From an uncultured Candidatus Poseidoniales archaeon (GTDB lineage: Archaea; Thermoplasmatota; Poseidoniia; Poseidoniales; Poseidoniaceae): a stretch of 64,000 nucleotides of DNA. Below the pieces are notes generated by a model that was not told the origin of the DNA, ran no database searches, and was given only the letters and a program-made list of their open reading frames with translations. Positions 1-64,000 of this stretch are shown one piece after another (positions within the stretch are counted from its first letter, which is position 1; the number at the start of each line of letters is the position of its first letter). Where the stretch lies: the NCBI GenBank assembly GCA_902625885.1, contig CACODE010000009.1, positions 1 to 64,000 of the forward strand. The letters are read 5' to 3'. Position numbers and translations under genes: made by a program.

Positions 1-2
1 AT

Positions 3-161
3 TGGTTGCTCAACAAGAACAAGAAACTTGATGTTCGCATCGCTATGGCGCAGTCCAAACTGGAAGAACTCTACGAGGACCCAAACATTCCACCCGAATT
101 TGGGACGTTGATCTTGACCATCAACACCGAACTTGAACGCATTTTGACCGAAGTGCTCTGA
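3..161 (+). CDS. UPF0147 family protein (C-terminal fragment)
   Basis: Reading frame 3 is open from the left edge to a TGA and gives 52 residues; the start lies outside the window. The segment DVRIAMAQSKLEELYEDPN, then PP and a final ELERIL helix, resembles the second half of the small archaeal UPF0147 family (about 90 residues, all-helical, function unknown), which has a similar 'DPNxPxxxRTLI...ELE' pattern. The family call rests on remembered consensus, so it is moderate. It converges on the AI-2E permease with one base between the stops. Confidence 0.6.
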   Translation, partial: WLLNKNKKLDVRIAMAQSKLEELYEDPNIPPEFGTLILTINTELERILTEVL

Positions 162-162
162 T

Positions 163-1599
163 TCACTCTTCCTCTGCATCGTCGGAGAGAGCAAAAACCA
201 AACGGCCGAGGAAGAGCCGTTCCATCACGCTCAATTTCCCCTCAGTGACGATTTCTTCAAACTGATTTCGCCACTTTGTTGGAAGCGGCATGTGGTCAAT
301 ACCGACCCGTATGAGCTTGATTTGGTCGATGCTAAGTCGCCCCCTTCGCAGGGCATACTCTGAGGCGATGCGTGCTGAAATGAGTTTCACCTGGTCGTCG
401 GTGTAACCGAGAACCGCCTGCAAATCCGTCAGCATGCGCTCCTCATAGGCCGTGATTCTTCCGTCTTTGATGGCTTCTCTCCACGCCTCTTCTAGGGTCG
501 GCGCCCGCTCGGAGAGAAGGATAGCCAACGGTCGAGTTGCCTCAATGTTCTCGAGGACAATCTTGAGAATCACCACGAGAGGTATGGACAAGATCATGCC
601 GACGATGCCCCAAACCCAGAACGAAAAGGCGGTGACAACCAAAAGCAACACCGGCGATATGTCAAGGGCTCGTCCCGCCCATCTGGTCTCAATGACGTTG
701 CCCCACAGCTGCTGATTCGTTAGCAGCAACGTCGTGAGCAACAACAGCAACGACGGATCAAGCAAGATGAACCCGAGAAGTAGCGGTGGAATGGTGGCAA
801 GAAGCGAACCAATGTAGGGAACATAATTCAAAAGGAAGGTCAGGAGGGCCCAAGTAAACCACAAGTCGATACCGAAAAAGAACATAATGATACCAGCACA
901 GACCCCCGTTCCGAAACCGACACCTGTTTTTACAACGACGTAAGTGTTGACGCTGGCTTCAATTTGGTCGCGTATCATGTGCACGCGTTCGCTCGCCCCC
1001 CCCGGGTAAGCCCGCTCAATCCGACCCGGTAGCAAACTCGCTTCGAAGATGATGAACAGGAGAAAGAACAGCACCGTCAAACCGGTGATAAGAAACATAC
1101 CGACACCGGACAAGAGACCGTTAATGGCGTCTGAAAGTCCCGATCCATCCTCCAACAAGCCCATGTCGGCGAGGTCTTGGTCCAACGTTCCGTTGACACT
1201 GGCACCGCCGTCCAGTATGGATTGACCGATAACAGGCATGCCCTTGACATCGGTCCATCGCTCGTCAAGGAGTTCGGTGTACTTATCCATGCGTTCTTCG
1301 TTTGACAAGAATGCGTCGGCCTGCTGGTAGGCGAAAAATCCGGCAGAGACGACGATCAAAATCGCCAGCATGAGCATCGTGATGTAGGACAGCATGATGG
1401 GGAAACCTTTGGCCGAAAGGTAGTCGGCTCCGGGTTTCAAGACGAAATATATCCCTAAGGCGATAAAGAGCGGCTGTAGAACATCGACCAGCTGAATGAG
1501 CCACACCGTGACGAGCGTCATGATCACGGCAGCGTGCGAAAGCCCGGTGAGGCGCTGACGGAAGTTTTCACTCGTCCATTGCGACTTAGCGCCCTCCAT
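163..1599 (-). CDS. AI-2E / PerM family membrane permease with C-terminal helical extension
   Basis: Integral membrane protein of 478 aa. Two hydrophobic segments lie near residues 22-90, then a soluble stretch, then several more between about 165 and 365. The family hallmark NYVPYIGSLLATIPP (about residues 255-270) identifies the AI-2E transporter (PerM/YdiK) family, whose members move small molecules or ions; the substrate cannot be told from sequence. Beyond about residue 370 there is a charged, helical extension of roughly 105 residues (for example AYEERMLTDLQAVLGYTDDQ) that the usual family members, about 350 aa long, lack; it looks cytoplasmic and TerB-like in style. The gene starts 25 nt after the MFS stop, so the two are probably one operon. 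Confidence 0.85.
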   Translation of the reverse strand: MEGAKSQWTSENFRQRLTGLSHAAVIMTLVTVWLIQLVDVLQPLFIALGIYFVLKPGADYLSAKGFPIMLSYITMLMLAILIVVSAGFFAYQQADAFLSNEERMDKYTELLDERWTDVKGMPVIGQSILDGGASVNGTLDQDLADMGLLEDGSGLSDAINGLLSGVGMFLITGLTVLFFLLFIIFEASLLPGRIERAYPGGASERVHMIRDQIEASVNTYVVVKTGVGFGTGVCAGIIMFFFGIDLWFTWALLTFLLNYVPYIGSLLATIPPLLLGFILLDPSLLLLLTTLLLTNQQLWGNVIETRWAGRALDISPVLLLVVTAFSFWVWGIVGMILSIPLVVILKIVLENIEATRPLAILLSERAPTLEEAWREAIKDGRITAYEERMLTDLQAVLGYTDDQVKLISARIASEYALRRGRLSIDQIKLIRVGIDHMPLPTKWRNQFEEIVTEGKLSVMERLFLGRLVFALSDDAEEE

Positions 1600-1624
1600 G
1601 AGGGAACCAACACCCTTGGGGTCT

Positions 1625-2992
1625 TCAAAACACCCCAGCGGGTGATTCCGACGTTGTTTCCTCAGGTAAGGGGCTCATTTGTGGAAGCCTCATCGTCAAC
1701 AATGCGGAGATAACCATCAAAATTCCACACAAATGAAACGCCGTGTGGTAATCAAACGGGTACGCCCCGTTGACGGTTAACTCCCAAACAAAGCCTCCAC
1801 TCAGTGGGCCAAAGATTCTTGCGAACGCCGTCATGGATTCTTGAGCTCCCATGACAATACCGAGATCGTAATCCTCATCCTTGGCAATCCTGGTCAGGTA
1901 GGTGCTGGCCGAAGGCTGGAACAGACCGTTGCCAATCGCCACGAAAGAACAGACAAGAATCATGTGAATCAAGGCTCTTGAGGCCTGCGTGTAAGGGATA
2001 AGCGTCAATCCAATGCCCGTCAGCAGAATCGAAACGGGTATCAGGCGACGGGTGCCGTATTTCCGGGTGAGTGGGCCGATGAGCACGGCCTGAGTGAAAA
2101 TTCCAAAGAGGCCAATCATGGCAAAAATACGCCCGTTGTCCTGCTCCGAAAAGCCAAGGCCGCCGGCTGAAGGGTCCATTTCCGTGTACAAGATGAACAC
2201 CGCATGCATCACGGTAAAACCGAAAATGAACAACATGGACACCCATATCATCGCACCGATGCTTCGGGTCCGCAACATGCTGACCGAGTTGGAGGCCATC
2301 GAGGCCATTTGTTGACGCCAAGGTCGGTCGTCAGCAGATTTCTTGGCTTCTTCTAAATCAATGGATTCGGTTAGGTAGCGTCCGGCGAGAAGCAAAGATC
2401 CAGCCGACAGGGCGCTTGCAATCACGCAGGGAAGGAGGTAAGGATAGGTGTCAAAAATCGTACCCCCAAAGAATCCCCATCGCTCTGCAGGGTTTGAGAA
2501 TTCCCCGCCGATAAACGGGCCGATGGTAAAACCAAGACCAAACGCAGCACCGATGAGGCCCATTCTTGTCGCCAACTGTTGCGGGGAGGTGACGTCACCG
2601 ATGTATGCGCGAGCCACGGCGATGTTGCCGTTGAAGACACCGGCAAGGAAGCGCATGGCGAGAGCAAAAAGCAAGGTTTTGGAGAACCCGAACGCCGTGA
2701 AAAACACCGTGTTGCCAACCAACCCAATCATAAGCACAGGACGGCGACCGATGCGGTCGGAGAGCGAACCCCAAAACGGAGAAAACAAAAATTGTGCAGC
2801 AGAGTAAGCCGTCATCAGAAGGCCGACCCACAAGCCAATGCTGACAGCATCCTGCCCTTCCGCAAGGTCCTGAACAAGGTAGGTGAGGAAGGGAATGATG
2901 ATGCCGAAGCCAATCATGTCGATCATGGTCACGAGGAACAGGACGACAAGAGCGCCTTGTGTTGATTCCCGTGATGTCAACATGTTGCTCAC
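1625..2992 (-). CDS. MFS transporter (TetA-like multidrug/metabolite exporter)
   Basis: 455 aa with about 12 hydrophobic segments. The loop after TM2 carries the MFS motif A, GSLSDRIGRRPVLM, and TM5 shows a motif-C-like glycine run (GAAFGLGFTIGPFIGG), which is typical of drug:proton antiporters of the TetA/DHA1 type. It therefore probably exports a small molecule at the cytoplasmic membrane; the substrate is unknown. The open frame begins with GTG at 2992; an ATG at 2983 preceded by GGTGA is an equally good start. It lies 62 nt downstream of lonB on the same strand and 25 nt upstream of the AI-2E permease. Confidence 0.88.
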   Translation of the reverse strand: MSNMLTSRESTQGALVVLFLVTMIDMIGFGIIIPFLTYLVQDLAEGQDAVSIGLWVGLLMTAYSAAQFLFSPFWGSLSDRIGRRPVLMIGLVGNTVFFTAFGFSKTLLFALAMRFLAGVFNGNIAVARAYIGDVTSPQQLATRMGLIGAAFGLGFTIGPFIGGEFSNPAERWGFFGGTIFDTYPYLLPCVIASALSAGSLLLAGRYLTESIDLEEAKKSADDRPWRQQMASMASNSVSMLRTRSIGAMIWVSMLFIFGFTVMHAVFILYTEMDPSAGGLGFSEQDNGRIFAMIGLFGIFTQAVLIGPLTRKYGTRRLIPVSILLTGIGLTLIPYTQASRALIHMILVCSFVAIGNGLFQPSASTYLTRIAKDEDYDLGIVMGAQESMTAFARIFGPLSGGFVWELTVNGAYPFDYHTAFHLCGILMVISALLTMRLPQMSPLPEETTSESPAGVF

Positions 2993-3054
2993 CGGTACGG
3001 AGAGAACACCGCTTTTAGTAGCCCACCCCTATTTCCAGCCAAGGGTATGCTTTC

Positions 3055-5127
3055 TCAGACCAAGGATATCTTGCTCTGAACCTCAGGCGTCAAGCGATCA
3101 ATAACGGCTTCAAGGCGCTCAACCAAACTGGCTTTTTGCTCGTGTTTGATGAGCGCATACTGCATCACTTCGTCAAGTGTGTCCACCGCAACAACCTCCA
3201 CCATGTTCTCAAACCGGTCGTCAAGCAGCACGTCCTGCATGTTTGCACGAGGTACAACGATGGTCTTAACACCGGAGCGAGCAGCGGCTTCTATCTTTGC
3301 CGTCACCCCTCCGATAGGGAGGACTTCACCGCGGACAGAAAGCGACCCGGTCATGGCCAAATCCTGCCGAATCGGAATGTTCTCCAAAGCGGAGATGATG
3401 GCCGTGGCGATGGTGATGGACGCCGAATCCCCGTCGACGCCGTGGGTATCAACGAATTGTATGTGAATGTCGTAATCCGAAATGTCCTTGCCCGTGAGTT
3501 TCTTGATGACGGCGCTGACGTTGGTGACGCTTTCCTTGGCGAGGTCGGACAGTCCGCCAGTGGCGTGAATCTTCCCCCCACCGCCTTGCGACGGCGTGAC
3601 GAGTGCTTCGACTGGCAGCATGATGCCACTGAAATCCGAAAGCCCTGAGTTGGCCCCAAGGACGGCGAGACCGTTGACGCGGCCGACGCGCTGGCCGCTG
3701 TTGACCAACATGGCGTAATCTTGGCGTCGCTCAATCATTCTGTCGGCAACCTGTTGCTCGAGCGGTTTGGCGATGTTGCGAGCGCCAAGCACGTGCTCAG
3801 CGGACGTGAACGGTGCACCCGCTTCGACAGCGAGATCGCCAGCGATGCGCACCAACCCGCCCAACTCACGCAGGCGCAGGGAGAGTTTCCCGCGACGCCC
3901 GGCCCGTCGTTGGGCCTCACGCAGAATCATGGACACGGCGCTCTTGTCGAAGTGGGGAATCTCGCGCACCGTGTCGAGGTCTCGCAGAACTTCTTGGGCA
4001 ATGAACCGAATGAGGCGGCGACGGTTTCGAGAGGTGTCGGGCATTTCCGAATTCACGTACACCTCGTAGCCGTATCCACGAATACGGGAGCGCAGCGCTG
4101 GGTGCATCCCTTGGATGGCGTCAAGGTTTCCGGCGGCGATGAGAATAAAGTCGCAGGGAACGGCCTCGGTTTTCGTAAGGGCTCCTGAGGAGCGTTCTGA
4201 ACGACCGGAGATGGGGAACGCTCGGTCCTGCATGGCGGTGAGCAACGCTTGCTGTTCTTCCAAACGCAGGAGGTTAATTTCGTCTATGTACAGCACACCT
4301 TTGTGAGCACGGTGAATGGCTCCGGGTTCGACCCGATCGTGAGCCGGCGTCTCCATGCCACCGGACTGGAACGGGTCGTGGCGAACATCGCCAAGCAGCG
4401 AGCCTGAGAGTGTCGCTGTGGCATCAACAAACGGCGGGAGTTCGTTCGTGTCGTGTTTCACCAAAACTTTGGGAATGCGGCTGTTGTCAACGGCTCCGAG
4501 CCTGCTTCGAATGAACATGTACCCGAAGACGAGAAGGAAACCGCCGAACAGCAGGGTGAACAAGTCCTGGGATTGCAAAGCGGCAATAAGCAACAGAAAG
4601 CCGATGGCGGCAAAGGCGATGAACAACATTCGTTGCGATTTTTCCCGTTGTTGACGAATGGCTTCCTTTTGGACCTTGACGATACGTTCTGCCCGACCCG
4701 CTGGGACGGTTCGAACTCTCGGGACGTTTTCGTCGTCTTCGTTCGGGTAAACGAGAACGTCCTCTAAGGCGTCTTTTGGCAAGAGATCCGTCATTGAGCG
4801 AGCCAACATGGATTTTCCAGTTCCAGGGTCTCCAATCATCATCATGTGCCGGCGTTGTTCAGCGGCTTTTTTGATGACGACCGAACCGGCCTCTTGACCG
4901 ATGACCTGGTCAACAAGACGTTCTGGAATGGGAACATCGGCTGTTGATTCAAAATCCACGCCAGCAATCCATTCATCCACCGAAGCAGCCAAGACTTCGT
5001 CAGCACCTGTTGGCTCAGGAGACCAAACGGTGGTAACGTTCTCCGAGGCTTCATCGTGGCTTTCGCTGATGTCAACAGGAGCCTCAGCGAGGTCGTCCGT
5101 AGAGGGTTTACCCTTTTCTTCCGCCAC
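3055..5127 (-). CDS. lonB: Archaeal membrane-anchored Lon protease (LonB)
   Basis: ATP-dependent serine protease of the archaeal LonB type, the main membrane-tethered quality-control protease. Walker A is GDPGTGKS (near residue 100), followed by an inserted membrane hairpin ([18 protein letters not shown] and [15 protein letters not shown]), then Walker [11 protein letters not shown] and the C-terminal protease domain. The catalytic Ser is in DGDSAS (about residue 565) and the Lys in [10 protein letters not shown] (about 610), so the Ser-Lys dyad is intact. The ORF track opens at 5145, but the GTG at 5127 is preceded by a good Shine-Dalgarno (GAGGAGAGG, 7 nt away), giving 690 aa; this start is preferred. 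The acidic N-terminal 60 residues are low-complexity. The MFS and AI-2E genes follow on the same strand. Confidence 0.95.
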
Positions 5128-5154
5128 GTGTGTTCCTCTCCTCACTCCCCTTTA

Positions 5155-5171
5155 GGGGTATGCTTTTCGGT
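5155..5171 (-). promoter_or_regulatory. Candidate promoter element of lonB
   Basis: On the minus strand CCGAAAAGCATACCCCTA lies about 30-45 nt before the preferred lonB start: a purine/A-rich BRE-like half (CGAAAA) followed by a weak TATA-like half (GCATACC). A near copy, GAGAAAGCATACCC, occurs at 3043-3056 before the MFS gene. Recurrence and spacing support a promoter role, but this is pattern inference only. Confidence 0.35.
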
Positions 5172-5200
5172 AAAGCCCGCCAAGGGGTCATAAACTTGTT

Positions 5201-8200
5201 TCAAAGGCCTCTGAGCCGGTCGAGGTATTGTTGACCGTAATATGCCCACTGCTCCATAGTCCAACCCGCCGGCAGACCACCGGGTGGAAGCGGTGGTCCC
5301 GTAAGTTGGGGAGTGGGTGCATGGTGCACAGGTGCAACCGCAGGAGCGGTGTATGGAGACGCCTGTTGAGCGACTGGAGCGCCGTACAGAGGCGTGTGTT
5401 GAGCGACAGGAGCCGAGTATGGAGCTACCTGTTGAGTGACTGGTACGCCGTATGGAGATACCTGTTGAGCGACTGGAGCGGTGTAGGGAGCAGGTTGTTG
5501 GAACAGTTGCTGTGCACCACCGTACATGGAATTCGCCACCAAATCATGGGCTGGCAGGGTTGCTTGATTCCACTTGAGTTCCTCAGGCTGGCCGCGATTG
5601 TTCCGCATGAACATCAGGCCTAGAAGGGCCGCCACAATGAGCACGCCTAGGACAATCAAAATCACGTCGGTGTTCAAAGCACTGCTGTCGTCTTCTCCGG
5701 AATTGCTCTGAACGCTGTCGGATTGGCAGGTGGCTCGAGAGTCCTCACATGCCGTTTTGTAGTCCGCTTTGAGCGTCATCAGAATCTGCTCCAAAGCGGT
5801 GACATCACCGGTATCATCGGTGGCGATCTGTTCCTCTGTATCTGCGATATCGGCCTCTAGGTCGCTCAAGTACCAAGCGAGCAGTTCATCATCCATTTCG
5901 CCCGGCGAAGGCAACGATTCGGTGGTGAGCCATTTTGTGGTTTCAATGGTCTTGTATTCCTGTCCGCTGACGTCCACTGCACGAACGGCAAGACCGATGT
6001 AATCCATGTTTCGCATGCCGTTGACCCGCGCATAACCGCCGTCACCATAAGAGGAAGGGAGGTTCATTTCTTGGCTCCAACCGGTGATCGAGCGAGACAT
6101 GTCAAGGTCGTATTCCCAAAATCCATCGCAGGTGCCGGAGAGCTCGTTGCAAAGCGACCACGTGACGGTAATCACGGTGTACACCGGCGCACCATCAGTC
6201 AGTGAAAAGTTGGCGGTGGGTGTCTGCGTTTCGTAAGTGTTCATCATGTTGACGTACATGTGTCCCGAACCATCGTCGGTTTTGGCGACATAGAACGGCA
6301 TGGAGTCAAAGACGTTCACCACGATTTCATAGCTGTTCGTGGCGTAGCCGTCCGTGGTCGAGATGGTGACCACCTGAACGCCAACTTCCTCAAATTCAAG
6401 GATAAGGTCACCTGTAAGCAACCTGGCCGAACCTCTTTCGGTGGACTGTGGGTTGTTCACCCAATAGGTGCCCTGTGGGCTGTCGATGTCCGTCAAACGA
6501 CTGTTGAGGTTGATGATTTTCTGCCGGTTCGTCTTCAGATCAATTTCCTCAATGTCCGTCATGTCCAGACGTGGGGCATCGTTGACCGGATTGATGCGAA
6601 TGGTGACGGTCTGATCGGAAAACTGCTCGCCATCACTGGCCCTGAGCGTGACGACGGTTTCGCCGTTCACGTCGTCATCCACGGTTTGGTAGCCTAGCGT
6701 GTTGCCGTTGAGTTCTACGGCGATAACCTCTGGATTTGAATTCTCGATGATTTGAAGCGAAAGCATGGAGGCGTCAACCGCCGCACCGGTATCGTCGGTG
6801 TCAGAGAGGTAGGAACTGAGCAGCAAAAAGCCAGTGCTGCCCTCGTCGACGACTTGTATTGGCAGGCCGTCCCAACGAGGTTGCCCATTCTCAATCACGT
6901 TGAACAAGAGCGTTCCGTATGGGAGTTCTCCATCCTGGGAATAGTCGGCACCGTCATCCACCCTGATTTCGATGCCTTTCTGTCCGAGAGGGCAACCGTT
7001 GTCGTGAGGGAAGCGCACTTCCAATTCTTCACTGGAGGCGTGCCAAGCAACGAAGTTCGGACTGGTGGAGGTGATGAGGAGGTCCGAGAGCGGGGTCTCG
7101 GGGTCGAAGACATGGCCCACCATGCTGACTCTGGTGCTCAGGTCGCACATGACGGTGGGCACCGGACTGGCCGTGATGACCGGTCGTCCGTTAGCGAGTT
7201 CAAACAGTTTCTGCGATGTTGCCCAACCGCTTGTTTGGCCACGGCTGTCCACCGTTCGCGTGCGAATGTCATAATCGCCGGCAGCCATGGCGCCGATTGG
7301 CGTGACGAAATATTCCCGCCCTTCTTGTGCTGAATCCCTGTAGAGCACGTTTTCTCCACCCGAGACAACGCTAGCGTCCCAGATGTTCTGCCCGGTCGGT
7401 GAAACCTCTACCTCAAACGACATGGTATCGATGGTGTCGACATTATCGTTGGCATCGCCCTTGGCAAGAATGGTGACAAAACTGCCGCGCTCAACGACGT
7501 TTGATCCAATCGCTTGAGGCGATTTAACCATGGGCGGTCGGTCGTGGTTTACACCCATCTCGGCCACGTTATTGGTGCCCGCCATGTCGCCAGAAATCCC
7601 CACCAGACGGGCGCCGAAGTTGGTGGACCACACGCTGCTTGGCAAGTTGGAGGTGTCAAACGTGGCCGTGGCTGTCAAGTACGGCGAACCCTGAGCTGAG
7701 TTGAGCGTTGGTATGGCTACCGAATCAATGGCTGTGGAGGTGGCTCCGTTTTTGTAGAAAAACTGGAGCGAGCCCCCATTGCTGTAATCGAGGTCGCCGG
7801 TGTTGCGAACGTCAGCCTGCAACGTGAGCGTGTCGCCCCTGACGTAGGAATTGGTGCCTTGGTTATTTGACACGGACAAGCCTGAAACACCGATGTCCAT
7901 CTTGGGACCCATCGTCGAGTCGATAGCGTGATACACGTGGGGTGAGCTGCCACCCACGGAGACTGAATTGCCGCTCATCAAGGCAGCCACAACGATGGCT
8001 TTGTTGATGCCGCCGGGCACCACAGAGGTGGGCACTGACGTCCATGACTGCGTTGTCTGGGTGGAGGACACGGTCACGCTGTGAAAGGCAGAGCCCGTTC
8101 CTGAGTTTTTGGATTTGTAGGTGTCACCGGCGGTCAACCAGGCCATCCAGCAATTGTAGCCATGCGGGATGCCTGATGAATAGGAGTATCCGGTGCAGTC

Positions 8201-8806
8201 CTTGTCGACAAGAGCGGCGTAGAGTTTCATGTTTGAAGCGGCTGTTCCCGAACCCTTGTACCTGTAGGAGATGCTGATGTCGTAGTTTCCTCCGTTCTGT
8301 GAAATGGCCGCTGACATACCGTAATTGTTCACGGTGCTGTGCATGCCTCCGCCACTCGAGAATTGGTTGTCGTACGTGTCGTAATTTGACGAGGCCCCGG
8401 ATTGCCTTCGGTCGGTTCGGTCGCCGAAGTAAGCATCCGGCGCTCCGCCGGTGGTCCAAGCCCAGTTGTACGGTGCTACGTTGCCTGCACGAGCGGTATT
8501 CGTTGATCCGAACGAAGCCGACATGTACGTAATGTAGACATACTCGTCAGGGTGGTTGACCTTGATGGCGTGGTGCGCATCGGAGCCTCCTCCTTGTTTG
8601 GAACAATGGCCACAGTTGTCCGATGATATGTATTGACCAAACACAACGTGACCCGGGCTGGTCGCCTGTGAGGGGTTCAACACGACCGGCTCTTCTTTAA
8701 GAGCCTCGGTTGGCAATGATTGCCAATGCCCAACCATGCCCGCCATGAGGCTGCCCAGGAAGATGCCGACGATGGCAAAGGCGATGGCTTGCGCTGCGTT
8801 TTTCAT
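5201..8806 (-). CDS. Large membrane-anchored surface protein with CGHC thioredoxin-like N-terminus and cadherin-like domains
   Basis: 1201 aa. Residues 1-30 form a signal peptide. The mature N-terminus has a CGHC motif at residues 65-68 in a region (FGQYISSDNCGHCSK, then DEYVYITYMSASF) resembling Omp28-like thioredoxin-fold domains; CGHC is the active-site sequence of protein disulfide isomerases. Beta-rich Ig/cadherin-like modules follow (IRINPVNDAPRLD near residue 750). One membrane helix (VILIVLGVLIVAALLGLMFM, about 1045-1065) leads to a cytoplasmic tail with five 11-residue PYxAPVAQQ repeats and a terminal PAGWTMEQWAYYGQQYL motif. Predicted topology is outside-in with a C-terminal anchor. 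A role in extracellular disulfide exchange or adhesion is inference. A TATA-like CATATACC sits 25 nt upstream. Confidence 0.8.
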   Translation of the reverse strand: MKNAAQAIAFAIVGIFLGSLMAGMVGHWQSLPTEALKEEPVVLNPSQATSPGHVVFGQYISSDNCGHCSKQGGGSDAHHAIKVNHPDEYVYITYMSASFGSTNTARAGNVAPYNWAWTTGGAPDAYFGDRTDRRQSGASSNYDTYDNQFSSGGGMHSTVNNYGMSAAISQNGGNYDISISYRYKGSGTAASNMKLYAALVDKDCTGYSYSSGIPHGYNCWMAWLTAGDTYKSKNSGTGSAFHSVTVSSTQTTQSWTSVPTSVVPGGINKAIVVAALMSGNSVSVGGSSPHVYHAIDSTMGPKMDIGVSGLSVSNNQGTNSYVRGDTLTLQADVRNTGDLDYSNGGSLQFFYKNGATSTAIDSVAIPTLNSAQGSPYLTATATFDTSNLPSSVWSTNFGARLVGISGDMAGTNNVAEMGVNHDRPPMVKSPQAIGSNVVERGSFVTILAKGDANDNVDTIDTMSFEVEVSPTGQNIWDASVVSGGENVLYRDSAQEGREYFVTPIGAMAAGDYDIRTRTVDSRGQTSGWATSQKLFELANGRPVITASPVPTVMCDLSTRVSMVGHVFDPETPLSDLLITSTSPNFVAWHASSEELEVRFPHDNGCPLGQKGIEIRVDDGADYSQDGELPYGTLLFNVIENGQPRWDGLPIQVVDEGSTGFLLLSSYLSDTDDTGAAVDASMLSLQIIENSNPEVIAVELNGNTLGYQTVDDDVNGETVVTLRASDGEQFSDQTVTIRINPVNDAPRLDMTDIEEIDLKTNRQKIINLNSRLTDIDSPQGTYWVNNPQSTERGSARLLTGDLILEFEEVGVQVVTISTTDGYATNSYEIVVNVFDSMPFYVAKTDDGSGHMYVNMMNTYETQTPTANFSLTDGAPVYTVITVTWSLCNELSGTCDGFWEYDLDMSRSITGWSQEMNLPSSYGDGGYARVNGMRNMDYIGLAVRAVDVSGQEYKTIETTKWLTTESLPSPGEMDDELLAWYLSDLEADIADTEEQIATDDTGDVTALEQILMTLKADYKTACEDSRATCQSDSVQSNSGEDDSSALNTDVILIVLGVLIVAALLGLMFMRNNRGQPEELKWNQATLPAHDLVANSMYGGAQQLFQQPAPYTAPVAQQVSPYGVPVTQQVAPYSAPVAQHTPLYGAPVAQQASPYTAPAVAPVHHAPTPQLTGPPLPPGGLPAGWTMEQWAYYGQQYLDRLRGL
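5345..5495 (-). repeat. 33-bp tandem repeat encoding PYxxPVxQQxx
   Basis: About five in-frame copies of an 11-residue unit (PYTAPVAQQVS, PYGVPVTQQVA, PYSAPVAQHTP, LYGAPVAQQAS, PYTAPAV...) lie in the cytoplasmic tail of the surrounding gene. Copies differ by a few substitutions, so the array is old enough to have diverged. Confidence 0.75.
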
Positions 8807-8825
8807 GTCCTAGCCTCAGACAGGA

Positions 8826-8840
8826 GGGTATATGAAACAC
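8826..8840 (-). promoter_or_regulatory. Candidate TATA element between divergent surface-protein gene and trmI
   Basis: On the minus strand GTTTCATATACCCTC is centred about 25 nt before the ATG of the 1201-aa surface protein, the spacing expected for a leaderless archaeal transcript. On the plus strand the same bases include AGGAGGG, a possible Shine-Dalgarno 3 nt before the trmI ATG, so the site may serve both genes. Confidence 0.4.
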
Positions 8841-9725
8841 TCGCTTTGTTGTCTTATGTTTAAAAGTGAAAAAAAAACGAAAAGCGATGTTGGTTTGTTC
8901 ACAGAGAACCTTAACACCACCCGCCGGTTGGCCGCTCATGTGTCCAGTGAAACATGGGCTGTTTTGCTCGAAGAGAACGGCAAAACCCACGTCGTGGAAC
9001 TGGTGGACAAGCAACAGAAAATCAAAGGTTTGGGCGTCCTCAATCCTGTGCAGCTCCTCGCCAACATCAAGGTAGGGCAGATGGTGGTCATCGGACAGAA
9101 GGAGCTTCTTCGCTTGCCTGCAAGGCTTCCTGAACTCAGCAATGGCATGAAACGGCGGGCTCAAACCATCGGCAGCAAGGACGCAGGATTTTTTGTGGCA
9201 AAACTCGGTTTGGGCGCAAACGACCGGGTCCTCGAGGCCGGTATTGGCAGCGGGGGTCTCTCCCTCTACATCCAGCGGGTATTGGGGCCAAACGGGGTGC
9301 ACGTCACGGTGGAGCCCCGAGCGGAACATGCGGAAGTAGCCCTTGAAAACCTGCGTCGAGCCTCGGCCTGTTGGGACGGCGGGCCGCAACATCACCACTT
9401 CGAAGGTCATCTCGAGGGCGTCGTACCGTCGATTCAATCCGCCGTTGATGAATTTGAGGCTGTCGTGCTCGATCTACCGGACCACCCTTCAGCCATAGAG
9501 GTAAGCGCTCCAATGCTGTCCATTGGGGGCCGGCTGGCCTGCTACTGTCCCGTCACCTCACAACTCGAGCGTGCGTGGGAAGCCTGCGAGGACGCCGGTC
9601 TGGTCGTGGAGTGGGCGGGTGAACTCATGCAGCGAGAGTGGGGGCGCGCCTCCAAGGGCGGCATGAGGCCGGTCAACGGACCGTTCGGACACACCGCATT
9701 TCTTCTCGTGGCCCAACGGCGTTGA
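8832..9725 (+). CDS. trmI: tRNA (adenine-N1)-methyltransferase, TrmI family
   Basis: SAM-dependent enzyme that forms m1A in the T-loop region of tRNA (positions 57/58 in archaea). The Rossmann fold shows the SAM-binding loop VLEAGIGSGGLSLYI (about residues 135-150), preceded by the family's substrate-side segment GSKDAGFFVAKLGL, and motif IV is VVLDLPDHP (the D-x-P region). The N-terminal ~100 residues form the small beta domain (ETWAVLLEENGKTHVVEL). Length (297 aa) is slightly above the usual 250-280, largely from a lysine-rich leader (MKHSLCCLMFKSEKKTK); the start may be at a later codon. It converges with the next gene, whose stop follows directly. Confidence 0.85.
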   Translation: MKHSLCCLMFKSEKKTKSDVGLFTENLNTTRRLAAHVSSETWAVLLEENGKTHVVELVDKQQKIKGLGVLNPVQLLANIKVGQMVVIGQKELLRLPARLPELSNGMKRRAQTIGSKDAGFFVAKLGLGANDRVLEAGIGSGGLSLYIQRVLGPNGVHVTVEPRAEHAEVALENLRRASACWDGGPQHHHFEGHLEGVVPSIQSAVDEFEAVVLDLPDHPSAIEVSAPMLSIGGRLACYCPVTSQLERAWEACEDAGLVVEWAGELMQREWGRASKGGMRPVNGPFGHTAFLLVAQRR

Positions 9726-12700
9726 TTACTCAACGACTCGGATTTTCTCACTGCATTGTGGGCACGTAAATCGGAACGGCGGTGAACTGCCGCGTGGAAC
9801 ACCAAGCCTGGCGTCGCATTTCGGACAGTCCACCTTCATGTTGGCATCAAGTCGGCACTCGTTGTAGCCCAACTCCGGCAGTTCTTTCTCATCCTCATCC
9901 TCGGGTGTCGCTTCATCTTCTTCTGACGCCGTGCTCTCGGACCGGCGTGAACGACGGAGAAGTTGGATGGCGACGAGAGCGAGTAACCAGCCAGCGCCCA
10001 TCACGCTCAGGGCGGTGTTTTGACTGACGTTGATGTCCATCGGCAAAGCAAGGCCGTTTGGTGGTAGGGCCGGGCCTTCAATGGTGACCAAAACCTGACG
10101 CATGACCGTCGTTCCATCACCCGCTGAATCGGCGTTGATTTCAACAATCGGCGATGCGGTTCTCGCCGTGTTTGACGTCAAGTTCAGGCTGTACGTGGCA
10201 CGCCCGTAGGGCGCCAGCGTGTAGGCATCGGTCTCGACACCGTCGGCGAGCCGCACCCATGTGGACACCAGCAACCCCGTGTCCTGACCGCTAACGGTGA
10301 GCGAACCGCTGACTTCGGCGTTGCCGAGGTTAAGGACGGTCACCGTGATGACCGAGGAACTGTCAATGCCCAGAGACATGCGTGATTCGCTGAGGTTAAG
10401 CGCAACACGTGCTTCGGTGGGCCAACTGGCTTCAACGGTGTAGAGAACGCTGGACTCAGCGCGCACGTTGCTCCGCACGGCACTGGTGGCACTGACGGTT
10501 GCAACGGCTGTACCGGCGAGGGCGTCATCTTCAACCGTGCACGTCCAAACTTCCGGTGATGAGATGCCGCCGGGTTCCAAAAAGACCGTGAAATTGAGCT
10601 CGCAAGGGTGGTTGGCTACCACGGAAAAAGTGTCGTCAGCCTCGCCGGTGTTCTCAACGGTGAGTGTGCCGTAGACCATTTCCCCGGGTTTGCCAGAGGC
10701 CTTGTCGACTTCCATGTTAATGGCTGCACCGGCTTTCACCGATTCCACGGTGAGGTTCAAACTGTCGCTGACGGCACTGTTCGTGGTTGAGACGACCCGA
10801 AGGGTGTAGACAACGCCGTTATCGGGAGCCCCCGAAGAAACCTCACGCACGGTTATGGAGATCTGCTGCGAGATGCCGGCCTCCAGCGTGAAGGTGGTGG
10901 GCGTGATGTTGAACTCAAACCAGTTACCCTGACTTTGCGTAAGCCATTCAACCTGAAACATTTCAGTGGATGTGCCAAGGTTGGTGACGTCCACACCAAG
11001 CGTGGTGGTGGTGGAAGGCGTTGCGAGAAGACGGTTGTTGATGCTGCTGACCGAAACGGCTTCTCGGTCCACAACGACGACGTCAAAGTCGTAGGCAGTG
11101 CTGATGGTTTCGCCCAGATAACTCAACGATACCGGAGAGGTCCCTGGCGTTGCTCCGGGAGCTGCTGTGAAGGTGAGGACGACAGTGGTTTCCGATGCGC
11201 GGTTGAGTAAAAGCCCTTCTTCGTTAAAGGCGACCGCCACCCCAGTGGGCAAACCTGAAAGCGTTGGTTGCAAGGACAGGTTTGAGGTCCCTGTGTTTCG
11301 TATCATCACCGACATCTGCGCTGACGAACCCGGCGCAACGAGAACCCTGTCCTCGCTGGGTGGAACGATTTGCAAGCCGGCAACTTCGAGAAGGTTGATG
11401 GGCACTTGCAGCGATGAAGTGATGCCGCTGTAGGTTGAAGAGAACGCCTGAAGGAACACGCCGGATTGGTCGGCGTTCCCTTTGGTGTTGACCGTCCACG
11501 TACCTGTTTCGCCGGCCGGAATCGTGATGCCAGAAACGGTGACCAACACGGTGTCAAGGCTTGCTGACTCATCGATGTCAAGGAAAAACATGGCCTCGTC
11601 GCTGCCATGGTTGGTCAAGCGAATTTCGTAATTTTGACCAACGCTTGGGTTGATATCAACGATGGAGAGGGGCCCGCTGAGCGAAAAATTCACGAACTCA
11701 TCAATCTCGATCGAGAAATCAAACGTGTCCAGTACTTGGGTCGTACCGTCGACGTCATGGGTGGCGGTTAATCGAAACGGGCATGTGTCCGAACTGTCTG
11801 AATCTTGAGCAACGTCGATCATCATCTCGGCATCGGCAACAGCGCCAGACGGCAAGCCGAGGCTCTGGGCAGAAACCAGCGAACCGGTGCAGGCGCTGGA
11901 TGCCACACCGGGTGGCGTGGAAAGAGCCCAATCAATGTCGAGCGGGCTGTTTCCGGTGTTGGACACCTGGACCGCTGTCAACGTGCTCTGCCCCGGCAGG
12001 AAGACATCGCTTTGGCGAAGGAAAGCCGTGGTGATGGCCGGCTCCGATTCCACCTCGACCACGATGATGGTTGAGGACGTGATGTTGCCGTTGGTGGAAC
12101 CGACCGTTAATCGGTAGCCGTAGAAATCTGGTGCCGCATTGGACGGGACGGTGATGGAAAGCGTTGCACCGGCACTGCCTCCAGCGGCGATGTTGGCAAG
12201 TTCATCGTCCTGCCATTGGAGGTACCACCCGGCCGGTACGGAGGAGCCCAATCCAAAGGCCGTAGCCGAAGGCGCTTCCCAAGGGTAGTACGACATCCCT
12301 GCGGTTTGGTTGAACACCGTGTCGTCCGCTGCTTGTTGGAGCGACAATTTGACGGCTGCGCTGAGGCTGACCGTGTCGTTGCTACCGACGCAGGTGTCAC
12401 CTGTCGTCGTGGAATAAAGAACGCACGCAGCCAGGTATGACCCGGATAGGGAAGGGTGGCTACCGTCGCTCGTGTAAAGATCGTAGAACAGATTGCCCGA
12501 TGCGGTGGGGTCGTCACCTTCAGCCACAACACCATCATGGACGGTTTTGTAGGCAAGGCCGACGGGGGCAATCCATACGTCGTTTCCTGCACTCGAGATG
12601 TTTTCTGCGTAGCGCGTGTAGCCTTCGGTCAATCGCGCTTGCATGTTTGTGAAATTGTTGTTGAAGCTGTTGAGGCTGTCCCCGCTTCGGTAGCCCCAAG

Positions 12701-13703
12701 TCATGAACAGCACGGTTTCAGCGCCCTCAGAGGCGATTGCATCGCTGAGATTGACCGACGCGTTCTTGCTGTCCTGCCACATGCTGTTGCTTGTTGGAAA
12801 CGTCGGGACTTGGCTTTGGTCCTGCAAAACGACATAATCCCAACCCGAGTTTCGAAGCGTTGTGTTCCATTGATGACCGGCAGTGTCAACGTTTTGCCAG
12901 TGCGCAGGCAATTTCATGCCACCACCGGTGAGCGCGTCAACGGTGGCGTTGTAGCCTGCTGCGGTCGCTACACCCTCAACCAGCGAAGCGAGGTTGTTGG
13001 CGTTGGTGTAGCTGTTGCCCATCATCAAGGAGGAAACCGAGGGTGCTGGAGGGGAGGACGAATTGTTGGTTGATGTACCACCATCACCGGTCTCGCTGCT
13101 GTTTCCGGAGGTGTTGGTGTGGTTGGCCCACCACGATGCAAGGTCCGGTTGGACCTCAACATCCAGGAGGAAGGTGTCCTCAACGGTGCCCAGATTGTGG
13201 GCCAGGAACGACACGTTGGTGCTTGAGCCCGCTGCCATCTTGACCAGCGGTGAGGCAACCGAAGATAACGAGGGGTGATAGGACGGTGCCACGGAGGCCA
13301 AGACGGTCAGCAAAGACGAGACGCCGCTGTCGGGTTCGGTGACATTTACGGTGAAGGACCCGCTATCGGCAACGGTTGCGCCCTCAGCCAATCTTACGAC
13401 GAGGGTGGTGTTTTTCGTCCAGGTCGGGAAAACATTGTCAACGGTGGCATCGAGAGCGGTAACCGTCCAAGGGGAAGCAAGTTGGTCGGTGTCAACAGAG
13501 ACGTTGTACGACTCAATTGATGAGGCGTTGTTCTCTATGGTCAAGGTAATGTTGAGGCTTTGCCCCGGCTCAAGCACAGCGTGCTGAACATCAACGCTCA
13601 ACAAAATTGAGGGGTGGGCGGTGGCGGGCGAGACCAGCGGCGAGAAGGTCATGGCCATGAGGACAAGGACACAACATACCGCACGAACCATCCGGTTGGC
13701 CAT
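9726..13703 (-). CDS. Large surface protein: SGNH-hydrolase domain among NEW3/CARDB-like repeats, TM anchor and cytoplasmic zinc ribbon
   Basis: 1325 aa with an N-terminal signal peptide (VLVLMAMTFSPLVSPATA). At about residues 225-430 a DUF4886-like SGNH hydrolase is inserted: MGNSYTN replaces GDSL block I, YVVLQDQSQ follows, and DGSHPSLSGSYLA supplies the Asp/His pair. Around it are repeated beta-sandwich units with 'NxGxxxDxFxV' wording (for example VENTGEADDTFSVVANHP), like NEW3/COG1470 modules. A membrane helix (about 1225-1250) precedes an acidic linker and a C-terminal zinc ribbon with CPKC (1293-1296) and CPQC (1314-1317). A zinc ribbon on the inner side of a surface hydrolase is unusual and may link surface state to a cytoplasmic partner (inference). 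Substrate unknown; esters or acetylated glycans are plausible. Confidence 0.8.
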   Translation of the reverse strand: MANRMVRAVCCVLVLMAMTFSPLVSPATAHPSILLSVDVQHAVLEPGQSLNITLTIENNASSIESYNVSVDTDQLASPWTVTALDATVDNVFPTWTKNTTLVVRLAEGATVADSGSFTVNVTEPDSGVSSLLTVLASVAPSYHPSLSSVASPLVKMAAGSSTNVSFLAHNLGTVEDTFLLDVEVQPDLASWWANHTNTSGNSSETGDGGTSTNNSSSPPAPSVSSLMMGNSYTNANNLASLVEGVATAAGYNATVDALTGGGMKLPAHWQNVDTAGHQWNTTLRNSGWDYVVLQDQSQVPTFPTSNSMWQDSKNASVNLSDAIASEGAETVLFMTWGYRSGDSLNSFNNNFTNMQARLTEGYTRYAENISSAGNDVWIAPVGLAYKTVHDGVVAEGDDPTASGNLFYDLYTSDGSHPSLSGSYLAACVLYSTTTGDTCVGSNDTVSLSAAVKLSLQQAADDTVFNQTAGMSYYPWEAPSATAFGLGSSVPAGWYLQWQDDELANIAAGGSAGATLSITVPSNAAPDFYGYRLTVGSTNGNITSSTIIVVEVESEPAITTAFLRQSDVFLPGQSTLTAVQVSNTGNSPLDIDWALSTPPGVASSACTGSLVSAQSLGLPSGAVADAEMMIDVAQDSDSSDTCPFRLTATHDVDGTTQVLDTFDFSIEIDEFVNFSLSGPLSIVDINPSVGQNYEIRLTNHGSDEAMFFLDIDESASLDTVLVTVSGITIPAGETGTWTVNTKGNADQSGVFLQAFSSTYSGITSSLQVPINLLEVAGLQIVPPSEDRVLVAPGSSAQMSVMIRNTGTSNLSLQPTLSGLPTGVAVAFNEEGLLLNRASETTVVLTFTAAPGATPGTSPVSLSYLGETISTAYDFDVVVVDREAVSVSSINNRLLATPSTTTTLGVDVTNLGTSTEMFQVEWLTQSQGNWFEFNITPTTFTLEAGISQQISITVREVSSGAPDNGVVYTLRVVSTTNSAVSDSLNLTVESVKAGAAINMEVDKASGKPGEMVYGTLTVENTGEADDTFSVVANHPCELNFTVFLEPGGISSPEVWTCTVEDDALAGTAVATVSATSAVRSNVRAESSVLYTVEASWPTEARVALNLSESRMSLGIDSSSVITVTVLNLGNAEVSGSLTVSGQDTGLLVSTWVRLADGVETDAYTLAPYGRATYSLNLTSNTARTASPIVEINADSAGDGTTVMRQVLVTIEGPALPPNGLALPMDINVSQNTALSVMGAGWLLALVAIQLLRRSRRSESTASEEDEATPEDEDEKELPELGYNECRLDANMKVDCPKCDARLGVPRGSSPPFRFTCPQCSEKIRVVE

Positions 13704-13855
13704 GGGTTAACCAAAACGGCCCTGTTCATGAGACTTCGGGATAGAATGCATTCTCCATGCGGTGCTTTGCCATGGCAAAAACCTACGATTTCACGTGGAG
13801 AGCCAAACAAAACCCAAGCGAATGCTTCATGTTCCTCGCCCTTGCCCGTTGGTTC

Positions 13856-15262
13856 ATGACCACGTGGGTTCCAACCGCCTTCCGCACGCACACACTCGGT
13901 GAACTTCAGGCCAATGGGGCTGAACTCGTTGACAAGGAAGTCACTGTCATCGGTTTTATGGAAGCCAACCGAGGAAAGGGTGCGATATGCTTTGTCGATC
14001 TTCGAGACGGCACCGGCAAGGCTCAGGTGTTTCTTAAATCGGACAACGTGGGCGAAGAAGCCCTTGACACCGTTCAGCGCATGACCCGTGAGTCCACGCT
14101 TCAATTCACGGGGACCGTGGCGGTCAAACGGCCACCAAAAGTCAAGGAAGGCGAACCCACACCTCCACCCGCCTACGAGGTTTTGGCGAAAACCGTTACC
14201 GTCATCGCTCGCGCCGAAGCGCCGCTACCCCTCGGGGTCACGGACAGCGTGAACGTGGCGTTGAGCACCCGGCTTGACAACCGGTTCATGGACCTCCGGA
14301 GAGCCCACGTCAACGCCATGTTTCGGCTTCGTGGAAAGGTGCTCCAGTTCGGGAGAGAGCATTTGATTTCTGAAGGATTTTTCGAAACACACACGCCAAA
14401 AATCGTGGCGACCGCCACCGAAGGGGGCGCCGATCTCTTCCCAATGCAGTACTTCGATCGTCCGGCATTCCTGAACCAATCGCCCCAGTTGTTCAAGCAA
14501 CTCTGCATGAGCGGAGGCTTGGAGCGCGTCTTCGAAATCGGGCCGGCGTTCCGTGCAGAACAAAGCGACACCTATCGCCACCTCGCCGAGTTCATTTCCT
14601 TCGACATTGAGTGCTCGTGGGCCAACGACGACGACGTGATGGGTGTGCTTGAGCGAATGTTGCATCACATTTGGAAATCCGTCGCTGAAGAAGCAGAATC
14701 TCAGGCGCTTATTGCCACCATCAACGAATACAGAACCGAGCAGGGGGAGGAACCGGTGGAGATCATCGTTCCGGATTTGCCCTTCCCGAGGGTCGAGTAC
14801 GACGACGCCATTCGCATCATCAAAGAAAAGGGTGGAACCATCGAGTGGGGCGACGATATCGACGCTGAAAACTCGGACCTCCTCGCCGAAGACCTCCCGC
14901 AATTCTACTTCCTACCACGCTGGCCAATGTCGCTCAAGCCGTTTTACATCCACCAAATCGACGGCGAAATTGGCAGCACGGGCGAACAACTCTCTCGAGG
15001 TTTTGATCTGAATTTCGGCAGGGACGAAATGACCTCAGGAGGCCAGCGTGAGCACCGCATCGATGTTCTGGTGGACAACCTTCGAACAATGGATTTGGAC
15101 CCGGAAGAATTTGAATTCTACGTAGCGGGCTTCCGCCACGGCGTGCCACCACACGCAGGCTGGGGACTTGGCGTTGAGCGTATTTTGATGGTACTGACGG
15201 GCGCCAACAACGTTCGTGAAACGGTGCTCTTCCCCCGGGACCTCACCCGTTATTGTCCCTGA
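13856..15262 (+). CDS. aspS: Aspartyl-tRNA synthetase (archaeal type)
   Basis: Class IIb aminoacyl-tRNA synthetase charging tRNA-Asp. The N-terminal OB fold begins FRTHTLGEL and includes FVDLRDGTGKAQVF. The catalytic domain has LDNRFMDLRR, class II motif 2 (FEIGPAFRAEQSDTYRHLAEF) and motif 3 (GWGLGVERILMVL), and ends LFPRDLTRYCP as archaeal AspRS does. The ORF track opens at 13757, but the first 33 residues are unrelated to the family; ATG 13856 (MTTWVPTAFRTH) gives 468 aa, close to the archaeal length. With gatD in the same window the organism uses transamidation for Gln, so a non-discriminating AspRS is possible but not shown. Confidence 0.93.
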   Translation: MTTWVPTAFRTHTLGELQANGAELVDKEVTVIGFMEANRGKGAICFVDLRDGTGKAQVFLKSDNVGEEALDTVQRMTRESTLQFTGTVAVKRPPKVKEGEPTPPPAYEVLAKTVTVIARAEAPLPLGVTDSVNVALSTRLDNRFMDLRRAHVNAMFRLRGKVLQFGREHLISEGFFETHTPKIVATATEGGADLFPMQYFDRPAFLNQSPQLFKQLCMSGGLERVFEIGPAFRAEQSDTYRHLAEFISFDIECSWANDDDVMGVLERMLHHIWKSVAEEAESQALIATINEYRTEQGEEPVEIIVPDLPFPRVEYDDAIRIIKEKGGTIEWGDDIDAENSDLLAEDLPQFYFLPRWPMSLKPFYIHQIDGEIGSTGEQLSRGFDLNFGRDEMTSGGQREHRIDVLVDNLRTMDLDPEEFEFYVAGFRHGVPPHAGWGLGVERILMVLTGANNVRETVLFPRDLTRYCP

Positions 15263-15347
15263 TGCGCTCATGGCTCGCAGCGGCAACAAACGACGGCCGG
15301 GGCAGTACCAACAAAGGACAAGGCCACAAATCCACGGGACGAGGCGT

Positions 15348-18242
15348 TCAATCGCCCCAATCCGAACCGAGTTCGCCCCAATCATCGGACGGACGCAGCG
15401 CATGAACAGGGTCCTTTGTCGATGGTTCTGAGGCGGGTTCCACGGCCTCCGGCGCAACGGTTTCAATTTTCACAGGGTCCAGCTCATACCCCAGTGTGGC
15501 AGGTTCCACGATAGGCAAAGGCGATGCGGGTTCCGCCGGTTGCGGAACGAACACCGGCGCTGCAGTTGGGGGTTCGCTCTGGTAGTTCATCGTCTGGAAA
15601 TCAAGATGGTGCTGTTCAATGGCCTCAACGGGCACGCTGGATAGGCCTTCTCGACGGTTGTACAACGACGCTGCACCGCCAAAGAGAACGAGGAGGCCCA
15701 ACACCCAAGCCCCAACGCCCCACCATGAAGAGAAACTCGCCGTGTTCGGGAAAGCGTCCCGAGCGTTGGCCACCCCGTCCCCGTCATCATCGTATTTTGC
15801 TCCGGGGTCGTTGGGGAAAGCATCGGCAACATCGCCCACGCCATCACCGTCCGTATCAACGGTCTCGGTGGCGTCGAACGGAAACGCATCCGCTTCGTCC
15901 CCCACCCCGTCGTAGTCAGAATCCAAGCATTCCTCGGGGTCGAACGGAAACACATCGCCGTTATCGCCGCACCCATCGCCATCGGTATCCTCCCACTCGT
16001 TTGGGTCCAGTGGAAACAAGTCGCTGTTGTCCCCAACACCCTCGCCGTCGGTATCGTTCCACTCGCTGGCGTCAAAAGGAAAGGCATCGGTGTTGTCGCC
16101 GTAGGAATCGTTGTCCTGGTCAGACCAATCGTTTTCGTCGTATGGGAAAGCATCGCCGTTGTCACCGAAACCGTCGCCGTCGGTGTCGACCCATTCGGTG
16201 GAATCGTTGGGGAACGTGTCGTTGGTGTTGGCGTAGCCGTCACCGTCGCGGTCAGGGCAACCCGGTGGCACGATGGACAACCCGTACTCCAGCAGGCAGG
16301 CATCGCTGTTGTCCCCCGTCCCGTCATCATCAATATCGGTCCATTCCTTTTCATCGAGCGGAAAAGCATCGGTGTTGTCCCCGTACCCGTCCTCGTCCAG
16401 ATCGGTGCACTCTGTGGGATCGAACGGAAACCGGTCGGCATTGTCACCGCAACCGTCGCGGTCCGTATCCTTCCATTCTGTGGAATCCAATGGAAAAGCG
16501 TCTGCTCCATCAAGCCACGTGTCATCGTCCGTATCGTCGTCCCGCTGGTCGGTGCCAGCAGCCACTTCATCAGCGTTTGAGAGCCCATCACCGTCGATAT
16601 CGTCGTCTTCCCCGTCGGCGCACCCGTCCTCGTCGAGATCGTTCGCATGCGGGCTGAGTACACCTTTGGGGCACGCATCGACACCGTCCAACAAGCCGTC
16701 GTTGTCATCATCGTTGTCTTCAACATCGGCACATCCATCGCCATCGTGGTCAATGAGGTTCGGACTTGCGGGGCAGGGGTCAACCTCATCGCTGAGACCG
16801 TCGTTGTCCGTGTCGCGTTGTGAAGCGGCACAGCCCTCTTCGTCAGCCACCTCGTCTGCCGACGTTTCGGGGCACAGGTCTCGGCCGTTGAGAACCCCGT
16901 CAGCATCGTCATCGCGTTGCGACCAACCGCAGCCGGTGCTATCGGCTTGTTCGGAAGCCGGTGTCCACACGCACGTATCGACCGAATCGCTCACGCCATC
17001 ACCGTCCGTATCGGGCTCGCCAACCGCTTCTATGGCGAACCTCGTGATGATGTCGTGCATCACCCTCGTTGGGTGCGCCTTGTCAAAGAACACGTATTCA
17101 TCCACGTTCGCAGCGATGGCGCTGCCGCTGTTACAGATGGGCAACGGGAGCAAGGTGCTTCCACCGCTGCAAGCCGCATCTTGCACGTTGGTCAAACCAA
17201 GTGCTTGCTTGTTGGCCGTGATGTCCCCAAAAATAGTCCACGCATCAACCGTGTAAATCGTGATGCCCAATTCAGCACGCAAACCAACAACGATGGCGGC
17301 AAGCTGGTTGTTGTAATCAATGACTTCGTTGCGGATGGTGGCCTGTTGTGAAGAGGAGCGACTCTGGATTTCGGGCGTGTCTTCCAGCGGCGGCAGGTTC
17401 GGCACCACGAACGTGCGCGCCCCCGCTAGAGCCAACTGCCGAATGTGCGCTTCCATGTTGGTGGCGATGGTGTCGGCGTTGGCCGTTCCGTAGAGGAAAT
17501 CGTTGCCGCCAGCCCACAAACTCACCAGGGCGTTGTTTGGGATGCTCGCTTGGACATTGGCGAGGTAAGCGGTGATTTGCGTGCCGACGTTCGGTATCAG
17601 CAAATAGGCGTAGCCAGAGCCCGTCTGAGCACCACCAAAGGCCCTGTTGGAACCGCTTGAAGCGGCGCCTGAGCCGATGGTGCTGGTGATACCGAAGGCG
17701 TCGTAAAGGCCGCCAAGCCACACCTCACCGTTGGAAAACCTCCCTTGCCAGTACGGCGGCACGTCCGGCGTGTTCAGGATGGAAGCTTTGGCGTTGCCCA
17801 TGTCGGATAGCGAATCACCAAAAGCAAGCAGCGAACCCATGTTGGGGAGAATAACTTGTCTGAACACGATGAATTCCGCATCAACCACCCCCAACAAGGC
17901 GTCTGCATCATCAAACACGTGAACTTCGACAGCATGGAAGTGAGCGCCACGGTAGAAGCGATCAATTCGGAGTTCTACAAGAGTAAAGGTTCCCGTTGCC
18001 GTGAAAAACACCGTGCTGTTGTCGATGAAGCCTTGCTCATCGCTCAGCACCCATTCTGCCCGCAACGGCGTGCTAAACGGCGCGTTTCTTAGACGCAGGT
18101 CGAGCTCAACCGTTTCGTTGGACAGCCAATCATGGCGCGGCACTTCAAGCGTTACCACCGTGGAGCGACCGCTTGCGGCATCGACGGTGTGCACCAGCGG
18201 TGCAAGCACCACCAAGAAGACCAGCCACAGGCAACGTTGCAC
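15348..18242 (-). CDS. Membrane-anchored GDSL (SGNH) hydrolase with thrombospondin type-3 repeats
   Basis: 964 aa from a GTG start, with a signal peptide. Residues ~25-120 are an Ig-like beta domain. The GDSL lipase/esterase domain (about 130-400) has block I LLAFGDSLSD (catalytic Ser ~141), block III SLWAGGNDF and block V DKAHPT (Asp/His ~386), so the active site looks complete. About 18 Asp-rich TSP3-type repeats follow (consensus DAFPxDxxEWxDTDGDGxGDN), predicted to bind many Ca2+ ions and form a stalk. A single membrane helix (VGAWVLGLLVLFGGA) and a cytoplasmic tail ending WGELGSDWGD close the protein. It is probably an outward-facing lipase/esterase held off the membrane by a Ca-stabilised stalk; substrate unknown. 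Confidence 0.88.
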   Translation of the reverse strand: MQRCLWLVFLVVLAPLVHTVDAASGRSTVVTLEVPRHDWLSNETVELDLRLRNAPFSTPLRAEWVLSDEQGFIDNSTVFFTATGTFTLVELRIDRFYRGAHFHAVEVHVFDDADALLGVVDAEFIVFRQVILPNMGSLLAFGDSLSDMGNAKASILNTPDVPPYWQGRFSNGEVWLGGLYDAFGITSTIGSGAASSGSNRAFGGAQTGSGYAYLLIPNVGTQITAYLANVQASIPNNALVSLWAGGNDFLYGTANADTIATNMEAHIRQLALAGARTFVVPNLPPLEDTPEIQSRSSSQQATIRNEVIDYNNQLAAIVVGLRAELGITIYTVDAWTIFGDITANKQALGLTNVQDAACSGGSTLLPLPICNSGSAIAANVDEYVFFDKAHPTRVMHDIITRFAIEAVGEPDTDGDGVSDSVDTCVWTPASEQADSTGCGWSQRDDDADGVLNGRDLCPETSADEVADEEGCAASQRDTDNDGLSDEVDPCPASPNLIDHDGDGCADVEDNDDDNDGLLDGVDACPKGVLSPHANDLDEDGCADGEDDDIDGDGLSNADEVAAGTDQRDDDTDDDTWLDGADAFPLDSTEWKDTDRDGCGDNADRFPFDPTECTDLDEDGYGDNTDAFPLDEKEWTDIDDDGTGDNSDACLLEYGLSIVPPGCPDRDGDGYANTNDTFPNDSTEWVDTDGDGFGDNGDAFPYDENDWSDQDNDSYGDNTDAFPFDASEWNDTDGEGVGDNSDLFPLDPNEWEDTDGDGCGDNGDVFPFDPEECLDSDYDGVGDEADAFPFDATETVDTDGDGVGDVADAFPNDPGAKYDDDGDGVANARDAFPNTASFSSWWGVGAWVLGLLVLFGGAASLYNRREGLSSVPVEAIEQHHLDFQTMNYQSEPPTAAPVFVPQPAEPASPLPIVEPATLGYELDPVKIETVAPEAVEPASEPSTKDPVHALRPSDDWGELGSDWGD
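15740..17015 (-). repeat. Tandem Asp-rich TSP3 repeats (coding, ~75 bp period)
   Basis: In-frame repeats encode about 18 calcium-type units; the right-hand members are irregular (DTDNDGLSDEVDPC), while the left-hand members follow a homogeneous 25-residue DAFPxDxxEW...DGxGDN unit. The regular period produces long Ser/Arg-rich shadow ORFs on both strands. Confidence 0.85.
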
Positions 18243-18326
18243 GCTTGATGTAAGGTTGGTGGTTTCAAAGCCCTTTCCCTACCACGACGACACAAGCATG
18301 ATAGCCCAACGGCTCAAGAATCGGTC

Positions 18327-19073
18327 ATGGCAGTCGTCCGAAAGCAGTGGGGCGCCGAACCGTGGCAACACGCCGACCTGTACATGCCAGACGACCCGTC
18401 CCCCTTTCAGAAAGAAGAGGGTGTGCCGTGCATCATGCTTATCCACGGTGGTTTTTGGAAAGAACAGTACACGTTGAAGTTGATGCAACCGATTGCCGAA
18501 GACCTCGCCGAAGCGGGCGTAGCGGCATGGAACATCGAATTCAAACGCTGGTCTCCCGATGAGGAAGGGGTATGGATGGACACCCTTTCCGATGTTTTGC
18601 GTGCGTGGGGTCATTTGGCCCTGATGCCGGGGATTGACTTGACGCGTTCCATGATCATGGGGCATTCTGCAGGCGGCCACCTCGCGCTCTTGATGAGCGC
18701 AAAGGCCGAGCGAAAACCTTGGTTAGCCATTGCTCAATCCCCCATCACCGACCTTATCGGTGCCGACCGTGCAAAACTCTCCGATGACGGCGATGCCGTA
18801 AGACGCTGGATAGGCTGTTCACCCGAAAACGAGCCAGACCTCTGGAGCCAACTCAACCCTGTGGACCACCCGCCCCAGACCAGCGTGCTCTTGTTTCACG
18901 GTGAAAACGACGAGGATGTGCCCCTCGAGCAGTCCGAAACTTACACGAGGGTGATGAGGGCCAAAGGGGCAGAGGTGCAGAAAGTCTGGTTGCCAGGCGA
19001 CCATTACGACATTATTGACGTCGCTTCCGACGATTGGCTGGTCCAATTAAACACCATACTCGACTGGCTTTGA
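18327..19073 (+). CDS. Alpha/beta hydrolase, arylformamidase (kynurenine formamidase)-like
   Basis: 248 aa. The oxyanion segment is HGGFW (residues ~40-44), the HGGxW motif of kynurenine formamidases and related esterases. The nucleophile elbow is GHSAGG (Ser ~114), the acid is probably Asp in ENDEDVP (~195), and the His is in GDHYDII (~230), so the triad is complete. The family hydrolyses N-formylkynurenine to kynurenine and formate; other small-ester hydrolases share the motif, so the substrate is uncertain. It opens a rightward gene run that holds aminomuconate-pathway enzymes 5-11 kb downstream, which makes the formamidase reading more likely. AAGCATGATAGCCC, about 26 nt before the ATG, resembles the promoter element seen elsewhere here. 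Confidence 0.75.
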   Translation: MAVVRKQWGAEPWQHADLYMPDDPSPFQKEEGVPCIMLIHGGFWKEQYTLKLMQPIAEDLAEAGVAAWNIEFKRWSPDEEGVWMDTLSDVLRAWGHLALMPGIDLTRSMIMGHSAGGHLALLMSAKAERKPWLAIAQSPITDLIGADRAKLSDDGDAVRRWIGCSPENEPDLWSQLNPVDHPPQTSVLLFHGENDEDVPLEQSETYTRVMRAKGAEVQKVWLPGDHYDIIDVASDDWLVQLNTILDWL

Positions 19074-19162
19074 GGACCGAACTTTCAGCGTCTAACGGTC
19101 CGCTAAAATCCAGAGTGCTTGGTAAACCCAAGGGCTATGACCTTTGGCGATTTCGGGACAAC

Positions 19163-19978
19163 ATGGGCCTGCTTGATGCCGACTTCCCCTACCGTTCAGA
19201 AGCGCTTCTCGGAAAACATGCCTTTGTTTGCGGAGCCAGCAAAGGCATCGGCGAAGCGACCGCAAAAACGCTCGCTAAGGCCGGCGCAAACGTCACCGTT
19301 TGTGCTCGAAACGGAGATGCGCTTGAGGCCTTGTGTGCGGAGTTGTCTCAACTTGGAGCAGGCCGGCACCAGGCGCTGGTGTTGGACCTCGAAAAAACGG
19401 AGACCATCAACGCTGTGTTTGACAAAGCGGTGAGCGAATTTGGACCTGTCCACATCCTCATCAACAATGCAGGTGGACCGCCCGGTGGCCCCTTGATGAA
19501 CAACGCCGTGAACGATTTTGACGCCCCGTTCAGGCGCCATCTCCATGCCGCTCACACGCTCGTCAAAGCGGCCGTACCGGGCATGGAACAAGAGGGCTTT
19601 GGACGGATTGTGCAAATCATCTCGACCTCGGTGAAGGAGCCAATACCAAACATTGGCCTCTCTAACACGTTGCGTGGCGCCATGGCGTCTTGGGCCAAAT
19701 CCCTCTCGAATGAACTTCCGGCCTGCATCACCATCAACAACGTTTTGCCGGGCTTCACCGACACGGAACGGTTGGGCAACTTGTCCGCATCGATTCAGGA
19801 CAGGACGGGCAAATCCGCCGCAGATGTTCGTAGCGATTGGCTCAACCAAGTGCCCATAGGTCGGCTGATCGACCCAATTGAAACAGCCAGCGCGATTACC
19901 TTCCTTTGCCTACCGATATCCGGTGGCATCAGAGGCATCAGTCTGGCCGTGGACGGCGGGCGATTGCGCTCCATTTGA
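19163..19978 (+). CDS. SDR-family oxidoreductase of the subgroup lacking the usual YxxxK
   Basis: Rossmann-fold short-chain dehydrogenase/reductase. The cofactor loop is GASKGIGEAT, followed by CARN (Arg favours NADP) and the NNAG motif. At the active site, where SDRs have Ser...YxxxK, this protein reads STSVKEPIPNIGLSNTLRGA: Ser is kept, but Tyr and Lys are replaced by an SNTLR stretch. I recall a subgroup of FabG-like SDRs (VKQPIxNLxLSNxxRA) with the same change, so this is a lineage trait rather than a sequencing error. Substrate unknown. ATG 19163 (271 aa) is preferred over the track start at 19034, which overlaps the upstream gene. The TPR gene follows after 9 nt. Confidence 0.85.
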   Translation: MGLLDADFPYRSEALLGKHAFVCGASKGIGEATAKTLAKAGANVTVCARNGDALEALCAELSQLGAGRHQALVLDLEKTETINAVFDKAVSEFGPVHILINNAGGPPGGPLMNNAVNDFDAPFRRHLHAAHTLVKAAVPGMEQEGFGRIVQIISTSVKEPIPNIGLSNTLRGAMASWAKSLSNELPACITINNVLPGFTDTERLGNLSASIQDRTGKSAADVRSDWLNQVPIGRLIDPIETASAITFLCLPISGGIRGISLAVDGGRLRSI

Positions 19979-19987
19979 GGTGTCTTG

Positions 19988-20836
19988 ATGGATGCGGACA
20001 TGTCCCCGGAAATGGCCCATCAAGTCTTGGAGATGCTGACCGGCGGCGGATCGATGGACAACATCAACACGTCCCTTGCCCTCCGTCTCATTCCGTTGGC
20101 ACAAGACCTCGGGAAGGAAGAACTGATCGAGCGCCTGCTGGAACACGCCACGAAAGTCGCTCGCAACGAAGAAGAGCGAGGATGGGCCAGGTTTGAGGCA
20201 CTCAAAGTGATGGAGGCCGATCTCGACAGTTTCGTCCGCCTGGCAGAGGAGGCCGAATCCATTGAACAGGCGCAAGCGCTGACCGCCGCCGTTCATCATT
20301 ACGTTGCTCTCCTCTACCTGGCCGAAGCCAGGCTAGACGAGGCACGAGCAACCGCTCAGCATGCCCTTCGGGTGCGCCAGACCGCAAACGACAAGCAAGG
20401 TCTGGCCTACGGCATGGCGCTCTTGATGACGATCGCCAAAAGGCAACACGATGAAGACACCGCCATCGCAGTTGGTACCGAGCGTTTGGAACTGCTGATG
20501 GCCCTCAACGACCACGAAGGGCAAATGGAGGCCTTGGCCGATATAGCGCACTGCCAAGCCACGGTTGGCGAAATCGGTGCCGCTCGGGACCTCTTCAAGC
20601 AGTCTTTGGACCTCGCCAAACAACTTGAGAGCCTGTCGGGGCAGTTGGTGGCGAGATGGGGCTTGGCCGACCTCGCCGAAATTGAACAGGATTACGAAAC
20701 AGCGATGCTGGTTCTTTCGGACAGCCTTCACGAATTCATCGCGCTCAACGCTCCCGCACCGGCGCCTCTTCGCCAACGAATCAAGGATTTGACCGACCTG
20801 CGAAACGAACCCCTCTCCGGCGGCAAGGAGGCCTAG
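19988..20836 (+). CDS. TPR-like helical repeat protein
   Basis: 282 aa, soluble, all-helical. From about residue 100 on, 34-40-residue units with Ala/Leu spacing (YLAEARLDEARATAQHAL, ALADIAHCQATVGEIGAARDLFKQSLDLA) match tetratricopeptide repeats. Such proteins are scaffolds; no catalytic motif is visible. The first codon could also be the TTG at 19985. It starts 9 nt after the SDR stop and is likely co-transcribed with it. Partner unknown. Confidence 0.7.
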   Translation: MDADMSPEMAHQVLEMLTGGGSMDNINTSLALRLIPLAQDLGKEELIERLLEHATKVARNEEERGWARFEALKVMEADLDSFVRLAEEAESIEQAQALTAAVHHYVALLYLAEARLDEARATAQHALRVRQTANDKQGLAYGMALLMTIAKRQHDEDTAIAVGTERLELLMALNDHEGQMEALADIAHCQATVGEIGAARDLFKQSLDLAKQLESLSGQLVARWGLADLAEIEQDYETAMLVLSDSLHEFIALNAPAPAPLRQRIKDLTDLRNEPLSGGKEA

Positions 20837-20881
20837 AATCCACATCCATTATGAGCGAGGGCGCAGTGGAGGGCACGGTGA

Positions 20882-22138
20882 GTGGACATGGAACACGACA
20901 TTTTCTTTTCCATCTCTCAAACCCCTGACCATCAAGGCCACGTTCCCGACGAGGCCACCATGTTGCTCAACTTCTTCCAGCAACTCGACTGCGCTGATAA
21001 GCTCGGTTTCGGCATCGGTTGGATAGCGCAAGCCCACCTCTCGACGGAAACCCAAAAACTGAACCAGCGACCCGTGGTGCCGCACTGGAAGGGGGAAGTT
21101 GGGCTCTGCACGGATTTCCCGCAACTGGCTTTGGAATCGTTTCGTCGGACATCCAACATCGAAATAGGAAGCGCCGTGGTCTCCATCCTCGCCTCTGGCG
21201 GACCGATCGCACAAGCCGAGCGAATCGCCAACGTGCTGAGCCTGCACGGCCTGGACAAGAACGAGCACCGCCGGCTCCATGTTGGTTTTTCAGCGGGCCG
21301 ATTTGAATTCATGGCACGACCCTATGGTATCGTGCCAAGAAACGCCATCGAGGAGGCGGCGTGGCCCGTTTTGCGTGGACAAATTTTCTTGGAAGCTTCC
21401 GAAATTTTCCTGCGACTGCTTCGTGGAGACGTCGTTCGTTCGGACGCTGTTCGCAAAACCGTGCTCACGTCAAACCTTTTCAGGAACGATAAGGATTGGG
21501 AGGCGGTACAAAGCGCAGCGATGGAGTTTGAAGGTCTCGAAAGCCCACCAGACACCGTCCAGATACCAAATCGCTATGTCTTTGAGGAACTCAAAATCGT
21601 GCCGACGGCCTTCCGTCGCGACCTTCTCCGATTGGTCGCTGGAACGCACGACGCGAACGCCCAGACCTTCGTCAACACCATCATGCCGGTGAAGGTGTTC
21701 AACCTTTCAATCACCTCACCAGAAGTCATTGATGCAACCCATGAACGCATGAAACTGGCCTATCACCAGGACGGGGGCGAGTGGAAACGCTCCGACATGC
21801 CCCGCACGAGTTTCGTGTTTCTCAACGATGAGGAAGGTCTTACGGAAGAAGAGCAATCCGAGGCTGCACACACCGAGGCCGAGCGTGCACTGGGGGCCTA
21901 TTGGAATGCGTTGGAGGGGACGATAGATCCCGACAAGGTCTCGAAAGCGGCCAACAACGCGCTCATCGGGAACGTTGCTGAAGTAGCGGCTCAAATCGTA
22001 GAGCGTTTCCACCCCGAAGACCGGATCATGGCGTGGTTTGATTTTTTCAATCACGACAGCGAGAGGGTGTGCAGAAACATGACCGCCTACATGGAACGCG
22101 TTGTGCCTTTGGTAAATTCAATGTTGGAGGACGCCTAA
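20882..22138 (+). CDS. Luciferase-like (LLM) flavin-dependent monooxygenase
   Basis: 418 aa TIM-barrel protein of the bacterial luciferase family. Typical features are the N-terminal strand with 'DKLGFGIGWIAQAHL', the EIGSAVVSILASGGPIAQAERIANVLSL segment and HVGFSAGRFEF (the 'GR' loop near the flavin). The family uses FMNH2 or F420 with O2 to hydroxylate or cleave varied substrates. It has an insertion and a longer C-terminus than the usual ~340 aa. The start is GTG 20882 or ATG 20888. The next gene (asparaginase II family) begins in the base after its stop, and that gene overlaps the aldehyde dehydrogenase, so the three are very probably translated together and may act on one substrate. Confidence 0.82.
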   Translation: MDMEHDIFFSISQTPDHQGHVPDEATMLLNFFQQLDCADKLGFGIGWIAQAHLSTETQKLNQRPVVPHWKGEVGLCTDFPQLALESFRRTSNIEIGSAVVSILASGGPIAQAERIANVLSLHGLDKNEHRRLHVGFSAGRFEFMARPYGIVPRNAIEEAAWPVLRGQIFLEASEIFLRLLRGDVVRSDAVRKTVLTSNLFRNDKDWEAVQSAAMEFEGLESPPDTVQIPNRYVFEELKIVPTAFRRDLLRLVAGTHDANAQTFVNTIMPVKVFNLSITSPEVIDATHERMKLAYHQDGGEWKRSDMPRTSFVFLNDEEGLTEEEQSEAAHTEAERALGAYWNALEGTIDPDKVSKAANNALIGNVAEVAAQIVERFHPEDRIMAWFDFFNHDSERVCRNMTAYMERVVPLVNSMLEDA

Positions 22139-23257
22139 ATGGGCATAAGGCACGACACCTTTTCGGCTGTTCAACCCGGGAAACCCGGCTCATCCATGTA
22201 CCCTGACTCACCGTTGGGCGAGCAAGTGGAGGGCATACCAACCGGCCGTGAAGTGGCTTGGGAACCTCTGGTGGATTACCGACGAAACGGGGTTTCCGAA
22301 ACCACGATTCATGGCGCTGTTGCTTGGGCTCATGGCGATGATGTCATCCATTCGTTTGGCGGCAACGTGCTGTGCTACGGTCGTTCCATGATGAAACCCT
22401 TCATGTTGAAAGCCTTCGTTGATGAACTTGAAGATTGCACGTGGGAGCAGAAAGCGATTGCCGTTGCATCCCACAACGGCGATACCGAACACGTTGCTGC
22501 CGCACAATCCCTTCTCGCTGAGCCCGAGTGGCCGCTGATGCTGACGCCTTTGGACGTGCCGTTGATTCAATTTGGTCGTCAAGTCCGCAGACCAAGGCGT
22601 TGGTTTCATACCTGTTCGGGTGAGCATGCAGCCATTTTGCGGGGTTGCAGAAAAAAAGGCTGGAACAGAGCTGGATACACCCTCCCAACCCACGAGGTGT
22701 TCAAGGCTTACATGGAACAACTGAGAACCTACCTCGGTCCCGATTGGAAACCGCTACGCATCGCCAAAGACGGTTGTGGACTGCCCACGGTTTCCAACAC
22801 CGTGGCCGAATTGGCTCAAATTTACGCTGGCCTCGTCAGGGACAAGGACGACGATTGGATTTGGGAGGCCATGGTTCGGCATCCGGACCTTGTTGGTGGT
22901 TTCAATCGCCTCGACTCAACCGTGCTCAAGGCCGGTGAAGGCCGCGTCATTGCGAAGGAAGGCGCCGACGGGCTTCTCGGCATGGCGATAGAACATCCAG
23001 ACTACCCCAAAGGCCTTGGCATCGTGGTCAAAATCGCTCACGGCTGGAATTCTCAAGCCACGTGGTACGTGGCAAGAGCCCTGTTGGGCGTTTTGGGGAT
23101 CAAGCTCAGGAACCCCTACCCGCTCAATCGACAAAAAGCGTTCATCGTTCCCGGCATCGTCCCAGAAGACTACGTGAACATCCTTGAAACCGTACCAACA
23201 TGGGATGAATGGGACCCTGACCAGGACAGGTGGCACTTCAATCCGGAGGTGGATTGA
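22139..23257 (+). CDS. Asparaginase II family amidohydrolase
   Basis: 372 aa. It shows the hallmarks of the Asparaginase_II family (related to Rhizobium etli thermolabile asparaginase, unrelated to AnsA/GatD): SMMKPFMLKAFVDE near residue 85, VASHNGDTEHVAA, HTCSGEHAAILRG (~160-172) and KDGCGLPTVSNTV (~210). The SxxK pair and the Cys/Asp positions conserved in the family appear present. The usual reaction is L-Asn to Asp plus ammonia. Lying between an LLM monooxygenase (0 nt gap) and an aldehyde dehydrogenase (stop/start overlap TGATG), it may instead hydrolyse an amide in a catabolic route (inference). Confidence 0.82.
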   Translation: MGIRHDTFSAVQPGKPGSSMYPDSPLGEQVEGIPTGREVAWEPLVDYRRNGVSETTIHGAVAWAHGDDVIHSFGGNVLCYGRSMMKPFMLKAFVDELEDCTWEQKAIAVASHNGDTEHVAAAQSLLAEPEWPLMLTPLDVPLIQFGRQVRRPRRWFHTCSGEHAAILRGCRKKGWNRAGYTLPTHEVFKAYMEQLRTYLGPDWKPLRIAKDGCGLPTVSNTVAELAQIYAGLVRDKDDDWIWEAMVRHPDLVGGFNRLDSTVLKAGEGRVIAKEGADGLLGMAIEHPDYPKGLGIVVKIAHGWNSQATWYVARALLGVLGIKLRNPYPLNRQKAFIVPGIVPEDYVNILETVPTWDEWDPDQDRWHFNPEVD

Positions 23258-24705
23258 TGGACCCCGTGTTGAATTTTGTCGACGGATCTTTCTTGCCGGC
23301 CAACACAGGCCTGACGTTGGAAACAATAAATCCGGCCACTGGCGCTGTCTTGACTACGCTGCCGCGCTCGGACCAAACCGATGTTGACAACGCCACAAAG
23401 GCCGCTATGGCAGCCGCCCCAAAGTGGGCATCAACACCCATTGATGAGCGAATCCATTGGCTTCAACGACTGGCTGACGCTCTGGAGGAAGAAGCAGAAA
23501 CCGTTGCACAATTGGAAAGCATGGACACCGGGAAACCGATTTCACTGGCTCTACGCGTCGACGCCACCCGGTCCGTTGCCAATTTTCGTTTCTTTGCCGA
23601 GCACGGCCTTCGGCATGAAGACGCTACATTCATCAGCAACGGAGCGACCAACCACGTTCACAGAAAACCCGTTGGTGTTGTTGGCCTGATCACACCTTGG
23701 AACCTTCCACTGTACTTGCTAACGTGGAAAGTGGCTCCAGCGCTCCTGATGGGGAACGCCATTGTTGCGAAACCGTCGGAACTTACCCCCCTCACCGCCA
23801 ACCATCTCGCCAAGGTCATGCATCGAATCGGTTTCCCTCCCGGTGTGTTCAACCTCGTCCACGGTCTTGGCCATGAGGTGGGCCAAGCCATTGTGGAGCA
23901 TGCCGACATACGTGCGATATCGTTCACCGGTGGCACGGCCACTGGAAAAATCGTCGCAGCAACCGCAGCGCCACTTTTCAAAAAAATCTCGTTAGAATTG
24001 GGTGGAAAGAACGCCACGATTGTGCTCAAAGACGCCCCCTTTGACGACATGATGGAGGGCATCGTGCGGGCCTCGTTCACCAATTCCGGACAGGTCTGCC
24101 TTTGCGGTTCAAGGCTGCTCGTTCACGCCTCAATCTACGAGGCGTTCAGAGAAAAATTCGTCGCAGCGGTTGAGGGCATCGTTGTTGGTGATCCGCAAAT
24201 CGAAACCACGGTCATGGGCTCCGTTATCTCAAAGGAGCATCAAGCCAAGGTGGAGTCCTACATTGACCTCGGTATCGAAGAAGGCGGGGTGGTCCTCACC
24301 GGTGGAAAAGCCTGCGATGCCCCCGTGCAAGGCGTCCCGGCGTCAGCAGCGTTCCTTCGGCCTACCGTTTTTGAAGGCTTGAGCCACGAAGCGAGGACCG
24401 CTCGTGAGGAAATTTTTGGCCCCGTCGTTACGCTCCACGCTTTCCAAACCGAGGAGGAAGCCATCGCTATCGCCAACGCCACGCAGTACGGTCTCGCAGG
24501 CTCTGTATGGACCGGCGATGTAGAGCGAGGTCATGCCTTTGCCCAACGGTTGGAGACGGGAATTGTTTGGGTCAACACCTGGTTGAACAGGGACCTCAGA
24601 ACGCCCTTTGGTGGTGTCAAAGATTCTGGTGTGGGTCGAGAAGGCGGGGACTGGTCAATGAATTTCTTTTCAGAACTCACCAACATATGCGTGCAACAAC
24701 CCTGA
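23257..24705 (+). CDS. amnC: NAD-dependent aldehyde dehydrogenase, 2-aminomuconate-6-semialdehyde dehydrogenase (AmnC/ALDH8A1)-like
   Basis: 482 aa, normal ALDH length. Motifs: ITPWNLPLYLLTWKVAPALL (cofactor/entry region), KPSELTPLTA, SFTGGTATGKI, LELGGKNA with the general-base Glu, and NSGQVCLC with the nucleophilic Cys. The wording PWNLPLYLLTWKVAPA and ASFTNSGQVCLCGSR is closest, from memory, to ALDH8A1 / AmnC / 2-hydroxymuconate-semialdehyde dehydrogenases, which oxidise ring-cleavage semialdehydes to muconates. Start ATG 23257 overlaps the previous stop (TGATG). It supplies the step after the AmnAB-like ring cleavage encoded 3.5 kb downstream. A betaine- or other aldehyde substrate cannot be excluded. 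Confidence 0.85.
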   Translation: MDPVLNFVDGSFLPANTGLTLETINPATGAVLTTLPRSDQTDVDNATKAAMAAAPKWASTPIDERIHWLQRLADALEEEAETVAQLESMDTGKPISLALRVDATRSVANFRFFAEHGLRHEDATFISNGATNHVHRKPVGVVGLITPWNLPLYLLTWKVAPALLMGNAIVAKPSELTPLTANHLAKVMHRIGFPPGVFNLVHGLGHEVGQAIVEHADIRAISFTGGTATGKIVAATAAPLFKKISLELGGKNATIVLKDAPFDDMMEGIVRASFTNSGQVCLCGSRLLVHASIYEAFREKFVAAVEGIVVGDPQIETTVMGSVISKEHQAKVESYIDLGIEEGGVVLTGGKACDAPVQGVPASAAFLRPTVFEGLSHEARTAREEIFGPVVTLHAFQTEEEAIAIANATQYGLAGSVWTGDVERGHAFAQRLETGIVWVNTWLNRDLRTPFGGVKDSGVGREGGDWSMNFFSELTNICVQQP

Positions 24706-24743
24706 GAACACATGTTCAAATGCTTCCCCGGTAAATAATCAAC

Positions 24744-25472
24744 ATGGACGATGAACCCCTGCCCCTTTTCGTCCTGCCAATGGTGCTTTTCCCCGGTGAA
24801 CTGCAAGAGCTGCGCGTCTTTGAACCAAGGTACAGGCAGATGCTTGACACCTGCATCCTTGACGAGCGTCCCTTTGGCTTGGTGATGAACGACCCGTTTG
24901 AGCCCAGCAACGGCTGGGACGGCCCCCGACGTCACGGGTGCGAAGCCATTATCCTCAACCACGAAACACGGGGCGTCAACCACTTCATCACCATCACAGG
25001 TGGTCGGCGATTTTTCATCAACGACATCATTGAACCCGCCCTTCCACCTTTCTCAGACCCCAGCATGTCCGAATTCATTGAAGGCGGGATGACGCCGGAC
25101 ATTGAGACCTTGCTCGACGCCCTTCCCGATGGCGCACCTCACAGCAAGTTGTACATCTCAGCAAACGTGACCTACCTTGAAGAGGAGGGCGAACTCAACG
25201 AAGAAGACCAAACCTTCCTGCGAACGCTCACGAACGATGTCGTGCACCGGGCGGGTCGCGGCATGAACGTTGATACTGAAGTGCTCAATCAGTGGGTCAT
25301 GTCCATTTGCGAAGAACAAATCAGCGTTCGAAAGGAGTCCATCTACAACATAGCAGCGCTTTGCTTGAACGATCTTGAAGCAAGGCAGCAACTCCTTGCC
25401 TGTTCTACGGCGGCTGAAGCCTTGCATGAACTCCGAACCCATGTCATGCCGCTGGTCGCTGAGGAAGAATGA
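24744..25472 (+). CDS. Stand-alone Lon N-terminal (LON substrate-binding) domain protein
   Basis: 242 aa. The N-terminus [30 protein letters not shown] matches the start of the LON substrate-binding (PUA-like) domain, here without AAA+ or protease domains. The second half is helical ([30 protein letters not shown]). Similar free-standing proteins occur in bacteria; a substrate-recognition or adaptor role is proposed but unproven. The complete Lon of this organism (lonB) is archaeal and lacks this domain, so this gene comes from a different lineage. Confidence 0.8.
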
Positions 25473-25515
25473 GGCGAGGCGACGATTTGAAAACGGCGCG
25501 GGAAGTGGAAAGCCC

Positions 25516-26337
25516 ATGTCCGTCTACAGCGAGGCACGAAAAGTCACCACGCACACGCTTCAAGAAATGAAGCGAGCCGGTGAGAAAATAACCATGCTCA
25601 CGGCTTACGATTACTCGCTGGCGAGGCTGGTTGACCAAGCCGGTGTTGATGTCATCTTGGTCGGTGATTCAGCATCCAACGTCATGGCGGGCCAAGCAAC
25701 AACCGTCCCAATGACGCTCGACCACATGATTTACCACGCTCAGTGCGTGGAACGCGCCGTGGATCGGGCCCTGTTGGTGGTGGACATGCCCTTCGGCACC
25801 TACCAAGGCAACTCCCGACAAGCGCTGGATTCAGCGATTCGAATCATGAAGGAGTCGAGTGGCCACGCCGTGAAACTGGAGGGTGGGGCTGAAATCACTG
25901 AATCGGTCGAGCGAATCCTCACCGCCGGCATTCCCGTCATGGGCCACCTTGGCTTGACACCTCAGTCAATTTACAAATTCGGCACGTACACCGTCCGTGC
26001 CAAAGAGGAAGAAGAAGCCGAGAAATTGATCGCCGACGCAAAAATTCTTGAAGAGGCAGGTTGTTTTGCCATCGTTCTTGAAAAAATCCCAAGGGACCTT
26101 GCCAAACGGGTATCTCAAGCTGTCAGCATACCCACCATCGGCATAGGGGCCGGCCCAGATGTTGACGGCCAAGTGCTGGTATTGCACGACCTGTTAGGAA
26201 TCACCATGGATTTTTCACCGCGATTTTTGCGGCGCTACCTCAACCTTGCAGAGGAAATTGATGGCGCCATCAAGCGCTACTGCGATGACGTGCGGTCGGG
26301 GGATTTCCCGAACGAAGAAGAATCCTACACATCGTGA
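25516..26337 (+). CDS. panB: 3-methyl-2-oxobutanoate hydroxymethyltransferase (ketopantoate synthase)
   Basis: First committed step of pantothenate/CoA synthesis: transfers hydroxymethyl from 5,10-methylene-THF to alpha-ketoisovalerate. TIM barrel with the conserved [56 protein letters not shown] and [18 protein letters not shown] segments. ATG 25516 ([12 protein letters not shown]) gives 273 aa, the family length; the track start at 25375 overlaps the previous gene and adds unrelated residues. Use of a folate C1 donor agrees with fhs in this window. Confidence 0.95.
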
Positions 26338-26847
26338 TCAGCCAAAGAGGCTGAAGAACAGAAAGGAACCGCTCAGGGCTCCGATGTTCACGCCAAGCGT
26401 ATGCCAAAGCGCCAGCCTGAACGGCGGCAGGTTGAACCGCCACCAAGACGTGCACACCCAAATCCAGACGATAACGGCGAGGTAGCCGGCGCAGACAAAC
26501 GCACCGAGGCCGGTGGACCAGATCAGCAAGAGCGGGAACGCCAAGGCCGCAACGCCGGCAAGGTATTCTTTCCAGCGTTCCTGTGGGTGATGGGTCAGGA
26601 AGCGATGGAGCAGTGGAGAAAAGAGCAGCATCAACAGCAATCCGCCCTGCGGGGGATTGGGAAGATGGTAGGGCAAATGCGGTGTGATGAGTGCCTGCCA
26701 ACCAGCACCGCAAACAACACCAAACATGGTCGGCACAATGACGTTTTCAGTTGTTTCCCGCCAGGTGGCGCTTTGAGGAGGGGCAGAGGGCGGTGCCGGG
26801 ATGGTAGCCTCCTCCGAAACGGTGGCTTCCATGGTTCCCCCCATCAT
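26338..26847 (-). CDS. Small multi-pass membrane protein of unknown function
   Basis: 169 aa. A Pro/Ala/Ser-rich N-terminal 30 residues is followed by about four hydrophobic segments (VIVPTMFGVVCGAGWQAL, GGLLLMLLFSPLL, YLAGVAALAFPLLLIW, GAFVCAGYLAVIVWIWV) and a final LGVNIGALSGSFLFFSLFG. No recognisable family. It is the only minus-strand gene inside the 18-31 kb rightward run; its stop directly abuts the panB stop. Confidence 0.65.
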   Translation of the reverse strand: MMGGTMEATVSEEATIPAPPSAPPQSATWRETTENVIVPTMFGVVCGAGWQALITPHLPYHLPNPPQGGLLLMLLFSPLLHRFLTHHPQERWKEYLAGVAALAFPLLLIWSTGLGAFVCAGYLAVIVWIWVCTSWWRFNLPPFRLALWHTLGVNIGALSGSFLFFSLFG

Positions 26848-26929
26848 CCCGGTGTTTATGAGTTGGTGGTTGCTCTAGAAGAACAAAGATGCCGATGATG
26901 AATTAAACCTCGCCGACCTAGGCGCCATC

Positions 26930-27832
26930 ATGGGCAGAGGCCAAATTGTTGCAGGCTGCATTGCGCCGCATCCACCGCATCTGGTGTACGCAGAAAATCC
27001 ACCCCAGAACGAACCGGTGGCTGAAGGCGGTTGGGAACAACTGCGGTGGGGGTATGAGCGGCTGAGGGATTCGTTAGCCGACAAGGAATACGACGCCATC
27101 GTCTTGCTGTCGCCGCACTGGCAAACCTATGTTGGCACGCATTTCCTCGGCCTGCCTCAGTTTGAAGGCCTCTCTGTTGACCCCATATTTCCAAACCTCT
27201 TCCGCTATCACTACGACATGACCGTGGACGTTGAATTGGCGAAAGCCATCCACGACGAGGCCGAAGCCGCAGGCCTTCCTGTAAAAATGATGGAAAATCC
27301 AGATTTCCGAGTTGATTACGGCACCATCACCACAGGGCACCTGTTCAATCCCGATTGGGACAAACCGATCGTGGTCATCTCGAGCAACCGCTCAACGGCT
27401 TACTATTCGGTTGAAGTGATGCAGGAAATCATGGTTGAACTCGGGAAAGCCACAAGAAAAGCCATCGAAGCCAGCGGGAAGAAAGTCGTTGTTTTAGCGA
27501 GCAATTCACTGTCTCACCGTCATTTCACAACCGAATCTGAGATGCCCGAAGACATGAGCAAGGAACACATCACGAGTCATGCCATGCACCTTTGGGACAT
27601 GCGCATCATTGAGTACATGCGCACCGGCCAGTCCCAGCGCATTCTTGATGAGATGCCGGAGTTCACCGAACAGGCCATCGCTGAAAGCGATGGGGGCGGC
27701 ATCTCGTGGCTACTGTCAACCCTCGACACCCCGGATTATCCCGCCATTCTTCACGGCTACGGCACCATCATCGGCACCGGAAACGCCGTCGTGGAGTGGC
27801 CGTGCTACCAGCATGAGGTGACCGCTGCATGA
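26930..27832 (+). CDS. amnB: Class III extradiol ring-cleavage dioxygenase, catalytic subunit (2-aminophenol 1,6-dioxygenase beta-like)
   Basis: 300 aa LigB-superfamily enzyme that would insert O2 next to the amino- or hydroxyl-bearing ring carbon. Candidate Fe(II) ligands are His14 (APHPPHL), His63 (LLSPHW) and Glu252 (AIAESDGGG); His196 (SLSHRHF) fits the acid-base His. These are each one residue beyond the positions I recall for AmnB (13, 62, 251, 195), and the ending GYGTIIGTGNAVVEW also fits the 2-aminophenol branch. The downstream gene starts within its stop codon (ATGA), as expected for a heterodimeric enzyme. Substrate is inferred: 2-aminophenol or a related aminohydroxy-aromatic. Confidence 0.85.
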   Translation: MGRGQIVAGCIAPHPPHLVYAENPPQNEPVAEGGWEQLRWGYERLRDSLADKEYDAIVLLSPHWQTYVGTHFLGLPQFEGLSVDPIFPNLFRYHYDMTVDVELAKAIHDEAEAAGLPVKMMENPDFRVDYGTITTGHLFNPDWDKPIVVISSNRSTAYYSVEVMQEIMVELGKATRKAIEASGKKVVVLASNSLSHRHFTTESEMPEDMSKEHITSHAMHLWDMRIIEYMRTGQSQRILDEMPEFTEQAIAESDGGGISWLLSTLDTPDYPAILHGYGTIIGTGNAVVEWPCYQHEVTAA

Positions 27833-29265
27833 GTGAGGGTGGCATCGTTGCCTCGTTCGTCGTGCCCGTTCATCCACACACCGTTCTGGCCCCAGACAAG
27901 AACCCAGGGTGGCGTAAACTACGGGACGCCTATGACGATGCTGCCGCCACGATCAAGGACCTCAACGCCGATTTGATCATCATCTACTCAACAACATGGC
28001 CCTCCATTATCGGGCACCAAATTCAAGCCGACCCGAATCCCGAGTGGGTCCTTGTCGACCATGATTTCCACGACCTCGGGTCCATCTCCTACTCGTTCAA
28101 CATCGATGCGGAATTTGCTCATGCGTGGAACGATGCCAGCGAGAAAAGAGGCCTGCAGAGCCGTTGTGTCAACTACAAAGGCTTCCCGATCGACGTAGGC
28201 TCTGTTGTTGCCCTGACACTGCTGAATCCTGACAACAAGATACCGGCCGTCATCGTGTCGTCCAACATGTATGCAAACCGGAGCGAGACCACCGTGCTGG
28301 CGAAATCCTGCCTCGACGTGGTGAAAGCCCAAGGTCGGCGGGCGGTTGCTGTCACCGCTATGTCGTTGTCCAACCGGATGTTCACGGATTTTATTGATGC
28401 AAAACAAGACAAAATCCACTCGTTGAAGGACGACGAGTGGAACCGAAAAATCCTGGAATTCCTCGAACAGGGACGGATGGAAGATGTTGGCCAGCTCTCA
28501 AGGACCATCCACCAACAAATTCGGGTGCAAAAAGTAGTGGCGTTCAAGCCGATGTGGTGGTTATCGGCCATGAACGGCAACAGAAACGATCTGACTGGAA
28601 AGGTGCTCGCCTACGAAGCCATACACGGTGCAGGTTGCGCCGTGGTTCACATCGACCCAACACCTTCGGGTGCGGGCGAGAAGGAATACGACGAGGACGA
28701 TGTGGAATATTTCCATGGTGAACGCGGTGTTCTCGACAGTGCTGAGGAGGCGCCAGCCGACACGCAACATGAACACGAGCAGCCTTCGGACGGAGGCCAA
28801 AAAATGGAGCAAAACGGCCCCGCATTGTGGGACCCAACGGAAGCAGAAGGTTCGGTAAACACGGATGCTGCACCGAAACCCGTGGGCGCCTACCCCCATG
28901 CAAGGAAGGTCGGGGACATGTTGTTTCTCTCCGGAGTGGGTCCCCGCCAGCCCGGAACAAACGCCATTCCTGGCGGCCCAATCCATGACGAGAACGGCGA
29001 GCCACTCGATTACGACATCAAAGCACAAACCCATGCCGTGGTTGACAACGTAAAGCGTATCGTTGAAGAGGCCGGCGCCACCATGGAGCAAGTGGTTGAT
29101 GTGACCACGTTTCTGGTGGACATGAAACGGGATTTTTCAGGCTACAACGAGGTGTGGGCGCAAACCCTTGGCAAGGTCGGTCCTACCAGAACGACCCTGG
29201 CTATTGATGCCCTACCAACACCCATCGCAGTGGAGATGAAAGTCATCGTCCATCTCGGCGAATAA
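27829..29265 (+). CDS. amnA-amnD: Fusion: 2-aminophenol dioxygenase alpha-like subunit + RidA-type 2-aminomuconate deaminase
   Basis: 478 aa in two parts. Residues ~1-285 are LigB-like and resemble AmnA/CnbCa (IIYSTTWPS, VDHDFHDLG, VNYKGFPIDVGSV, WNRKILEFLEQG). The second Fe-ligand His of the catalytic subunit is replaced by Thr (STTW), so this half is a non-catalytic partner. An acidic linker (~290-345) joins a C-terminal RidA/YjgF domain (~350-478: YPHARKVGDMLFLSG, VVDVTTFLVDM, GPTRTTLA with the RidA Arg) that looks like 2-aminomuconate deaminases (AmnD/NbaF). It overlaps amnB by 4 nt. The fusion would couple ring cleavage to hydrolysis of the later enamine/imine product; I know of no described AmnA-AmnD fusion. 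Confidence 0.82.
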   Translation: MSEGGIVASFVVPVHPHTVLAPDKNPGWRKLRDAYDDAAATIKDLNADLIIIYSTTWPSIIGHQIQADPNPEWVLVDHDFHDLGSISYSFNIDAEFAHAWNDASEKRGLQSRCVNYKGFPIDVGSVVALTLLNPDNKIPAVIVSSNMYANRSETTVLAKSCLDVVKAQGRRAVAVTAMSLSNRMFTDFIDAKQDKIHSLKDDEWNRKILEFLEQGRMEDVGQLSRTIHQQIRVQKVVAFKPMWWLSAMNGNRNDLTGKVLAYEAIHGAGCAVVHIDPTPSGAGEKEYDEDDVEYFHGERGVLDSAEEAPADTQHEHEQPSDGGQKMEQNGPALWDPTEAEGSVNTDAAPKPVGAYPHARKVGDMLFLSGVGPRQPGTNAIPGGPIHDENGEPLDYDIKAQTHAVVDNVKRIVEEAGATMEQVVDVTTFLVDMKRDFSGYNEVWAQTLGKVGPTRTTLAIDALPTPIAVEMKVIVHLGE

Positions 29266-29266
29266 T

Positions 29267-29279
29267 GCCGGAATCCGGC
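29267..29279. promoter_or_regulatory. 13-bp palindrome GCCGGAATCCGGC (distal operator candidate)
   Basis: Perfect 6+1+6 inverted repeat just after the stop of the dioxygenase-deaminase fusion. A second copy begins exactly 84 bp downstream (eight helical turns), on either side of the candidate TATA of the permease, an arrangement suited to a dimeric regulator binding on one DNA face. Confidence 0.5.
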
Positions 29280-29317
29280 GATATGCGGCCGTAATCAGAC
29301 AAGAGTTCAAGTTCGGG

Positions 29318-29334
29318 GTTCTATACGCTACCGT
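29318..29334 (+). promoter_or_regulatory. Candidate TATA region of the permease promoter
   Basis: GGTTCTATACGCTACC lies about 26 bp before the second palindrome and 40-50 bp before the GTG start. If used, transcription would begin at about 29350, inside the proximal palindrome. Weak by sequence alone. Confidence 0.3.
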
Positions 29335-29350
29335 TGTAAGCACTTTGCTT

Positions 29351-29363
29351 GCCGGAATCCGGG
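29351..29363. promoter_or_regulatory. Proximal palindrome GCCGGAATCCGGG (operator candidate)
   Basis: Second copy of the palindrome (12 of 13 bases identical to the first). Its last Gs also form the probable Shine-Dalgarno (GGGG, 7 nt before GTG 29372), so protein binding here would block both start site and ribosome binding region. Confidence 0.5.
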
Positions 29364-29371
29364 GAATTTGA

Positions 29372-30763
29372 GTGGTTGTTGAAAAAACAGTTGAATTGGC
29401 CCGTACCATTGGTCTGAAGACGCTTGTCATTCTGTCGCTATCCTCGATGTTGGGATCCGGTCTCTTCCTCCTCCCGGCCTTCGCCCATGAATACGCAGGC
29501 CCCGGCATGTGGTTTGCCTTCCTCCTCGCCGGCAGCGTGGTGATCGCCAGCGCTTATTCGAAGGCTGAATTGGCCAGCGCTATGCCCCAATCTGGCGGAT
29601 TTTACGTCTATGCCGAGCGCACCTACGGCCACCTTGTCGGCACCATCAGCGGGCTCGGTTTGTTTGCCTCGTTTATGCTGAAATCAGCGTTTGCCTTGGT
29701 GGGCTTTGCAGCCTACATGAAAGTCATCACCGACCATTATGGCATCGAGAATGTCAACTCAAACGCCATCGCCATGGTGCTTCTTGTGTTCATTTTGTTC
29801 GTGAACTTGACAGGAGTCAAAGCCATCAAGAAAGTTCAGATCCCTATCGTGACGGGTGCGATGGCCACGGTCGTGGTGCTGTGCCTGCTGGCCGTGTTTT
29901 CTGGAGACATGGATTACAGCCGGCCCGTGGAGAACTTTCAGCCCGCTACCCTGAAAATGGGAACGGCTGCAGCGCTCGTTTTCGTGGCTTTCTCGGGGGC
30001 CATCAAGGTCGGTGCCATCGGTGGCGAGGTCATCGACCCCGAGACCAACCTTCCCCGAGGGATGATGCAATCGCTGTTCATCGCCACACTGCTCTACGCT
30101 GCTGTAGCCTACATCATGGTGGCCGTCATGAACCCGGCTGATTTCATGACCGACGGGCACGCTGTTGAAAACCCCATCACGGTCTTCGCTGAATCCGTGG
30201 CGGGCACCGCGGTGGTGCTCGTGGCGTCATTGGTGGCCATCATCGCCATGGCGTCCATGGCGCTGGCGGGTGTGTTGTCTTCCTCGCGGTTCATTTACGC
30301 TATGGCGAAGGACGGGGTCCTTCCGGCCCCGCTGGGCGAACTCAATGAACGCTACAAAACGCCGCACTGGCCCATCCTCCTCACGGGCCTGCTGATGGCC
30401 ATCTCCATCTACTCGTTCGACGTGCACGTGATCGCAGAGCTGGCCTCTGGATTCATCCTCATGGTCTTCATCGTTCTCAACCTGACCGTCGTCGTCCTTC
30501 GCGGTGCTCACCCAAAGCACGTATGGAACCCGACGTACCGGTCTCCGCTCTACCCGCTCCCTCAAATCTACGGTACCGTCGCAGGGATTGGGATGCTGGT
30601 GTTGATGGGCGAGAAAGCTCTTTTTGGTGGTGGAGGCGCTATCGTACTCGGTTTGCTTGCTTGGTACGCTTATGGACGCAGAAACGTCAAGCCAAGAGAA
30701 GGTGCTACGCCCTTCAGTATCTTCCTGGGCAAGGACTCACCACCAAGCGATAATGAGGAATAA
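29372..30763 (+). CDS. APC-family amino acid permease
   Basis: 463 aa, about 12 hydrophobic segments. The first membrane helix has the APC substrate-binding glycine motif LSSMLGSGLFLLPAF, and SGGFYVYAERTYG follows TM2 as in amino-acid/polyamine/organocation transporters. It would import an amino acid or amine by proton or sodium symport. GTG 29372 is preceded by GGGG. Separated from the ring-cleavage genes by 106 bp holding two palindromes, it is plausibly the uptake system for the compound they degrade (for example an aromatic amino acid); that is inference. Confidence 0.85.
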   Translation: MVVEKTVELARTIGLKTLVILSLSSMLGSGLFLLPAFAHEYAGPGMWFAFLLAGSVVIASAYSKAELASAMPQSGGFYVYAERTYGHLVGTISGLGLFASFMLKSAFALVGFAAYMKVITDHYGIENVNSNAIAMVLLVFILFVNLTGVKAIKKVQIPIVTGAMATVVVLCLLAVFSGDMDYSRPVENFQPATLKMGTAAALVFVAFSGAIKVGAIGGEVIDPETNLPRGMMQSLFIATLLYAAVAYIMVAVMNPADFMTDGHAVENPITVFAESVAGTAVVLVASLVAIIAMASMALAGVLSSSRFIYAMAKDGVLPAPLGELNERYKTPHWPILLTGLLMAISIYSFDVHVIAELASGFILMVFIVLNLTVVVLRGAHPKHVWNPTYRSPLYPLPQIYGTVAGIGMLVLMGEKALFGGGGAIVLGLLAWYAYGRRNVKPREGATPFSIFLGKDSPPSDNEE

Positions 30764-30797
30764 AATCGGTGCGCTGCAAGGCGAGAACCCGTTTGAT

Positions 30798-31217
30798 TTA
30801 AGCCAAAATTAGCCTGAGGTTCTCAAGACTTCGCAACTCGGCGAAGTAAATTTGCTCGATGGAGTCGTACATCTCCTGATCGCCAAATTCCTCAAGCAGC
30901 ACGATGATGCCACCGTACACTTCAGCGGCCTTGGTTTCGGTCTCCAGTGACAGTTCAAGCATTTCTTTGAATTCCGTGCTGTGGACGATGGGGTGCGGAT
31001 TTCGCTCCGTCACCGGAATGCCGCCGAGTTTGACGATAGCGCGGCGGACCACATCGGCGTGTGCCAGTGATTCGGTTGCTTCCTCGTTGAACATTGGGTC
31101 CAATTGAAGCCGATGAATGCCCTGAATGTTCGCTGCGTAATGCGCATACATGTTCATGGCCCTCAATTCCCAACCAAGCGCCTCGTTCAATCGTTCAATC
31201 AATGTATTTTCACCCAT
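30798..31217 (-). CDS. Ferritin-like / bacterioferritin-type four-helix protein
   Basis: 139 aa, four predicted helices. Carboxylate/His ligands of a di-iron site appear as WELRAMNMYAHYA (Glu ~17, helix 1), EEATESLAHADVV (Glu ~46/His ~53, helix 2), ETETKAAEVYGGII (Glu ~93-95, helix 3) and IYFAELRSLENL (Glu ~129, helix 4). This fits the bacterioferritin/rubrerythrin superfamily and suggests iron storage or peroxide detoxification. It is shorter than classical bacterioferritin (~155 aa) and lacks an obvious rubredoxin domain. Transcribed alone, converging with the permease (34 nt between the stops). Confidence 0.75.
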   Translation of the reverse strand: MGENTLIERLNEALGWELRAMNMYAHYAANIQGIHRLQLDPMFNEEATESLAHADVVRRAIVKLGGIPVTERNPHPIVHSTEFKEMLELSLETETKAAEVYGGIIVLLEEFGDQEMYDSIEQIYFAELRSLENLRLILA

Positions 31218-31275
31218 GGAATCACCCTACTCCGATGAGCCGTTCAGCCTCGTCGCCGTATAAAAACTCGTGATA

Positions 31276-33879
31276 TCATTCGTGTCGAACCCACTCGCCC
31301 TCAGGCGTGACTTCCCAGTACTGAAGTTCCTCTGAGACGTCAACGTACCAGCCTGTTTGCCCTTGTGTTGTCGATGGCGTTGCTTGCATGACACCGACCC
31401 TGCCAGCCTCTTCCGCCAGCGCCGCCATGGATTCCAACGTCAGGCCGTGCCGCTCGTGCAGGGGTGTATCGTCTGCGAGAACATCGGAAGGTGTCTGTGG
31501 CGCCTCCTCTTCCTCATCCTCTTCGTAATCATCAAACGCTTCCTCCACCCAACCCTCGGTGGAGACCTTTGAGGCCTTGCGTGTGAGGGTTACCAACACG
31601 GCGAGAAGCAACACAAGGAGAATCGCAGCCATCGTCATGGCGGTGTTGGTCGAACCAACGGCCCCCCCGAGTAGCACTTCCTCCACATCGTAGAACGACT
31701 GGGCAAGAAGACCGCTCCAACGAACCGTGCAAGAGCGATCGGTGCCACCGTCTTGAACATCAACCTCCCAGGTGCCGTTTGTGACGAATTCGGTCGGACC
31801 TGCGGTGCAGGACACGGTGGTGTTTTCCCGCGGTATGTTGAGCGTGTTGCCGTAGGCATCGGTGGCGAAGGCGTTCAAGAGGACGACGTCGCCCTCGGCG
31901 ATGTTGTCTCGGCTTATGGATGCTTGAATCCTTACGGGCGCTCCTGCCTCAATCGTCAGTGGAATCGTGTGGGTCGCCCCTTCATCCTCCAGAACCAACG
32001 AGTAAGTGCCGACCTTTTTTCCGATAAATTGCCAGTATCCCAAACCCACTTGCGATGTCGTCAATTCGCCCAATGAAGCGTCTAGGGTTGTCGTGACGGA
32101 GGTCGACTCTTCGATGTTACCATGGACATCAACCACCTGAATGAACAGGTCACGGGGTTCACCTGCCTTGACAACGAGGCCGTCGTCAGCATCGGTGGTC
32201 AGACCGTGGGCGGTGCCTGCAACAACGGTCAATCGCACCGTGGCGAAGACACCATCGGCGTTAACGCGAATCTCATGACCTCCGATGTTGGTTGCCGTCC
32301 AGCGCCCATCGTTGAGCAACATCTCCAACGTGATGTCCTCACCATCCAAAGTCCAGTTAAGCGCAACTTCCTCGAGCTGATTGCCGGACGAGTCAAAGAA
32401 TTTCGGATTGAGGTCAAGAGAACCGTCTGCAGGAACTTGGGTGCCTTCGCCATCCAAAGTAATGAATGCGAGCCTCCCCGTCCGCACGTCAAACGATGTT
32501 GAGGCCACAAAGACAGTGCCCGTAGCGCTGTCGTACCAACTCCCCTCAAACCTCCACGATTGCGCTCGCTGGGCTTGTAGCAGCACGTAGCTGTCTTCTT
32601 CAACCAATTCTTCAGAAGTGCCCATCGTCATGTTGATGGAACCATCCACAACCCATCGGTTTCCTTTTACGTCCTCGGCGAAGAGCTCAATGACCACCTG
32701 TTCTCCTGACGTTGGGTTTGCAGGTTCTGTTCTCAGCAGCACGTCAATGGCTCGTCCATGGACGACGTCCACGGAAAGCGAGGTCTCCACCGTGCCGTCA
32801 AAGCCCGACACGGTGGCCGGACCGGTTCCAGAAGGGTTCCAGTACACGCGGAAATCTTCGTCAACCGAGAGACCTCCTGAGGTGGCACTCAGCGAGTGGA
32901 TGGACGGCGAAACCATGCCGACATAACCGTTGACATCTCGCCGTTCAAACACCAGTTCGTACGATTCACCTGCCATGTACTCTGAGGGGCTATCAACCAC
33001 CATGAGGGTCGAGGCGACGGCGTCGCCGGGAATCACCTGAAGCGTGGTGCTTCCAGTGATGTTCCCCGAGGAAACCGTGATTTGCCAGCGACCGGTGTTG
33101 GTGGCAAGGTATTCTCCCTGAGCGTTGAACGATCCGTTTTCGGCGAACCAAGAGAGCGAGCCGACGTTCGACAACGGCATCTCGTAGCCATTGATGTCAA
33201 CCAGTATTGGTGTGATTTTTTCAAGGGTGCCCGCACGAACCAAGAGCGGTTCATCGAACAAGAACGCATGCGGTTGACCTGCTGTGACGGCGATTGTCTC
33301 GGTAGCCTGAAGTTGGTTGAGCCTGGCGCGCACGTGGACTTGTCCAAGCGTTTCAGCGGTCCAGACAGGTTGTCCGTGACCAACGTACACGCCGTCTATG
33401 TCCCAAACGACCGTCTCTGGTGCAGCCATTCGATTGCCGCGACTGTCCAACGCATCAGCCGTTAGTGGGGTGGGTTCGAGCACGCCTACGCTCAATGTCG
33501 TGATTTCCAGAGCTGTAGCGACACCGGCCTCAACGGTGATGTTGTGCCTGTCAACGAGGCCGTTGTGCTCCGCCACCACCTCAACCACCGTGGCGGACCA
33601 CGGGTAGAACAAACCGTCATCCGTGATGGTACCGTTTGACACGGACCAAGAGACATCGCCGGACAACACGTTGTTGACCGGGTCGTAAATGATGGCAGTG
33701 AACTGAACAACCTCGTCAGCCGAAAGGGTGACGGGCGGTGCATCGATAACCACCCTGTCCGCTGTGCCATTCCGTAAAACGACGGTCGGTTCATCAAGCG
33801 CCGCCGGCATGGCCGCTGACCACGTTCCAACGAGGAACAGACCAACGAGGAGCAGGCAGGCCTTCACGGAGGTCAACAC
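31276..33879 (-). CDS. Membrane-anchored surface protein with tandem bacterial Ig-like domains
   Basis: 867 aa. Signal peptide 1-24 (ACLLLVGLFLVGTWSA). Residues ~35-740 contain about seven ~95-residue beta-sandwich units sharing a pattern of 'ADE.V.F.A...D..GN.......W...NG' and ending V.AG.A, for example VTLSADEVVQFTAIIYDP. The same unit fills the C-terminal third of the neighbouring 3040-aa protein. A membrane helix (MTMAAILLVLLLAVLVTL, ~750) leads to an acidic cytoplasmic tail of ~90 residues that ends GWYVDVSEELQYWEVTPEG. The gene begins 9 nt after the stop of the giant gene with GAGGAG before its ATG, so the two form an operon. Adhesion or cell-wall scaffolding is inferred. Confidence 0.8.
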   Translation of the reverse strand: MLTSVKACLLLVGLFLVGTWSAAMPAALDEPTVVLRNGTADRVVIDAPPVTLSADEVVQFTAIIYDPVNNVLSGDVSWSVSNGTITDDGLFYPWSATVVEVVAEHNGLVDRHNITVEAGVATALEITTLSVGVLEPTPLTADALDSRGNRMAAPETVVWDIDGVYVGHGQPVWTAETLGQVHVRARLNQLQATETIAVTAGQPHAFLFDEPLLVRAGTLEKITPILVDINGYEMPLSNVGSLSWFAENGSFNAQGEYLATNTGRWQITVSSGNITGSTTLQVIPGDAVASTLMVVDSPSEYMAGESYELVFERRDVNGYVGMVSPSIHSLSATSGGLSVDEDFRVYWNPSGTGPATVSGFDGTVETSLSVDVVHGRAIDVLLRTEPANPTSGEQVVIELFAEDVKGNRWVVDGSINMTMGTSEELVEEDSYVLLQAQRAQSWRFEGSWYDSATGTVFVASTSFDVRTGRLAFITLDGEGTQVPADGSLDLNPKFFDSSGNQLEEVALNWTLDGEDITLEMLLNDGRWTATNIGGHEIRVNADGVFATVRLTVVAGTAHGLTTDADDGLVVKAGEPRDLFIQVVDVHGNIEESTSVTTTLDASLGELTTSQVGLGYWQFIGKKVGTYSLVLEDEGATHTIPLTIEAGAPVRIQASISRDNIAEGDVVLLNAFATDAYGNTLNIPRENTTVSCTAGPTEFVTNGTWEVDVQDGGTDRSCTVRWSGLLAQSFYDVEEVLLGGAVGSTNTAMTMAAILLVLLLAVLVTLTRKASKVSTEGWVEEAFDDYEEDEEEEAPQTPSDVLADDTPLHERHGLTLESMAALAEEAGRVGVMQATPSTTQGQTGWYVDVSEELQYWEVTPEGEWVRHE

Positions 33880-33888
33880 ATCATCTCC

Positions 33889-36800
33889 TCATTCAGAATA
33901 TTCCTGCCATTCTTCTTCTCCGGCCATTCTGTACCACCAGTTGCCGTCTTCGTCTTCCCACCATTCGGTGCCGTCCTCGTCAACGCTGGTTTCGATTTCC
34001 TCCTCAGGCTCCTCGGCCACAGGTGCCTCTTCGGCTGGCGGAGGACCGGATGGACCGGGTGCCGGGCCTGTTGGGCCGGGTGCCGGGCCCGTGGGCCCTT
34101 TCGGACGGGGTTCGTCCTCGTCATCATCGTCATCATCGTCGTCCCAGTCGTCGTCGCGACCGTTTCTCATGAACATCACCAGAAGACCAAGAAGCACCGC
34201 GCCGACAACGCCAAGCAAACCAGCTCCGACGTAGTAAAGCGTACCGCCCGCTTCAAAGAACCCGGCGAGGTTGCCTTCAACGACGATCTCAAGGTTCACA
34301 CGCTCCGCTCCAACACTGACCGTGATGGTTTGGGGACCGTCATCAAGGGTCGTGATGGTCCAGTTTTCTGACGAACTCATCATGGATGTTCCTCGGCCTG
34401 TCATTTCCACCTGCACGCTACCCGGAACGGGAATTTCGTTGTCAAAGGCATCAAAGGCTCGAATGAAAACACCGAGACTCTCGAGCTGCTCCAAGGTTGT
34501 GGTTGACAAGTTCACCTCAAGGCGGGCAACCGTGCTTTGCGCAAACACTTCGATGGTGGTCGTGGACACGGCGCCTCCCACGGTGTACTGGAGGGTATGA
34601 ACGCCGGCCACTTCCGCTGCGTAGATGTACGTTCCCTCCGAGGTGGTAACAATGCTGAGTGTTGGAACCGGAGCACCGTCTTCAGTCCACTCAACATCCT
34701 GTGGGAACTCGTTGCCATCGGCGTCGGTGCCGGTGACCTGAATGTCCACGTCATCCCCTGCCGTGGGCGAGGTCTGGGAAAGAGCGGCGGAAACCGTAAC
34801 CGCCTCGCCGTGCAGAACAGTGACTGTTATGCTGTCACTGATGTTGAAACCGTTTTCGCTTACGGCCCACGCCTCAATGCGCCACTCTCCAACTGTCGAT
34901 GCTTCCCACCGCATGTTGTCCAGAAGCAACGACGTGGTGATGTCTGTGGTCTCACCGGTTGCCAGATGAACTTCGTGCCATGTTAGCCTGTCCGAGGAAA
35001 TCGGGTTGTTGTCGGCATCGAACAGTTGTGAGGAAAAGTCGATGGCATAATCTGAGGTCAACTCAATGACCGCACCGGTTGAACGGTCCGCATCGTTGGC
35101 CACGCCCTCGATGGTGACGCTGTTCAGCACACCGTTGTCGACGGTAATGTTCAACGCAACGCTCAACGATGTGTTGGCGTCGGTGTAAGTTGCCACCAGC
35201 ATGTAGGGCTCGGTAGAGGCATAGTAAGGTGTAAACGTCGTGGCGTCGCCTGAAAGAACCTCAAGGAAGTTCGAAGCATCGCTGATGGTGGGGTGTTCCA
35301 TCGACCAGTTTGTTTCCGGAACGGCCCACTGATTGCCTTTGGCGTCTATGGCGAAGATTTTCGCTTCAAGTGTTTCGTCGGCCGTGATTTCGAGGCTCTG
35401 CCACGTTCGCACCTCATCGTCCACCATGAGTCGAAGGGATTGCGTGATACCTCTGTCAACCGCAATGACGACTTGAGTCAGTTCGGTTTCGTATCTGGCT
35501 TCGAGAATCTTAGAGCCCGTTTTGACCGGGTCCCATATCGCTGGGGCCCCCGGCGTCAACTGCCCGTCGGAGGTCTTCGTCCAGTTGTCTGCTGGCAAAA
35601 TCACCGACAGGCGGTTGCCTCTTACATCGACTCGAGTGGTGTTGATGTAGACACGGTCATCGGCCGTCACCGCCGTGGAGGAGACGTTCAATTCCAGGTA
35701 GTCAATGGCTCCATGCCCGACCGATATCTGGAGTTCAGCCGTAGCGCCTGAGATTGAACTGAGGTTCAGCCACCAAGTGCCGACATGGTCAGGGAAGTAT
35801 TGCTGATTGATTTCAGAATAATTTCCGTTGGTTGTGGTCCACGTCAAATCGCCTGCATCGCTTATGTCCAGAGCGTTACCAAACTGATCGAAAAGGTCGA
35901 TCGTGATGTCGCACCAAACACCGGCCGGAACCGTTCCTTCACACCCGCCGAGCTCAAAGTATGAGGGAGCCCCAGGCAGCACGGTAATGTCAACGACAAC
36001 CTGTTGGCCGCTCGCTGGATGCGCCACGGTGATGGTGTGGTCGCCAGCGGCGTATGGGAAGAACGTGGTACCGAACACGCTGCCGTTTGAGGGCGTGATG
36101 AGGATGCTTTCACCAGGCTTGAAATTGCCGTGTTGATCGGCCATTTGCGCCGTGATGGTGAGGTTCTCGTCAGCCGTGATGGTGGCCGTCAACGGGGTAA
36201 CAACGAGGTCGACGGCTGCACCGGGCGTGACCGTGATGTTTTGTGTCCCGCACACCAAACCAAAGCATGCCATCACCGAGGCGATACCGGCTGTGCTTGG
36301 GGTGAACAGACCGTTGCTGCCGATGCTTCCTGAAGAGGCGTACCAAGTGACTGGCGTGGATTGGACCATCTGCAAATGGTCGTAAGCAACGGCATTGAAG
36401 TTCACGGCTGTGTCGGCGTCCGTGGTGAGCGAACCGCTCGGACTGATGGACATGGTCGTGATGTTGGTGGTGTTGAACATGACCTTCGGCCGGAAATCAA
36501 CGTTGTTTGCGGTGCCGGAATAAAACGAAGCGTGGGCGTGTCCGGTGTTTGGTGTAGCGATGATGATCCATGCCTGATGGTTGCTGATGGTCATGCCGGG
36601 TGTGCTCAAATCAAACCACAGCCACCCTGTCGTGTCGACGTTGACCACGGTCGTTGATACGGCAGACCCGTAATCGCTGCCGGCTTGCATCCCGGGTGAG
36701 CCCCAAAGCACGCCACCGGTCGTTCCGTTCCATGTTGCAGAGGCTTGGCTCCAATTCTGGTTCAACACAGGATGAACACTGAAGGAGACGGAGGTTGCGC

Positions 36801-39800
36801 CCTGCACGGATGCCCAATCTTCAACGTACAGTCCGAGCGATGCAGAGTGAACGACTTGGTACGGGGCAAACGGAATTTGAGAGGCATCCAGGCCGATGTT
36901 AATTCGGCATTCGTCGACATAAAGCGTCCCGCAATAGGTTCCTGCCCGAATAACAGAGTTGCCAGCAAAGTTGGTGTTCGGGTATTCACTGTAAAGCGTG
37001 GTGTCCTGTATGTTGGTGTGGCCGAAGGCGGCGACTTCGCTGCCGGTTTGGAACATGTAAGTGTAGGTGTAGTCGTTGTTGTAGGTGTGGTCGGGGTCGC
37101 CGATAGCAAAACTCCAACGTGAAGAGGATGGCCCTGGTATGGACTGGTTAACACCCTGAACCCACCAAGAGAAGGTCTGACCCTCACTGAGGTTGGTGGA
37201 GAACCGGAACGTGGTGTTGGTGATCTCGTCGTCTTCCCAAGATTTGAACTTGAACACGCCCGTTTCGTTGGCGACGGTGACGATGTAGCCGGTCGCACCG
37301 CTGACGGGCGACCATGTCAACACGGGTTGGGACGGTGGCGTCAACAGCCCGTTGCTCTCGGCGTACAGGACCTGTCCGTCCGCAGGCGAATTCAAAACTG
37401 GCTGGGCGGGAGGCAAGATGCCGTTGACGTTGTCAACATAATCCAAAACAAGGTGCGGGTGGTAGGTAGCGTCGTTGTATTCCGACGAATAGAACGTGTG
37501 AGATGAACCGCCGCTACCAACTTTCGCAAGCATGAACGTCATGGTGGTGTTGCCGTTGGCAATGTTGGACTGGGCTAGCCCGGTGAGGTCCCATTCAATC
37601 CATCCAACCGGCTGAGCGAGCGTGATGGTTGAGCGAGTGATCTCCGTTCCGGAGCACGTTGGGGCGGTCAGCCAAATGACACTGGACTCGGTAAAGCCGC
37701 TGCAGGGATAGGCTGCAACGGTGGTGGACGATGTCCCGCCAACGCCGATTTGGTACATTCGCAGCACCATCTGCGTCGGCGTCATGGCCGCAGGCCAGGG
37801 TATGTCGGTCAGGTCAAATTCCATCAGCACTCGACTTTCGCCCGTGCCCAAGGCGTTCACGCCCAACGACATCGTCGCCGAACTGCCTTTGTTAACGGTC
37901 GCACCCGAATCAATCTCAACATCAGGAACCGACGGCAAGAGCCCTGTTTCATCGAAGATGGAACCCCGAGAAAGGTTCAGCGTGTGGTTGCCGTTGCCGT
38001 CATCGCTTCCTTGGTCGACGGGATTTCGATATTCGTGGGTGACCGACCATCTGCCGATTCGATCGCCCTGGTCGGCGCGGATTCGCCAGTACTGCCAGAT
38101 GTCACCCTTGTACATGTTTGACGCATGGATGGTGTTGTTGAGCAGATCGATGCTTGTGTTGCCCACCAAGCCTGCAGCGACCTCATCAGAGGTGTAACAT
38201 ATCGTGTTTTCATCCAAAAAGAAGGGGTCAGGTCCTCCACATGAAACGTAGCGTGTGTAGTTGTTGTAGGTAAGGTTCCAGGTGAATTCGGTTGAGTTCA
38301 TGCCGGAAGGGCGCGGCTGTGAAAGGTTCCACAACGTAGCCCCGTCGGCTGGGAGCAGACCAGTGGGGGCTGCAGGTGTCCACGCCGCCGTTGTTCTGTA
38401 GGTGAGGTTAAGTCGAGGACGAACGTCAATGTTTGATGATTCACTGGAGGCAAACTGGACGCGGCCGTTCACGCCGTTTTCCAGTTCAACAGGGAACAAA
38501 AACACATCCAACTCGGCAACGTTGGCGTCGAGAGCGTGCTGTACATAGGCCGTGACGTTGAACGAAAAGACTCCGGTGCCGTTGACCCATTGGGCGTCGT
38601 TGATCGGCACATCGATGTCGTCCTCCGAAAAGGAACCCTGCGAGGCCCACGACGAGGTGTTTCCTGCAGGGTAAGCATATACGGAAGATTCAGACCACGC
38701 CGAAACGATTTCTGATACGGCGATTTTGGTCGATTGGTAGGCTCCAACGGCCGTCAAATCCAGTGTGGCGTTGACAACCTCGTACGTTCCGGGCAGCGGA
38801 AGACCGCTAAAGTCCATGTTGATCAACGAAGCAGAACGCAAGTTGGCGTTGTTGGTGGATACCGAGCTGCGCCCGACGTAGAGCATGGTTGATGAGCCCT
38901 GATTGGCGTAAATGTTCCCGGTGTCGATGAAAGTGTCCGCCGATACGCTCGGGTAAGCGAGCGAGGGAACGATGGCACCGTCCTGAATGGACACCTTGGC
39001 GTAGGTTGAATTGATTTCCTCACCGACATCGTTGGGAAGGTAAAACACCGTTGAGTTGCTCCTTGGCCCGAGCATGCCGTTGTTCATCGGCTGCACCATC
39101 CAACGAATGTCTTGAGCGAAGGTCAGTGCTTGAGGTGGCGTGAAGGTGTTGTTTGCGACATCAAAGGCTGCAGGAGTCAGGCGAGAGTCGTAGGTATAGA
39201 GTCCGGACATGTCGTTGCTAGCATCGGCCTGAATGAACACGCGCCAGCCCGTGGCCGTCGTGGAACCGCTGTATGTCCATGTGAACGTCGGTGTCGAATC
39301 GGCTTGGAGTGCATGCGATGTGGCGTCCCAGACAATGGCCCCGTTGCTCGGTCCCGTGTTGACGCCGCTCACGCTGGGTGTGGCGACCGTGCCGTCTTCC
39401 CACGTCAAGTTCAGGTAAGGACGCTCGCTTGCACTTCCTTCGGTCGAGGTGAACGTGATAACATCCGTCGTCTGAGACGACGTGTAAATCATCAACGAAA
39501 TATGGTTCTGTCCTGCACCGATAGCGGCTTGAACCGATTCCGTGACGTCGAAATCCATCCATCCGTCTGAAACGCTGTCAACAAGATCGACGTAGGTACC
39601 GATATCGGTGCCGATGGCTCTGCCACCTCGCTGAGCCCAGTTGTTGGTACCGTCGTAGGTTGTGGCGTTCGCAGCGGTGGTCCAAGGTTGAAGAACGGGT
39701 CGGACGGCGACCGGTTCGTCTTCTACCGAACCGTATTCAGCGAACAGGCTCAATTTTGCACCGGTGACACGGGCACCAGATGGTTGAGGCACTTCGCTAA

Positions 39801-42800
39801 GGGGGATCCGAAGAAGCGCCGCTGCCTGATAACCTGAGGAAACCTCGCCAACCTTGAGGGTGGTGGAATTTTCGTACGTGCTGTCCGAGCCCGAACCGTT
39901 CTCTATGACGTAGGTGTCGACGAAGTGCGGGGTGTTGAGATGGGGGAGAGCACCGTGATGGCGCAATTCAACCGAGGCTTTGGTGGCGTTGAAGACCACC
40001 GTGTTCAGTTCAGGCAATTGGAAGTGGTAGGCGTTGGACCAATTGCCAATTTGGTTGGTGGCGGAAACGGCACGAACGCGCCAGAACCATGTCTCTCCGG
40101 TATCGAGTGCGGTGTCAACGTTCAGCGTGTTGTTCGCAATGTCAAACCCGTCATCGTTCCACGAAGTGTAGGTCAAACTGTCAACCGAAGAGAAGTCGCT
40201 CTGAGTATCGAGTTGAACGATGTAGCCGGCCAACGCCATGCTTCCGGCGAAATTCCACACGAGGGCGGGTTGAGTGATGGGGGTCAAGTTCACGCCCGAG
40301 CCGATTGACCAAGAGCCGTTAAGCGGCAGCGATGGCGTCGGGTCAGAAGGCAGCGCATCCGAGCCCGGCACGTAAACGAAACTCAGCTCGGGCCGATTGG
40401 CGGCGCTGTCCTCAGCAGTGCTGAAGTAAGCCGTTCTGGCGCCGCCTGAGCCCGTGCCGAGCATGCCGGCGATGAAGTCCACTCGGCGGTCTTCGCGCAT
40501 GGCGCTCTGCACGGCAAGTGTCACGTTCCACTCAACCGCATCGCCCTCTGCATAGGACGTGCCAATGGTCACGCTGTCGAGAATGGAACCGCGTTCGACA
40601 CCTTTCGCACCCGCTGTGTCCCACGAATTTGAACCGTCGTAGCTCGACCAGGTGGCGTCCTCAGCACTCCAGTTGTTTTGCGTGCTTTCCCAAACCCCAA
40701 CGGTTGGGTTGCCGAAGGTGGTACCGGTCAACTTCATCGACAGATGAGCCGATTCAACAGCATAGCCGTCAGGCAACAGGTTGGACACGAGGTTGCAACC
40801 CAGCAAGCCGGTGATTTCACCGCCGAACGGGCTGTAGTCAATGGTCATCTCCGAGTCGCCGTCGAAGTTGCTGCTGGTCGCAGCGCTGTCGATGTACGTG
40901 TCCATGCACTCTGGATATTGGTTGTCCTGAGAGCCGTTGCCGTGTTTCATGCGGAATTCGTATCGATCGCCGCCAAGCCACGTGCTCTCGAGTTGAGAGA
41001 CCAAGAAACTCGAGCTGACCCAGGCGCCGTAATGGCCGTCACTGTCGACGGTTGCCATCCTCCAGAAGTACATGTTTCCAATATCGAGGGTGTTGCCACC
41101 GTTCATCGTTAGCGTACCGTCGGTCGGGTTGAAGTCGTTGTCAACCCTTGTGTCAACTCGCATTTCTCGCAAACGGAAATCTTCATCCGTGGCAAGTTCG
41201 AACAGGATATCATCGCCGGTAGCGGGTTGCGTCCAGTTGAGAGAAGGTTGGGTGTTCCCCGAAAGGTTGTCACCGGTCTGGTTCCAAACCGCTAGGCCGT
41301 CTGCAGGTGCCGTGAGACTGACCGCCGTCGGTGGTGTGCCGCTGCCCCACTTGTACGTGAGCGTGAACGACGGAGCGTTGCTGGGGTTGCTGGCCTCGGT
41401 GGAGTGGAAGACAATGCCGTCGTTGTTGGTGTAGCTTTCGTATTTTCCACGAACAGCCATCATCAAATCAAGCGGGGCACCGTCGCCGCCGTCGAGGTAG
41501 TTCTGGACAGCGTGGTCGAGTTCAAAAGTGAAGGTGTCGCTGGTCTGGTCGCTTTGAGCGAGCGCTACGGCAGCGGTGCCGTTTGATCGGCCGCCGTCGT
41601 ACCACTGAACACCGCTGCTTGACATGCGATTCCACGTGATTTCCTCCTCAACCCACAGGCCGGATGTTTCCATACCGTGAACAGAAACGGCAGCGTCGCC
41701 GTTGTATGAAGCGCGGGTCATTTTCAAGTCGGCGTTGACGATGGTGAGGTTGTCGTGCAAACCGAGTTGGTTGAGCGAGGCTCGAAGGTGAATGAGGCGC
41801 TCTTTGTTTGATGTCATGCTCGATTCGAGAACCGCATCGCTTCCGTAGGTGATGGTTTTGCGAGTCTCGTTGACGAAGGCATCCTGCAAGAAATTGTTTT
41901 CCAGGCCGGTATCGGTTGGTCCAAAGGTCATGCTTGCGGTGCCATCACCGTTGTCAACCACGTTGAGCGTTGGCAGAAGGAAACTGGTGCTGTCCCACGG
42001 CCCCCACTGATCGCCGCTATCAACGGCGCGAATACGCATGTGCATGGTGGTGCCGTTCACAAGTGCCAACGTCGAGGGGAGGTTGAAGGAACCGGATGTA
42101 CCGGTGGAGGCAAACGTGGACCAGAGGGTGGAAAAGTGCCAGGCAGCGTCGGTTTCTGAGCGCCAATCCGCTTCGTTACTGAGTTGAATTTCCACATCGG
42201 TTCCCGTGTTGAAGTCGTAATCGAGCGTCGGTGTTGTTACGGGCTGCAGCAAGAACGAAGATTCCATCCATGGCATGCCGTCTTCGACCGGAAGGTCGGT
42301 CGAGACCGTTGCGCCGGACGTTGCGCTTTGCCCGCTGGTCACGTCCATGGTCAACACGGGGCGGTCCGTGGCCACGATGCTTTCCGACATGGCACAGTCG
42401 TAAGTCTCACCAAACGAAGCGACCAGAACCGAGACATAGCTCGCGTTGGACCGAGCCGCCTCTTGAGCGATGGAGGTGACGTTCAAGGTCAACGTACCAT
42501 TGCCGGTGAGGGAAGCCGGAGGCTCCCAATCGCCACGGTCGCCTGTGCCTTCAGCACCGGCCTCCGTCCAGAGTTGATTGCTGGCGTAGGCAAGCCATGT
42601 CGCATGGGAGCCGTTCCACATCCTGTCCATCGACGACACGTAGGCTGTGATGCCCGCCGGTCCAAGCATGTCGGTCGTGCATTCCAAATCGATACTCGCT
42701 TCGTGAACCGTATCGCTGGAGGTGTAATTCATGGGGAACCGAAGAAGGAGGCGAGACTCTTGCGAGGCGCCCGCTGCCAACACACCGGTAGCAGAGGTGT

Positions 42801-43011
42801 TGAACGTGCTGCCCGGCGAACTCTCTGAAATGTAGGTGTCTGCATGAATGGCGTGGTTTGAAACGACCCGCTGGACCGTGTTTTCCTCCTCAAGCTCGCT
42901 CCAACCCTCCATCGTCTGTGGAAGGGAAAGGTCGGCGAAAATGAACATCAAAACGAGCAAAAGTGCTGTGGCTCGGGGACGATGGATTCGTACGCTACGC
43001 ATGGGACTCAT
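33889..43011 (-). CDS. Giant (3040 aa) surface protein: seven DNRLRE/FN3-like modules, Ig-like repeats, TM anchor
   Basis: One uninterrupted 9.1 kb frame. A signal peptide (ATALLLVLMFIFADLSLP) is followed by seven ~325-residue modules whose DNRLRE-like strands start near residues 57, 377, 702, 1030, 1359, 1697 and 2005 (ADTYISESSPGS, MDTYIDSAATSS, VDTYVIENGSGS, ADTFIDTGN...). Each includes a beta domain with ATWSSYDGSNSW-type wording and an FN3-like domain with PxxGxxxW. Residues ~2185-2890 are Ig-like units like those of the next gene. A membrane helix (~2905-2925) precedes a tail with eight successive Asp, PTGPAPGPTGP repeats and DGTEWWEDEDGNWWYR. Start ATG 43011 or, judged from the upstream CTATAAT, ATG 43002. 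DNRLRE domains are often glycan-binding; function here is unknown. Confidence 0.85.
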   Translation of the reverse strand: MSPMRSVRIHRPRATALLLVLMFIFADLSLPQTMEGWSELEEENTVQRVVSNHAIHADTYISESSPGSTFNTSATGVLAAGASQESRLLLRFPMNYTSSDTVHEASIDLECTTDMLGPAGITAYVSSMDRMWNGSHATWLAYASNQLWTEAGAEGTGDRGDWEPPASLTGNGTLTLNVTSIAQEAARSNASYVSVLVASFGETYDCAMSESIVATDRPVLTMDVTSGQSATSGATVSTDLPVEDGMPWMESSFLLQPVTTPTLDYDFNTGTDVEIQLSNEADWRSETDAAWHFSTLWSTFASTGTSGSFNLPSTLALVNGTTMHMRIRAVDSGDQWGPWDSTSFLLPTLNVVDNGDGTASMTFGPTDTGLENNFLQDAFVNETRKTITYGSDAVLESSMTSNKERLIHLRASLNQLGLHDNLTIVNADLKMTRASYNGDAAVSVHGMETSGLWVEEEITWNRMSSSGVQWYDGGRSNGTAAVALAQSDQTSDTFTFELDHAVQNYLDGGDGAPLDLMMAVRGKYESYTNNDGIVFHSTEASNPSNAPSFTLTYKWGSGTPPTAVSLTAPADGLAVWNQTGDNLSGNTQPSLNWTQPATGDDILFELATDEDFRLREMRVDTRVDNDFNPTDGTLTMNGGNTLDIGNMYFWRMATVDSDGHYGAWVSSSFLVSQLESTWLGGDRYEFRMKHGNGSQDNQYPECMDTYIDSAATSSNFDGDSEMTIDYSPFGGEITGLLGCNLVSNLLPDGYAVESAHLSMKLTGTTFGNPTVGVWESTQNNWSAEDATWSSYDGSNSWDTAGAKGVERGSILDSVTIGTSYAEGDAVEWNVTLAVQSAMREDRRVDFIAGMLGTGSGGARTAYFSTAEDSAANRPELSFVYVPGSDALPSDPTPSLPLNGSWSIGSGVNLTPITQPALVWNFAGSMALAGYIVQLDTQSDFSSVDSLTYTSWNDDGFDIANNTLNVDTALDTGETWFWRVRAVSATNQIGNWSNAYHFQLPELNTVVFNATKASVELRHHGALPHLNTPHFVDTYVIENGSGSDSTYENSTTLKVGEVSSGYQAAALLRIPLSEVPQPSGARVTGAKLSLFAEYGSVEDEPVAVRPVLQPWTTAANATTYDGTNNWAQRGGRAIGTDIGTYVDLVDSVSDGWMDFDVTESVQAAIGAGQNHISLMIYTSSQTTDVITFTSTEGSASERPYLNLTWEDGTVATPSVSGVNTGPSNGAIVWDATSHALQADSTPTFTWTYSGSTTATGWRVFIQADASNDMSGLYTYDSRLTPAAFDVANNTFTPPQALTFAQDIRWMVQPMNNGMLGPRSNSTVFYLPNDVGEEINSTYAKVSIQDGAIVPSLAYPSVSADTFIDTGNIYANQGSSTMLYVGRSSVSTNNANLRSASLINMDFSGLPLPGTYEVVNATLDLTAVGAYQSTKIAVSEIVSAWSESSVYAYPAGNTSSWASQGSFSEDDIDVPINDAQWVNGTGVFSFNVTAYVQHALDANVAELDVFLFPVELENGVNGRVQFASSESSNIDVRPRLNLTYRTTAAWTPAAPTGLLPADGATLWNLSQPRPSGMNSTEFTWNLTYNNYTRYVSCGGPDPFFLDENTICYTSDEVAAGLVGNTSIDLLNNTIHASNMYKGDIWQYWRIRADQGDRIGRWSVTHEYRNPVDQGSDDGNGNHTLNLSRGSIFDETGLLPSVPDVEIDSGATVNKGSSATMSLGVNALGTGESRVLMEFDLTDIPWPAAMTPTQMVLRMYQIGVGGTSSTTVAAYPCSGFTESSVIWLTAPTCSGTEITRSTITLAQPVGWIEWDLTGLAQSNIANGNTTMTFMLAKVGSGGSSHTFYSSEYNDATYHPHLVLDYVDNVNGILPPAQPVLNSPADGQVLYAESNGLLTPPSQPVLTWSPVSGATGYIVTVANETGVFKFKSWEDDEITNTTFRFSTNLSEGQTFSWWVQGVNQSIPGPSSSRWSFAIGDPDHTYNNDYTYTYMFQTGSEVAAFGHTNIQDTTLYSEYPNTNFAGNSVIRAGTYCGTLYVDECRINIGLDASQIPFAPYQVVHSASLGLYVEDWASVQGATSVSFSVHPVLNQNWSQASATWNGTTGGVLWGSPGMQAGSDYGSAVSTTVVNVDTTGWLWFDLSTPGMTISNHQAWIIIATPNTGHAHASFYSGTANNVDFRPKVMFNTTNITTMSISPSGSLTTDADTAVNFNAVAYDHLQMVQSTPVTWYASSGSIGSNGLFTPSTAGIASVMACFGLVCGTQNITVTPGAAVDLVVTPLTATITADENLTITAQMADQHGNFKPGESILITPSNGSVFGTTFFPYAAGDHTITVAHPASGQQVVVDITVLPGAPSYFELGGCEGTVPAGVWCDITIDLFDQFGNALDISDAGDLTWTTTNGNYSEINQQYFPDHVGTWWLNLSSISGATAELQISVGHGAIDYLELNVSSTAVTADDRVYINTTRVDVRGNRLSVILPADNWTKTSDGQLTPGAPAIWDPVKTGSKILEARYETELTQVVIAVDRGITQSLRLMVDDEVRTWQSLEITADETLEAKIFAIDAKGNQWAVPETNWSMEHPTISDASNFLEVLSGDATTFTPYYASTEPYMLVATYTDANTSLSVALNITVDNGVLNSVTIEGVANDADRSTGAVIELTSDYAIDFSSQLFDADNNPISSDRLTWHEVHLATGETTDITTSLLLDNMRWEASTVGEWRIEAWAVSENGFNISDSITVTVLHGEAVTVSAALSQTSPTAGDDVDIQVTGTDADGNEFPQDVEWTEDGAPVPTLSIVTTSEGTYIYAAEVAGVHTLQYTVGGAVSTTTIEVFAQSTVARLEVNLSTTTLEQLESLGVFIRAFDAFDNEIPVPGSVQVEMTGRGTSMMSSSENWTITTLDDGPQTITVSVGAERVNLEIVVEGNLAGFFEAGGTLYYVGAGLLGVVGAVLLGLLVMFMRNGRDDDWDDDDDDDDEDEPRPKGPTGPAPGPTGPAPGPSGPPPAEEAPVAEEPEEEIETSVDEDGTEWWEDEDGNWWYRMAGEEEWQEYSE
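36480..42845 (-). repeat. Seven tandem ~1-kb coding modules (DNRLRE + FN3-like)
   Basis: Module starts in protein coordinates are spaced 308-338 residues. Copies are well diverged in sequence but keep the same order of motifs, indicating ancient tandem duplication and selection for length or multivalency. Confidence 0.75.
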
Positions 43012-43027
43012 CCCTTACACCACACCC

Positions 43028-43038
43028 CATTATAGGGA
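43028..43038 (-). promoter_or_regulatory. Candidate TATA box of the giant surface-protein gene
   Basis: On the minus strand CCCTATAATGGGG is the best TATA match near this start. Its centre is 21 nt before ATG 43011 but 30 nt before ATG 43002, so a leaderless message would start translation at the second Met. The element is near-palindromic and could also read toward rfcS. Confidence 0.45.
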
Positions 43039-43150
43039 CTTTTCCCTCATGTGTCTTGCACCAGCGGGTTGGGTCGGTAAAAAGAAGCCAAAAATTCGGT
43101 CAACCACCCATGCGAATGTTGAAGGAGGCTCGTCTCCGAGAATCAATAGC

Positions 43151-44107
43151 ATGAGCGAACTTTGGGTTGAGAAGCACCGTCCCCAATCGGTGACTCAGAT
43201 CAAGGGTCAGGCGGCTGTTGTGCAGCGTCTTGGCACCTACGCTGGGAGCAAGAATTTCCCGCACTTGCTGTTCGCCGGGCCGCCCGGGACCGGAAAAACC
43301 ACCGCAGCGATGGCCCTAACAAAGGACATCTTCGGCGAAGATTACCGCCAAAACCTGTTGGAAATGAACGCCTCAGATGAACGAAAATTGGAAAGCATCC
43401 GTACCAAAGTCAAGCAATTTGCCCGAACCCAACCCTACGGTGGTGCGGCGTTCAAAATCATCTTCCTTGACGAAGCCGACGCCCTCACCAACGACGCACA
43501 AGGCGCTCTGCGTCGAATCATGGAACAGTACGCCGAAACATGCCGGTTTATTCTTTCCTGCAATTACTCTTCGAAAATTATCGAGCCCATCCAATCAAGA
43601 TGCGCCGTCTTTCGGTTCCGGCCCCTTTCCGACGCCGATGTGTCGTCCCAAGTGGTTCATGTTGCTGGCCTCGAAAACCTCACTTTGGGCGATGGTGCTG
43701 TCGAGGCCTTAACACGAATTTCCCAAGGCGACCTGCGCAAAGCGCTGACCGCCTTGCAGGTTGCTGCGGCCCTGAACAGCACCGTTTCAAGGGAACTGGT
43801 CTACGAAACCTCGGCCACGGCTCCCCCTGAAGCCCTGCACCAGTACCTCATGGCCTGCCGGGACGACGGGTTCCACGTTGCTCGCCGCAGGCTCCGAGAA
43901 CTGCTTGACCAGTTTGGCCTTGCCGGGACGGATTTCGTGAATCAGCTCCATCGCGAACTGTACAGCGCCGATTTCCTCAGCGAGCGATCAAAACTCGCCC
44001 TGACCGAGTGGATGGCTGAAATCGATTACCGCCTTGTGGAGGGCGGCGGTGAGCAAATTCAACTCGACGCCCTCACGGCCCAAATCGTTCAACACTTGGG
44101 TGCCTGA
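43151..44107 (+). CDS. rfcS: Replication factor C small subunit (clamp loader)
   Basis: AAA+ ATPase that, with the large subunit, loads the PCNA clamp. ELWVEKHRPQSVTQIKGQ opens the protein as in archaeal/eukaryotic RFC; Walker A is FAGPPGTGKTT, DEADALTNDAQGALRRIME is Walker B plus the sensor region, CNYSSKIIEPIQSRC carries sensor 1 and the RFC-box SRC arginine. ATG 43151 gives 318 aa, the usual archaeal length; the track start at 42848 runs antisense into the giant gene and is not supported. RFC large subunit is not in the window. Confidence 0.95.
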   Translation: MSELWVEKHRPQSVTQIKGQAAVVQRLGTYAGSKNFPHLLFAGPPGTGKTTAAMALTKDIFGEDYRQNLLEMNASDERKLESIRTKVKQFARTQPYGGAAFKIIFLDEADALTNDAQGALRRIMEQYAETCRFILSCNYSSKIIEPIQSRCAVFRFRPLSDADVSSQVVHVAGLENLTLGDGAVEALTRISQGDLRKALTALQVAAALNSTVSRELVYETSATAPPEALHQYLMACRDDGFHVARRRLRELLDQFGLAGTDFVNQLHRELYSADFLSERSKLALTEWMAEIDYRLVEGGGEQIQLDALTAQIVQHLGA

Positions 44108-44171
44108 TTCACTTTCACTTTCGGTGAAGGGTCTTGTAAAATCAAGAGTATCGTCCGCTCTTCCACACACC

Positions 44172-44348
44172 ATGAACGCCATGATTTACCAACTCGAGGA
44201 GGCGCTGTGCTGGACGATATTTGCCCCGCTTGTTCGGTTCAAGCGCCGACGGATGGAGCGAAAAGTATCACAGGAATTTCACGACCGAAAACGCATCAAC
44301 GATGTCCTGGATGCCATCATCCGCGAGCACGGCGATTTACTCTGCTGA
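44172..44348 (+). CDS. Small basic protein, unknown
   Basis: 58 aa. MIYQLEEALCWTIFAPLVRFKRRRMERK begins with an amphipathic or membrane-surface helix followed by a strongly basic helix (KRRRMERKVSQEFHDRKR). It lies 64 nt after rfcS on the same strand and its end overlaps the end of the convergent gene by 12 nt. No family recognised; the protein-like composition makes it plausible but unproven. Confidence 0.4.
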   Translation: MNAMIYQLEEALCWTIFAPLVRFKRRRMERKVSQEFHDRKRINDVLDAIIREHGDLLC

Positions 44349-45245
44349 GAGTTCAGGAGGGTTGACGGAGAACGTCCACGTGTAGCTGCGCGTGTTTTCC
44401 CAAGGATCGCCCTGCTCCACAATCTCAACGAGGATGGTGTGCTCTCCGACGGCGAGGTTATCGCCCAAGAAGATGGCAAAGGGTTGGTCCAAATCGGCGT
44501 GAGGGAGAAGAACGGGAGCGGATTTGTTTTCCGCCGTTCGCCAAGCGTCAACCTCTGCACCGTGCTCTTCCCAAAATGTAGCGTCTGATTCAATGACGTT
44601 TTCCGAGTTTTGGAATTGATGAACCACGGTGACCTCGGCACCCGTGTGGTCGACGTTGTCAGCCAGACCAAACAAGACCCAAGCGCCGCCGACGATGTAT
44701 TCTCCTTGTTCAAGTGTCCACTCGTTTTCGGCACCGTTAACCTCGTCAGCGAACGTGAACTTACCTTGGTGTTCAATCACAACACCCCATTCATCGGCAA
44801 GTTGAGGTGCGACAATGTCGCCAAAGGGAGGGTTGACGACCAAAAACGAAAGCGACAGGAAGGTGAAGGTGTAGAGAAAGCAAGCGCGAAACCAAGTCCC
44901 TTTTGTGTAGTGCTCTTTGAATCGCTCGGGCATCACGATGCGATGCATCTGTGGAATAAGGATGAGCATGGTCAACGGCAAAATGTACAGAACGTCTGTT
45001 TTGTCAAGCGTGGTGCTCGGCATCAACACGTAGCGCATCAGCAAGGTCACGACCACAGCGAAGACGATGACCAGCCACATCGATGCGGTGTCCGCTCGTT
45101 CTTTCCCGACATACTTCATCGGGTCGAACGGTTCGATACCAAGGTCCGCCCCTGACCGGCGTTTCTTCCTCTCGGCGTTCTTTGCCCCATCACGCTTAGA
45201 GCGCTCGGCTTGCGCCGCCGCCATGGCCGTTTTGAGGTCCACCAT
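44337..45245 (-). CDS. Membrane protein with extracytoplasmic beta domain, unknown
   Basis: 302 aa from ATG 45245 (GTG 45248 is also in frame). The N-terminal 55 residues are Lys/Arg-rich and soluble; three hydrophobic segments follow (MWLVIVFAVVVTLLMRYVL, DVLYILPLTMLILIPQM, FLYTFTFLSLSFLVVNPPF). Residues ~150-300 form a beta-rich domain with HTILVEIVEQGDPW and YTWTFSVNPP near the end, probably outside the cell. No known family identified. A TATA-like GATGTATTCTAA lies about 26-37 nt upstream, consistent with a leaderless transcript. Confidence 0.65.
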   Translation of the reverse strand: MVDLKTAMAAAQAERSKRDGAKNAERKKRRSGADLGIEPFDPMKYVGKERADTASMWLVIVFAVVVTLLMRYVLMPSTTLDKTDVLYILPLTMLILIPQMHRIVMPERFKEHYTKGTWFRACFLYTFTFLSLSFLVVNPPFGDIVAPQLADEWGVVIEHQGKFTFADEVNGAENEWTLEQGEYIVGGAWVLFGLADNVDHTGAEVTVVHQFQNSENVIESDATFWEEHGAEVDAWRTAENKSAPVLLPHADLDQPFAIFLGDNLAVGEHTILVEIVEQGDPWENTRSYTWTFSVNPPELSAE

Positions 45246-45366
45246 CACCTCGCCGTGGGGCAGAGGGTGTTAGAATACATCGGTTGGATGGCTTCCTAAA
45301 AATCAATTTTTGGAGATGCACCTCTTCCGATTTGTTCAAAGAGGGACGGACGCACCGGCTGAGTAG

Positions 45367-45497
45367 GCCGGGGTGGCGTAGTTGGTAGCGCGTCGGACTC
45401 ATAGGGCAGCCTCCAAGGCGATCGTATGACGTGCAAAGCCCCTTGTGGTGTCTGAGACATCCGAAGGTCGCGGGTTCGAGCCCCGCTCCCGGCACCA
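45367..45497 (+). tRNA. tRNA-Met(CAU), elongator, with 55-nt intron; CCA encoded
   Basis: Acceptor GCCGGGG pairs with TCCCGGC (one G-U); T arm GCGGG-TTCGAGC-CCCGC; anticodon stem TCGGA/TCCGA around CTCATA. The anticodon CAT is at 45400-45402. After removal of 45404-45458 (between positions 37 and 38, the standard archaeal intron site) the molecule is 76 nt including a genomic CCA. The anticodon stem lacks the three G-C pairs of initiators, and the acceptor matches archaeal elongator Met rather than Ile2. Confidence 0.9.
45404..45458 (+). other. tRNA-Met intron (archaeal bulge-helix-bulge type)
   Basis: 55 nt after A37, beginning GGGCAGCC and ending GTCTGAGAC. The exon ends rebuild a standard 7-nt anticodon loop, so boundaries are set mainly by tRNA geometry; they could shift by one base. 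Confidence 0.75.
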
Positions 45498-45557
45498 CAC
45501 TGTTTTCAGTCATACTCAACCCTCAAAACTGTGAACGACTTGGCCACCTTGAACAGC

Positions 45558-46256
45558 ATGACGGACACACTGCTATCGATGGACAACGTGCAACGGTATT
45601 ACGAAACGCCTGCAGGTACCGTGAAAGCGCTGGACGGTGTATCCTTCCAGATTCAAGAGGGCGAACGCGTCATCCTGCTTGGCCCCTCTGGTTCGGGAAA
45701 AACCACGTTACTCAACTGCCTGTCCGCTCTTGACAGCCCCACGGGAGGTGTTTACACCTTCCTGGGAGAAAATGTGCCTCGTGATCACTCGGAAAAAATG
45801 ACCTCGTTTCGGAGAGAAAACATTGGTTATGTCTTCCAATTCTTCAACCTCCTCCAAGATTTGACGGTGCTCGAAAACATCCTCCTCATCCAGGAACTTG
45901 CTGGAAAGAAAGATTCTGTTCGCGCCAAAGAATTGCTCGGACTGGTGGGTCTTGACGCAGAAGTGAACCGTTTTCCCGGTGAGATCAGCGGCGGTCAACA
46001 ACAACGCGTTGCCATCGCCAGAAGCATTGCGAAACGGCCGACGTTGCTCCTTGGCGATGAGTTGACGGGCAACCTCGACACGGAAACATCCAACAAGGTG
46101 ATGGAGGCCTTGGTGAGTGCCTGCCAGCAAGAAAACATCACCTCGGTGTTCGTGACTCACGACGAGGGCTTGGTGAAATACGCCACGCGCGTGATTCGAA
46201 TTGACAGTGGGAAAATTGTCTCGGACGAAACGATTGACAGCGATGAAGAAGCGTGA
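45558..46256 (+). CDS. ABC transporter ATP-binding protein (LolD/MacB type)
   Basis: ATPase subunit paired with the FtsX-type permease directly downstream (9 nt gap). Walker A GPSGSGKTTLL, Q-loop YVFQFFNLL, signature ISGGQQQRVAIARS, Walker B LLLGDELTGNLD (Asp-Glu with 'GDE' instead of the common 'DEP') and the H-loop FVTHDEGL are all present. Such MacB-type systems do not import; they drive envelope protein/lipid movement or export. ATG 45558 (MTDTLLSMDNVQRYY) gives 232 aa; an in-frame GTG at 45531 is possible. In an archaeon without an outer membrane the substrate is unknown; the abundant surface proteins are one candidate. Confidence 0.9.
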   Translation: MTDTLLSMDNVQRYYETPAGTVKALDGVSFQIQEGERVILLGPSGSGKTTLLNCLSALDSPTGGVYTFLGENVPRDHSEKMTSFRRENIGYVFQFFNLLQDLTVLENILLIQELAGKKDSVRAKELLGLVGLDAEVNRFPGEISGGQQQRVAIARSIAKRPTLLLGDELTGNLDTETSNKVMEALVSACQQENITSVFVTHDEGLVKYATRVIRIDSGKIVSDETIDSDEEA

Positions 46257-46265
46257 GTTGGAATC

Positions 46266-48707
46266 ATGTCAGCCCTCCTCAACAAACGCTTGGCACGGAG
46301 CCTGTGGCGAACGAAACTTCGCCTGGTGGCCGTCGTTATGATGGTCGCCGTCGGCGTCTTTGCTGGCATCACCTTCGGTGGTTATTCACACAATCTGGAC
46401 AACATGTACGCAACCCTTCATGCGGACGATGACAAAGGTGCCAACCTTGCCGACTTATGGGTTGACAACCGAAGCGCCACGTGGTCGGCAGAGGAGGTCA
46501 ACCGTTTCTGCAGCACGCTGGAAAACGCGTGGCCCTCAACCATCGCTCCCCTCGATTCGTGTGAGGGGCGAAGCATCGTGCAGGGGACGATGTTCCACAC
46601 GAACAGCACGGGCACGCACATCATCAATTCTTTGTGGCACGGCATCCCAGAAAACGCCAACGCCGACCGTGTGTGGATGCCGCAAGGATACACGGAAGGC
46701 AGGGTTGCCTCGAGCGCTGACGAAATCGTCATCGACGCCCACGTTGTGGAAGCGCTTGACCTCTCGCTTGGTGACACGGTTGTCATCGGTTCGGGCAGTG
46801 CATCGGTTGAGTTCAACATCGTTGGGATTGGCTATCATCCTCTCCACGTGTTCATGGCCCCCGAGGGTTCACTCTTCCCGCCTGAGCCGGGCCAATACGT
46901 GGTGGGTTACCTCTCCGACAGCGGCATGGCTCGTTTGACCGGGGCCGCACTTGGCGACAGCAACACCCTGCTGTTGGACGTTGATGGAACACCGTCTTTT
47001 GACCTCCCCGACACGGAGACCTATGAGGGCGATGAAATTGATGCGGTGAAGGCGTTGGTTTCTGATGCGCTGCAGACTTCTGAACTCGACGGCCGAATCA
47101 GGGACAGAGGCCAGAACGAACCGGTTGAGATCATGCGTCAGGACCTCGAGAGTGCAAAGCGGACAAGCGTCCCCTTCACGGTGATGATCGCCGCCATCGC
47201 TTCAATCACGATCGTCCTCAGCCTGCAACGTCTGGTGCAGAGTCAGGCGAAAGAAATCGCAGTCCTGCGCACGCTCGGCGTCAATCGAACCTCGCTCATG
47301 ACCGGCTACCTCATCGCACCGCTGGTCATCGGTGCGGTGGGATGTGGATTAGGCGCCATGGTGGGCCCGTGGGGCGTCGACGCCATGCTGAATTTCTACG
47401 AAGGCATCGTTGGCCTTCCCATCACCGAACGGGACGTTCCGTTTTCACTGTACAGCACCATCATGCTTCCAACCATGCTGGTGGTGTTCGTTTCAGGAGC
47501 CTTCCCAGCGTGGAAATCAAGCCGTCTTGACCCGCTCGAGGTGCTGAGCGGGCAAAACCAGGTACGCGTCGGGTCAAATTTGCTGCGACGCCTCACCTCA
47601 TGGATGCCAACAACCCTAGGCTTGTCCATCCGTTCGAGCGTTCGAAAACCGGTTCGGTTGATGATGACGTTCTTAGCGGTGGGTATTTCCTTGATGCTGT
47701 TTGGCTCGGTGCAAATGATGTCGGCCGGACTGCAAGAAACCATTGTTGGTGGGCTCGAAGAACAGCAATCATGGGACGCTCAGGTGTACATCAGCCAAGG
47801 CGGCGAAGACGACGTCATCGCTTGGGCTGAGGAACGGGGAGCGACCCACGAACTGTTGATTGAAATGCCCCTTGGAACCGTCAAAGACGCCGAGGGGTTG
47901 GAACGCTCGTTCACGCTTGTAGGGTTCGATTCCTTTGAAACCGGCATGCGCAACGTCAATGTCATTGATGGCGTTCAACCCCAACCAGCAGGTCCTATCA
48001 GTCAGGTCATGGTCGACGAAGGCGCCATGGTGTTCTTGGGGTGGAGCGTCGGTGAACAACACATCGTCTCGCTGAACGGTGCGGAGCACGAGGTTGAGGT
48101 TGTCGGGATGACCCGTGGCGAATTGGCACGCACGATGTACTTCCTCAGGACAGACCTCGGCGAGGCTTTGGGTGTGGAGGCCACATCGGTTTACCTCGCT
48201 TTACCGGAGGGGGTTGAAGTGAACACCGAACTGGCAGAAATTTCGATGGGCGTGGTGGAGCGTCAAACCCTGATCAACGGCATGAACACGCTTCTGGAGC
48301 AACAAACGCAATTCTTCCAAGCCATGATGTATCTGGGCCTCATGTTCACCATCGCCGTGATGTTCAACACGATGATCATGAACGTTGCCGAGCGTGATTT
48401 TGAACTTGCCACCCTCCGGGTGTTGGGCGCTTCGACACGAAGCCTGGGGTTCATGCTCCTGTTCGAGAGTTTGCTGATCGGGATTATCGGTGGTCTGGTT
48501 GGCGTCGCCTTTGCCTACGGTGGAGCCGTCGGCCTCGCTGCCTCGTTCTCTTCGTGGCAATTCTTTGTCGCCATCGTCGTCGTGCCGAGTGTCGCTTACC
48601 AGCTGATGGCCGGTGTCATCGTTATCGCCGTAGCCATGACGCCAATTGGCGTTTGGCGACTGAGGAGAATGGACCTCGTCGAGAAGGTGAAAGACCTCTC
48701 TCAGTGA
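46266..48707 (+). CDS. ABC transporter permease, double FtsX-domain type
   Basis: 813 aa. TM1 (RLVAVVMMVAVGVFAGITFGG, ~20-40) is followed by a large extracytoplasmic domain, then a three-helix FtsX block (~300-425, with LRTLGVNRTSLMTGYLIAPL), another N-terminal-type TM (LMMTFLAVGISLMLFG ~465), a second outer domain and a second FtsX block (~690-800, LRVLGASTRSLGFMLLFESLLIG). This duplicated arrangement is a full single-chain permease dimer, as in some Gram-positive FtsX-like exporters. Forms one transporter with the upstream ATPase. Confidence 0.88.
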   Translation: MSALLNKRLARSLWRTKLRLVAVVMMVAVGVFAGITFGGYSHNLDNMYATLHADDDKGANLADLWVDNRSATWSAEEVNRFCSTLENAWPSTIAPLDSCEGRSIVQGTMFHTNSTGTHIINSLWHGIPENANADRVWMPQGYTEGRVASSADEIVIDAHVVEALDLSLGDTVVIGSGSASVEFNIVGIGYHPLHVFMAPEGSLFPPEPGQYVVGYLSDSGMARLTGAALGDSNTLLLDVDGTPSFDLPDTETYEGDEIDAVKALVSDALQTSELDGRIRDRGQNEPVEIMRQDLESAKRTSVPFTVMIAAIASITIVLSLQRLVQSQAKEIAVLRTLGVNRTSLMTGYLIAPLVIGAVGCGLGAMVGPWGVDAMLNFYEGIVGLPITERDVPFSLYSTIMLPTMLVVFVSGAFPAWKSSRLDPLEVLSGQNQVRVGSNLLRRLTSWMPTTLGLSIRSSVRKPVRLMMTFLAVGISLMLFGSVQMMSAGLQETIVGGLEEQQSWDAQVYISQGGEDDVIAWAEERGATHELLIEMPLGTVKDAEGLERSFTLVGFDSFETGMRNVNVIDGVQPQPAGPISQVMVDEGAMVFLGWSVGEQHIVSLNGAEHEVEVVGMTRGELARTMYFLRTDLGEALGVEATSVYLALPEGVEVNTELAEISMGVVERQTLINGMNTLLEQQTQFFQAMMYLGLMFTIAVMFNTMIMNVAERDFELATLRVLGASTRSLGFMLLFESLLIGIIGGLVGVAFAYGGAVGLAASFSSWQFFVAIVVVPSVAYQLMAGVIVIAVAMTPIGVWRLRRMDLVEKVKDLSQ

Positions 48708-48719
48708 AGCGATTCATTC

Positions 48720-50102
48720 ATGGAGCGACTAGACCTGCTTAACAACATGGTCGAGCTGCCTGAACCCGGGGTTCGTATCAGGGCGGTGGTGCTCACGCAC
48801 GATGAATCGGTGGAACACACCGGGCTTGTTTTACCACCCGCCGCCGCAGGTCATATCACGATCAAACTCGACAACGGCTACAACGTGTCCTATCCCTCAG
48901 AGGCTGTTCAGGAATGGACGGGACTGCCGACGAACGAAGCCCCCTCGAGTGGCGAACTCAGGGCCCCTGCTGAAGACGCGACGCTGCCGCGCGTTCGCCT
49001 CATCCACACCGGCGGGACCATCGCTTCGAAGGTGGACTACGCAACAGGTGCGGTGGAAGCGAAATTTGAACCGGAGGAAATGCTCGACGCTATTCCTGAA
49101 TTGGCCTCCATCGCCCGGTTGGACGCCAAAAAAATCGGCAACATGTTCAGCGACGACATCCGGCCACAACACTGGAACATCATTGCAGAGGCCTGCGCAG
49201 AAGCCTTTGCCGACGGCTGCAGGGGCGTGGTTGTCGCTCACGGAACCGACACACTGCACATCAGCTCGGCGGCCCTAAGTTTCGCTTTTGCCGGACGAGG
49301 GACACGCCCTGCTGGACCGATCGTGATGGTGGGTTCCCAACGCTCGAGCGACCGGGGTTCATCCGACGCCACTGAAAACTTGCTGGCTGCCGTTCATTGG
49401 GCAGCTTACGGACCGGAACCGGTGGGCGAGGCTGGCGATGCGGTCACCGTCGTGATGCATCACACGCAGAGCGATGGCGTGATGGCGGTCCATTCGGGCC
49501 TTGCCATCCGAAAGATGCACTCGTCGAGAAGGGATGCCTTTCATCCGGTTAACGCCCAGCCCATCGCTACGCTAACTTTTGAGCTCGATGGTTTCAGGAC
49601 CGAACACCTGCCGTGGTACGATGCGGTTCGCAACAAGGCCGCTGAGCGACCCGTTGCGGCGTCCCCTACCCTGTACGAAGCAGGGCAGCGAATCGCCCAA
49701 TTCATCGCCGGCCCGTGGTTGCACGCCGAGCAAATCGAAGCGGTCGTCAGCACGGGTGTTCAAGCCGTGGTGTTCCACGGTACGGGCCTAGGCCACCTGC
49801 CGATTGACGACCCGCAAAACGATGCGCCCGAAAACGCCCTTCTCTGGCGGGTGATTACGCGCTGCGTGAACAGGGAGCTCCCTGTTGTGGTGGTGAATCA
49901 ATGCATCCACGGACCGGTCGACATGAACGTCTACTCAAAGGGACGAAAACAACAACAGATGGGCGTGTTGGGCCATGGGCTCAACGCCACACCGGAAGCC
50001 GTGGTGGCAAAACTCCATTGGATGCTGTCTCAAAACATGGATGTCAAGCACATGCTCACCATGAACCTGTGCGGCGAACATCGCGAAACACTGCGCGAAT
50101 AA
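48720..50102 (+). CDS. gatD: Glutamyl-tRNA(Gln) amidotransferase subunit D
   Basis: Archaea-specific asparaginase-like subunit that releases ammonia from Gln/Asn for GatE to convert Glu-tRNA(Gln) to Gln-tRNA(Gln). The N-terminal ~80 residues are the SH3-like GatD domain (GLVLPPAAAGHITIKLDNGYNVSY). The AnsA-like part has all catalytic residues: Thr in HTGGTIAS, Thr-Asp in VAHGTDTLH and Lys in IRKMHSSRRDAF, the last being diagnostic of GatD rather than AnsA. 460 aa, slightly over the ~435 norm. GatE is not in the window. It begins 12 nt after the ABC permease. Confidence 0.95.
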   Translation: MERLDLLNNMVELPEPGVRIRAVVLTHDESVEHTGLVLPPAAAGHITIKLDNGYNVSYPSEAVQEWTGLPTNEAPSSGELRAPAEDATLPRVRLIHTGGTIASKVDYATGAVEAKFEPEEMLDAIPELASIARLDAKKIGNMFSDDIRPQHWNIIAEACAEAFADGCRGVVVAHGTDTLHISSAALSFAFAGRGTRPAGPIVMVGSQRSSDRGSSDATENLLAAVHWAAYGPEPVGEAGDAVTVVMHHTQSDGVMAVHSGLAIRKMHSSRRDAFHPVNAQPIATLTFELDGFRTEHLPWYDAVRNKAAERPVAASPTLYEAGQRIAQFIAGPWLHAEQIEAVVSTGVQAVVFHGTGLGHLPIDDPQNDAPENALLWRVITRCVNRELPVVVVNQCIHGPVDMNVYSKGRKQQQMGVLGHGLNATPEAVVAKLHWMLSQNMDVKHMLTMNLCGEHRETLRE

Positions 50103-50139
50103 GCGTTTGAATGAAGAACCGAAAGGGAGTGCATGAACC

Positions 50140-51702
50140 GTGGAGAGTCAACCCAACAACGCCCTTGAGGAACTTCGCCAAAAGCGAGAAACGGCTCGCA
50201 TGGGCGGTGGTCTCAAGCGCCAAGAAGCGATTCGAACCAGCGGCCGAGGGACCGCACGGGACCGCCTTCGTTTGTTGTTGGACGAAGGTTCGTTCCTGGA
50301 AGTCGACACCTTCGTCACCCACCGAACCGACGACCACAACATGTTCCTCCATCAAACGCTCGGCGACGGCGTGGTCGCTGGCCATGGAACCATTGAAGGT
50401 CGTCGCGTGTACTGTTTTGCCCAAGACTTCAGCGTTCATGGTGGCAGCATGGGCGAGATGCATGCGCTCAAGATAGCCAAGGTTGTTGAAATGGCCGAGC
50501 GGGCCAAAGCGCCGCTCATCGCCATGTGGGACGGTGGCGGACAACGCGCCCATGACGGGGTCAACGCTCTTGCTGGCACAGGCGAAATGCTTGACCGGCT
50601 CGTGCAATGCAGCGGTCGAATTCCAATGATAAGCCTCGTTCTGGGTCCTGTGGTCGGTGTTTCAGCCCTCGCTGCATCCCTTTCCGATTTTACAATCCTC
50701 GGCGAGGAGCACGGCCAACTGTTCCTCTCCTCGCCCCTGGAAACGCCAGAAGTCATTAGCGGTGAGGTGGACGCTGCTGGTTTGGGCGGCGCCAACCTTC
50801 ACGCCTCACGCTCCGGCATCGCTTCGCTCATCGCCGATGATGAAGAAGACGCTTGCGAGTTGGCCGCAACCGTTCTTTCCTACCTGCCCGACCACAACAT
50901 GGCCGACCCGCCAATTGTTCCAACAGCCGACCCAATCTCTCGGCTGAACGAAACGCTACAGGACACGGTGCCCGATAACCCAAACAAACCGTACGACATG
51001 GTGAACGTCGTCGAGGAAGTCGTCGATGACGGCGTGTTCATGGAACTCTTTCCGGCCTATGCTGACAACATCATCATCGGTTTCGCCCGAATGAACGGTT
51101 CAACGGTGGGCGTGGTGGGCAACCAGCCGAAGGTGCTGGCAGGCTGCCTGGACATCGATGCTTCCATCAAGGCGGCAAGGTTCATCAGAACTTGCGATGC
51201 GTTCAACATCCCCCTGCTCACGTTTGAAGACGTCCCTGGGTTCCTCCCCGGTGTTGTTCAGGAATGGGGCGGCATCATACGCCATGGCGCAAAATTGCTG
51301 TTTGCCTATGCGGAGGCGACCGTGCCAAAACTGACGCTCGTCACCAGAAAAGCCTACGGTGGCGCTTATCTGGCCATGTCGTGCAAACACCTGCAAAGCG
51401 ATTACAACGTGGCCTGGCCAACAGCGGAACTCGCCGTGATGGGGGCAGAGGGGGCTGTGAACATCATCCATCGTCGAGAGATCGGCGCTGTACCCGATGA
51501 GGAAAAAGAGACGGTTCGTCAACGTCTTGTCGACGAGTACAAAGCCAAATTCGGTGATCCGTATGTTGCGGCTCGCAACGGTTGGTTGGACGATGTCATC
51601 GAACCGAAAGAAAGCCGGCTACGACTGTGCAGGGCCCTCAACATTCTGAAATCAAAACGAGAATGGTCGCCCCCGAAGAAGCACGGCAACATCCCGCTTT
51701 GA
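50140..51702 (+). CDS. pccB: Acyl-CoA (propionyl/acetyl-CoA) carboxylase, carboxyltransferase subunit
   Basis: 520 aa crotonase-fold carboxyltransferase of the PccB/AccD5 type. Seen: ARDRLRLLLDEGSFLE near the N-terminus, YCFAQDFSVHGGSMGEMHALKI, APLIAMWDGGGQRAHDGV (oxyanion Gly pair), LTFEDVPGFLPGVVQEWGGIIRHGAKLLFAYAEATVPKLTLVTRKAYGGAY and PTAELAVMGAEGAVNI. It moves carboxyl from biotin to propionyl- or acetyl-CoA. The middle 'SDFTILGEEHGQLFLSSPLETPEVISGE' is the canonical substrate loop. Biotin carboxylase and carrier genes are absent here. GTG 50140 is the start; converges with the next surface gene with no gap. Confidence 0.92.
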   Translation: MESQPNNALEELRQKRETARMGGGLKRQEAIRTSGRGTARDRLRLLLDEGSFLEVDTFVTHRTDDHNMFLHQTLGDGVVAGHGTIEGRRVYCFAQDFSVHGGSMGEMHALKIAKVVEMAERAKAPLIAMWDGGGQRAHDGVNALAGTGEMLDRLVQCSGRIPMISLVLGPVVGVSALAASLSDFTILGEEHGQLFLSSPLETPEVISGEVDAAGLGGANLHASRSGIASLIADDEEDACELAATVLSYLPDHNMADPPIVPTADPISRLNETLQDTVPDNPNKPYDMVNVVEEVVDDGVFMELFPAYADNIIIGFARMNGSTVGVVGNQPKVLAGCLDIDASIKAARFIRTCDAFNIPLLTFEDVPGFLPGVVQEWGGIIRHGAKLLFAYAEATVPKLTLVTRKAYGGAYLAMSCKHLQSDYNVAWPTAELAVMGAEGAVNIIHRREIGAVPDEEKETVRQRLVDEYKAKFGDPYVAARNGWLDDVIEPKESRLRLCRALNILKSKREWSPPKKHGNIPL

Positions 51703-54450
51703 TCACTTGAATTTGCCTATTCGATCGAGCAATCCCCGAGAAGTCCCTTCTTCGGCCTGCAACCCGCTGTCGGTCTCGGTCATCGAGGGCACGACAACAG
51801 CCCCGTCCTCCATCCTCCATCGGATTAACACGAGCACCGCAACTGCGAGCAAAACCAACGCACCGAAGCCAGCGAGGATGGCAATGTTGAGGCTACCACT
51901 GTCGTCTTGCTGGGCGTTTTGCGGTTCGGCGGAAGTCTGGTTGCTCGTTGCTGGTTCGTAGACGATGTTGGCCACAACGCTTCGTTGCAGTTCTTCGTCG
52001 TAAACCTCCAGTTCAATCAACACGGTGGAGGAACCGGTCGTCGGCAAAGGAAGCAGGCTAAGGCAATGGTAGGCGCCGGAACCGCCGCTCAAGCAGGAAT
52101 GATTGACATCGACGACCGTGCCGTCGACGGTGATCACGGCCTCGGTGTTGACCGCTCCATCAACATCAGCGACCGTCCAGTGCATGTTCACCGATGAACT
52201 CCCCAAAGGTTGAACCGACTCAATACCGATAAAGGGCATGTCTCCTACAGGAGCGATGGTCAGCGTGAGCGCTTTGCCGTAAGGGGTGGCACCGTCGGAG
52301 ACGTTCAACCAGATGTTCTCGTAAACACCAAACGCGTCTTGGGCCGGTGTGAGCACCGCCGAACCGTTTTCGATGACGACCGACACGTCATCGAGCGAGC
52401 CTTCCATTGTCCACAGCAACACGTCGCCGTCAACATCGTAAGCCAACAATCCTAACTGGATAACAAGGGGTGTGTCCTCCAACATGCTGAGGTTGCCCCA
52501 AGCACTCTCATTGACAACCACCGGGTCGTTGACCGGGTTCACCACCACGGGCACCTCAACTTCAACAGGTGGGTTGGCATCATCGCTGACAAGGAGTTTG
52601 AGTACCGTTGCACCGTACTGGTTTTCCAGCGGCGTCAAGGTGATTTTCTCACCTTCAATGCTGTAGTGAATCGGCCCTTGCATCCCGTTTTTTCCTCCAT
52701 CAAGATGCACCTCCAGCGGTGTTCCCTCGGGATCTTGAATCACTTCGTTTAGGTTGTAGACAACGCTTGGTCCGTCTTCGTTCATTTCCTGAATGGGAAC
52801 CGTGCCGTCCTTGACAAGCGGGTCGTTCACCGAGGTCAAGACAACCCGGAGTTGGGTCGAAATCTCGTCGATAACGGTGCCATCGCTGCGCAAGGTCACG
52901 TCAACAAAACACTCACCCAGCCATTCCTCATCGTAGGGATGAGACACTGTCAGTGACAAACCATCTGCAGCGATTTGGGTGGCAAAGTGTGAGGCATCCT
53001 CCCCGACAAGGGTGGCTGCCGTTATGCGTACAAGTTGCCCGTCGGGGTCTTGTGCAACAGCGGAGGCGTTCAGGCTCTTTTCACCTCGTTGCGGCACGTA
53101 AATCACGGGCGCTGGCGAAAGCGGCTGGATGGGTGTGTTTTCTCTGATGGTGGAGGTTGTAAACACGGTCGGTGCCCCCTCAACTTCAAGGCGTAGCCAT
53201 GCTTTTTGCGGCCCGGGTGCTACCTCCGTCATTGGGTATTGGCATGACACCTCTCCGTCTTGCGAGACCGTTGCGTTTGTTGGCCATGGGCCGTTGAACC
53301 AACCACAAGTCAGGTTCACGTCCCACCCTGCGGGGAGGTCCTGCATTGATGAACCGTCTCGCAAGGTCCAATTGAGGTTAATTTCCAGCACGTGCGTGGC
53401 GTTTAACGTGGCGGCGGGAGGGTGGCTGACGTGTTCAGAAGTCCACCTAACAAACGTAGAAGCGTCCAAATTTTCACTGACGTAGGCGGACCCATCGCTG
53501 ACGGTGTTCGGACCCTCGGCTCGATTGAAGGCTTGCCTGAACTTCGAGTGGTCACCGTGAAGAACGGTATCGAGGTAGGGAATGAGGTGATCGGTTGAAA
53601 GCTCGATCTGCGCTGATTGGCTCATCGTTGCGTCACCGTCGTTTTCAAAGAACGAGCGTTCGTCTTGGAACTGGTAGTGGTCTGCGCCCAACAGGTGCAT
53701 CCACTGCCAACCTATGCCGCCGAGTTCCTCAACACGTTCCATGGTTTCCTGAGACGGCGCCACTTCGTCAACGGTTCCTGTGATGAAGAAACCCGTGTTG
53801 GGTCTAGGAGGCTGTGGTATGGCGACGTCGCTCCACTGGAAATCGTCCTCCACGTCCTCCATGTCCAAGCCGAGACCAAACAAGGCCCGTGGTGGATGCC
53901 TGGTTGACGCTTCGGAACTCTGGTTCCAAAACGGGTAGGCGAGGTAGGCCGCCGTCGCTCCTTTTCCATGGCCGGAAATGCCCCAGTGGTCCACATCGAT
54001 GTTTTCCGCTGTTCCCATGATGTGCAGGTTTGTTTGGTTTTGCTGCCGCATCGTGTCGTGAATATCGGTGAGTCGCTCAAGGGTGGCCTCAACATCGGTT
54101 TCGTCCGAGAGCGCTTGCGTAACGATGACAATGAACCCTCGCTTGGCAAATTCCTCGGTGAGCAAGGTGTAGCTGTCAATGGATTCTCCCGAGTCGCCCA
54201 CAAAGACCATCCACGAAAACGGCCCGTTGCCTGCCATGTCTTTGTCTTCGCCCTCAAACATAGCAGGGTAGACCATTCGCACCTCTGGCGAAAAGAAACC
54301 ACCGAGATTAAATTCCGTCCAACCAACAGGAAAATCCACGCCCTCATGACTCTCCTCAAAGGCGGTTGTCTCCTCGAGCACGCCCATGGCCGACGGAGCG
54401 AGGAGAAGCAAGACCAAGGAAAAGGAAAGAACGGTGCCGATATTGCGCAT
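51703..54450 (-). CDS. Surface protein with degenerate alpha/beta-hydrolase domain and cadherin-like repeats
   Basis: 915 aa. Signal peptide 1-23. Residues ~40-300 look like a dienelactone-hydrolase/chlorophyllase-like fold: VFVGDSGESIDSY, then the elbow GISGHGKGATAAYLAYPF, GTVDEVAPSQE (acid) and GADHYQF (His). At the nucleophile position (residue 162) the usual Ser of GHSxG is Gly (codon GGA), so ordinary serine hydrolysis is unlikely. The rest has Ig/cadherin-like modules (VVNPVNDPVVV, AVVAQDPDGQ-type), then a membrane helix (IAILAGFGALVLLAVAVLVLI, ~870) and a ~35-residue cytoplasmic tail. It may have become a binding protein; activity by another residue is not excluded. Confidence 0.78.
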   Translation of the reverse strand: MRNIGTVLSFSLVLLLLAPSAMGVLEETTAFEESHEGVDFPVGWTEFNLGGFFSPEVRMVYPAMFEGEDKDMAGNGPFSWMVFVGDSGESIDSYTLLTEEFAKRGFIVIVTQALSDETDVEATLERLTDIHDTMRQQNQTNLHIMGTAENIDVDHWGISGHGKGATAAYLAYPFWNQSSEASTRHPPRALFGLGLDMEDVEDDFQWSDVAIPQPPRPNTGFFITGTVDEVAPSQETMERVEELGGIGWQWMHLLGADHYQFQDERSFFENDGDATMSQSAQIELSTDHLIPYLDTVLHGDHSKFRQAFNRAEGPNTVSDGSAYVSENLDASTFVRWTSEHVSHPPAATLNATHVLEINLNWTLRDGSSMQDLPAGWDVNLTCGWFNGPWPTNATVSQDGEVSCQYPMTEVAPGPQKAWLRLEVEGAPTVFTTSTIRENTPIQPLSPAPVIYVPQRGEKSLNASAVAQDPDGQLVRITAATLVGEDASHFATQIAADGLSLTVSHPYDEEWLGECFVDVTLRSDGTVIDEISTQLRVVLTSVNDPLVKDGTVPIQEMNEDGPSVVYNLNEVIQDPEGTPLEVHLDGGKNGMQGPIHYSIEGEKITLTPLENQYGATVLKLLVSDDANPPVEVEVPVVVNPVNDPVVVNESAWGNLSMLEDTPLVIQLGLLAYDVDGDVLLWTMEGSLDDVSVVIENGSAVLTPAQDAFGVYENIWLNVSDGATPYGKALTLTIAPVGDMPFIGIESVQPLGSSSVNMHWTVADVDGAVNTEAVITVDGTVVDVNHSCLSGGSGAYHCLSLLPLPTTGSSTVLIELEVYDEELQRSVVANIVYEPATSNQTSAEPQNAQQDDSGSLNIAILAGFGALVLLAVAVLVLIRWRMEDGAVVVPSMTETDSGLQAEEGTSRGLLDRIGKFK

Positions 54451-54501
54451 GGTTCCTCACTCAACCTGCTCTCGGGCACAGAACGAAAAGAATCTTCCCC
54501 T

Positions 54502-55479
54502 CTATGTGTAGGTCGCCAACACACATTCCGCTTCCAAGAGCTGCGTCAGAAGGAGGCCCAGCGAAGGAAGATCCGCCGACCTTTCGGGAGCCCAAAGTTT
54601 TCGCCAGCATGCCAGATGTTGAGCCACCAAAAGCCACCGACCGTCCAAGCCGTTTTCGGTGATGGCTTCAATGCGCTCGCTCATGCCCCCTTCCATCGGC
54701 CCGTAGGTCGATTTGAGCAAGAAACAATCGCCCTCAACTAAAGGCGTGTTGTCAAAGTCAACCATCACGTTCGGTGCCTCATCGGTCATGAACGAGGTCC
54801 AAGGCCCGTCGTCCAGGTCCCGCCGGCTTGGGAGTTGGTGAATCATGCCGCCTTCTGCCGACCATGCAGCCGCTGTTGATCTGGCTGCACCACCGCCACC
54901 GATGATACCGATGATGCTGGTGTCTGGTGCAAAACCGTGGTGGGCCATGACCTCCACAACGCCGTCGCCATCAACGCCCGCACACCACCAACCGCGACCG
55001 TCCCAGCGCAGAGCGTTGACGGACTTGTTGTTCATTGAATCATCAACAGCTGCCACGGCGCCAGAGTCGAGTTGGTGCTTCAGTGGAGCCGTGAGGTTCA
55101 GCCAGATCTCCTCATCAAACATGCGAGTCGGCAAGTGAGGGTTTTTGGGGAAGGCGCCCAATACGATATCTTTTTTTGGACCCAGAGCGGCGTGAATTTC
55201 AACAACCTGAGAAGCGGCATCCACCGCCCGTTTCAGGAGGGCTTTGGTTCGAAATTTGCCCAGCACGGCGTTGGTGTAGGCCCAAGGGATGGGTTCGGGA
55301 ACGGCGCCGGCATAACCCCATGCTAAGGCGTCGGGGATGGTGTTGACCTCAACGAGTTCCATGGTCAATTTGCTTTCCGGAATCGCCAAGTCGAGGTGCC
55401 GAGCGACGAGGGCGACCAGAAGCGGTGAGAGGCTGTGCTCGACGGGTTGGCCAGCAATACCGTAGCGAATTGCTGCCAT
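54502..55479 (-). CDS. aroE: Shikimate dehydrogenase (AroE)-like protein
   Basis: 325 aa. N-terminal YGIAGQPVEHSLSPLL matches AroE 'GxPxxHSxSP' (substrate-binding Ser pair); LNLTAPLKHQL matches 'NVTxPxK' with the catalytic Lys; KSVNALRWDGRGWWCAGVDGDGV matches 'AVNT...G...GxNTDxxG' with the catalytic Asp. IIGIIGGGGAARSTAAAW is the NADP-binding loop. It would reduce 3-dehydroshikimate to shikimate in aromatic amino-acid synthesis. It is ~50 residues longer than typical (270-285 aa) and quite diverged, with an insertion between residues ~55 and ~120, so another quinate/shikimate-type substrate is possible. Start ATG 55479 (MAAIRYGIAG) is preferred to the track start at 55503. No other shikimate-pathway gene is adjacent. 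Confidence 0.75.
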   Translation of the reverse strand: MAAIRYGIAGQPVEHSLSPLLVALVARHLDLAIPESKLTMELVEVNTIPDALAWGYAGAVPEPIPWAYTNAVLGKFRTKALLKRAVDAASQVVEIHAALGPKKDIVLGAFPKNPHLPTRMFDEEIWLNLTAPLKHQLDSGAVAAVDDSMNNKSVNALRWDGRGWWCAGVDGDGVVEVMAHHGFAPDTSIIGIIGGGGAARSTAAAWSAEGGMIHQLPSRRDLDDGPWTSFMTDEAPNVMVDFDNTPLVEGDCFLLKSTYGPMEGGMSERIEAITENGLDGRWLLVAQHLACWRKLWAPERSADLPSLGLLLTQLLEAECVLATYT

Positions 55480-55560
55480 GGTTCGACCACGTGCGCACAA
55501 CACAAAAAGGCGACGAATGCCGTCTTAACCTTCAAGAGGGAGTGCGGTTTAGAATTCACC

Positions 55561-55872
55561 ATGGGAAGAGCCGTCGGCTTGATGACTGCGGGCCTTGGAA
55601 CGTACATGACCTTCAAGATGTGGGCGGAATTCAATGAGGCTCTGAAGCATGAACTGGGGGCTTCATGGGGCGTCATTGTTGCGACCGTTGTCTTCCTCAT
55701 TTACCAGAGCAACAAAAACGAGAAAGCGTACGAAGCTTCTTTTGGTGAAGTCATTCCAAAATCGATAAGCAAGGGACAAATGGAAGCGGACAACCCTCAA
55801 CCGTTGCTGTTCATCGCCGGTCTGTACCTCGGTATTATCGTCATTTTTGAGATTATTTTCAGGGCCGTCTGA
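55561..55872 (+). CDS. Small membrane protein upstream of the flotillin operon
   Basis: 103 aa from ATG 55561 (the track's earlier start at 55435 lies antisense in aroE). Three hydrophobic segments: AVGLMTAGLGTYMTFKMW, WGVIVATVVFLIYQ and LLFIAGLYLGIIVIFEIIF. No known family. It is followed after 13 nt by another small membrane gene and then NfeD-like and flotillin genes on the same strand, so it is probably part of that membrane-domain operon. Confidence 0.65.
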   Translation: MGRAVGLMTAGLGTYMTFKMWAEFNEALKHELGASWGVIVATVVFLIYQSNKNEKAYEASFGEVIPKSISKGQMEADNPQPLLFIAGLYLGIIVIFEIIFRAV

Positions 55873-55885
55873 AGGGTGAAGACCC

Positions 55886-56170
55886 ATGCCGGGTTTGATG
55901 GAAGTTTTCATTCTCAAGGACCGAGTGAACGGTCAGCGGGACAACATCTTCATGATGCTGTTTGAGAAAGCCTTCATCCTCATCGCCTTGTTGGTCGTGC
56001 TTCTTGTGGGTGTCGCCCTTGACCTACCGGCATGGGGCGTCGGCGCGCTCGTTGGTGCGGCGCTCGGACCCATCGTCTACGGTCATTTTTACTTCATTTA
56101 CATCAGACCGGTGAAAAAACAACAGAACATTGATGTGGAAAAGAAGAAAGCGAAGACTGGGAGGAAGTAG
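55886..56170 (+). CDS. Small two-TM membrane protein in the flotillin operon
   Basis: 94 aa. Two strong hydrophobic segments (KAFILIALLVVLLVGVALDL and VGALVGAALGPIVYGHFYFIYI) and a Lys-rich cytoplasmic end (KKQQNIDVEKKKAKTGRK). No family recognised. The next gene starts 2 nt after its stop. Confidence 0.65.
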   Translation: MPGLMEVFILKDRVNGQRDNIFMMLFEKAFILIALLVVLLVGVALDLPAWGVGALVGAALGPIVYGHFYFIYIRPVKKQQNIDVEKKKAKTGRK

Positions 56171-56172
56171 AG

Positions 56173-56808
56173 ATGGTGCTCGGATTCAACACAATTCTCG
56201 AATATTTTGGTCTTGGTGGCATCACGGGTATTGATGTGTTCTTCGCCGCCATGGCGGTCATCGGCACCATCCTGTTCACCATCTATTTCGCTCTGGTTCT
56301 GCTTGGCGGCGTTGCCGAAGGATTGGCGGACGCCATTCCGTTCGTCGATGCGAGTTTTGAGCTCGATGCCGAGGGCGTGTTTCACATGCTCACCATACAA
56401 GGTCTGCTGAGTTTCATGATGATGTTCGGCATCTTTGGCCTCGCCGTATCGCAAGGCGACTACGGGGCCCTCCCGGCCATCATGGCCGGTTCCATCGCCG
56501 GAATTGCCTCCATGTGGGTCGTTGGAAAGGTCTTCCAAGCCATCGCCGGACTCGAAACGGACGGCACCGTTGTCCACAACCAAGCCCACGGGGCGAAGGG
56601 GACCGTTTACAGAACCATCAAACCGGGCCAGTCCGGTCAGGTACAGGTTGAGTTCCAAGATGCGCTGCGCACTTGCGAGGCCGTTGCGGAAGACGATACC
56701 CTGACCATCGAAACAGGGAAGTTCATTCTGGTGGTTGGCAACATCGCTGAAGTCCTCGTCGTCCGGCCGTTGAAAGTGACGGACGCCATGGCCAGCGAGG
56801 AAGAGTGA
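56173..56808 (+). CDS. NfeD/YqiJ-like membrane protein (flotillin partner)
   Basis: 211 aa. Three or four hydrophobic segments occupy residues ~20-135, then a C-terminal beta domain (~140-200: GAKGTVYRTIKPGQSGQVQVEF) with the OB-fold 'G..G.....PxxGxxGxVxV' pattern of NfeD proteins. The 'YFALVLLGGVAEGLAD' segment recalls YqiJ. NfeD/YqiJ proteins are genetically paired with flotillins; here the flotillin gene follows within about 50 nt, supporting the assignment. The serine-protease part of long NfeD is absent. Confidence 0.78.
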   Translation: MVLGFNTILEYFGLGGITGIDVFFAAMAVIGTILFTIYFALVLLGGVAEGLADAIPFVDASFELDAEGVFHMLTIQGLLSFMMMFGIFGLAVSQGDYGALPAIMAGSIAGIASMWVVGKVFQAIAGLETDGTVVHNQAHGAKGTVYRTIKPGQSGQVQVEFQDALRTCEAVAEDDTLTIETGKFILVVGNIAEVLVVRPLKVTDAMASEEE

Positions 56809-56857
56809 ATCAAGCGCCGTCTCAACGCTCTTAAAGGAGATGCGCCGTGGCCATACC

Positions 56858-58243
56858 ATGATGGAAACCCTGATTCTGATTGGCATTGCCTTGTTCGTCA
56901 TCACCGTGCTCGCCACGGTCTACATCGCGACCAGTCGGTACAAACTCGCTCCGGCCAACAAAATCCTTGTCGTTTACGGTAATACACAAGGCGCCGGCGC
57001 TGCGAAATGTTATCACGGCGGTGGAAAGATCGTTTGGCCACTGGTGCAAAATTACGCTTTCCTCGACCTCAAGCCGATGACCATCAACATCAACTTGGAA
57101 CACGCCCTGTCGCAGCAAAACATACGCATCAACGTGCCGTCCACATTTACCATCGGTATCGACACGAAACCGTCCATCATGCAGAACGCCGCTGTTCGCC
57201 TGCTGAACCTTGACCAGGCCGCCATTGAAGACATGGCCAAAGAAATCATCTTCGGACAGCTTCGTCTAACCGTCGCCTCGCTCACCATTGAGGAAATCAA
57301 CGGCGACCGTGAAGCGTTCCTAAGTCAAGTGGTCAACAACGTGGACACTGAACTTCACAAGATTGGCCTGTACCTCATCAACGTCAACATCACGGACATC
57401 ACCGACGAAGCCGATTACATCAAGTCCATCGGTGCCAAAGCGGCCGCCGAAGCCATCGCTAAGGCCGATGTTGACCGAGCCAACGCCACCCGAGACGGTG
57501 CCGTTGGGCAGGCCGAAGCCGACCGAACCAGAGAGATTCAGGTTGCCAAGAACCGTGCCGAATCCGACAAAGGTCAAAAGGAAGCCGAGGCAGACCGACG
57601 TGTTTACGTTCAGCAGCAAGAATCCAAAGCGGTTGAAGGTGAGAACCTTTCCCGCGCAGAAATCGCTAGCTTCAACGCCGACCTGGCGGAAAAAGAAGCC
57701 GAAGCGCTCAAGCGTTCCGAAGTCGCCAAGCGTGTGGCGCAAGTTGAGATTGAGAAGGCTCAGTACGAGTTCGAGGGTCAGCGCTTGCGAGCCGAGGAAA
57801 TCGCTCGTGAGGAAGTCTCCAAGCAACAAATCGAAATCGCAGCCGAAGCCGAAGCCGAACGCCAGCGCCGTATCGCTCAAGGTCAAGCCGACGCCACCCT
57901 GGCCGCTTACAACGCAGAAGCCGAAGGTCAGCGCGCTGTTCTTGAAGCAAAAGCCGAGGGTTACTCCAAACTCGTTGCCAGCGCTGGTGGAGACGCCAAG
58001 GCCGCCGCAACGCTTCTCATGGTTGAGAAGATTGAGGAACTGGTCGCTCGTCAAACGGAAGCCATTGCCAACCTCAAGATCGACAAGATCACCGTTTGGG
58101 ATTCCGGCAACAACGGCGGCGAAGGTGGAGCCACCTCCAACTTCGTTTCATCGCTCATCCAAAGCCTGCCACCGGTCCATGACGTCGCCAAGATGGCCGG
58201 CGTTGACCTCCCAGACTACTTGGGAACGATGAAAGAGGAATGA
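56858..58243 (+). CDS. Flotillin-family (SPFH/band 7) protein
   Basis: 461 aa from ATG 56858; ATG 56840 is in frame but overlaps the AAGGAG motif. An N-terminal membrane segment (TLILIGIALFVITVLATVYI) is followed by the SPFH domain (APANKILVVYGNTQG ... IRINVPSTFTIGI) and a long Ala/Glu-rich coiled coil (about residues 190-390, KAEADRRVYVQQQESKA), ending in the flotillin-type LVARQTEAIANLKIDKITVWDSG. Flotillins form membrane scaffolds that cluster proteins in fluid or ordered microdomains. With the NfeD-like gene and two small membrane proteins it forms one rightward operon. The 289-aa shadow ORF in another frame is an artefact of the Glu/Ala repeats. Confidence 0.93.
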   Translation: MMETLILIGIALFVITVLATVYIATSRYKLAPANKILVVYGNTQGAGAAKCYHGGGKIVWPLVQNYAFLDLKPMTININLEHALSQQNIRINVPSTFTIGIDTKPSIMQNAAVRLLNLDQAAIEDMAKEIIFGQLRLTVASLTIEEINGDREAFLSQVVNNVDTELHKIGLYLINVNITDITDEADYIKSIGAKAAAEAIAKADVDRANATRDGAVGQAEADRTREIQVAKNRAESDKGQKEAEADRRVYVQQQESKAVEGENLSRAEIASFNADLAEKEAEALKRSEVAKRVAQVEIEKAQYEFEGQRLRAEEIAREEVSKQQIEIAAEAEAERQRRIAQGQADATLAAYNAEAEGQRAVLEAKAEGYSKLVASAGGDAKAAATLLMVEKIEELVARQTEAIANLKIDKITVWDSGNNGGEGGATSNFVSSLIQSLPPVHDVAKMAGVDLPDYLGTMKEE

Positions 58244-58317
58244 TTCCCGCCTTCGGAAGGGGTCTGCAAACCCACACCGTCCGGCAGGAACCGAGCGAGG
58301 GTTTCAAAGACCGAGAA

Positions 58318-58333
58318 TGATGGAAAGCCATCA
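58318..58333 (+). promoter_or_regulatory. Hairpin overlapping the fhs start codon
   Basis: TGATGG-AAAG-CCATCA forms a 6-bp stem with a 4-nt loop; its last base is the A of the fhs ATG. It could hide the start or the 5' end. A further CCTTC-GGAAGG-type hairpin lies at about 58250-58261, just after the flotillin stop, and may end that operon. Confidence 0.3.
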
Positions 58334-60048
58334 TGCCTAGTGACCTCGATATCGCACGTGCCGCAAAAATGGAGCCCATTGAAGCCGTGGCGTGGAAATT
58401 GGGGATATCGTCACACGAACTGACGCCCATGGGAAACGGTGTCGCCAAAATCACCTGGAACGCCCTCAAGGAACGGTTTACCAAACCCTCTGGAAGTCTG
58501 GTGTTGGTCACATCGGTAAACCCCACGCCGTTTGGTGAGGGAAAAACCGTCACCACCATCGGCTTGACCCAAGCCCTGTGCGCCATCGGTCAATCGGCGA
58601 CTTGCGTTATCCGGGAACCCTCCATGGGCCCGGTCTTCGGCATCAAAGGCGGCGCTGCAGGCGGCGGTCGGGCCCAAGTCTTGCCCATGGAGGACATCAA
58701 CCTCCACCTGACCGGAGACCTTCACGCCGTTACCTCAGCGCACAACCTCCTCTCGGCCCTCATTGACAACCACATCAAGCACGGGAACAAATGCAAGCTC
58801 GACCCGACGCGAATCTCTTGGCCGCGGGTCATCGACATGAACGACAGGGCGCTGCGCAACATCGTTGTTGGCATGGGCGGTCCAGCCAACGGCCATGTCC
58901 GTGAGGACCGGTTTGACATCACCGCAGCCAGTGAAGTGATGGCCATTTTGGTGCTGGCTAACGACTATGCCGATTTGCGAAAGCGACTGGGAGAAATCGT
59001 TGTTGGCACCTCGACAAAAGGCGATCCTGTGAAGGCCAGCGACATTGGTGGAGCAGGAGCCATGGCCTTGCTGTTACGCCAGGCATTTTTGCCAAACATC
59101 ACCCAAACTTTGGAAGGGAACCCCGCCTTCATCCATGGGGGACCGTTCGCCAACATTGCTCACGGCAACTCAAGCATCATTGCCGATCGCATGGCGCTGG
59201 CCTCTGCCGACATCATGGTCACGGAAGGTGGCTTCGGCTCCGACATGGGCGCCGAGAAATTCATGCACATCAAAGCGGCAATGTCCGGTAAAGCCCCTGA
59301 CTGCGTGGTGATGAACGTGACCGTTCGTTCAATGAAACTCCACGGCGGGGCTTTTGGAGACCGTGGCGGCATCCGGCCTTCCAAAGCGACGCTTGAAGCG
59401 GAGGATGTTGAAGCCACGACTTTGGGGGCCAAAACCAACCTCGACCGGCACATACGCAACATGGCGTCGTTTGGTGTGCCAGTGGTCGTGTCCATCAACC
59501 GCTTTGCTTCCGATACCGATGCTGAACTCGCCGCCATCACGCAAGCAGCCCATGAAAGCGGTGCCAGTGCGGTCTGCCTGACTGAAGTCCACGCCAACGG
59601 AGGCGAAGGCGGCAAAGACCTCGCAGAAGCCGTCGTGAAGGCTGTTCAGCGCCATGTTGCCGCTGGCCGACCGTTCGTGCCGCTGTTTACGCCCGAAACC
59701 GATGTCCTCGAGAAAGCCAACGCTATTGCCACACGGATGTACAAAGCCGAGGGGTTAGAATTGACGACCAAGGCGCAGCGCGAATTGGACCGAATACGCT
59801 CATGGGGCTACGGCCATCTCCCGGTATGTATGGCAAAAACCCAATACTCGTTTTCTCACGATGCCTCGTTGCTCGGTGCTCCATCCGGATTCACGGTTCC
59901 GGTGCGAGAATTCAGGCTCAATGCGGGTGCTGGTTTTGTCGTCGCTGTTCTTGGCGACATGATGACAATGCCCGGTCTACCAAAGCGTCCAGCGGCGCTG
60001 GACATGGACATGGATGAAGACGGGAACCTCCTCGGCGTGTTTGGGTGA
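58333..60048 (+). CDS. fhs: Formate--tetrahydrofolate ligase
   Basis: ATP-dependent ligation of formate to THF, giving 10-formyl-THF for C1 metabolism. P-loop TPFGEGKTVTTIGL (~residues 64-77), REPSMGPVFGIKGGAAGGG, DINLHLTGDLHAVTSAHNLLSALIDNH, GGFGSDMGAEKFM and the C-terminal VRLNAGAGF-type motif (VREFRLNAGAGFVVAVLGDMMTMPGLPKRPAA) are all conserved. 571 aa against a usual ~556. The enzyme is mainly bacterial; its presence with folate-dependent panB indicates THF-based rather than methanopterin-based C1 chemistry. Formate could come from the arylformamidase reaction (inference). Confidence 0.95.
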   Translation: MPSDLDIARAAKMEPIEAVAWKLGISSHELTPMGNGVAKITWNALKERFTKPSGSLVLVTSVNPTPFGEGKTVTTIGLTQALCAIGQSATCVIREPSMGPVFGIKGGAAGGGRAQVLPMEDINLHLTGDLHAVTSAHNLLSALIDNHIKHGNKCKLDPTRISWPRVIDMNDRALRNIVVGMGGPANGHVREDRFDITAASEVMAILVLANDYADLRKRLGEIVVGTSTKGDPVKASDIGGAGAMALLLRQAFLPNITQTLEGNPAFIHGGPFANIAHGNSSIIADRMALASADIMVTEGGFGSDMGAEKFMHIKAAMSGKAPDCVVMNVTVRSMKLHGGAFGDRGGIRPSKATLEAEDVEATTLGAKTNLDRHIRNMASFGVPVVVSINRFASDTDAELAAITQAAHESGASAVCLTEVHANGGEGGKDLAEAVVKAVQRHVAAGRPFVPLFTPETDVLEKANAIATRMYKAEGLELTTKAQRELDRIRSWGYGHLPVCMAKTQYSFSHDASLLGAPSGFTVPVREFRLNAGAGFVVAVLGDMMTMPGLPKRPAALDMDMDEDGNLLGVFG

Positions 60049-60052
60049 AGGA

Positions 60053-61111
60053 ATGCACGTTTTATCGCAGGACGAACACAAATGGCGTCTGCGTGTTCAA
60101 ACCGTTGACGATCTTTGGGTCCTCCAGCGCCTTGTTCGAACCGGCATGTCGGTCGGCATGCTTGGCGAACGAAGGGACCAAACAACCACCGGAGAAGAAG
60201 GAGGGAGGTCCAAACAAGCAGAGCGGAAAAAAATGTTCATCAGGTTGGCCGTTGAACACACCGAACACCAAAGTTTCACCGACGTTTTGCGTGTTCACGG
60301 CGTTATTGAGGAGGCCCCTGTTGACATCGGTTTGCACCACACCCACGTGGTTGGCATACGGGATGAGCTTGACATTTCATCGCCCAAAGGCTTTGGTTCC
60401 CTGGACGTTGACCTGCTTGAGGAAAGTCGGCAAGCGGCCAGTCAACGGCAAGTGGCCTTGCTTGTTGTTGAGGGTGACGAAATCATGCTCTTTTTCGTGA
60501 CCGCACGGGGGCTCAAAGAGAGCGCGACATGGACCATGCGAGGTGGTGGAAAACGAGGCGATATTCGACAAAGTGAGAGCACGGCCAACACCTTTCGAAA
60601 AAAGGTGGTGAACGGCCTCATGAAACAACTTGACGACACCATGCCGTTGGTGCTGTGCGGACCGGGAAGAAACCGCGACAGGATGATGGTCAACCTCAAA
60701 GAAGCCGGACATCAGGCGCCGATGATGTCCATCGCTACCAGTATGGGTGGCCGTGGTGGCGCCAACGAGGTGCTCAGGGACGGTCTGGCAGGCGAGGTCC
60801 TCGCTCAACATCGAATGGTCCAAGAAATAGGCCTGCTCGAAGAAGCATGGCGGCGAATTTCCACCAACGGTGCGGTCGCCTTCGGCCACCTACCAATTCG
60901 TCAGGCGGCTGCAGAGGGGGCCATCGATACCCTCCTCATCGGTGCTGACACCCTTAGAGCCGAAGCCGAAGACGCACCGGACTGGTCGGGCATTGCCGAG
61001 CAAGTCACCGCCTTCTCTGGCACCGTTGTCCAATGTTCTGGCGACCACGACGCAGGAGAACAGCTCCTGGGCTATGGCGGTGCCGTGGCGCTGCTTCGCT
61101 ACGCAAGGTGA
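60053..61111 (+). CDS. pelA: mRNA surveillance protein pelota (aDom34)
   Basis: 352 aa, standard length. Three eRF1-like domains: N-terminal Sm-like domain (WRLRVQTVDDLWVLQRLV, RIxV...HTEHQSF), central domain (ALLVVEGDEIMLFFVTARGL) and C-terminal domain (GRGGANEVLRDGL, FGHLPIRQAAAEGAIDTLLI). Pelota with its GTPase partner rescues stalled ribosomes; it lacks the GGQ motif of release factors. ATG 60053, 4 nt after the fhs stop, is used rather than the overlapping GTG at 60014. Confidence 0.93.
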   Translation: MHVLSQDEHKWRLRVQTVDDLWVLQRLVRTGMSVGMLGERRDQTTTGEEGGRSKQAERKKMFIRLAVEHTEHQSFTDVLRVHGVIEEAPVDIGLHHTHVVGIRDELDISSPKGFGSLDVDLLEESRQAASQRQVALLVVEGDEIMLFFVTARGLKESATWTMRGGGKRGDIRQSESTANTFRKKVVNGLMKQLDDTMPLVLCGPGRNRDRMMVNLKEAGHQAPMMSIATSMGGRGGANEVLRDGLAGEVLAQHRMVQEIGLLEEAWRRISTNGAVAFGHLPIRQAAAEGAIDTLLIGADTLRAEAEDAPDWSGIAEQVTAFSGTVVQCSGDHDAGEQLLGYGGAVALLRYAR

Positions 61112-61115
61112 TACC

Positions 61116-61415
61116 ATGGAAACCATCCGCTTTTCAGAACTCGGCCCGGACTTCAGAAGCGCCATGCAGGGGAAACGGTGGCTTTTGCTGACCGGTGAGG
61201 AATTGGCGGACGCCGGCGCCGCCCTCGTCTTTAGCGAGTTGGAGGACGTCTTGGTAGCGGTTGACCATCGAGGGACTGAGGTGCAGTCTGGCTTGTGGAT
61301 GCGAGCCGTTCACCTGTTGTTGGTAGACGATGAAACCCAAGCCTCGGCCTTGCAAACCAGCAGCGTGAGCAAGGTCCTTGCGGTTGAAGGTCCAATAGAG
61401 GCGCACTTGTGGTAG
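61116..61415 (+). CDS. Small conserved-looking soluble protein next to pelota, unknown
   Basis: 99 aa from ATG 61116, 4 nt after the pelota stop. It has alternating strand/helix character (WLLLTGEELADAGAALVFSELEDVLVAVDHRG ... MRAVHLLLVDDE) but no recognised motif. Close spacing suggests co-expression with pelota. The stop abuts the 3' end of the minus-strand tRNA-Val. Confidence 0.6.
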   Translation: METIRFSELGPDFRSAMQGKRWLLLTGEELADAGAALVFSELEDVLVAVDHRGTEVQSGLWMRAVHLLLVDDETQASALQTSSVSKVLAVEGPIEAHLW

Positions 61416-61488
61416 TGGGTCTGGAGGGACTCGAACCCTCGATCAACTCCGTGTAAGGGAGGTGTCATAGCCGCTAGACCACAGACCC
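61416..61488 (-). tRNA. tRNA-Val(UAC)
   Basis: Reverse complement starts GGGTCTGTGGTCTAG and ends CAGACCC plus discriminator A. The acceptor stem is fully paired (GGGTCTG/CAGACCC); the T arm is GAGGG-TTCGAGT-CCCTC; the anticodon loop is CTTACAC with anticodon TAC. There is one non-pair at the top of the anticodon stem (27-43). No intron; CCA is not encoded (ACTAC follows), unlike the tRNA-Met in this window. Confidence 0.92.
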
Positions 61489-61568
61489 GTTCGCGGCTAC
61501 AAGTGCCCCTTTTTGAAAAGTGTGGCCCCAACGGAACGCTCAAAACATAAACCAGCGACCACGGTTCA

Positions 61569-62258
61569 ATGGATGCCAACATTCAGGCAGCGGCAGCGAA
61601 GCTGGTTCGCCGTCTCAAGGAGGGAAACCACTCACTCACACTGGCGGAATCGTGCACGGGCGGCTTGCTCGCCAGCACGCTGACCGACATCGCCGGCGCC
61701 AGCTCTTGGTTCAAAAAATCCTGGATCACCTACGCTAACGATGCTAAAGTCAAGGAACTGGGCGTGGACGAGGACGAACTCGCTTCCAAAGGAGCGGTTT
61801 CCGCTCAAGTCGCCATCATGATGGCAAAAGGGGCGCTCGAGAGAGCCGGTGCAGACTTTGCCATCTCCGTCACGGGGATTGCAGGACCCACAAACGAGGG
61901 CAGCAAAAAACCGATTGGCACCGTTTACGTTGGTATTGCCTCGGAGAAATGGGCCAACGCTTTGCGAACACAAATTGGCGGCACGCGAGCCGAGAACAAG
62001 GCCGGATTCGTTTACTTCGCGCTGTTGACGGCGATGAAATGCTGGGACGAGGCGATGGTCAGAACAAAAGAACGCGAGGAAGAACAACTCAATGCGATTG
62101 AAGAAGCCATCCGACTTGAGGCAGAGCGGGAAGCTGAACGGGAGCGTCGGGATCAGGAAGCCCGTGAAAAAGCACCGTGGCAGGACGAGGCTTGGTCTGA
62201 AGAGAAAGAGGGAGAGGACATCGGCCACGAGGTTGAGTGGTCCGAAGGTGAGGAGTGA
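61569..62258 (+). CDS. pncC: Nicotinamide-nucleotide amidohydrolase (PncC/CinA C-terminal domain) with charged C-terminal extension
   Basis: 229 aa. Residues ~1-160 are the CinA/PncC domain: LAESCTGGLLASTLTDIAGASSWF (catalytic Ser), then VTGIAGPTNEGSKKPIGTVYVGIA. The family deamidates NMN to nicotinate mononucleotide in NAD recycling. Residues ~165-229 form a very charged helix-like extension (EEAIRLEAEREAERERRDQEAREK) not found in the ~160-aa bacterial enzyme. Its stop overlaps the GTG start of the DP1 gene (GTGA), so the two are co-translated. Confidence 0.88.
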   Translation: MDANIQAAAAKLVRRLKEGNHSLTLAESCTGGLLASTLTDIAGASSWFKKSWITYANDAKVKELGVDEDELASKGAVSAQVAIMMAKGALERAGADFAISVTGIAGPTNEGSKKPIGTVYVGIASEKWANALRTQIGGTRAENKAGFVYFALLTAMKCWDEAMVRTKEREEEQLNAIEEAIRLEAEREAERERRDQEAREKAPWQDEAWSEEKEGEDIGHEVEWSEGEE

Positions 62259-63916
62259 AATCCTCTTCCTTCCAAATCATGCACATACCTTTTGAATCGT
62301 CGTGGTTTTCTTGGGGCATGGGTGAGACCTGGTCCGACATCGTTGCCGATTTACGACGGCAGCGGCTCCTCGTACCGCAATCGCTCAAAGAAAAGTTGCT
62401 CTCGCTAGAGGAACCAAAAAGCGTCATCAACGCCGCTACGGCCCTCAACCTCACAGGAGGCATGCTCACAGCCTCCATGCTCGACGAAATGATCCTCCAT
62501 GCACGACAGCCGGTCCAAGCGGCCGCTGAACCTCAGGCTGTTCTGCAAAAACCAGCGGATGACCTCGCTCGAACCATCGCTCCACTCGTTGAAAACGAAC
62601 CGCTGGACATTCAATTCCGCAACAACCTCCCCGATTGGAGAGAGGTGGACTTCTCGATGCAAGCCGATGACGCATCCACGGAGGTTGAAATCCACTACGA
62701 CATCACGGGAAACTCGATCACAGAAGGAAAAATGACGGACATCAAGGCCTGCTTTAACGACCGACTCAAAAGCATACGCCGTTTGATTGTCCAAAACTCA
62801 AACCTTCCACGAAAACATCAGGAAATATCCCGCCTCCTCGCCGAATACTCTCGGTATCAAGGCTACGAAAACAAAGCGGTGGCCATCGGCCTCGTGAACG
62901 AGCCGCGCTACACCAAAAACGGGCACCTGATGTGGGGGCTCGAGGACGAAACGGGGGAGATGACTTGCCTGCTGACAAAACGAACCGGGGACGACCGAGA
63001 CCGAGCGCACGAACGCATTCTCGATGCGGGGCTTATGCCGGACGACGTGATGGGCGTGTCGGGGACGTTCAGTCAAACCGGCGACATCTTCTATGTGGAT
63101 GACCTGCACTTCCCACTTGAGAGCAAACATCAGAAAACGAGTGCAGAGGCCGGCATCAGTGTGGCTTTCGTTTCCGACATCCACGTCGGCTCAAGAACGT
63201 TCCTTGAAGCGCAATGGCACAAAATGGTGCGATGGTTCCACACCGACCCCCTTGCAAAGACCATCAAATACCTCATTCTTTCAGGCGATTGCGTCGACGG
63301 TGTGGGCATCTATCCAGGGCAAGACAAGGAACTTGCGATTCCGGACTTTTACGCACAATACAGCGAATTCGCCAAACTTCTCGAACTGTTACCGGAATGG
63401 GTTGAATGCCTCATGCTACCCGGCAATCATGATGCGGTGCGTCCAGCCGAGCCGCAACCAACCCTCGAGAAAGAAATCCAGCAGGACTACAACACCACGA
63501 TGTTCGTGGGCAACCCTTGCGACTTCTCGCTTCACGGCGTCCGGATTCTCTCATATCATGGAAAATCCATCGATGATTTCGTAGCCGGGCTGAAAACCGT
63601 CACGTATGCCGAACCTGTCGAGGCGATGCGAGAAATGCTCCGCCGTCGCCATCTTGCTCCGCAGTGGGGTGGAAAGACACCGCTCTCTCCTGAACCCGAG
63701 GACGGTCTGGTCATCCGTGAAGTCCCCGACATCTTCGTCACCGGCCACGTCCACGGCCACGAATGCACGGATTTCAGAGGCACCACCCTCATCCAATCCA
63801 GCACTTGGCAAGACCAAACTTCGTACCAGCGAATGCTCGGTTTCCAGCCCAAACCGTGCATGTTGACCGTTGTGAACCTCAAGAGCCACCAATCAATATC
63901 GATCCCGTTTGCCTGA
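62255..63916 (+). CDS. polB: DNA polymerase D small subunit (DP1), 3'-5' exonuclease
   Basis: Euryarchaeal replicative polymerase D small subunit. The N-terminal helical and OB-fold regions (AVAIGLVNEPRYTKNGHLMWGLED) precede an MRE11-like phosphoesterase whose metal-binding motifs are intact: VSDIHVGS, LSGDCVDGVG, LPGNHDA, ILSYHGKS and VTGHVHGHE. It therefore should retain proofreading nuclease activity. 553 aa from GTG 62255, which overlaps the pncC stop; ATG 62318 (MGETWSDIVADLRRQ) is a credible alternative because DP1 proteins begin with a similar helix. The large subunit DP2 is not in the window. Confidence 0.94.
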   Translation: MKSSSFQIMHIPFESSWFSWGMGETWSDIVADLRRQRLLVPQSLKEKLLSLEEPKSVINAATALNLTGGMLTASMLDEMILHARQPVQAAAEPQAVLQKPADDLARTIAPLVENEPLDIQFRNNLPDWREVDFSMQADDASTEVEIHYDITGNSITEGKMTDIKACFNDRLKSIRRLIVQNSNLPRKHQEISRLLAEYSRYQGYENKAVAIGLVNEPRYTKNGHLMWGLEDETGEMTCLLTKRTGDDRDRAHERILDAGLMPDDVMGVSGTFSQTGDIFYVDDLHFPLESKHQKTSAEAGISVAFVSDIHVGSRTFLEAQWHKMVRWFHTDPLAKTIKYLILSGDCVDGVGIYPGQDKELAIPDFYAQYSEFAKLLELLPEWVECLMLPGNHDAVRPAEPQPTLEKEIQQDYNTTMFVGNPCDFSLHGVRILSYHGKSIDDFVAGLKTVTYAEPVEAMREMLRRRHLAPQWGGKTPLSPEPEDGLVIREVPDIFVTGHVHGHECTDFRGTTLIQSSTWQDQTSYQRMLGFQPKPCMLTVVNLKSHQSISIPFA

Positions 63917-63922
63917 AACGGC

Positions 63923-64000
63923 TTATTTCCACGGGTCGTTTTCATCAGGTTCTGACCCGCGACTGCGCACGAGGGCCAAAAGCACCAACACCACCACAAG
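63923..64000 (-). CDS. C-terminal end of a membrane-anchored protein (fragment)
   Basis: Minus-strand frame open from the right edge to TAA at 63923, 25 residues: a hydrophobic helix end (LVVVLVLLALVRSRG) followed by a short acidic tail SEPDENDPWK. The helix, basic stop-transfer and aromatic-ending tail repeat the C-terminal plan of the large surface proteins in this window, so the rest of the gene outside the window is probably another of them. It converges with DP1. Confidence 0.6.
   Translation of the reverse strand, partial: LVVVLVLLALVRSRGSEPDENDPWK

Follow-up and report, generated by a model that had tools for sequence, protein, structure and literature searches.

The 64,000-nucleotide stretch of Ca. 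Poseidoniales DNA analyzed here (the window) contains a gene that raises the question of what an extracellular hydrolase and an intracellular zinc ribbon might accomplish within a single polypeptide. The original prediction had described the product as an exported SGNH hydrolase with a cytoplasmic zinc ribbon and had proposed for it transmembrane signaling, ribosome/secretion coupling, or an anchoring role. Ca. Poseidoniales (Marine Group II archaea) have been described as the planktonic archaea with the highest abundance in surface ocean water, and none of them is represented in culture (PMC6461757). The proteins described below are unmentioned in the Marine Group II genome and expression papers that we searched for surface terms, and a literature search for zinc-ribbon surface proteins in Poseidoniales, whose coverage excluded most subscription journals, found none.

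Architecture of the stalk protein and its SGNH domain

An intact ORF of 1325 amino acids spans exactly positions 9726-13703 on the minus strand, and it is present in a single copy in its own genome, which is ~70% complete; all of the genomes used in this work are assemblies with incomplete annotation. The features of the gene are the following:

9726..13703, minus strand: whole gene, predicted single-pass exported surface protein of 1325 residues (the Poseidoniales stalk protein), from the ORF, orthologues, and synteny
13617..13703, minus strand: signal peptide, residues 1-29, end approximate (hydropathy peak at 6-24)
13119..13616, minus strand: N-terminal Ig-like region, residues 30-195, a constant part of every orthologue (mean pairwise identity 0.44; pN/pS 0.098)
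13041..13118, minus strand: N/S/T/G-rich linker, residues 196-221, where cassette content varies by genus (orthologue comparison)
12270..13040, minus strand: SGNH cassette of DUF4886 type, residues 222-478 (Pfam, PDB, AlphaFold2 with Foldseek, invariant residues)
12270..13040, minus strand: key residues within this cassette, Ser231 (GNSYT), QDQSQ 294-298, and Asp413 with His416 (DGSHPS)
10020..12236, minus strand: stalk of Ig-like (NEW3/CARDB/HYDIN-like) beta-sandwich domains, residues 490-1228 (AlphaFold2 mean pLDDT 85; Foldseek multi-Ig matches)
9948..10019, minus strand: membrane helix, about residues 1229-1252, followed by RRSRR (hydropathy, charge, AlphaFold2)
9864..9947, minus strand: acidic disordered cytosolic linker, residues 1253-1280 (AlphaFold2 pLDDT <50 at model residues 759-780; lowest conservation, 0.21)
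9729..9863, minus strand: core of the C-terminal MJ0042-like zinc ribbon, residues 1281-1325 (conservation, AlphaFold2, profile matches)
9816-9827 and 9753-9764, minus strand: the two CxxC pairs of the ribbon

Hydropathy analysis of the whole protein revealed no membrane-type segments other than residues 6-24, in the signal peptide, and residues 1231-1249, in agreement with the signal peptide and single membrane helix originally predicted. No RNA elements were found around the gene. The repeats that had been called NEW3-like were correct in kind, because the stalk is modeled by AlphaFold2 as a row of Ig-like beta-sandwiches, and the NEW3/NPCBM_assoc family (PF10633) scored just under its threshold in the window protein (21.9 versus 24.4) and above it in two orthologues (L033, 35.7; L038, 36.5). 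The orthologue alignment showed conserved Cys pairs in the stalk at 605/641 and 1034/1055, which may form disulfides. The matches of the stalk in a Foldseek search were all to generic multi-Ig structures (axoneme HYDIN-type, complement, and A2M) and gave no functional clue. The N-terminal Ig-like region resembles the NCBIfam model choice-of-anchor T (NF041740), with 41.1 bits over residues 11-188 against a cut-off of 70, and membership in that family was rejected.

The SGNH domain was confirmed by three lines of evidence. It matches DUF4886 (PF16227, SGNH clan) at residues 272-442 with 36.4 bits, above the gathering threshold of 26.7; a sequence search of the PDB matched it to 4s1p (E = 8e-14); and the best PDB matches of its AlphaFold2 model by Foldseek were 4i8i and 4s1p, both of DUF4886 (E 7e-12; TM-scores by target length 0.74 and 0.84, respectively). 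All 24 of 24 homologues of the domain share the putative catalytic residues Ser, Asp, and His, and the block II Gly was assigned to an invariant GG (alignment positions 36-37) by place in the sequence and not by inspected coordinates. GNSYT and DGSHPS are present, and the domain is a variant, as anticipated, in having an invariant QDQSQ in place of the classical block III Asn of the oxyanion hole. This Asn is also replaced by Gln in the relative 4s1p (QEMS), and the SASA members of the SGNH clan lack it as well (PMC9487903). Unlike its DUF4886 relatives, the domain described here is inserted into an archaeal Ig-like stalk that is anchored in the membrane and ends in a cytosolic ribbon. A 2022 review gives no known function for any DUF4886 member (PMC9487903). 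The cassette is probably an esterase whose substrates would be acylated glycans or other esters in the vicinity of the cell, both activity and substrate being putative.

Independent evolution of the SGNH cassette and the cytosolic tail

An orthologue of the stalk protein was present in 58 of 58 Ca. Poseidoniaceae genomes sampled, with the ribbon in every one whose C terminus is present. Full-profile orthologues, ribbon included, were also found in 4 of the 11 genera sampled from the sister family Thalassarchaeaceae, and beyond Poseidoniales only Ig-repeat matches not reaching the profile end were obtained; a search with the tail profile gave weak matches in a few distant Thermoplasmatota. The orthologues are syntenic and keep a convergent neighbor encoding a GCD14/Trm61-type methyltransferase, with a gene for a LonB-like protease beyond it.

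Across the orthologues, the N-terminal Ig domains, the stalk, the helix, and the ribbon are constant. The SGNH domain is instead an optional cassette within an N-G-T-rich linker, a site that in other genera holds low-complexity sequence such as (GNNT)n, an array of ~37-amino acid repeats, or InlB-like or other domains. The name SGNH hydrolase was therefore too narrow for the protein. On the scaffold tree the presence of the SGNH domain switches about three times, whereas the ribbon is never lost; it is retained both where the SGNH domain has disappeared and where it was never acquired. Conversely, this SGNH domain is also part of different exported proteins, which carry Trp-rich tails and no ribbon (L047 and L049), and ribbon tails occur on other exported proteins of PKD, CARDB, and subtilase types, including unrelated ones such as a subtilase.

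The tails of single-pass proteins were surveyed by hydropathy alone in the complete relative G011 and by DNA pattern in the window's own genome. As the original prediction had suggested looking for, G011 encodes five to six single-pass membrane proteins with ribbon tails. Shuffling of 78 tails from this genome gave 0.04 expected ribbon tails versus 5 observed, which excludes a chance origin. Another 11 genes of G011 encode a different tail with a Trp motif, and most of its exported single-pass proteins end in tails other than the ribbon. Because each can be found where the other is absent, ribbon and hydrolase are evolutionarily uncoupled; cassette and tail evolve independently, and a dedicated SGNH-ribbon coupling was rejected as a general rule.

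Location and conservation of the zinc ribbon

The ribbon motif, CPKC-x17-CPQC (residues 1293-1317), stood up to the orthologue comparison, since its four Cys are invariant in 43 orthologues and the Cys pattern was found in 49 of 49. In agreement with an intracellular location, K/R residues are more numerous in the 15 positions after the helix than in the 15 before it in 49 of 49 orthologues (totals of 209 versus 16), and the ectodomains (57,674 residues) contain 1590 N-glycosylation sequons, compared with 14 in the tails (4,011 residues). These sequence statistics place the C-terminal ribbon in the cytosol, as had been predicted, and not outside the cell. The ribbon core is also the most conserved 45-residue window of the protein (0.57 versus 0.29 for the stalk) and shows the lowest pooled pN/pS (0.087 versus 0.160 for the stalk), which argues that it is more than a stop-transfer plug.

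In the AlphaFold2 model the ribbon forms two short hairpins (pLDDT ~80), and it is predicted to bind zinc. The tails matched the MJ0042-type zinc finger model TIGR02098 at E ≤ 0.1 in 41 of 43 cases (best 4.6e-6), and the window tail itself scored 18.0 bits, below the cut-off of 20.9. With this family and Zn_ribbon_4 (PF13717) the tail shares the CxxC-x17-CxxC ribbon; in contrast to both, it has an additional conserved PPFRF before the second CxxC and lies behind a helix, at the C terminus of an exported protein. Comparison of the tail profile with PDB sequences returned nothing significant, and a match to TMEM106B was not significant either (E = 0.41). This eukaryotic protein and lunapark are work-alikes only, in which a cytosolic zinc-binding piece of a membrane protein leads to dimerization: the tail of TMEM106B dimerizes the protein and makes specific protein contacts (PMC12894719), and the zinc finger region of lunapark mediates its dimerization (PMC6739345). 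In TMEM106B each chain contributes two Cys across the dimer, whereas the archaeal tail has four Cys in one chain.

Possible roles of the ribbon tail

We favor, with a probability of about 0.55, the reading that the protein is a membrane-anchored cell-surface stalk protein that displays cassettes, with the ribbon acting as a generic docking or oligomerization module. The protein would be exported by its Sec-type signal peptide, and its Ig-like rod would stand on the membrane and present the cassette inserted in a flexible, probably glycosylated N-terminal linker. One helix would span the membrane, and the short acidic linker would hold the ribbon in the cytosol, where it would most likely serve protein-protein contacts, either self-association or docking to a conserved cytosolic partner. 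In this way, stalk proteins could be gathered into clusters or kept at defined sites, irrespective of their outer cargo.

The presence of the protein in every family genome, its long Ig rods, and its many sequons might also fit a structural S-layer- or glycocalyx-like rod, with the SGNH domain as one decoration of several and the ribbon as no more than a folded plug, or a tag for retention, in the cytosol. There is a weak S-layer-type match at residues 794-971, but its 21.6 bits are far under the cut-off of 110. Moreover, the highest conservation within the protein would not be required of a plug, and the protein is missing from 7 of the 11 sampled sister-family genera; we consider this alternative rather unlikely.

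Transmembrane signaling, with the SGNH domain or another cassette sensing a glycan or ester and the ribbon relaying to a cytosolic regulator or nucleic acid, appears doubtful. Zinc ribbons also bind nucleic acids, weak matches of the tail include MJ0042-type and RNA-binding zinc-ribbon families, and the ribbon is the most constrained part of the protein. However, the same ribbon accompanies very different cassettes or none, the same SGNH domain accompanies other tails, and no regulator gene is kept adjacent in the compared loci. A conformational signal would also lack a rigid path, because helix and ribbon are joined by a disordered, acidic linker of low conservation. The uncoupling of ribbon and hydrolase therefore weakens the signaling originally proposed and favors a generic docking, oligomerization, or anchoring tail, of which only anchoring was among the roles then considered.

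It seems improbable that the ribbon is a C-terminal tag for biogenesis or quality control that would be recognized by the ribosome, by the secretion machinery, or by a membrane protease, for example the product of the nearby LonB gene. The ribbon is C-terminal in every orthologue, ending 7-15 residues before the end, and most of the longer loci have the LonB-like gene close by, among them several sister-family loci from which the other surface gene is absent; but the neighboring genes are of a housekeeping type, their proximity does not have to reflect a functional link, and a general tag is difficult to reconcile with the other tails that prevail in G011. Finally, a part in an archaellum or adhesion apparatus is very improbable, since the broad co-occurrence of protein and archaellum in all Poseidoniaceae and only some Thalassarchaeaceae, which matches the published archaellum distribution (PMC6461757), dissolves across the sister-family genera (2 genera with both, 2 with the protein alone, 2 with archaellin alone, and 5 with neither; Fisher p = 0.58). 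FlaD/E (PF04659) had no match anywhere in Poseidoniales and was useless as an archaellum marker.

More tentatively, the display of cassettes on a docked stalk might be one case of a Poseidoniales "choice-of-tail" system, in which single-pass exported proteins with interchangeable outer domains would carry one of a few recurring cytosolic modules (the zinc ribbon, PPLPxxGLPxGWTMEQWxxYGxxYL, or Trp-rich WW-like tails), each with its own receptor for sorting, clustering, or positioning. If so, the zinc-ribbon class, headed by the stalk protein, would represent an undescribed organization of a prokaryotic surface from inside. Cassette swaps on a fixed stalk and tail suggest how Poseidoniales cells may re-equip their surface, and a single-copy stalk in every family genome, with its strongest constraint on a ribbon of 45 residues, offers a concrete experimental handle.

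The exported protein and its topology

A 1325-residue protein is encoded by an intact minus-strand ORF (9726-13703), and its hydropathy profile has only two membrane-type segments, residues 6-24 and 1231-1249. These flank, from the N-terminus on, an Ig-like region, a linker rich in N, G, S and T, a DUF4886 domain and the stalk, and the second helix is followed by RRSRR, an acidic stretch and an MJ0042-like zinc ribbon, CPKC-x17-CPQC, ending 8 residues ahead of the stop. In an AlphaFold2 model covering the last 831 residues (pLDDT 85), beta-sandwich domains form a row, followed by a single helix and then by a small ribbon (pLDDT about 80) on a disordered linker.

The original prediction of an SGNH domain carrying GNSYT and DGSHPS is supported by a DUF4886 match above the cut-off (36.4 versus 26.7 bits; PDB match 4s1p) and by the catalytic residues Ser231 within GNSYT and Asp413/His416 within DGSHPS, with Ser, Asp and His unchanged in 24/24 homologous domains. 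Modelled with AlphaFold2 (mean pLDDT 82), the domain matches the DUF4886 structures 4i8i and 4s1p; a 2022 review (PMC9487903) gives no known function for this family.

In 49/49 orthologues, the 15-residue segment that follows the helix has more Lys and Arg than the one that precedes it (209 versus 16 in sum), and N-glycosylation sequons numbered 1590 per 57,674 residues in the ectodomain versus 14 per 4,011 in the tail. The stalk domains hold two invariant Cys pairs, as expected of disulfides outside the cell, and the CxxC pairs of the tail are as expected of a zinc site inside it. These sequence statistics, rather than an experiment, suggest that the ribbon end, with its conserved Cys residues, lies in the cytosol. 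The predicted membrane helix followed by a ribbon inside the cell thus stands, since neither an outside location of the Cys-rich end nor unconserved Cys residues were found.

The window belongs to a genome of Ca. Poseidoniales (Marine Group II), and the nearest named matches are from Poseidonia sp. and Euryarchaeota UBA486. An orthologue was present in 58/58 genomes of Ca. Poseidoniaceae, full-profile orthologues occurred in 4/11 sampled genera of the sister family Thalassarchaeaceae, and nothing else in 293 phylum genomes matched the profile through to its end. Gene order around the locus is conserved. In all loci long enough to show it, a GCD14/Trm61-type methyltransferase is the convergent downstream neighbour. 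In most longer loci, the genes past it include a second surface gene and one for a LonB-like protease, and the opposite flank encodes an Asp-tRNA synthetase. The synthetase is inverted in genus g7, and the second surface gene is absent from several sister-family loci. In a Thermoplasmatota relative (G165:C14), Ig-like repeats occur in an extremely long open frame, 25,796 residues in length.

A variable cassette and a constrained ribbon

The SGNH domain is a variable part of the protein. It occupies the linker following the second N-terminal Ig domain in family genera g1, g3, g4, g8, g9 and g11 and in sister-family genus g19. In the remaining genera this site is filled by nothing more than (GNNT)n or (GNGT)n sequence or by a repeat array, an InlB-B-like domain (PF18998, locus L036) or other unnamed domains. 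The repeat array, in locus L033 (4628-8881), comprises about seven units of about 37 residues (SLAIDSNDNLHVTYLDYTN..NLEYMTYDGSSWSTPV; residues about 235-575), is found in one species only and is possibly a beta-propeller. On a quick scaffold tree with long branches, from which no direction of change is claimed, SGNH presence switches about three times, two of them forced by starred branches.

SGNH domains 51-57% identical to that of the window protein over the domain lie on different proteins in genera with an SGNH-less scaffold, and one further, more distant domain of this kind is 43-44% identical. In two of these proteins (L047 and L049), SGNH is accompanied by TSP3-like repeats and a helix, and the tail is Trp-rich (GYSWLKYNNLQWYR...EW); a third (L050) has another tail, and a fourth (L048) extends past its contig end. 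In the orthologue search of 58 family genomes, scaffold-borne and separate SGNH domains were not seen together in any one genome.

The ribbon was found in 49/49 orthologues whose C-terminus is available. Residues 1281-1325 had a mean pairwise identity of 0.57, the highest among 45-residue windows with good occupancy; the SGNH domain reached 0.44, the stalk 0.29 and the acidic linker 0.21. Pooled pN/pS from 11 close pairs, a few with a common member, was lowest in the ribbon (0.087), followed by the N-terminal Ig domains (0.098), the cassette region (0.139), the stalk (0.160) and the helix plus linker (0.272). TIGR02098 was matched by 41/43 tails (best E 4.6e-6), that of the window falling under the cut-off. 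The ribbon is like an MJ0042-type finger and has in addition a conserved PPFRF ahead of the second CxxC.

Because the choice of cassette outside the cell is free and constraint is strictest inside it, the protein is most likely a display stalk. The same observations weaken the original suggestion of transmembrane signalling, in the form of a dedicated signal from hydrolase to ribbon. As a display stalk, the protein would be exported by its signal peptide, its Ig-like rod would stand outside the cell carrying an exchangeable cassette on an exposed linker, a single helix would span the membrane, and a generic cytosolic zinc ribbon would self-associate or dock to a partner; zinc binding, enzyme activity, substrate and partner are all putative. 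TMEM106B (PMC12894719) and lunapark (PMC6739345), membrane proteins that dimerise through cytosolic zinc motifs, offer an analogy, not a homology. Each part of the protein is already known in kind; the Marine Group II papers searched, with incomplete coverage (PMC6461757, PMC6864105, PMC6336850, PMC9723583), yielded no account of these surface proteins or of their tails.

Tails of other exported proteins

The search for other membrane proteins with a C-terminal ribbon, proposed with the original prediction, was successful. The window's own genome encodes a subtilase (L105, G000:C25:4000-14000) in which CARDB and Ig domains are combined with a single helix and a cytosolic zinc ribbon at the C-terminus. 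In the complete relative G011, ribbon-type tails occurred in 5/78 single-pass candidates picked by hydropathy, one of the 5 without a called signal peptide, versus 0.04 expected from shuffled tails. A pass over G011 with different filters gave the stalk orthologue as well as a PKD protein, a CARDB protein that carries two ribbons and a protein of 685 aa whose ribbon has RPFRF. It also gave a 743-aa protein for which no signal peptide was called.

Another motif, PPLPxxGLPxGWTMEQWxxYGxxYL, ends exported, membrane-anchored proteins encoded by 11 G011 genes and by the window neighbour at 5201-8806 (minus strand), and appears to be a docking motif that these proteins share. Further tails and a second enzyme lie in the window:

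31276-33879 and 33889-43011, minus strand: C-termini with Trp-rich, WW-like cytosolic tails, e.g. DEDGTEWWEDEDGNWWYRMAGEEEWQEYSE
15348-18242, minus strand: second exported SGNH enzyme, of another family (Lipase_GDSL PF00657, E=2.7e-21)

Tails of the Trp-rich type also occur at the end of L047 and L049, the stand-alone SGNH proteins. The second enzyme is encoded one gene past the stalk gene; it has TSP3 repeats and a helix, and its acidic tail lacks a ribbon.

Archaellin (PF01917) was found in 72/116 Poseidoniales genomes, but the FlaD/E family PF04659 in 0/116; the Poseidoniales archaellum may therefore have a divergent FlaD/E or lack one. Small membrane proteins of the window's own genome (L065, L066 and L058) carry an N-terminal cytosolic-type CPxC...CPxC ribbon followed by one or more helices.

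Follow-up and report, generated by a model that had tools for sequence, protein, structure and literature searches.

A membrane-anchored surface protein of Poseidoniales with a constant set of seven DNRLRE modules as a candidate surface-contact stalk

DNRLRE proteins (family NF033679) are known from archaeal cell surfaces, e.g., as surface proteins of Methanosarcina. The 3040-aa protein described here is encoded in a 64,000-nt window (the whole stretch of DNA that was analysed) from a Poseidoniales (Marine Group II) MAG. It has the same archaeal cell-surface setting and all of its seven modules match the family, but its DNRLRE domains and FN3-like spacers alternate in a fixed order, and an Ig stalk, a TM helix and a W-rich tail come after them. 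Its modules have fold and profile-level homology in common with CBM96 (7vbo, alginate; 8wab, chondroitin sulfate), whereas they do not keep the alginate-binding residues as a set or the basic groove, and no lyase catalytic domain is attached. The tandem Ig-like domains of Gram-positive S-layer proteins (4uid/4uj6) and of Leptospira LigA match its Ig region by profile. That match is limited to the Ig region, and the window protein was found to carry no SLH-type anchor but a TM helix. For the same organisms, a contact role has been proposed for thrombospondin, flotillin and archaellum adhesion genes (PMC6461757), but these are different genes. A search of the open-licence literature for DNRLRE and archaea found no paper on a Poseidoniales protein among those listed.

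The minus-strand ORF is intact and open across 3040 codons. NF033679 matches seven stretches of the protein (E 3e-100, 333 bits), i.e., it exceeds the curated cut-off of 34 bits and belongs to the DNRLRE family; individual modules score 59-83 bits among the own-genome matches listed. CBM96 (Pfam) also matches seven stretches (E 8e-51). The opening conserved Asp of the modules is found at residues 58, 377, 704, 1032, 1359, 1697 and 2003, which corresponds to a spacing of 324 +/- 10 residues (range 306-338). An initial annotation had placed seven periodic DNRLRE-like starts within a few residues of these positions, which we can confirm. Pairwise identity between modules of one protein is only about 20%, and a self-BLAST of the protein detected no repeats because the modules are too diverged. 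In contrast, an HMM built from six modules recovers the left-out seventh in 7/7 cases (iE 1e-12 to 1e-21). An analogous test shows the linkers of about 135 aa to be mutually homologous (8e-8 to 4e-32), such that one DNRLRE domain and one FN3-like spacer make up the repeat unit. That is, the protein consists of six full DNRLRE+FN3 units and a seventh DNRLRE domain that abuts the Ig region; of the seven DNRLRE/FN3-like modules annotated initially, the DNRLRE parts stand and the seventh FN3 part does not. The features are as follows, with DNRLRE boundaries from NF033679 and the left-out-module HMMs and linker boundaries from the linker HMM test.

33889..43011, minus strand: 3040-aa surface protein gene, whole ORF (start maybe at the second Met, residue 4)
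42913..43011, minus strand: signal peptide-like segment, residues 1-33 (hydrophobic window around 12-34)
42346..42855, minus strand: DNRLRE module 1, residues 53-222
41920..42333, minus strand: FN3-like linker 1, residues 227-364
41359..41898, minus strand: DNRLRE module 2, residues 372-551
40942..41346, minus strand: FN3-like linker 2, residues 556-690
40372..40902, minus strand: DNRLRE module 3, residues 704-880
39958..40368, minus strand: FN3-like linker 3, residues 882-1018
39403..39936, minus strand: DNRLRE module 4, residues 1026-1203 (structure predicted together with linker 4)
38971..39393, minus strand: FN3-like linker 4, residues 1207-1347 (also predicted structure)
38398..38940, minus strand: DNRLRE module 5, residues 1358-1538
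37951..38394, minus strand: FN3-like linker 5, residues 1540-1687
37438..37914, minus strand: DNRLRE module 6, residues 1700-1858
37033..37434, minus strand: FN3-like linker 6, residues 1860-1993
36475..37014, minus strand: DNRLRE module 7, residues 2000-2179 (no FN3-like linker after it)
34276..36462, minus strand: about eight Ig-like beta domains, residues 2184-2912 (profile and predicted structure)
34165..34239, minus strand: predicted single transmembrane helix, residues 2925-2949
34006..34155, minus strand: acidic (poly-Asp) and GPTGPAPGP-rich stretch, residues 2953-3002, predicted cytoplasmic
33892..34005, minus strand: conserved 38-aa W-rich tail, residues 3003-3040 (predicted small beta structure)
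31276..33879, minus strand: 867-aa Ig-domain/TM protein gene directly downstream, syntenic partner and paralog of the Ig region (25% identity)
43151..44107, plus strand: rfcS (replication factor C small subunit), divergent neighbour used as a synteny marker, separate from the candidate stalk

The DNRLRE module profile matches the solved DNRLRE/CBM96 structures 8wab and 7vbo (E about 4e-10). When module 4 and linker 4 were modelled together with AlphaFold2 (pLDDT 72, pTM 0.70), both were again the best PDB matches (TM-score 0.70-0.71 by target length), ahead of many FN3 proteins. The linker profile matches FN3con and titin FN3 weakly (E 0.005 and 1e-4, respectively), and Pfam fn3 has no match in the 3040-aa protein. 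The structure predictions were built on shallow alignments (18 and 8 rows) that comprised the window sequence and related loci. The structure prediction of one module, which had been suggested along with the initial annotation, thus yields a CBM96-type fold, and module 4 is predicted to have the beta-sandwich fold of the solved members. We also checked non-homology of the periodic segments, which that annotation had named as the case against it; left-out-module HMMs and predicted structure both uphold homology.

The model of residues 2180-3040 comprises about eight Ig-like domains, a TM helix, a disordered acidic/GP-rich stretch and a small beta-structured tail. The two ends are modelled with good confidence but the mid-part of the Ig region is not (pLDDT 40-65), and we therefore only infer an extended shape. 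The Ig-like units and the poly-Asp/PTGPAPGP stretch had been noticed before; both are present, but the latter lies on the predicted cytoplasmic side of the TM helix and is not the end of the protein, which is formed by the W-rich tail. This 38-aa tail is kept in both Poseidoniales families and matched no Pfam family. Its motif DEDGxEWWEDxxGxWWYR...EWxxWxE is common to three otherwise unrelated proteins of this genome, i.e., the window protein, a 1479-aa FG-GAP-type protein with a TM segment (L059:4861-9297, minus strand) and an apparently cytosolic 252-aa protein with no obvious signal peptide (L060:4375-5130, minus strand). Calling the tail 'WW-like' denotes a resemblance only.

N-glycosylation sequons are enriched in 20/20 orthologs, with 54-80 per protein vs 34-47 in shuffles (approx. 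1.3-1.8 fold). Nine of them are conserved in all 20 orthologs, and every well-conserved sequon sits N-terminal of the TM helix. An STT3 oligosaccharyltransferase is encoded in the same genome, and the ectodomain is probably N-glycosylated, as judged from the sequons. Signal peptide, one TM helix on the C-terminal side and sequon enrichment support the cell-surface location assumed initially, and the very long fibre proposed there is supported as a long chain of beta-domains. The STT3/AglB-type protein is itself a 3190-aa ORF (L065:1435-11007, plus strand, own-genome contig C1) with a PF02516 match and a WWDYG motif at its start. These are followed by about 2200 predicted extracellular residues and a C-terminal TM segment, which is unusually long for this enzyme.

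In a first sample, the protein is present in all 29 genus mates, and the five other genera tested, from both families, carry it at 32-46% identity. Exactly seven DNRLRE modules are found at the same places in 29/29 full-length proteins (window included), i.e., the comparison of module number between strains, which had been proposed as a check, revealed no variation. Named relatives are the marine 'Euryarchaeota archaeon' MAGs MED790, RS440 and UBA486, and both the division into two families and the gene context agree with Poseidoniales (PMC6461757). In a wider sample of the order, full-length open frames span 3011-3250 aa. Nearly all genomes of the first family are positive, the exceptions being genera g5, g20 and a small number of incomplete genomes; presence in the second family is limited to four genera (g10, g12, g14, g21), with absence from most sampled. 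Outside the order, just weak single DNRLRE matches were found, in other Thermoplasmatota. Among the genomes searched, the DNRLRE/FN3/Ig/TM/W-tail architecture with seven modules is thus found in Poseidoniales alone.

In a tree of 17 proteins with seven modules each, every module position forms one clade across both families (support 0.99; 0.97-1.0 over the positions). In both families the gene adjoins rfcS divergently, with the Ig-domain paralog downstream. The architecture is therefore old and vertically inherited. The simplest account is a seven-module protein in the common ancestor of both families that was later lost in several lineages; the rfcS locus of genus g5 (L053, G033:C48:31000-38500), which misses the giant gene and keeps one Ig-domain gene, fits lineage loss. 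Lateral transfer between the two families is disfavoured by the common rfcS synteny. Since support for the deeper nodes of the module tree is poor, we do not claim an order of module duplications. A link to the archaellum was considered and rejected, as co-occurrence with archaellin is partial and phylogenetically confounded: genus g12 has the seven-module protein without archaellin, and genus g5 shows the reverse.

Building on the observed domain content, homology, fixed count, synteny, TM helix and sequon enrichment, our preferred explanation, which we hold at about even confidence, is a membrane-anchored surface-contact stalk of fixed length. Of this, export, anchoring in the membrane, an array of beta-domains and the constant module count are best supported. 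The protein would be exported and held by its one TM helix near the C-terminus. It would project a chain of about 21 beta-domains, with about eight Ig-like domains nearest the membrane and, beyond these, seven DNRLRE (CBM96-fold) domains spaced by six FN3-like units, module 1 being outermost. Given usual domain sizes, an extended stalk would measure roughly 80-90 nm. The outer modules would most likely be shown to other cells, polymers or the cell's own envelope glycans, most modules would serve as spacers rather than as alginate-type binding sites, and the W-rich cytoplasmic tail would probably couple the stalk to something inside. A module number that stayed fixed while the modules diverged favours a stalk of defined length over a sticky fibre that can change. 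FISH data of the Helgoland type show MGII cells as mostly free-living (PMC6864105), such that attachment gains no direct support from them.

A fixed length alone is no proof of a stalk function and would suit an S-layer-like lattice protein as well. Here, the protein would be a structural part of the envelope, with DNRLRE, FN3 and Ig domains packed sideways and the module number set by lattice geometry. We consider this unlikely, with an appreciable chance left. The nearest profile matches of the Ig region are Gram-positive S-layer proteins (4uid, E 1e-6; 4uj6/4uic, E 1e-4) and Leptospira LigA, and its structural matches include the S-layer folds Sap, EA1, SbsB and SbsC. However, the structural matches are generic tandem-Ig proteins with low TM-scores, with nuclear pore, contactin and titin in the same list. 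Fixed architecture, acidity and conserved sequons fit a lattice as well, but about 3000 aa would be unusually long for an S-layer subunit. The lineage-wide presence expected of a main S-layer component is not seen in the sampled Poseidoniales genera; the protein is missing in g5 and g20 of the first family and in the majority of the second-family genera sampled, and is thus no envelope protein that the order has in general. In favour of a lattice, DNRLRE was first described in archaeal proteins that include S-layer proteins (PMC9971899, PMC2447325).

The initial annotation had proposed a multivalent adhesin, in which all seven DNRLRE modules bind polysaccharide of particles or algae. We rate this as unlikely, slightly more so than the lattice, even though chondroitin sulfate and alginate are the ligands of the solved relatives 8wab and 7vbo, respectively, and attachment of MGIIa to particles has been proposed (PMC6461757). 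Mutagenesis of CBM96 identified K10, K22, K25, K27, K31, R36 and Y159 as alginate-binding residues, and R36E abolishes binding (PMC9971899). None of the seven modules retains this residue set according to two agreeing alignment methods; the K27 position is usually Gly and the R36 position usually Ser. Furthermore, conservation among orthologs falls below the module average at the groove-equivalent columns of 7/7 modules, whereas the core columns equal or exceed it. Individual groove positions are conserved in single modules, e.g., modules 3 and 5 have Arg in place of Y159. The protein as a whole is strongly acidic, and its modules are net acidic (4-12 K+R vs 12-27 D+E), which is unfavourable for binding acidic polysaccharides. 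The carbohydrate-binding-module fold of the annotated binding modules thus holds, the CBM96 alginate residues are missing as a set, the groove is less conserved than the module average, and the alignments argue against an alginate-type site in all seven. The modules may nevertheless bind other ligands, e.g., neutral ones, or bind through a different face. This cautions against labelling every DNRLRE/CBM96 domain a polysaccharide binder.

Quite improbable, in our estimate, is a length-setting strut, in which selection for a fixed reach would hold the count and the W-rich mini-domain, also found on the 1479-aa FG-GAP-type and the soluble 252-aa protein, would tie several surface proteins to a common partner inside the cell. 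Repeat expansion that is recent or still ongoing, i.e., a contingency-type adhesin varying in length between strains, has next to no chance and is refuted within the sampled genomes: the even spacing is typical of tandem duplication, but modules are 57-75% identical to the same position within the genus vs about 20% between positions, each position forms one clade and the count is constantly seven.

In the surface ocean, Poseidoniales belong to the most abundant archaea; to our knowledge, they have no cultured member. With the candidate stalk, a concrete conserved surface protein is now at hand whose defined domain boundaries allow its expression in pieces. Its distribution (nearly all MGIIa-type, few MGIIb-type genera) can be compared against lifestyle.

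We also noticed other surface proteins. The downstream Ig-domain proteins (window 31276-33879, minus strand; L043, L045, L047, L049) end in GWYxDxxGxxxxWxxxxxGxW, unlike the W-rich tail. In genomes of the second family, the gene downstream of the seven-module gene is longer and has one extra DNRLRE domain. Both families have a second conserved surface protein (L061:3659-7912, plus strand; L062:1080-5435 and L063:1082-5446, both minus strand), which is about 1420-1455 aa long and contains a single diverged DNRLRE domain; the one scanned member of this group has a CARDB domain. Finally, window positions 51703-54450 (minus strand) encode a 915-aa protein with bacterial Ig/cadherin-like domains (Big_9), a probable surface protein.
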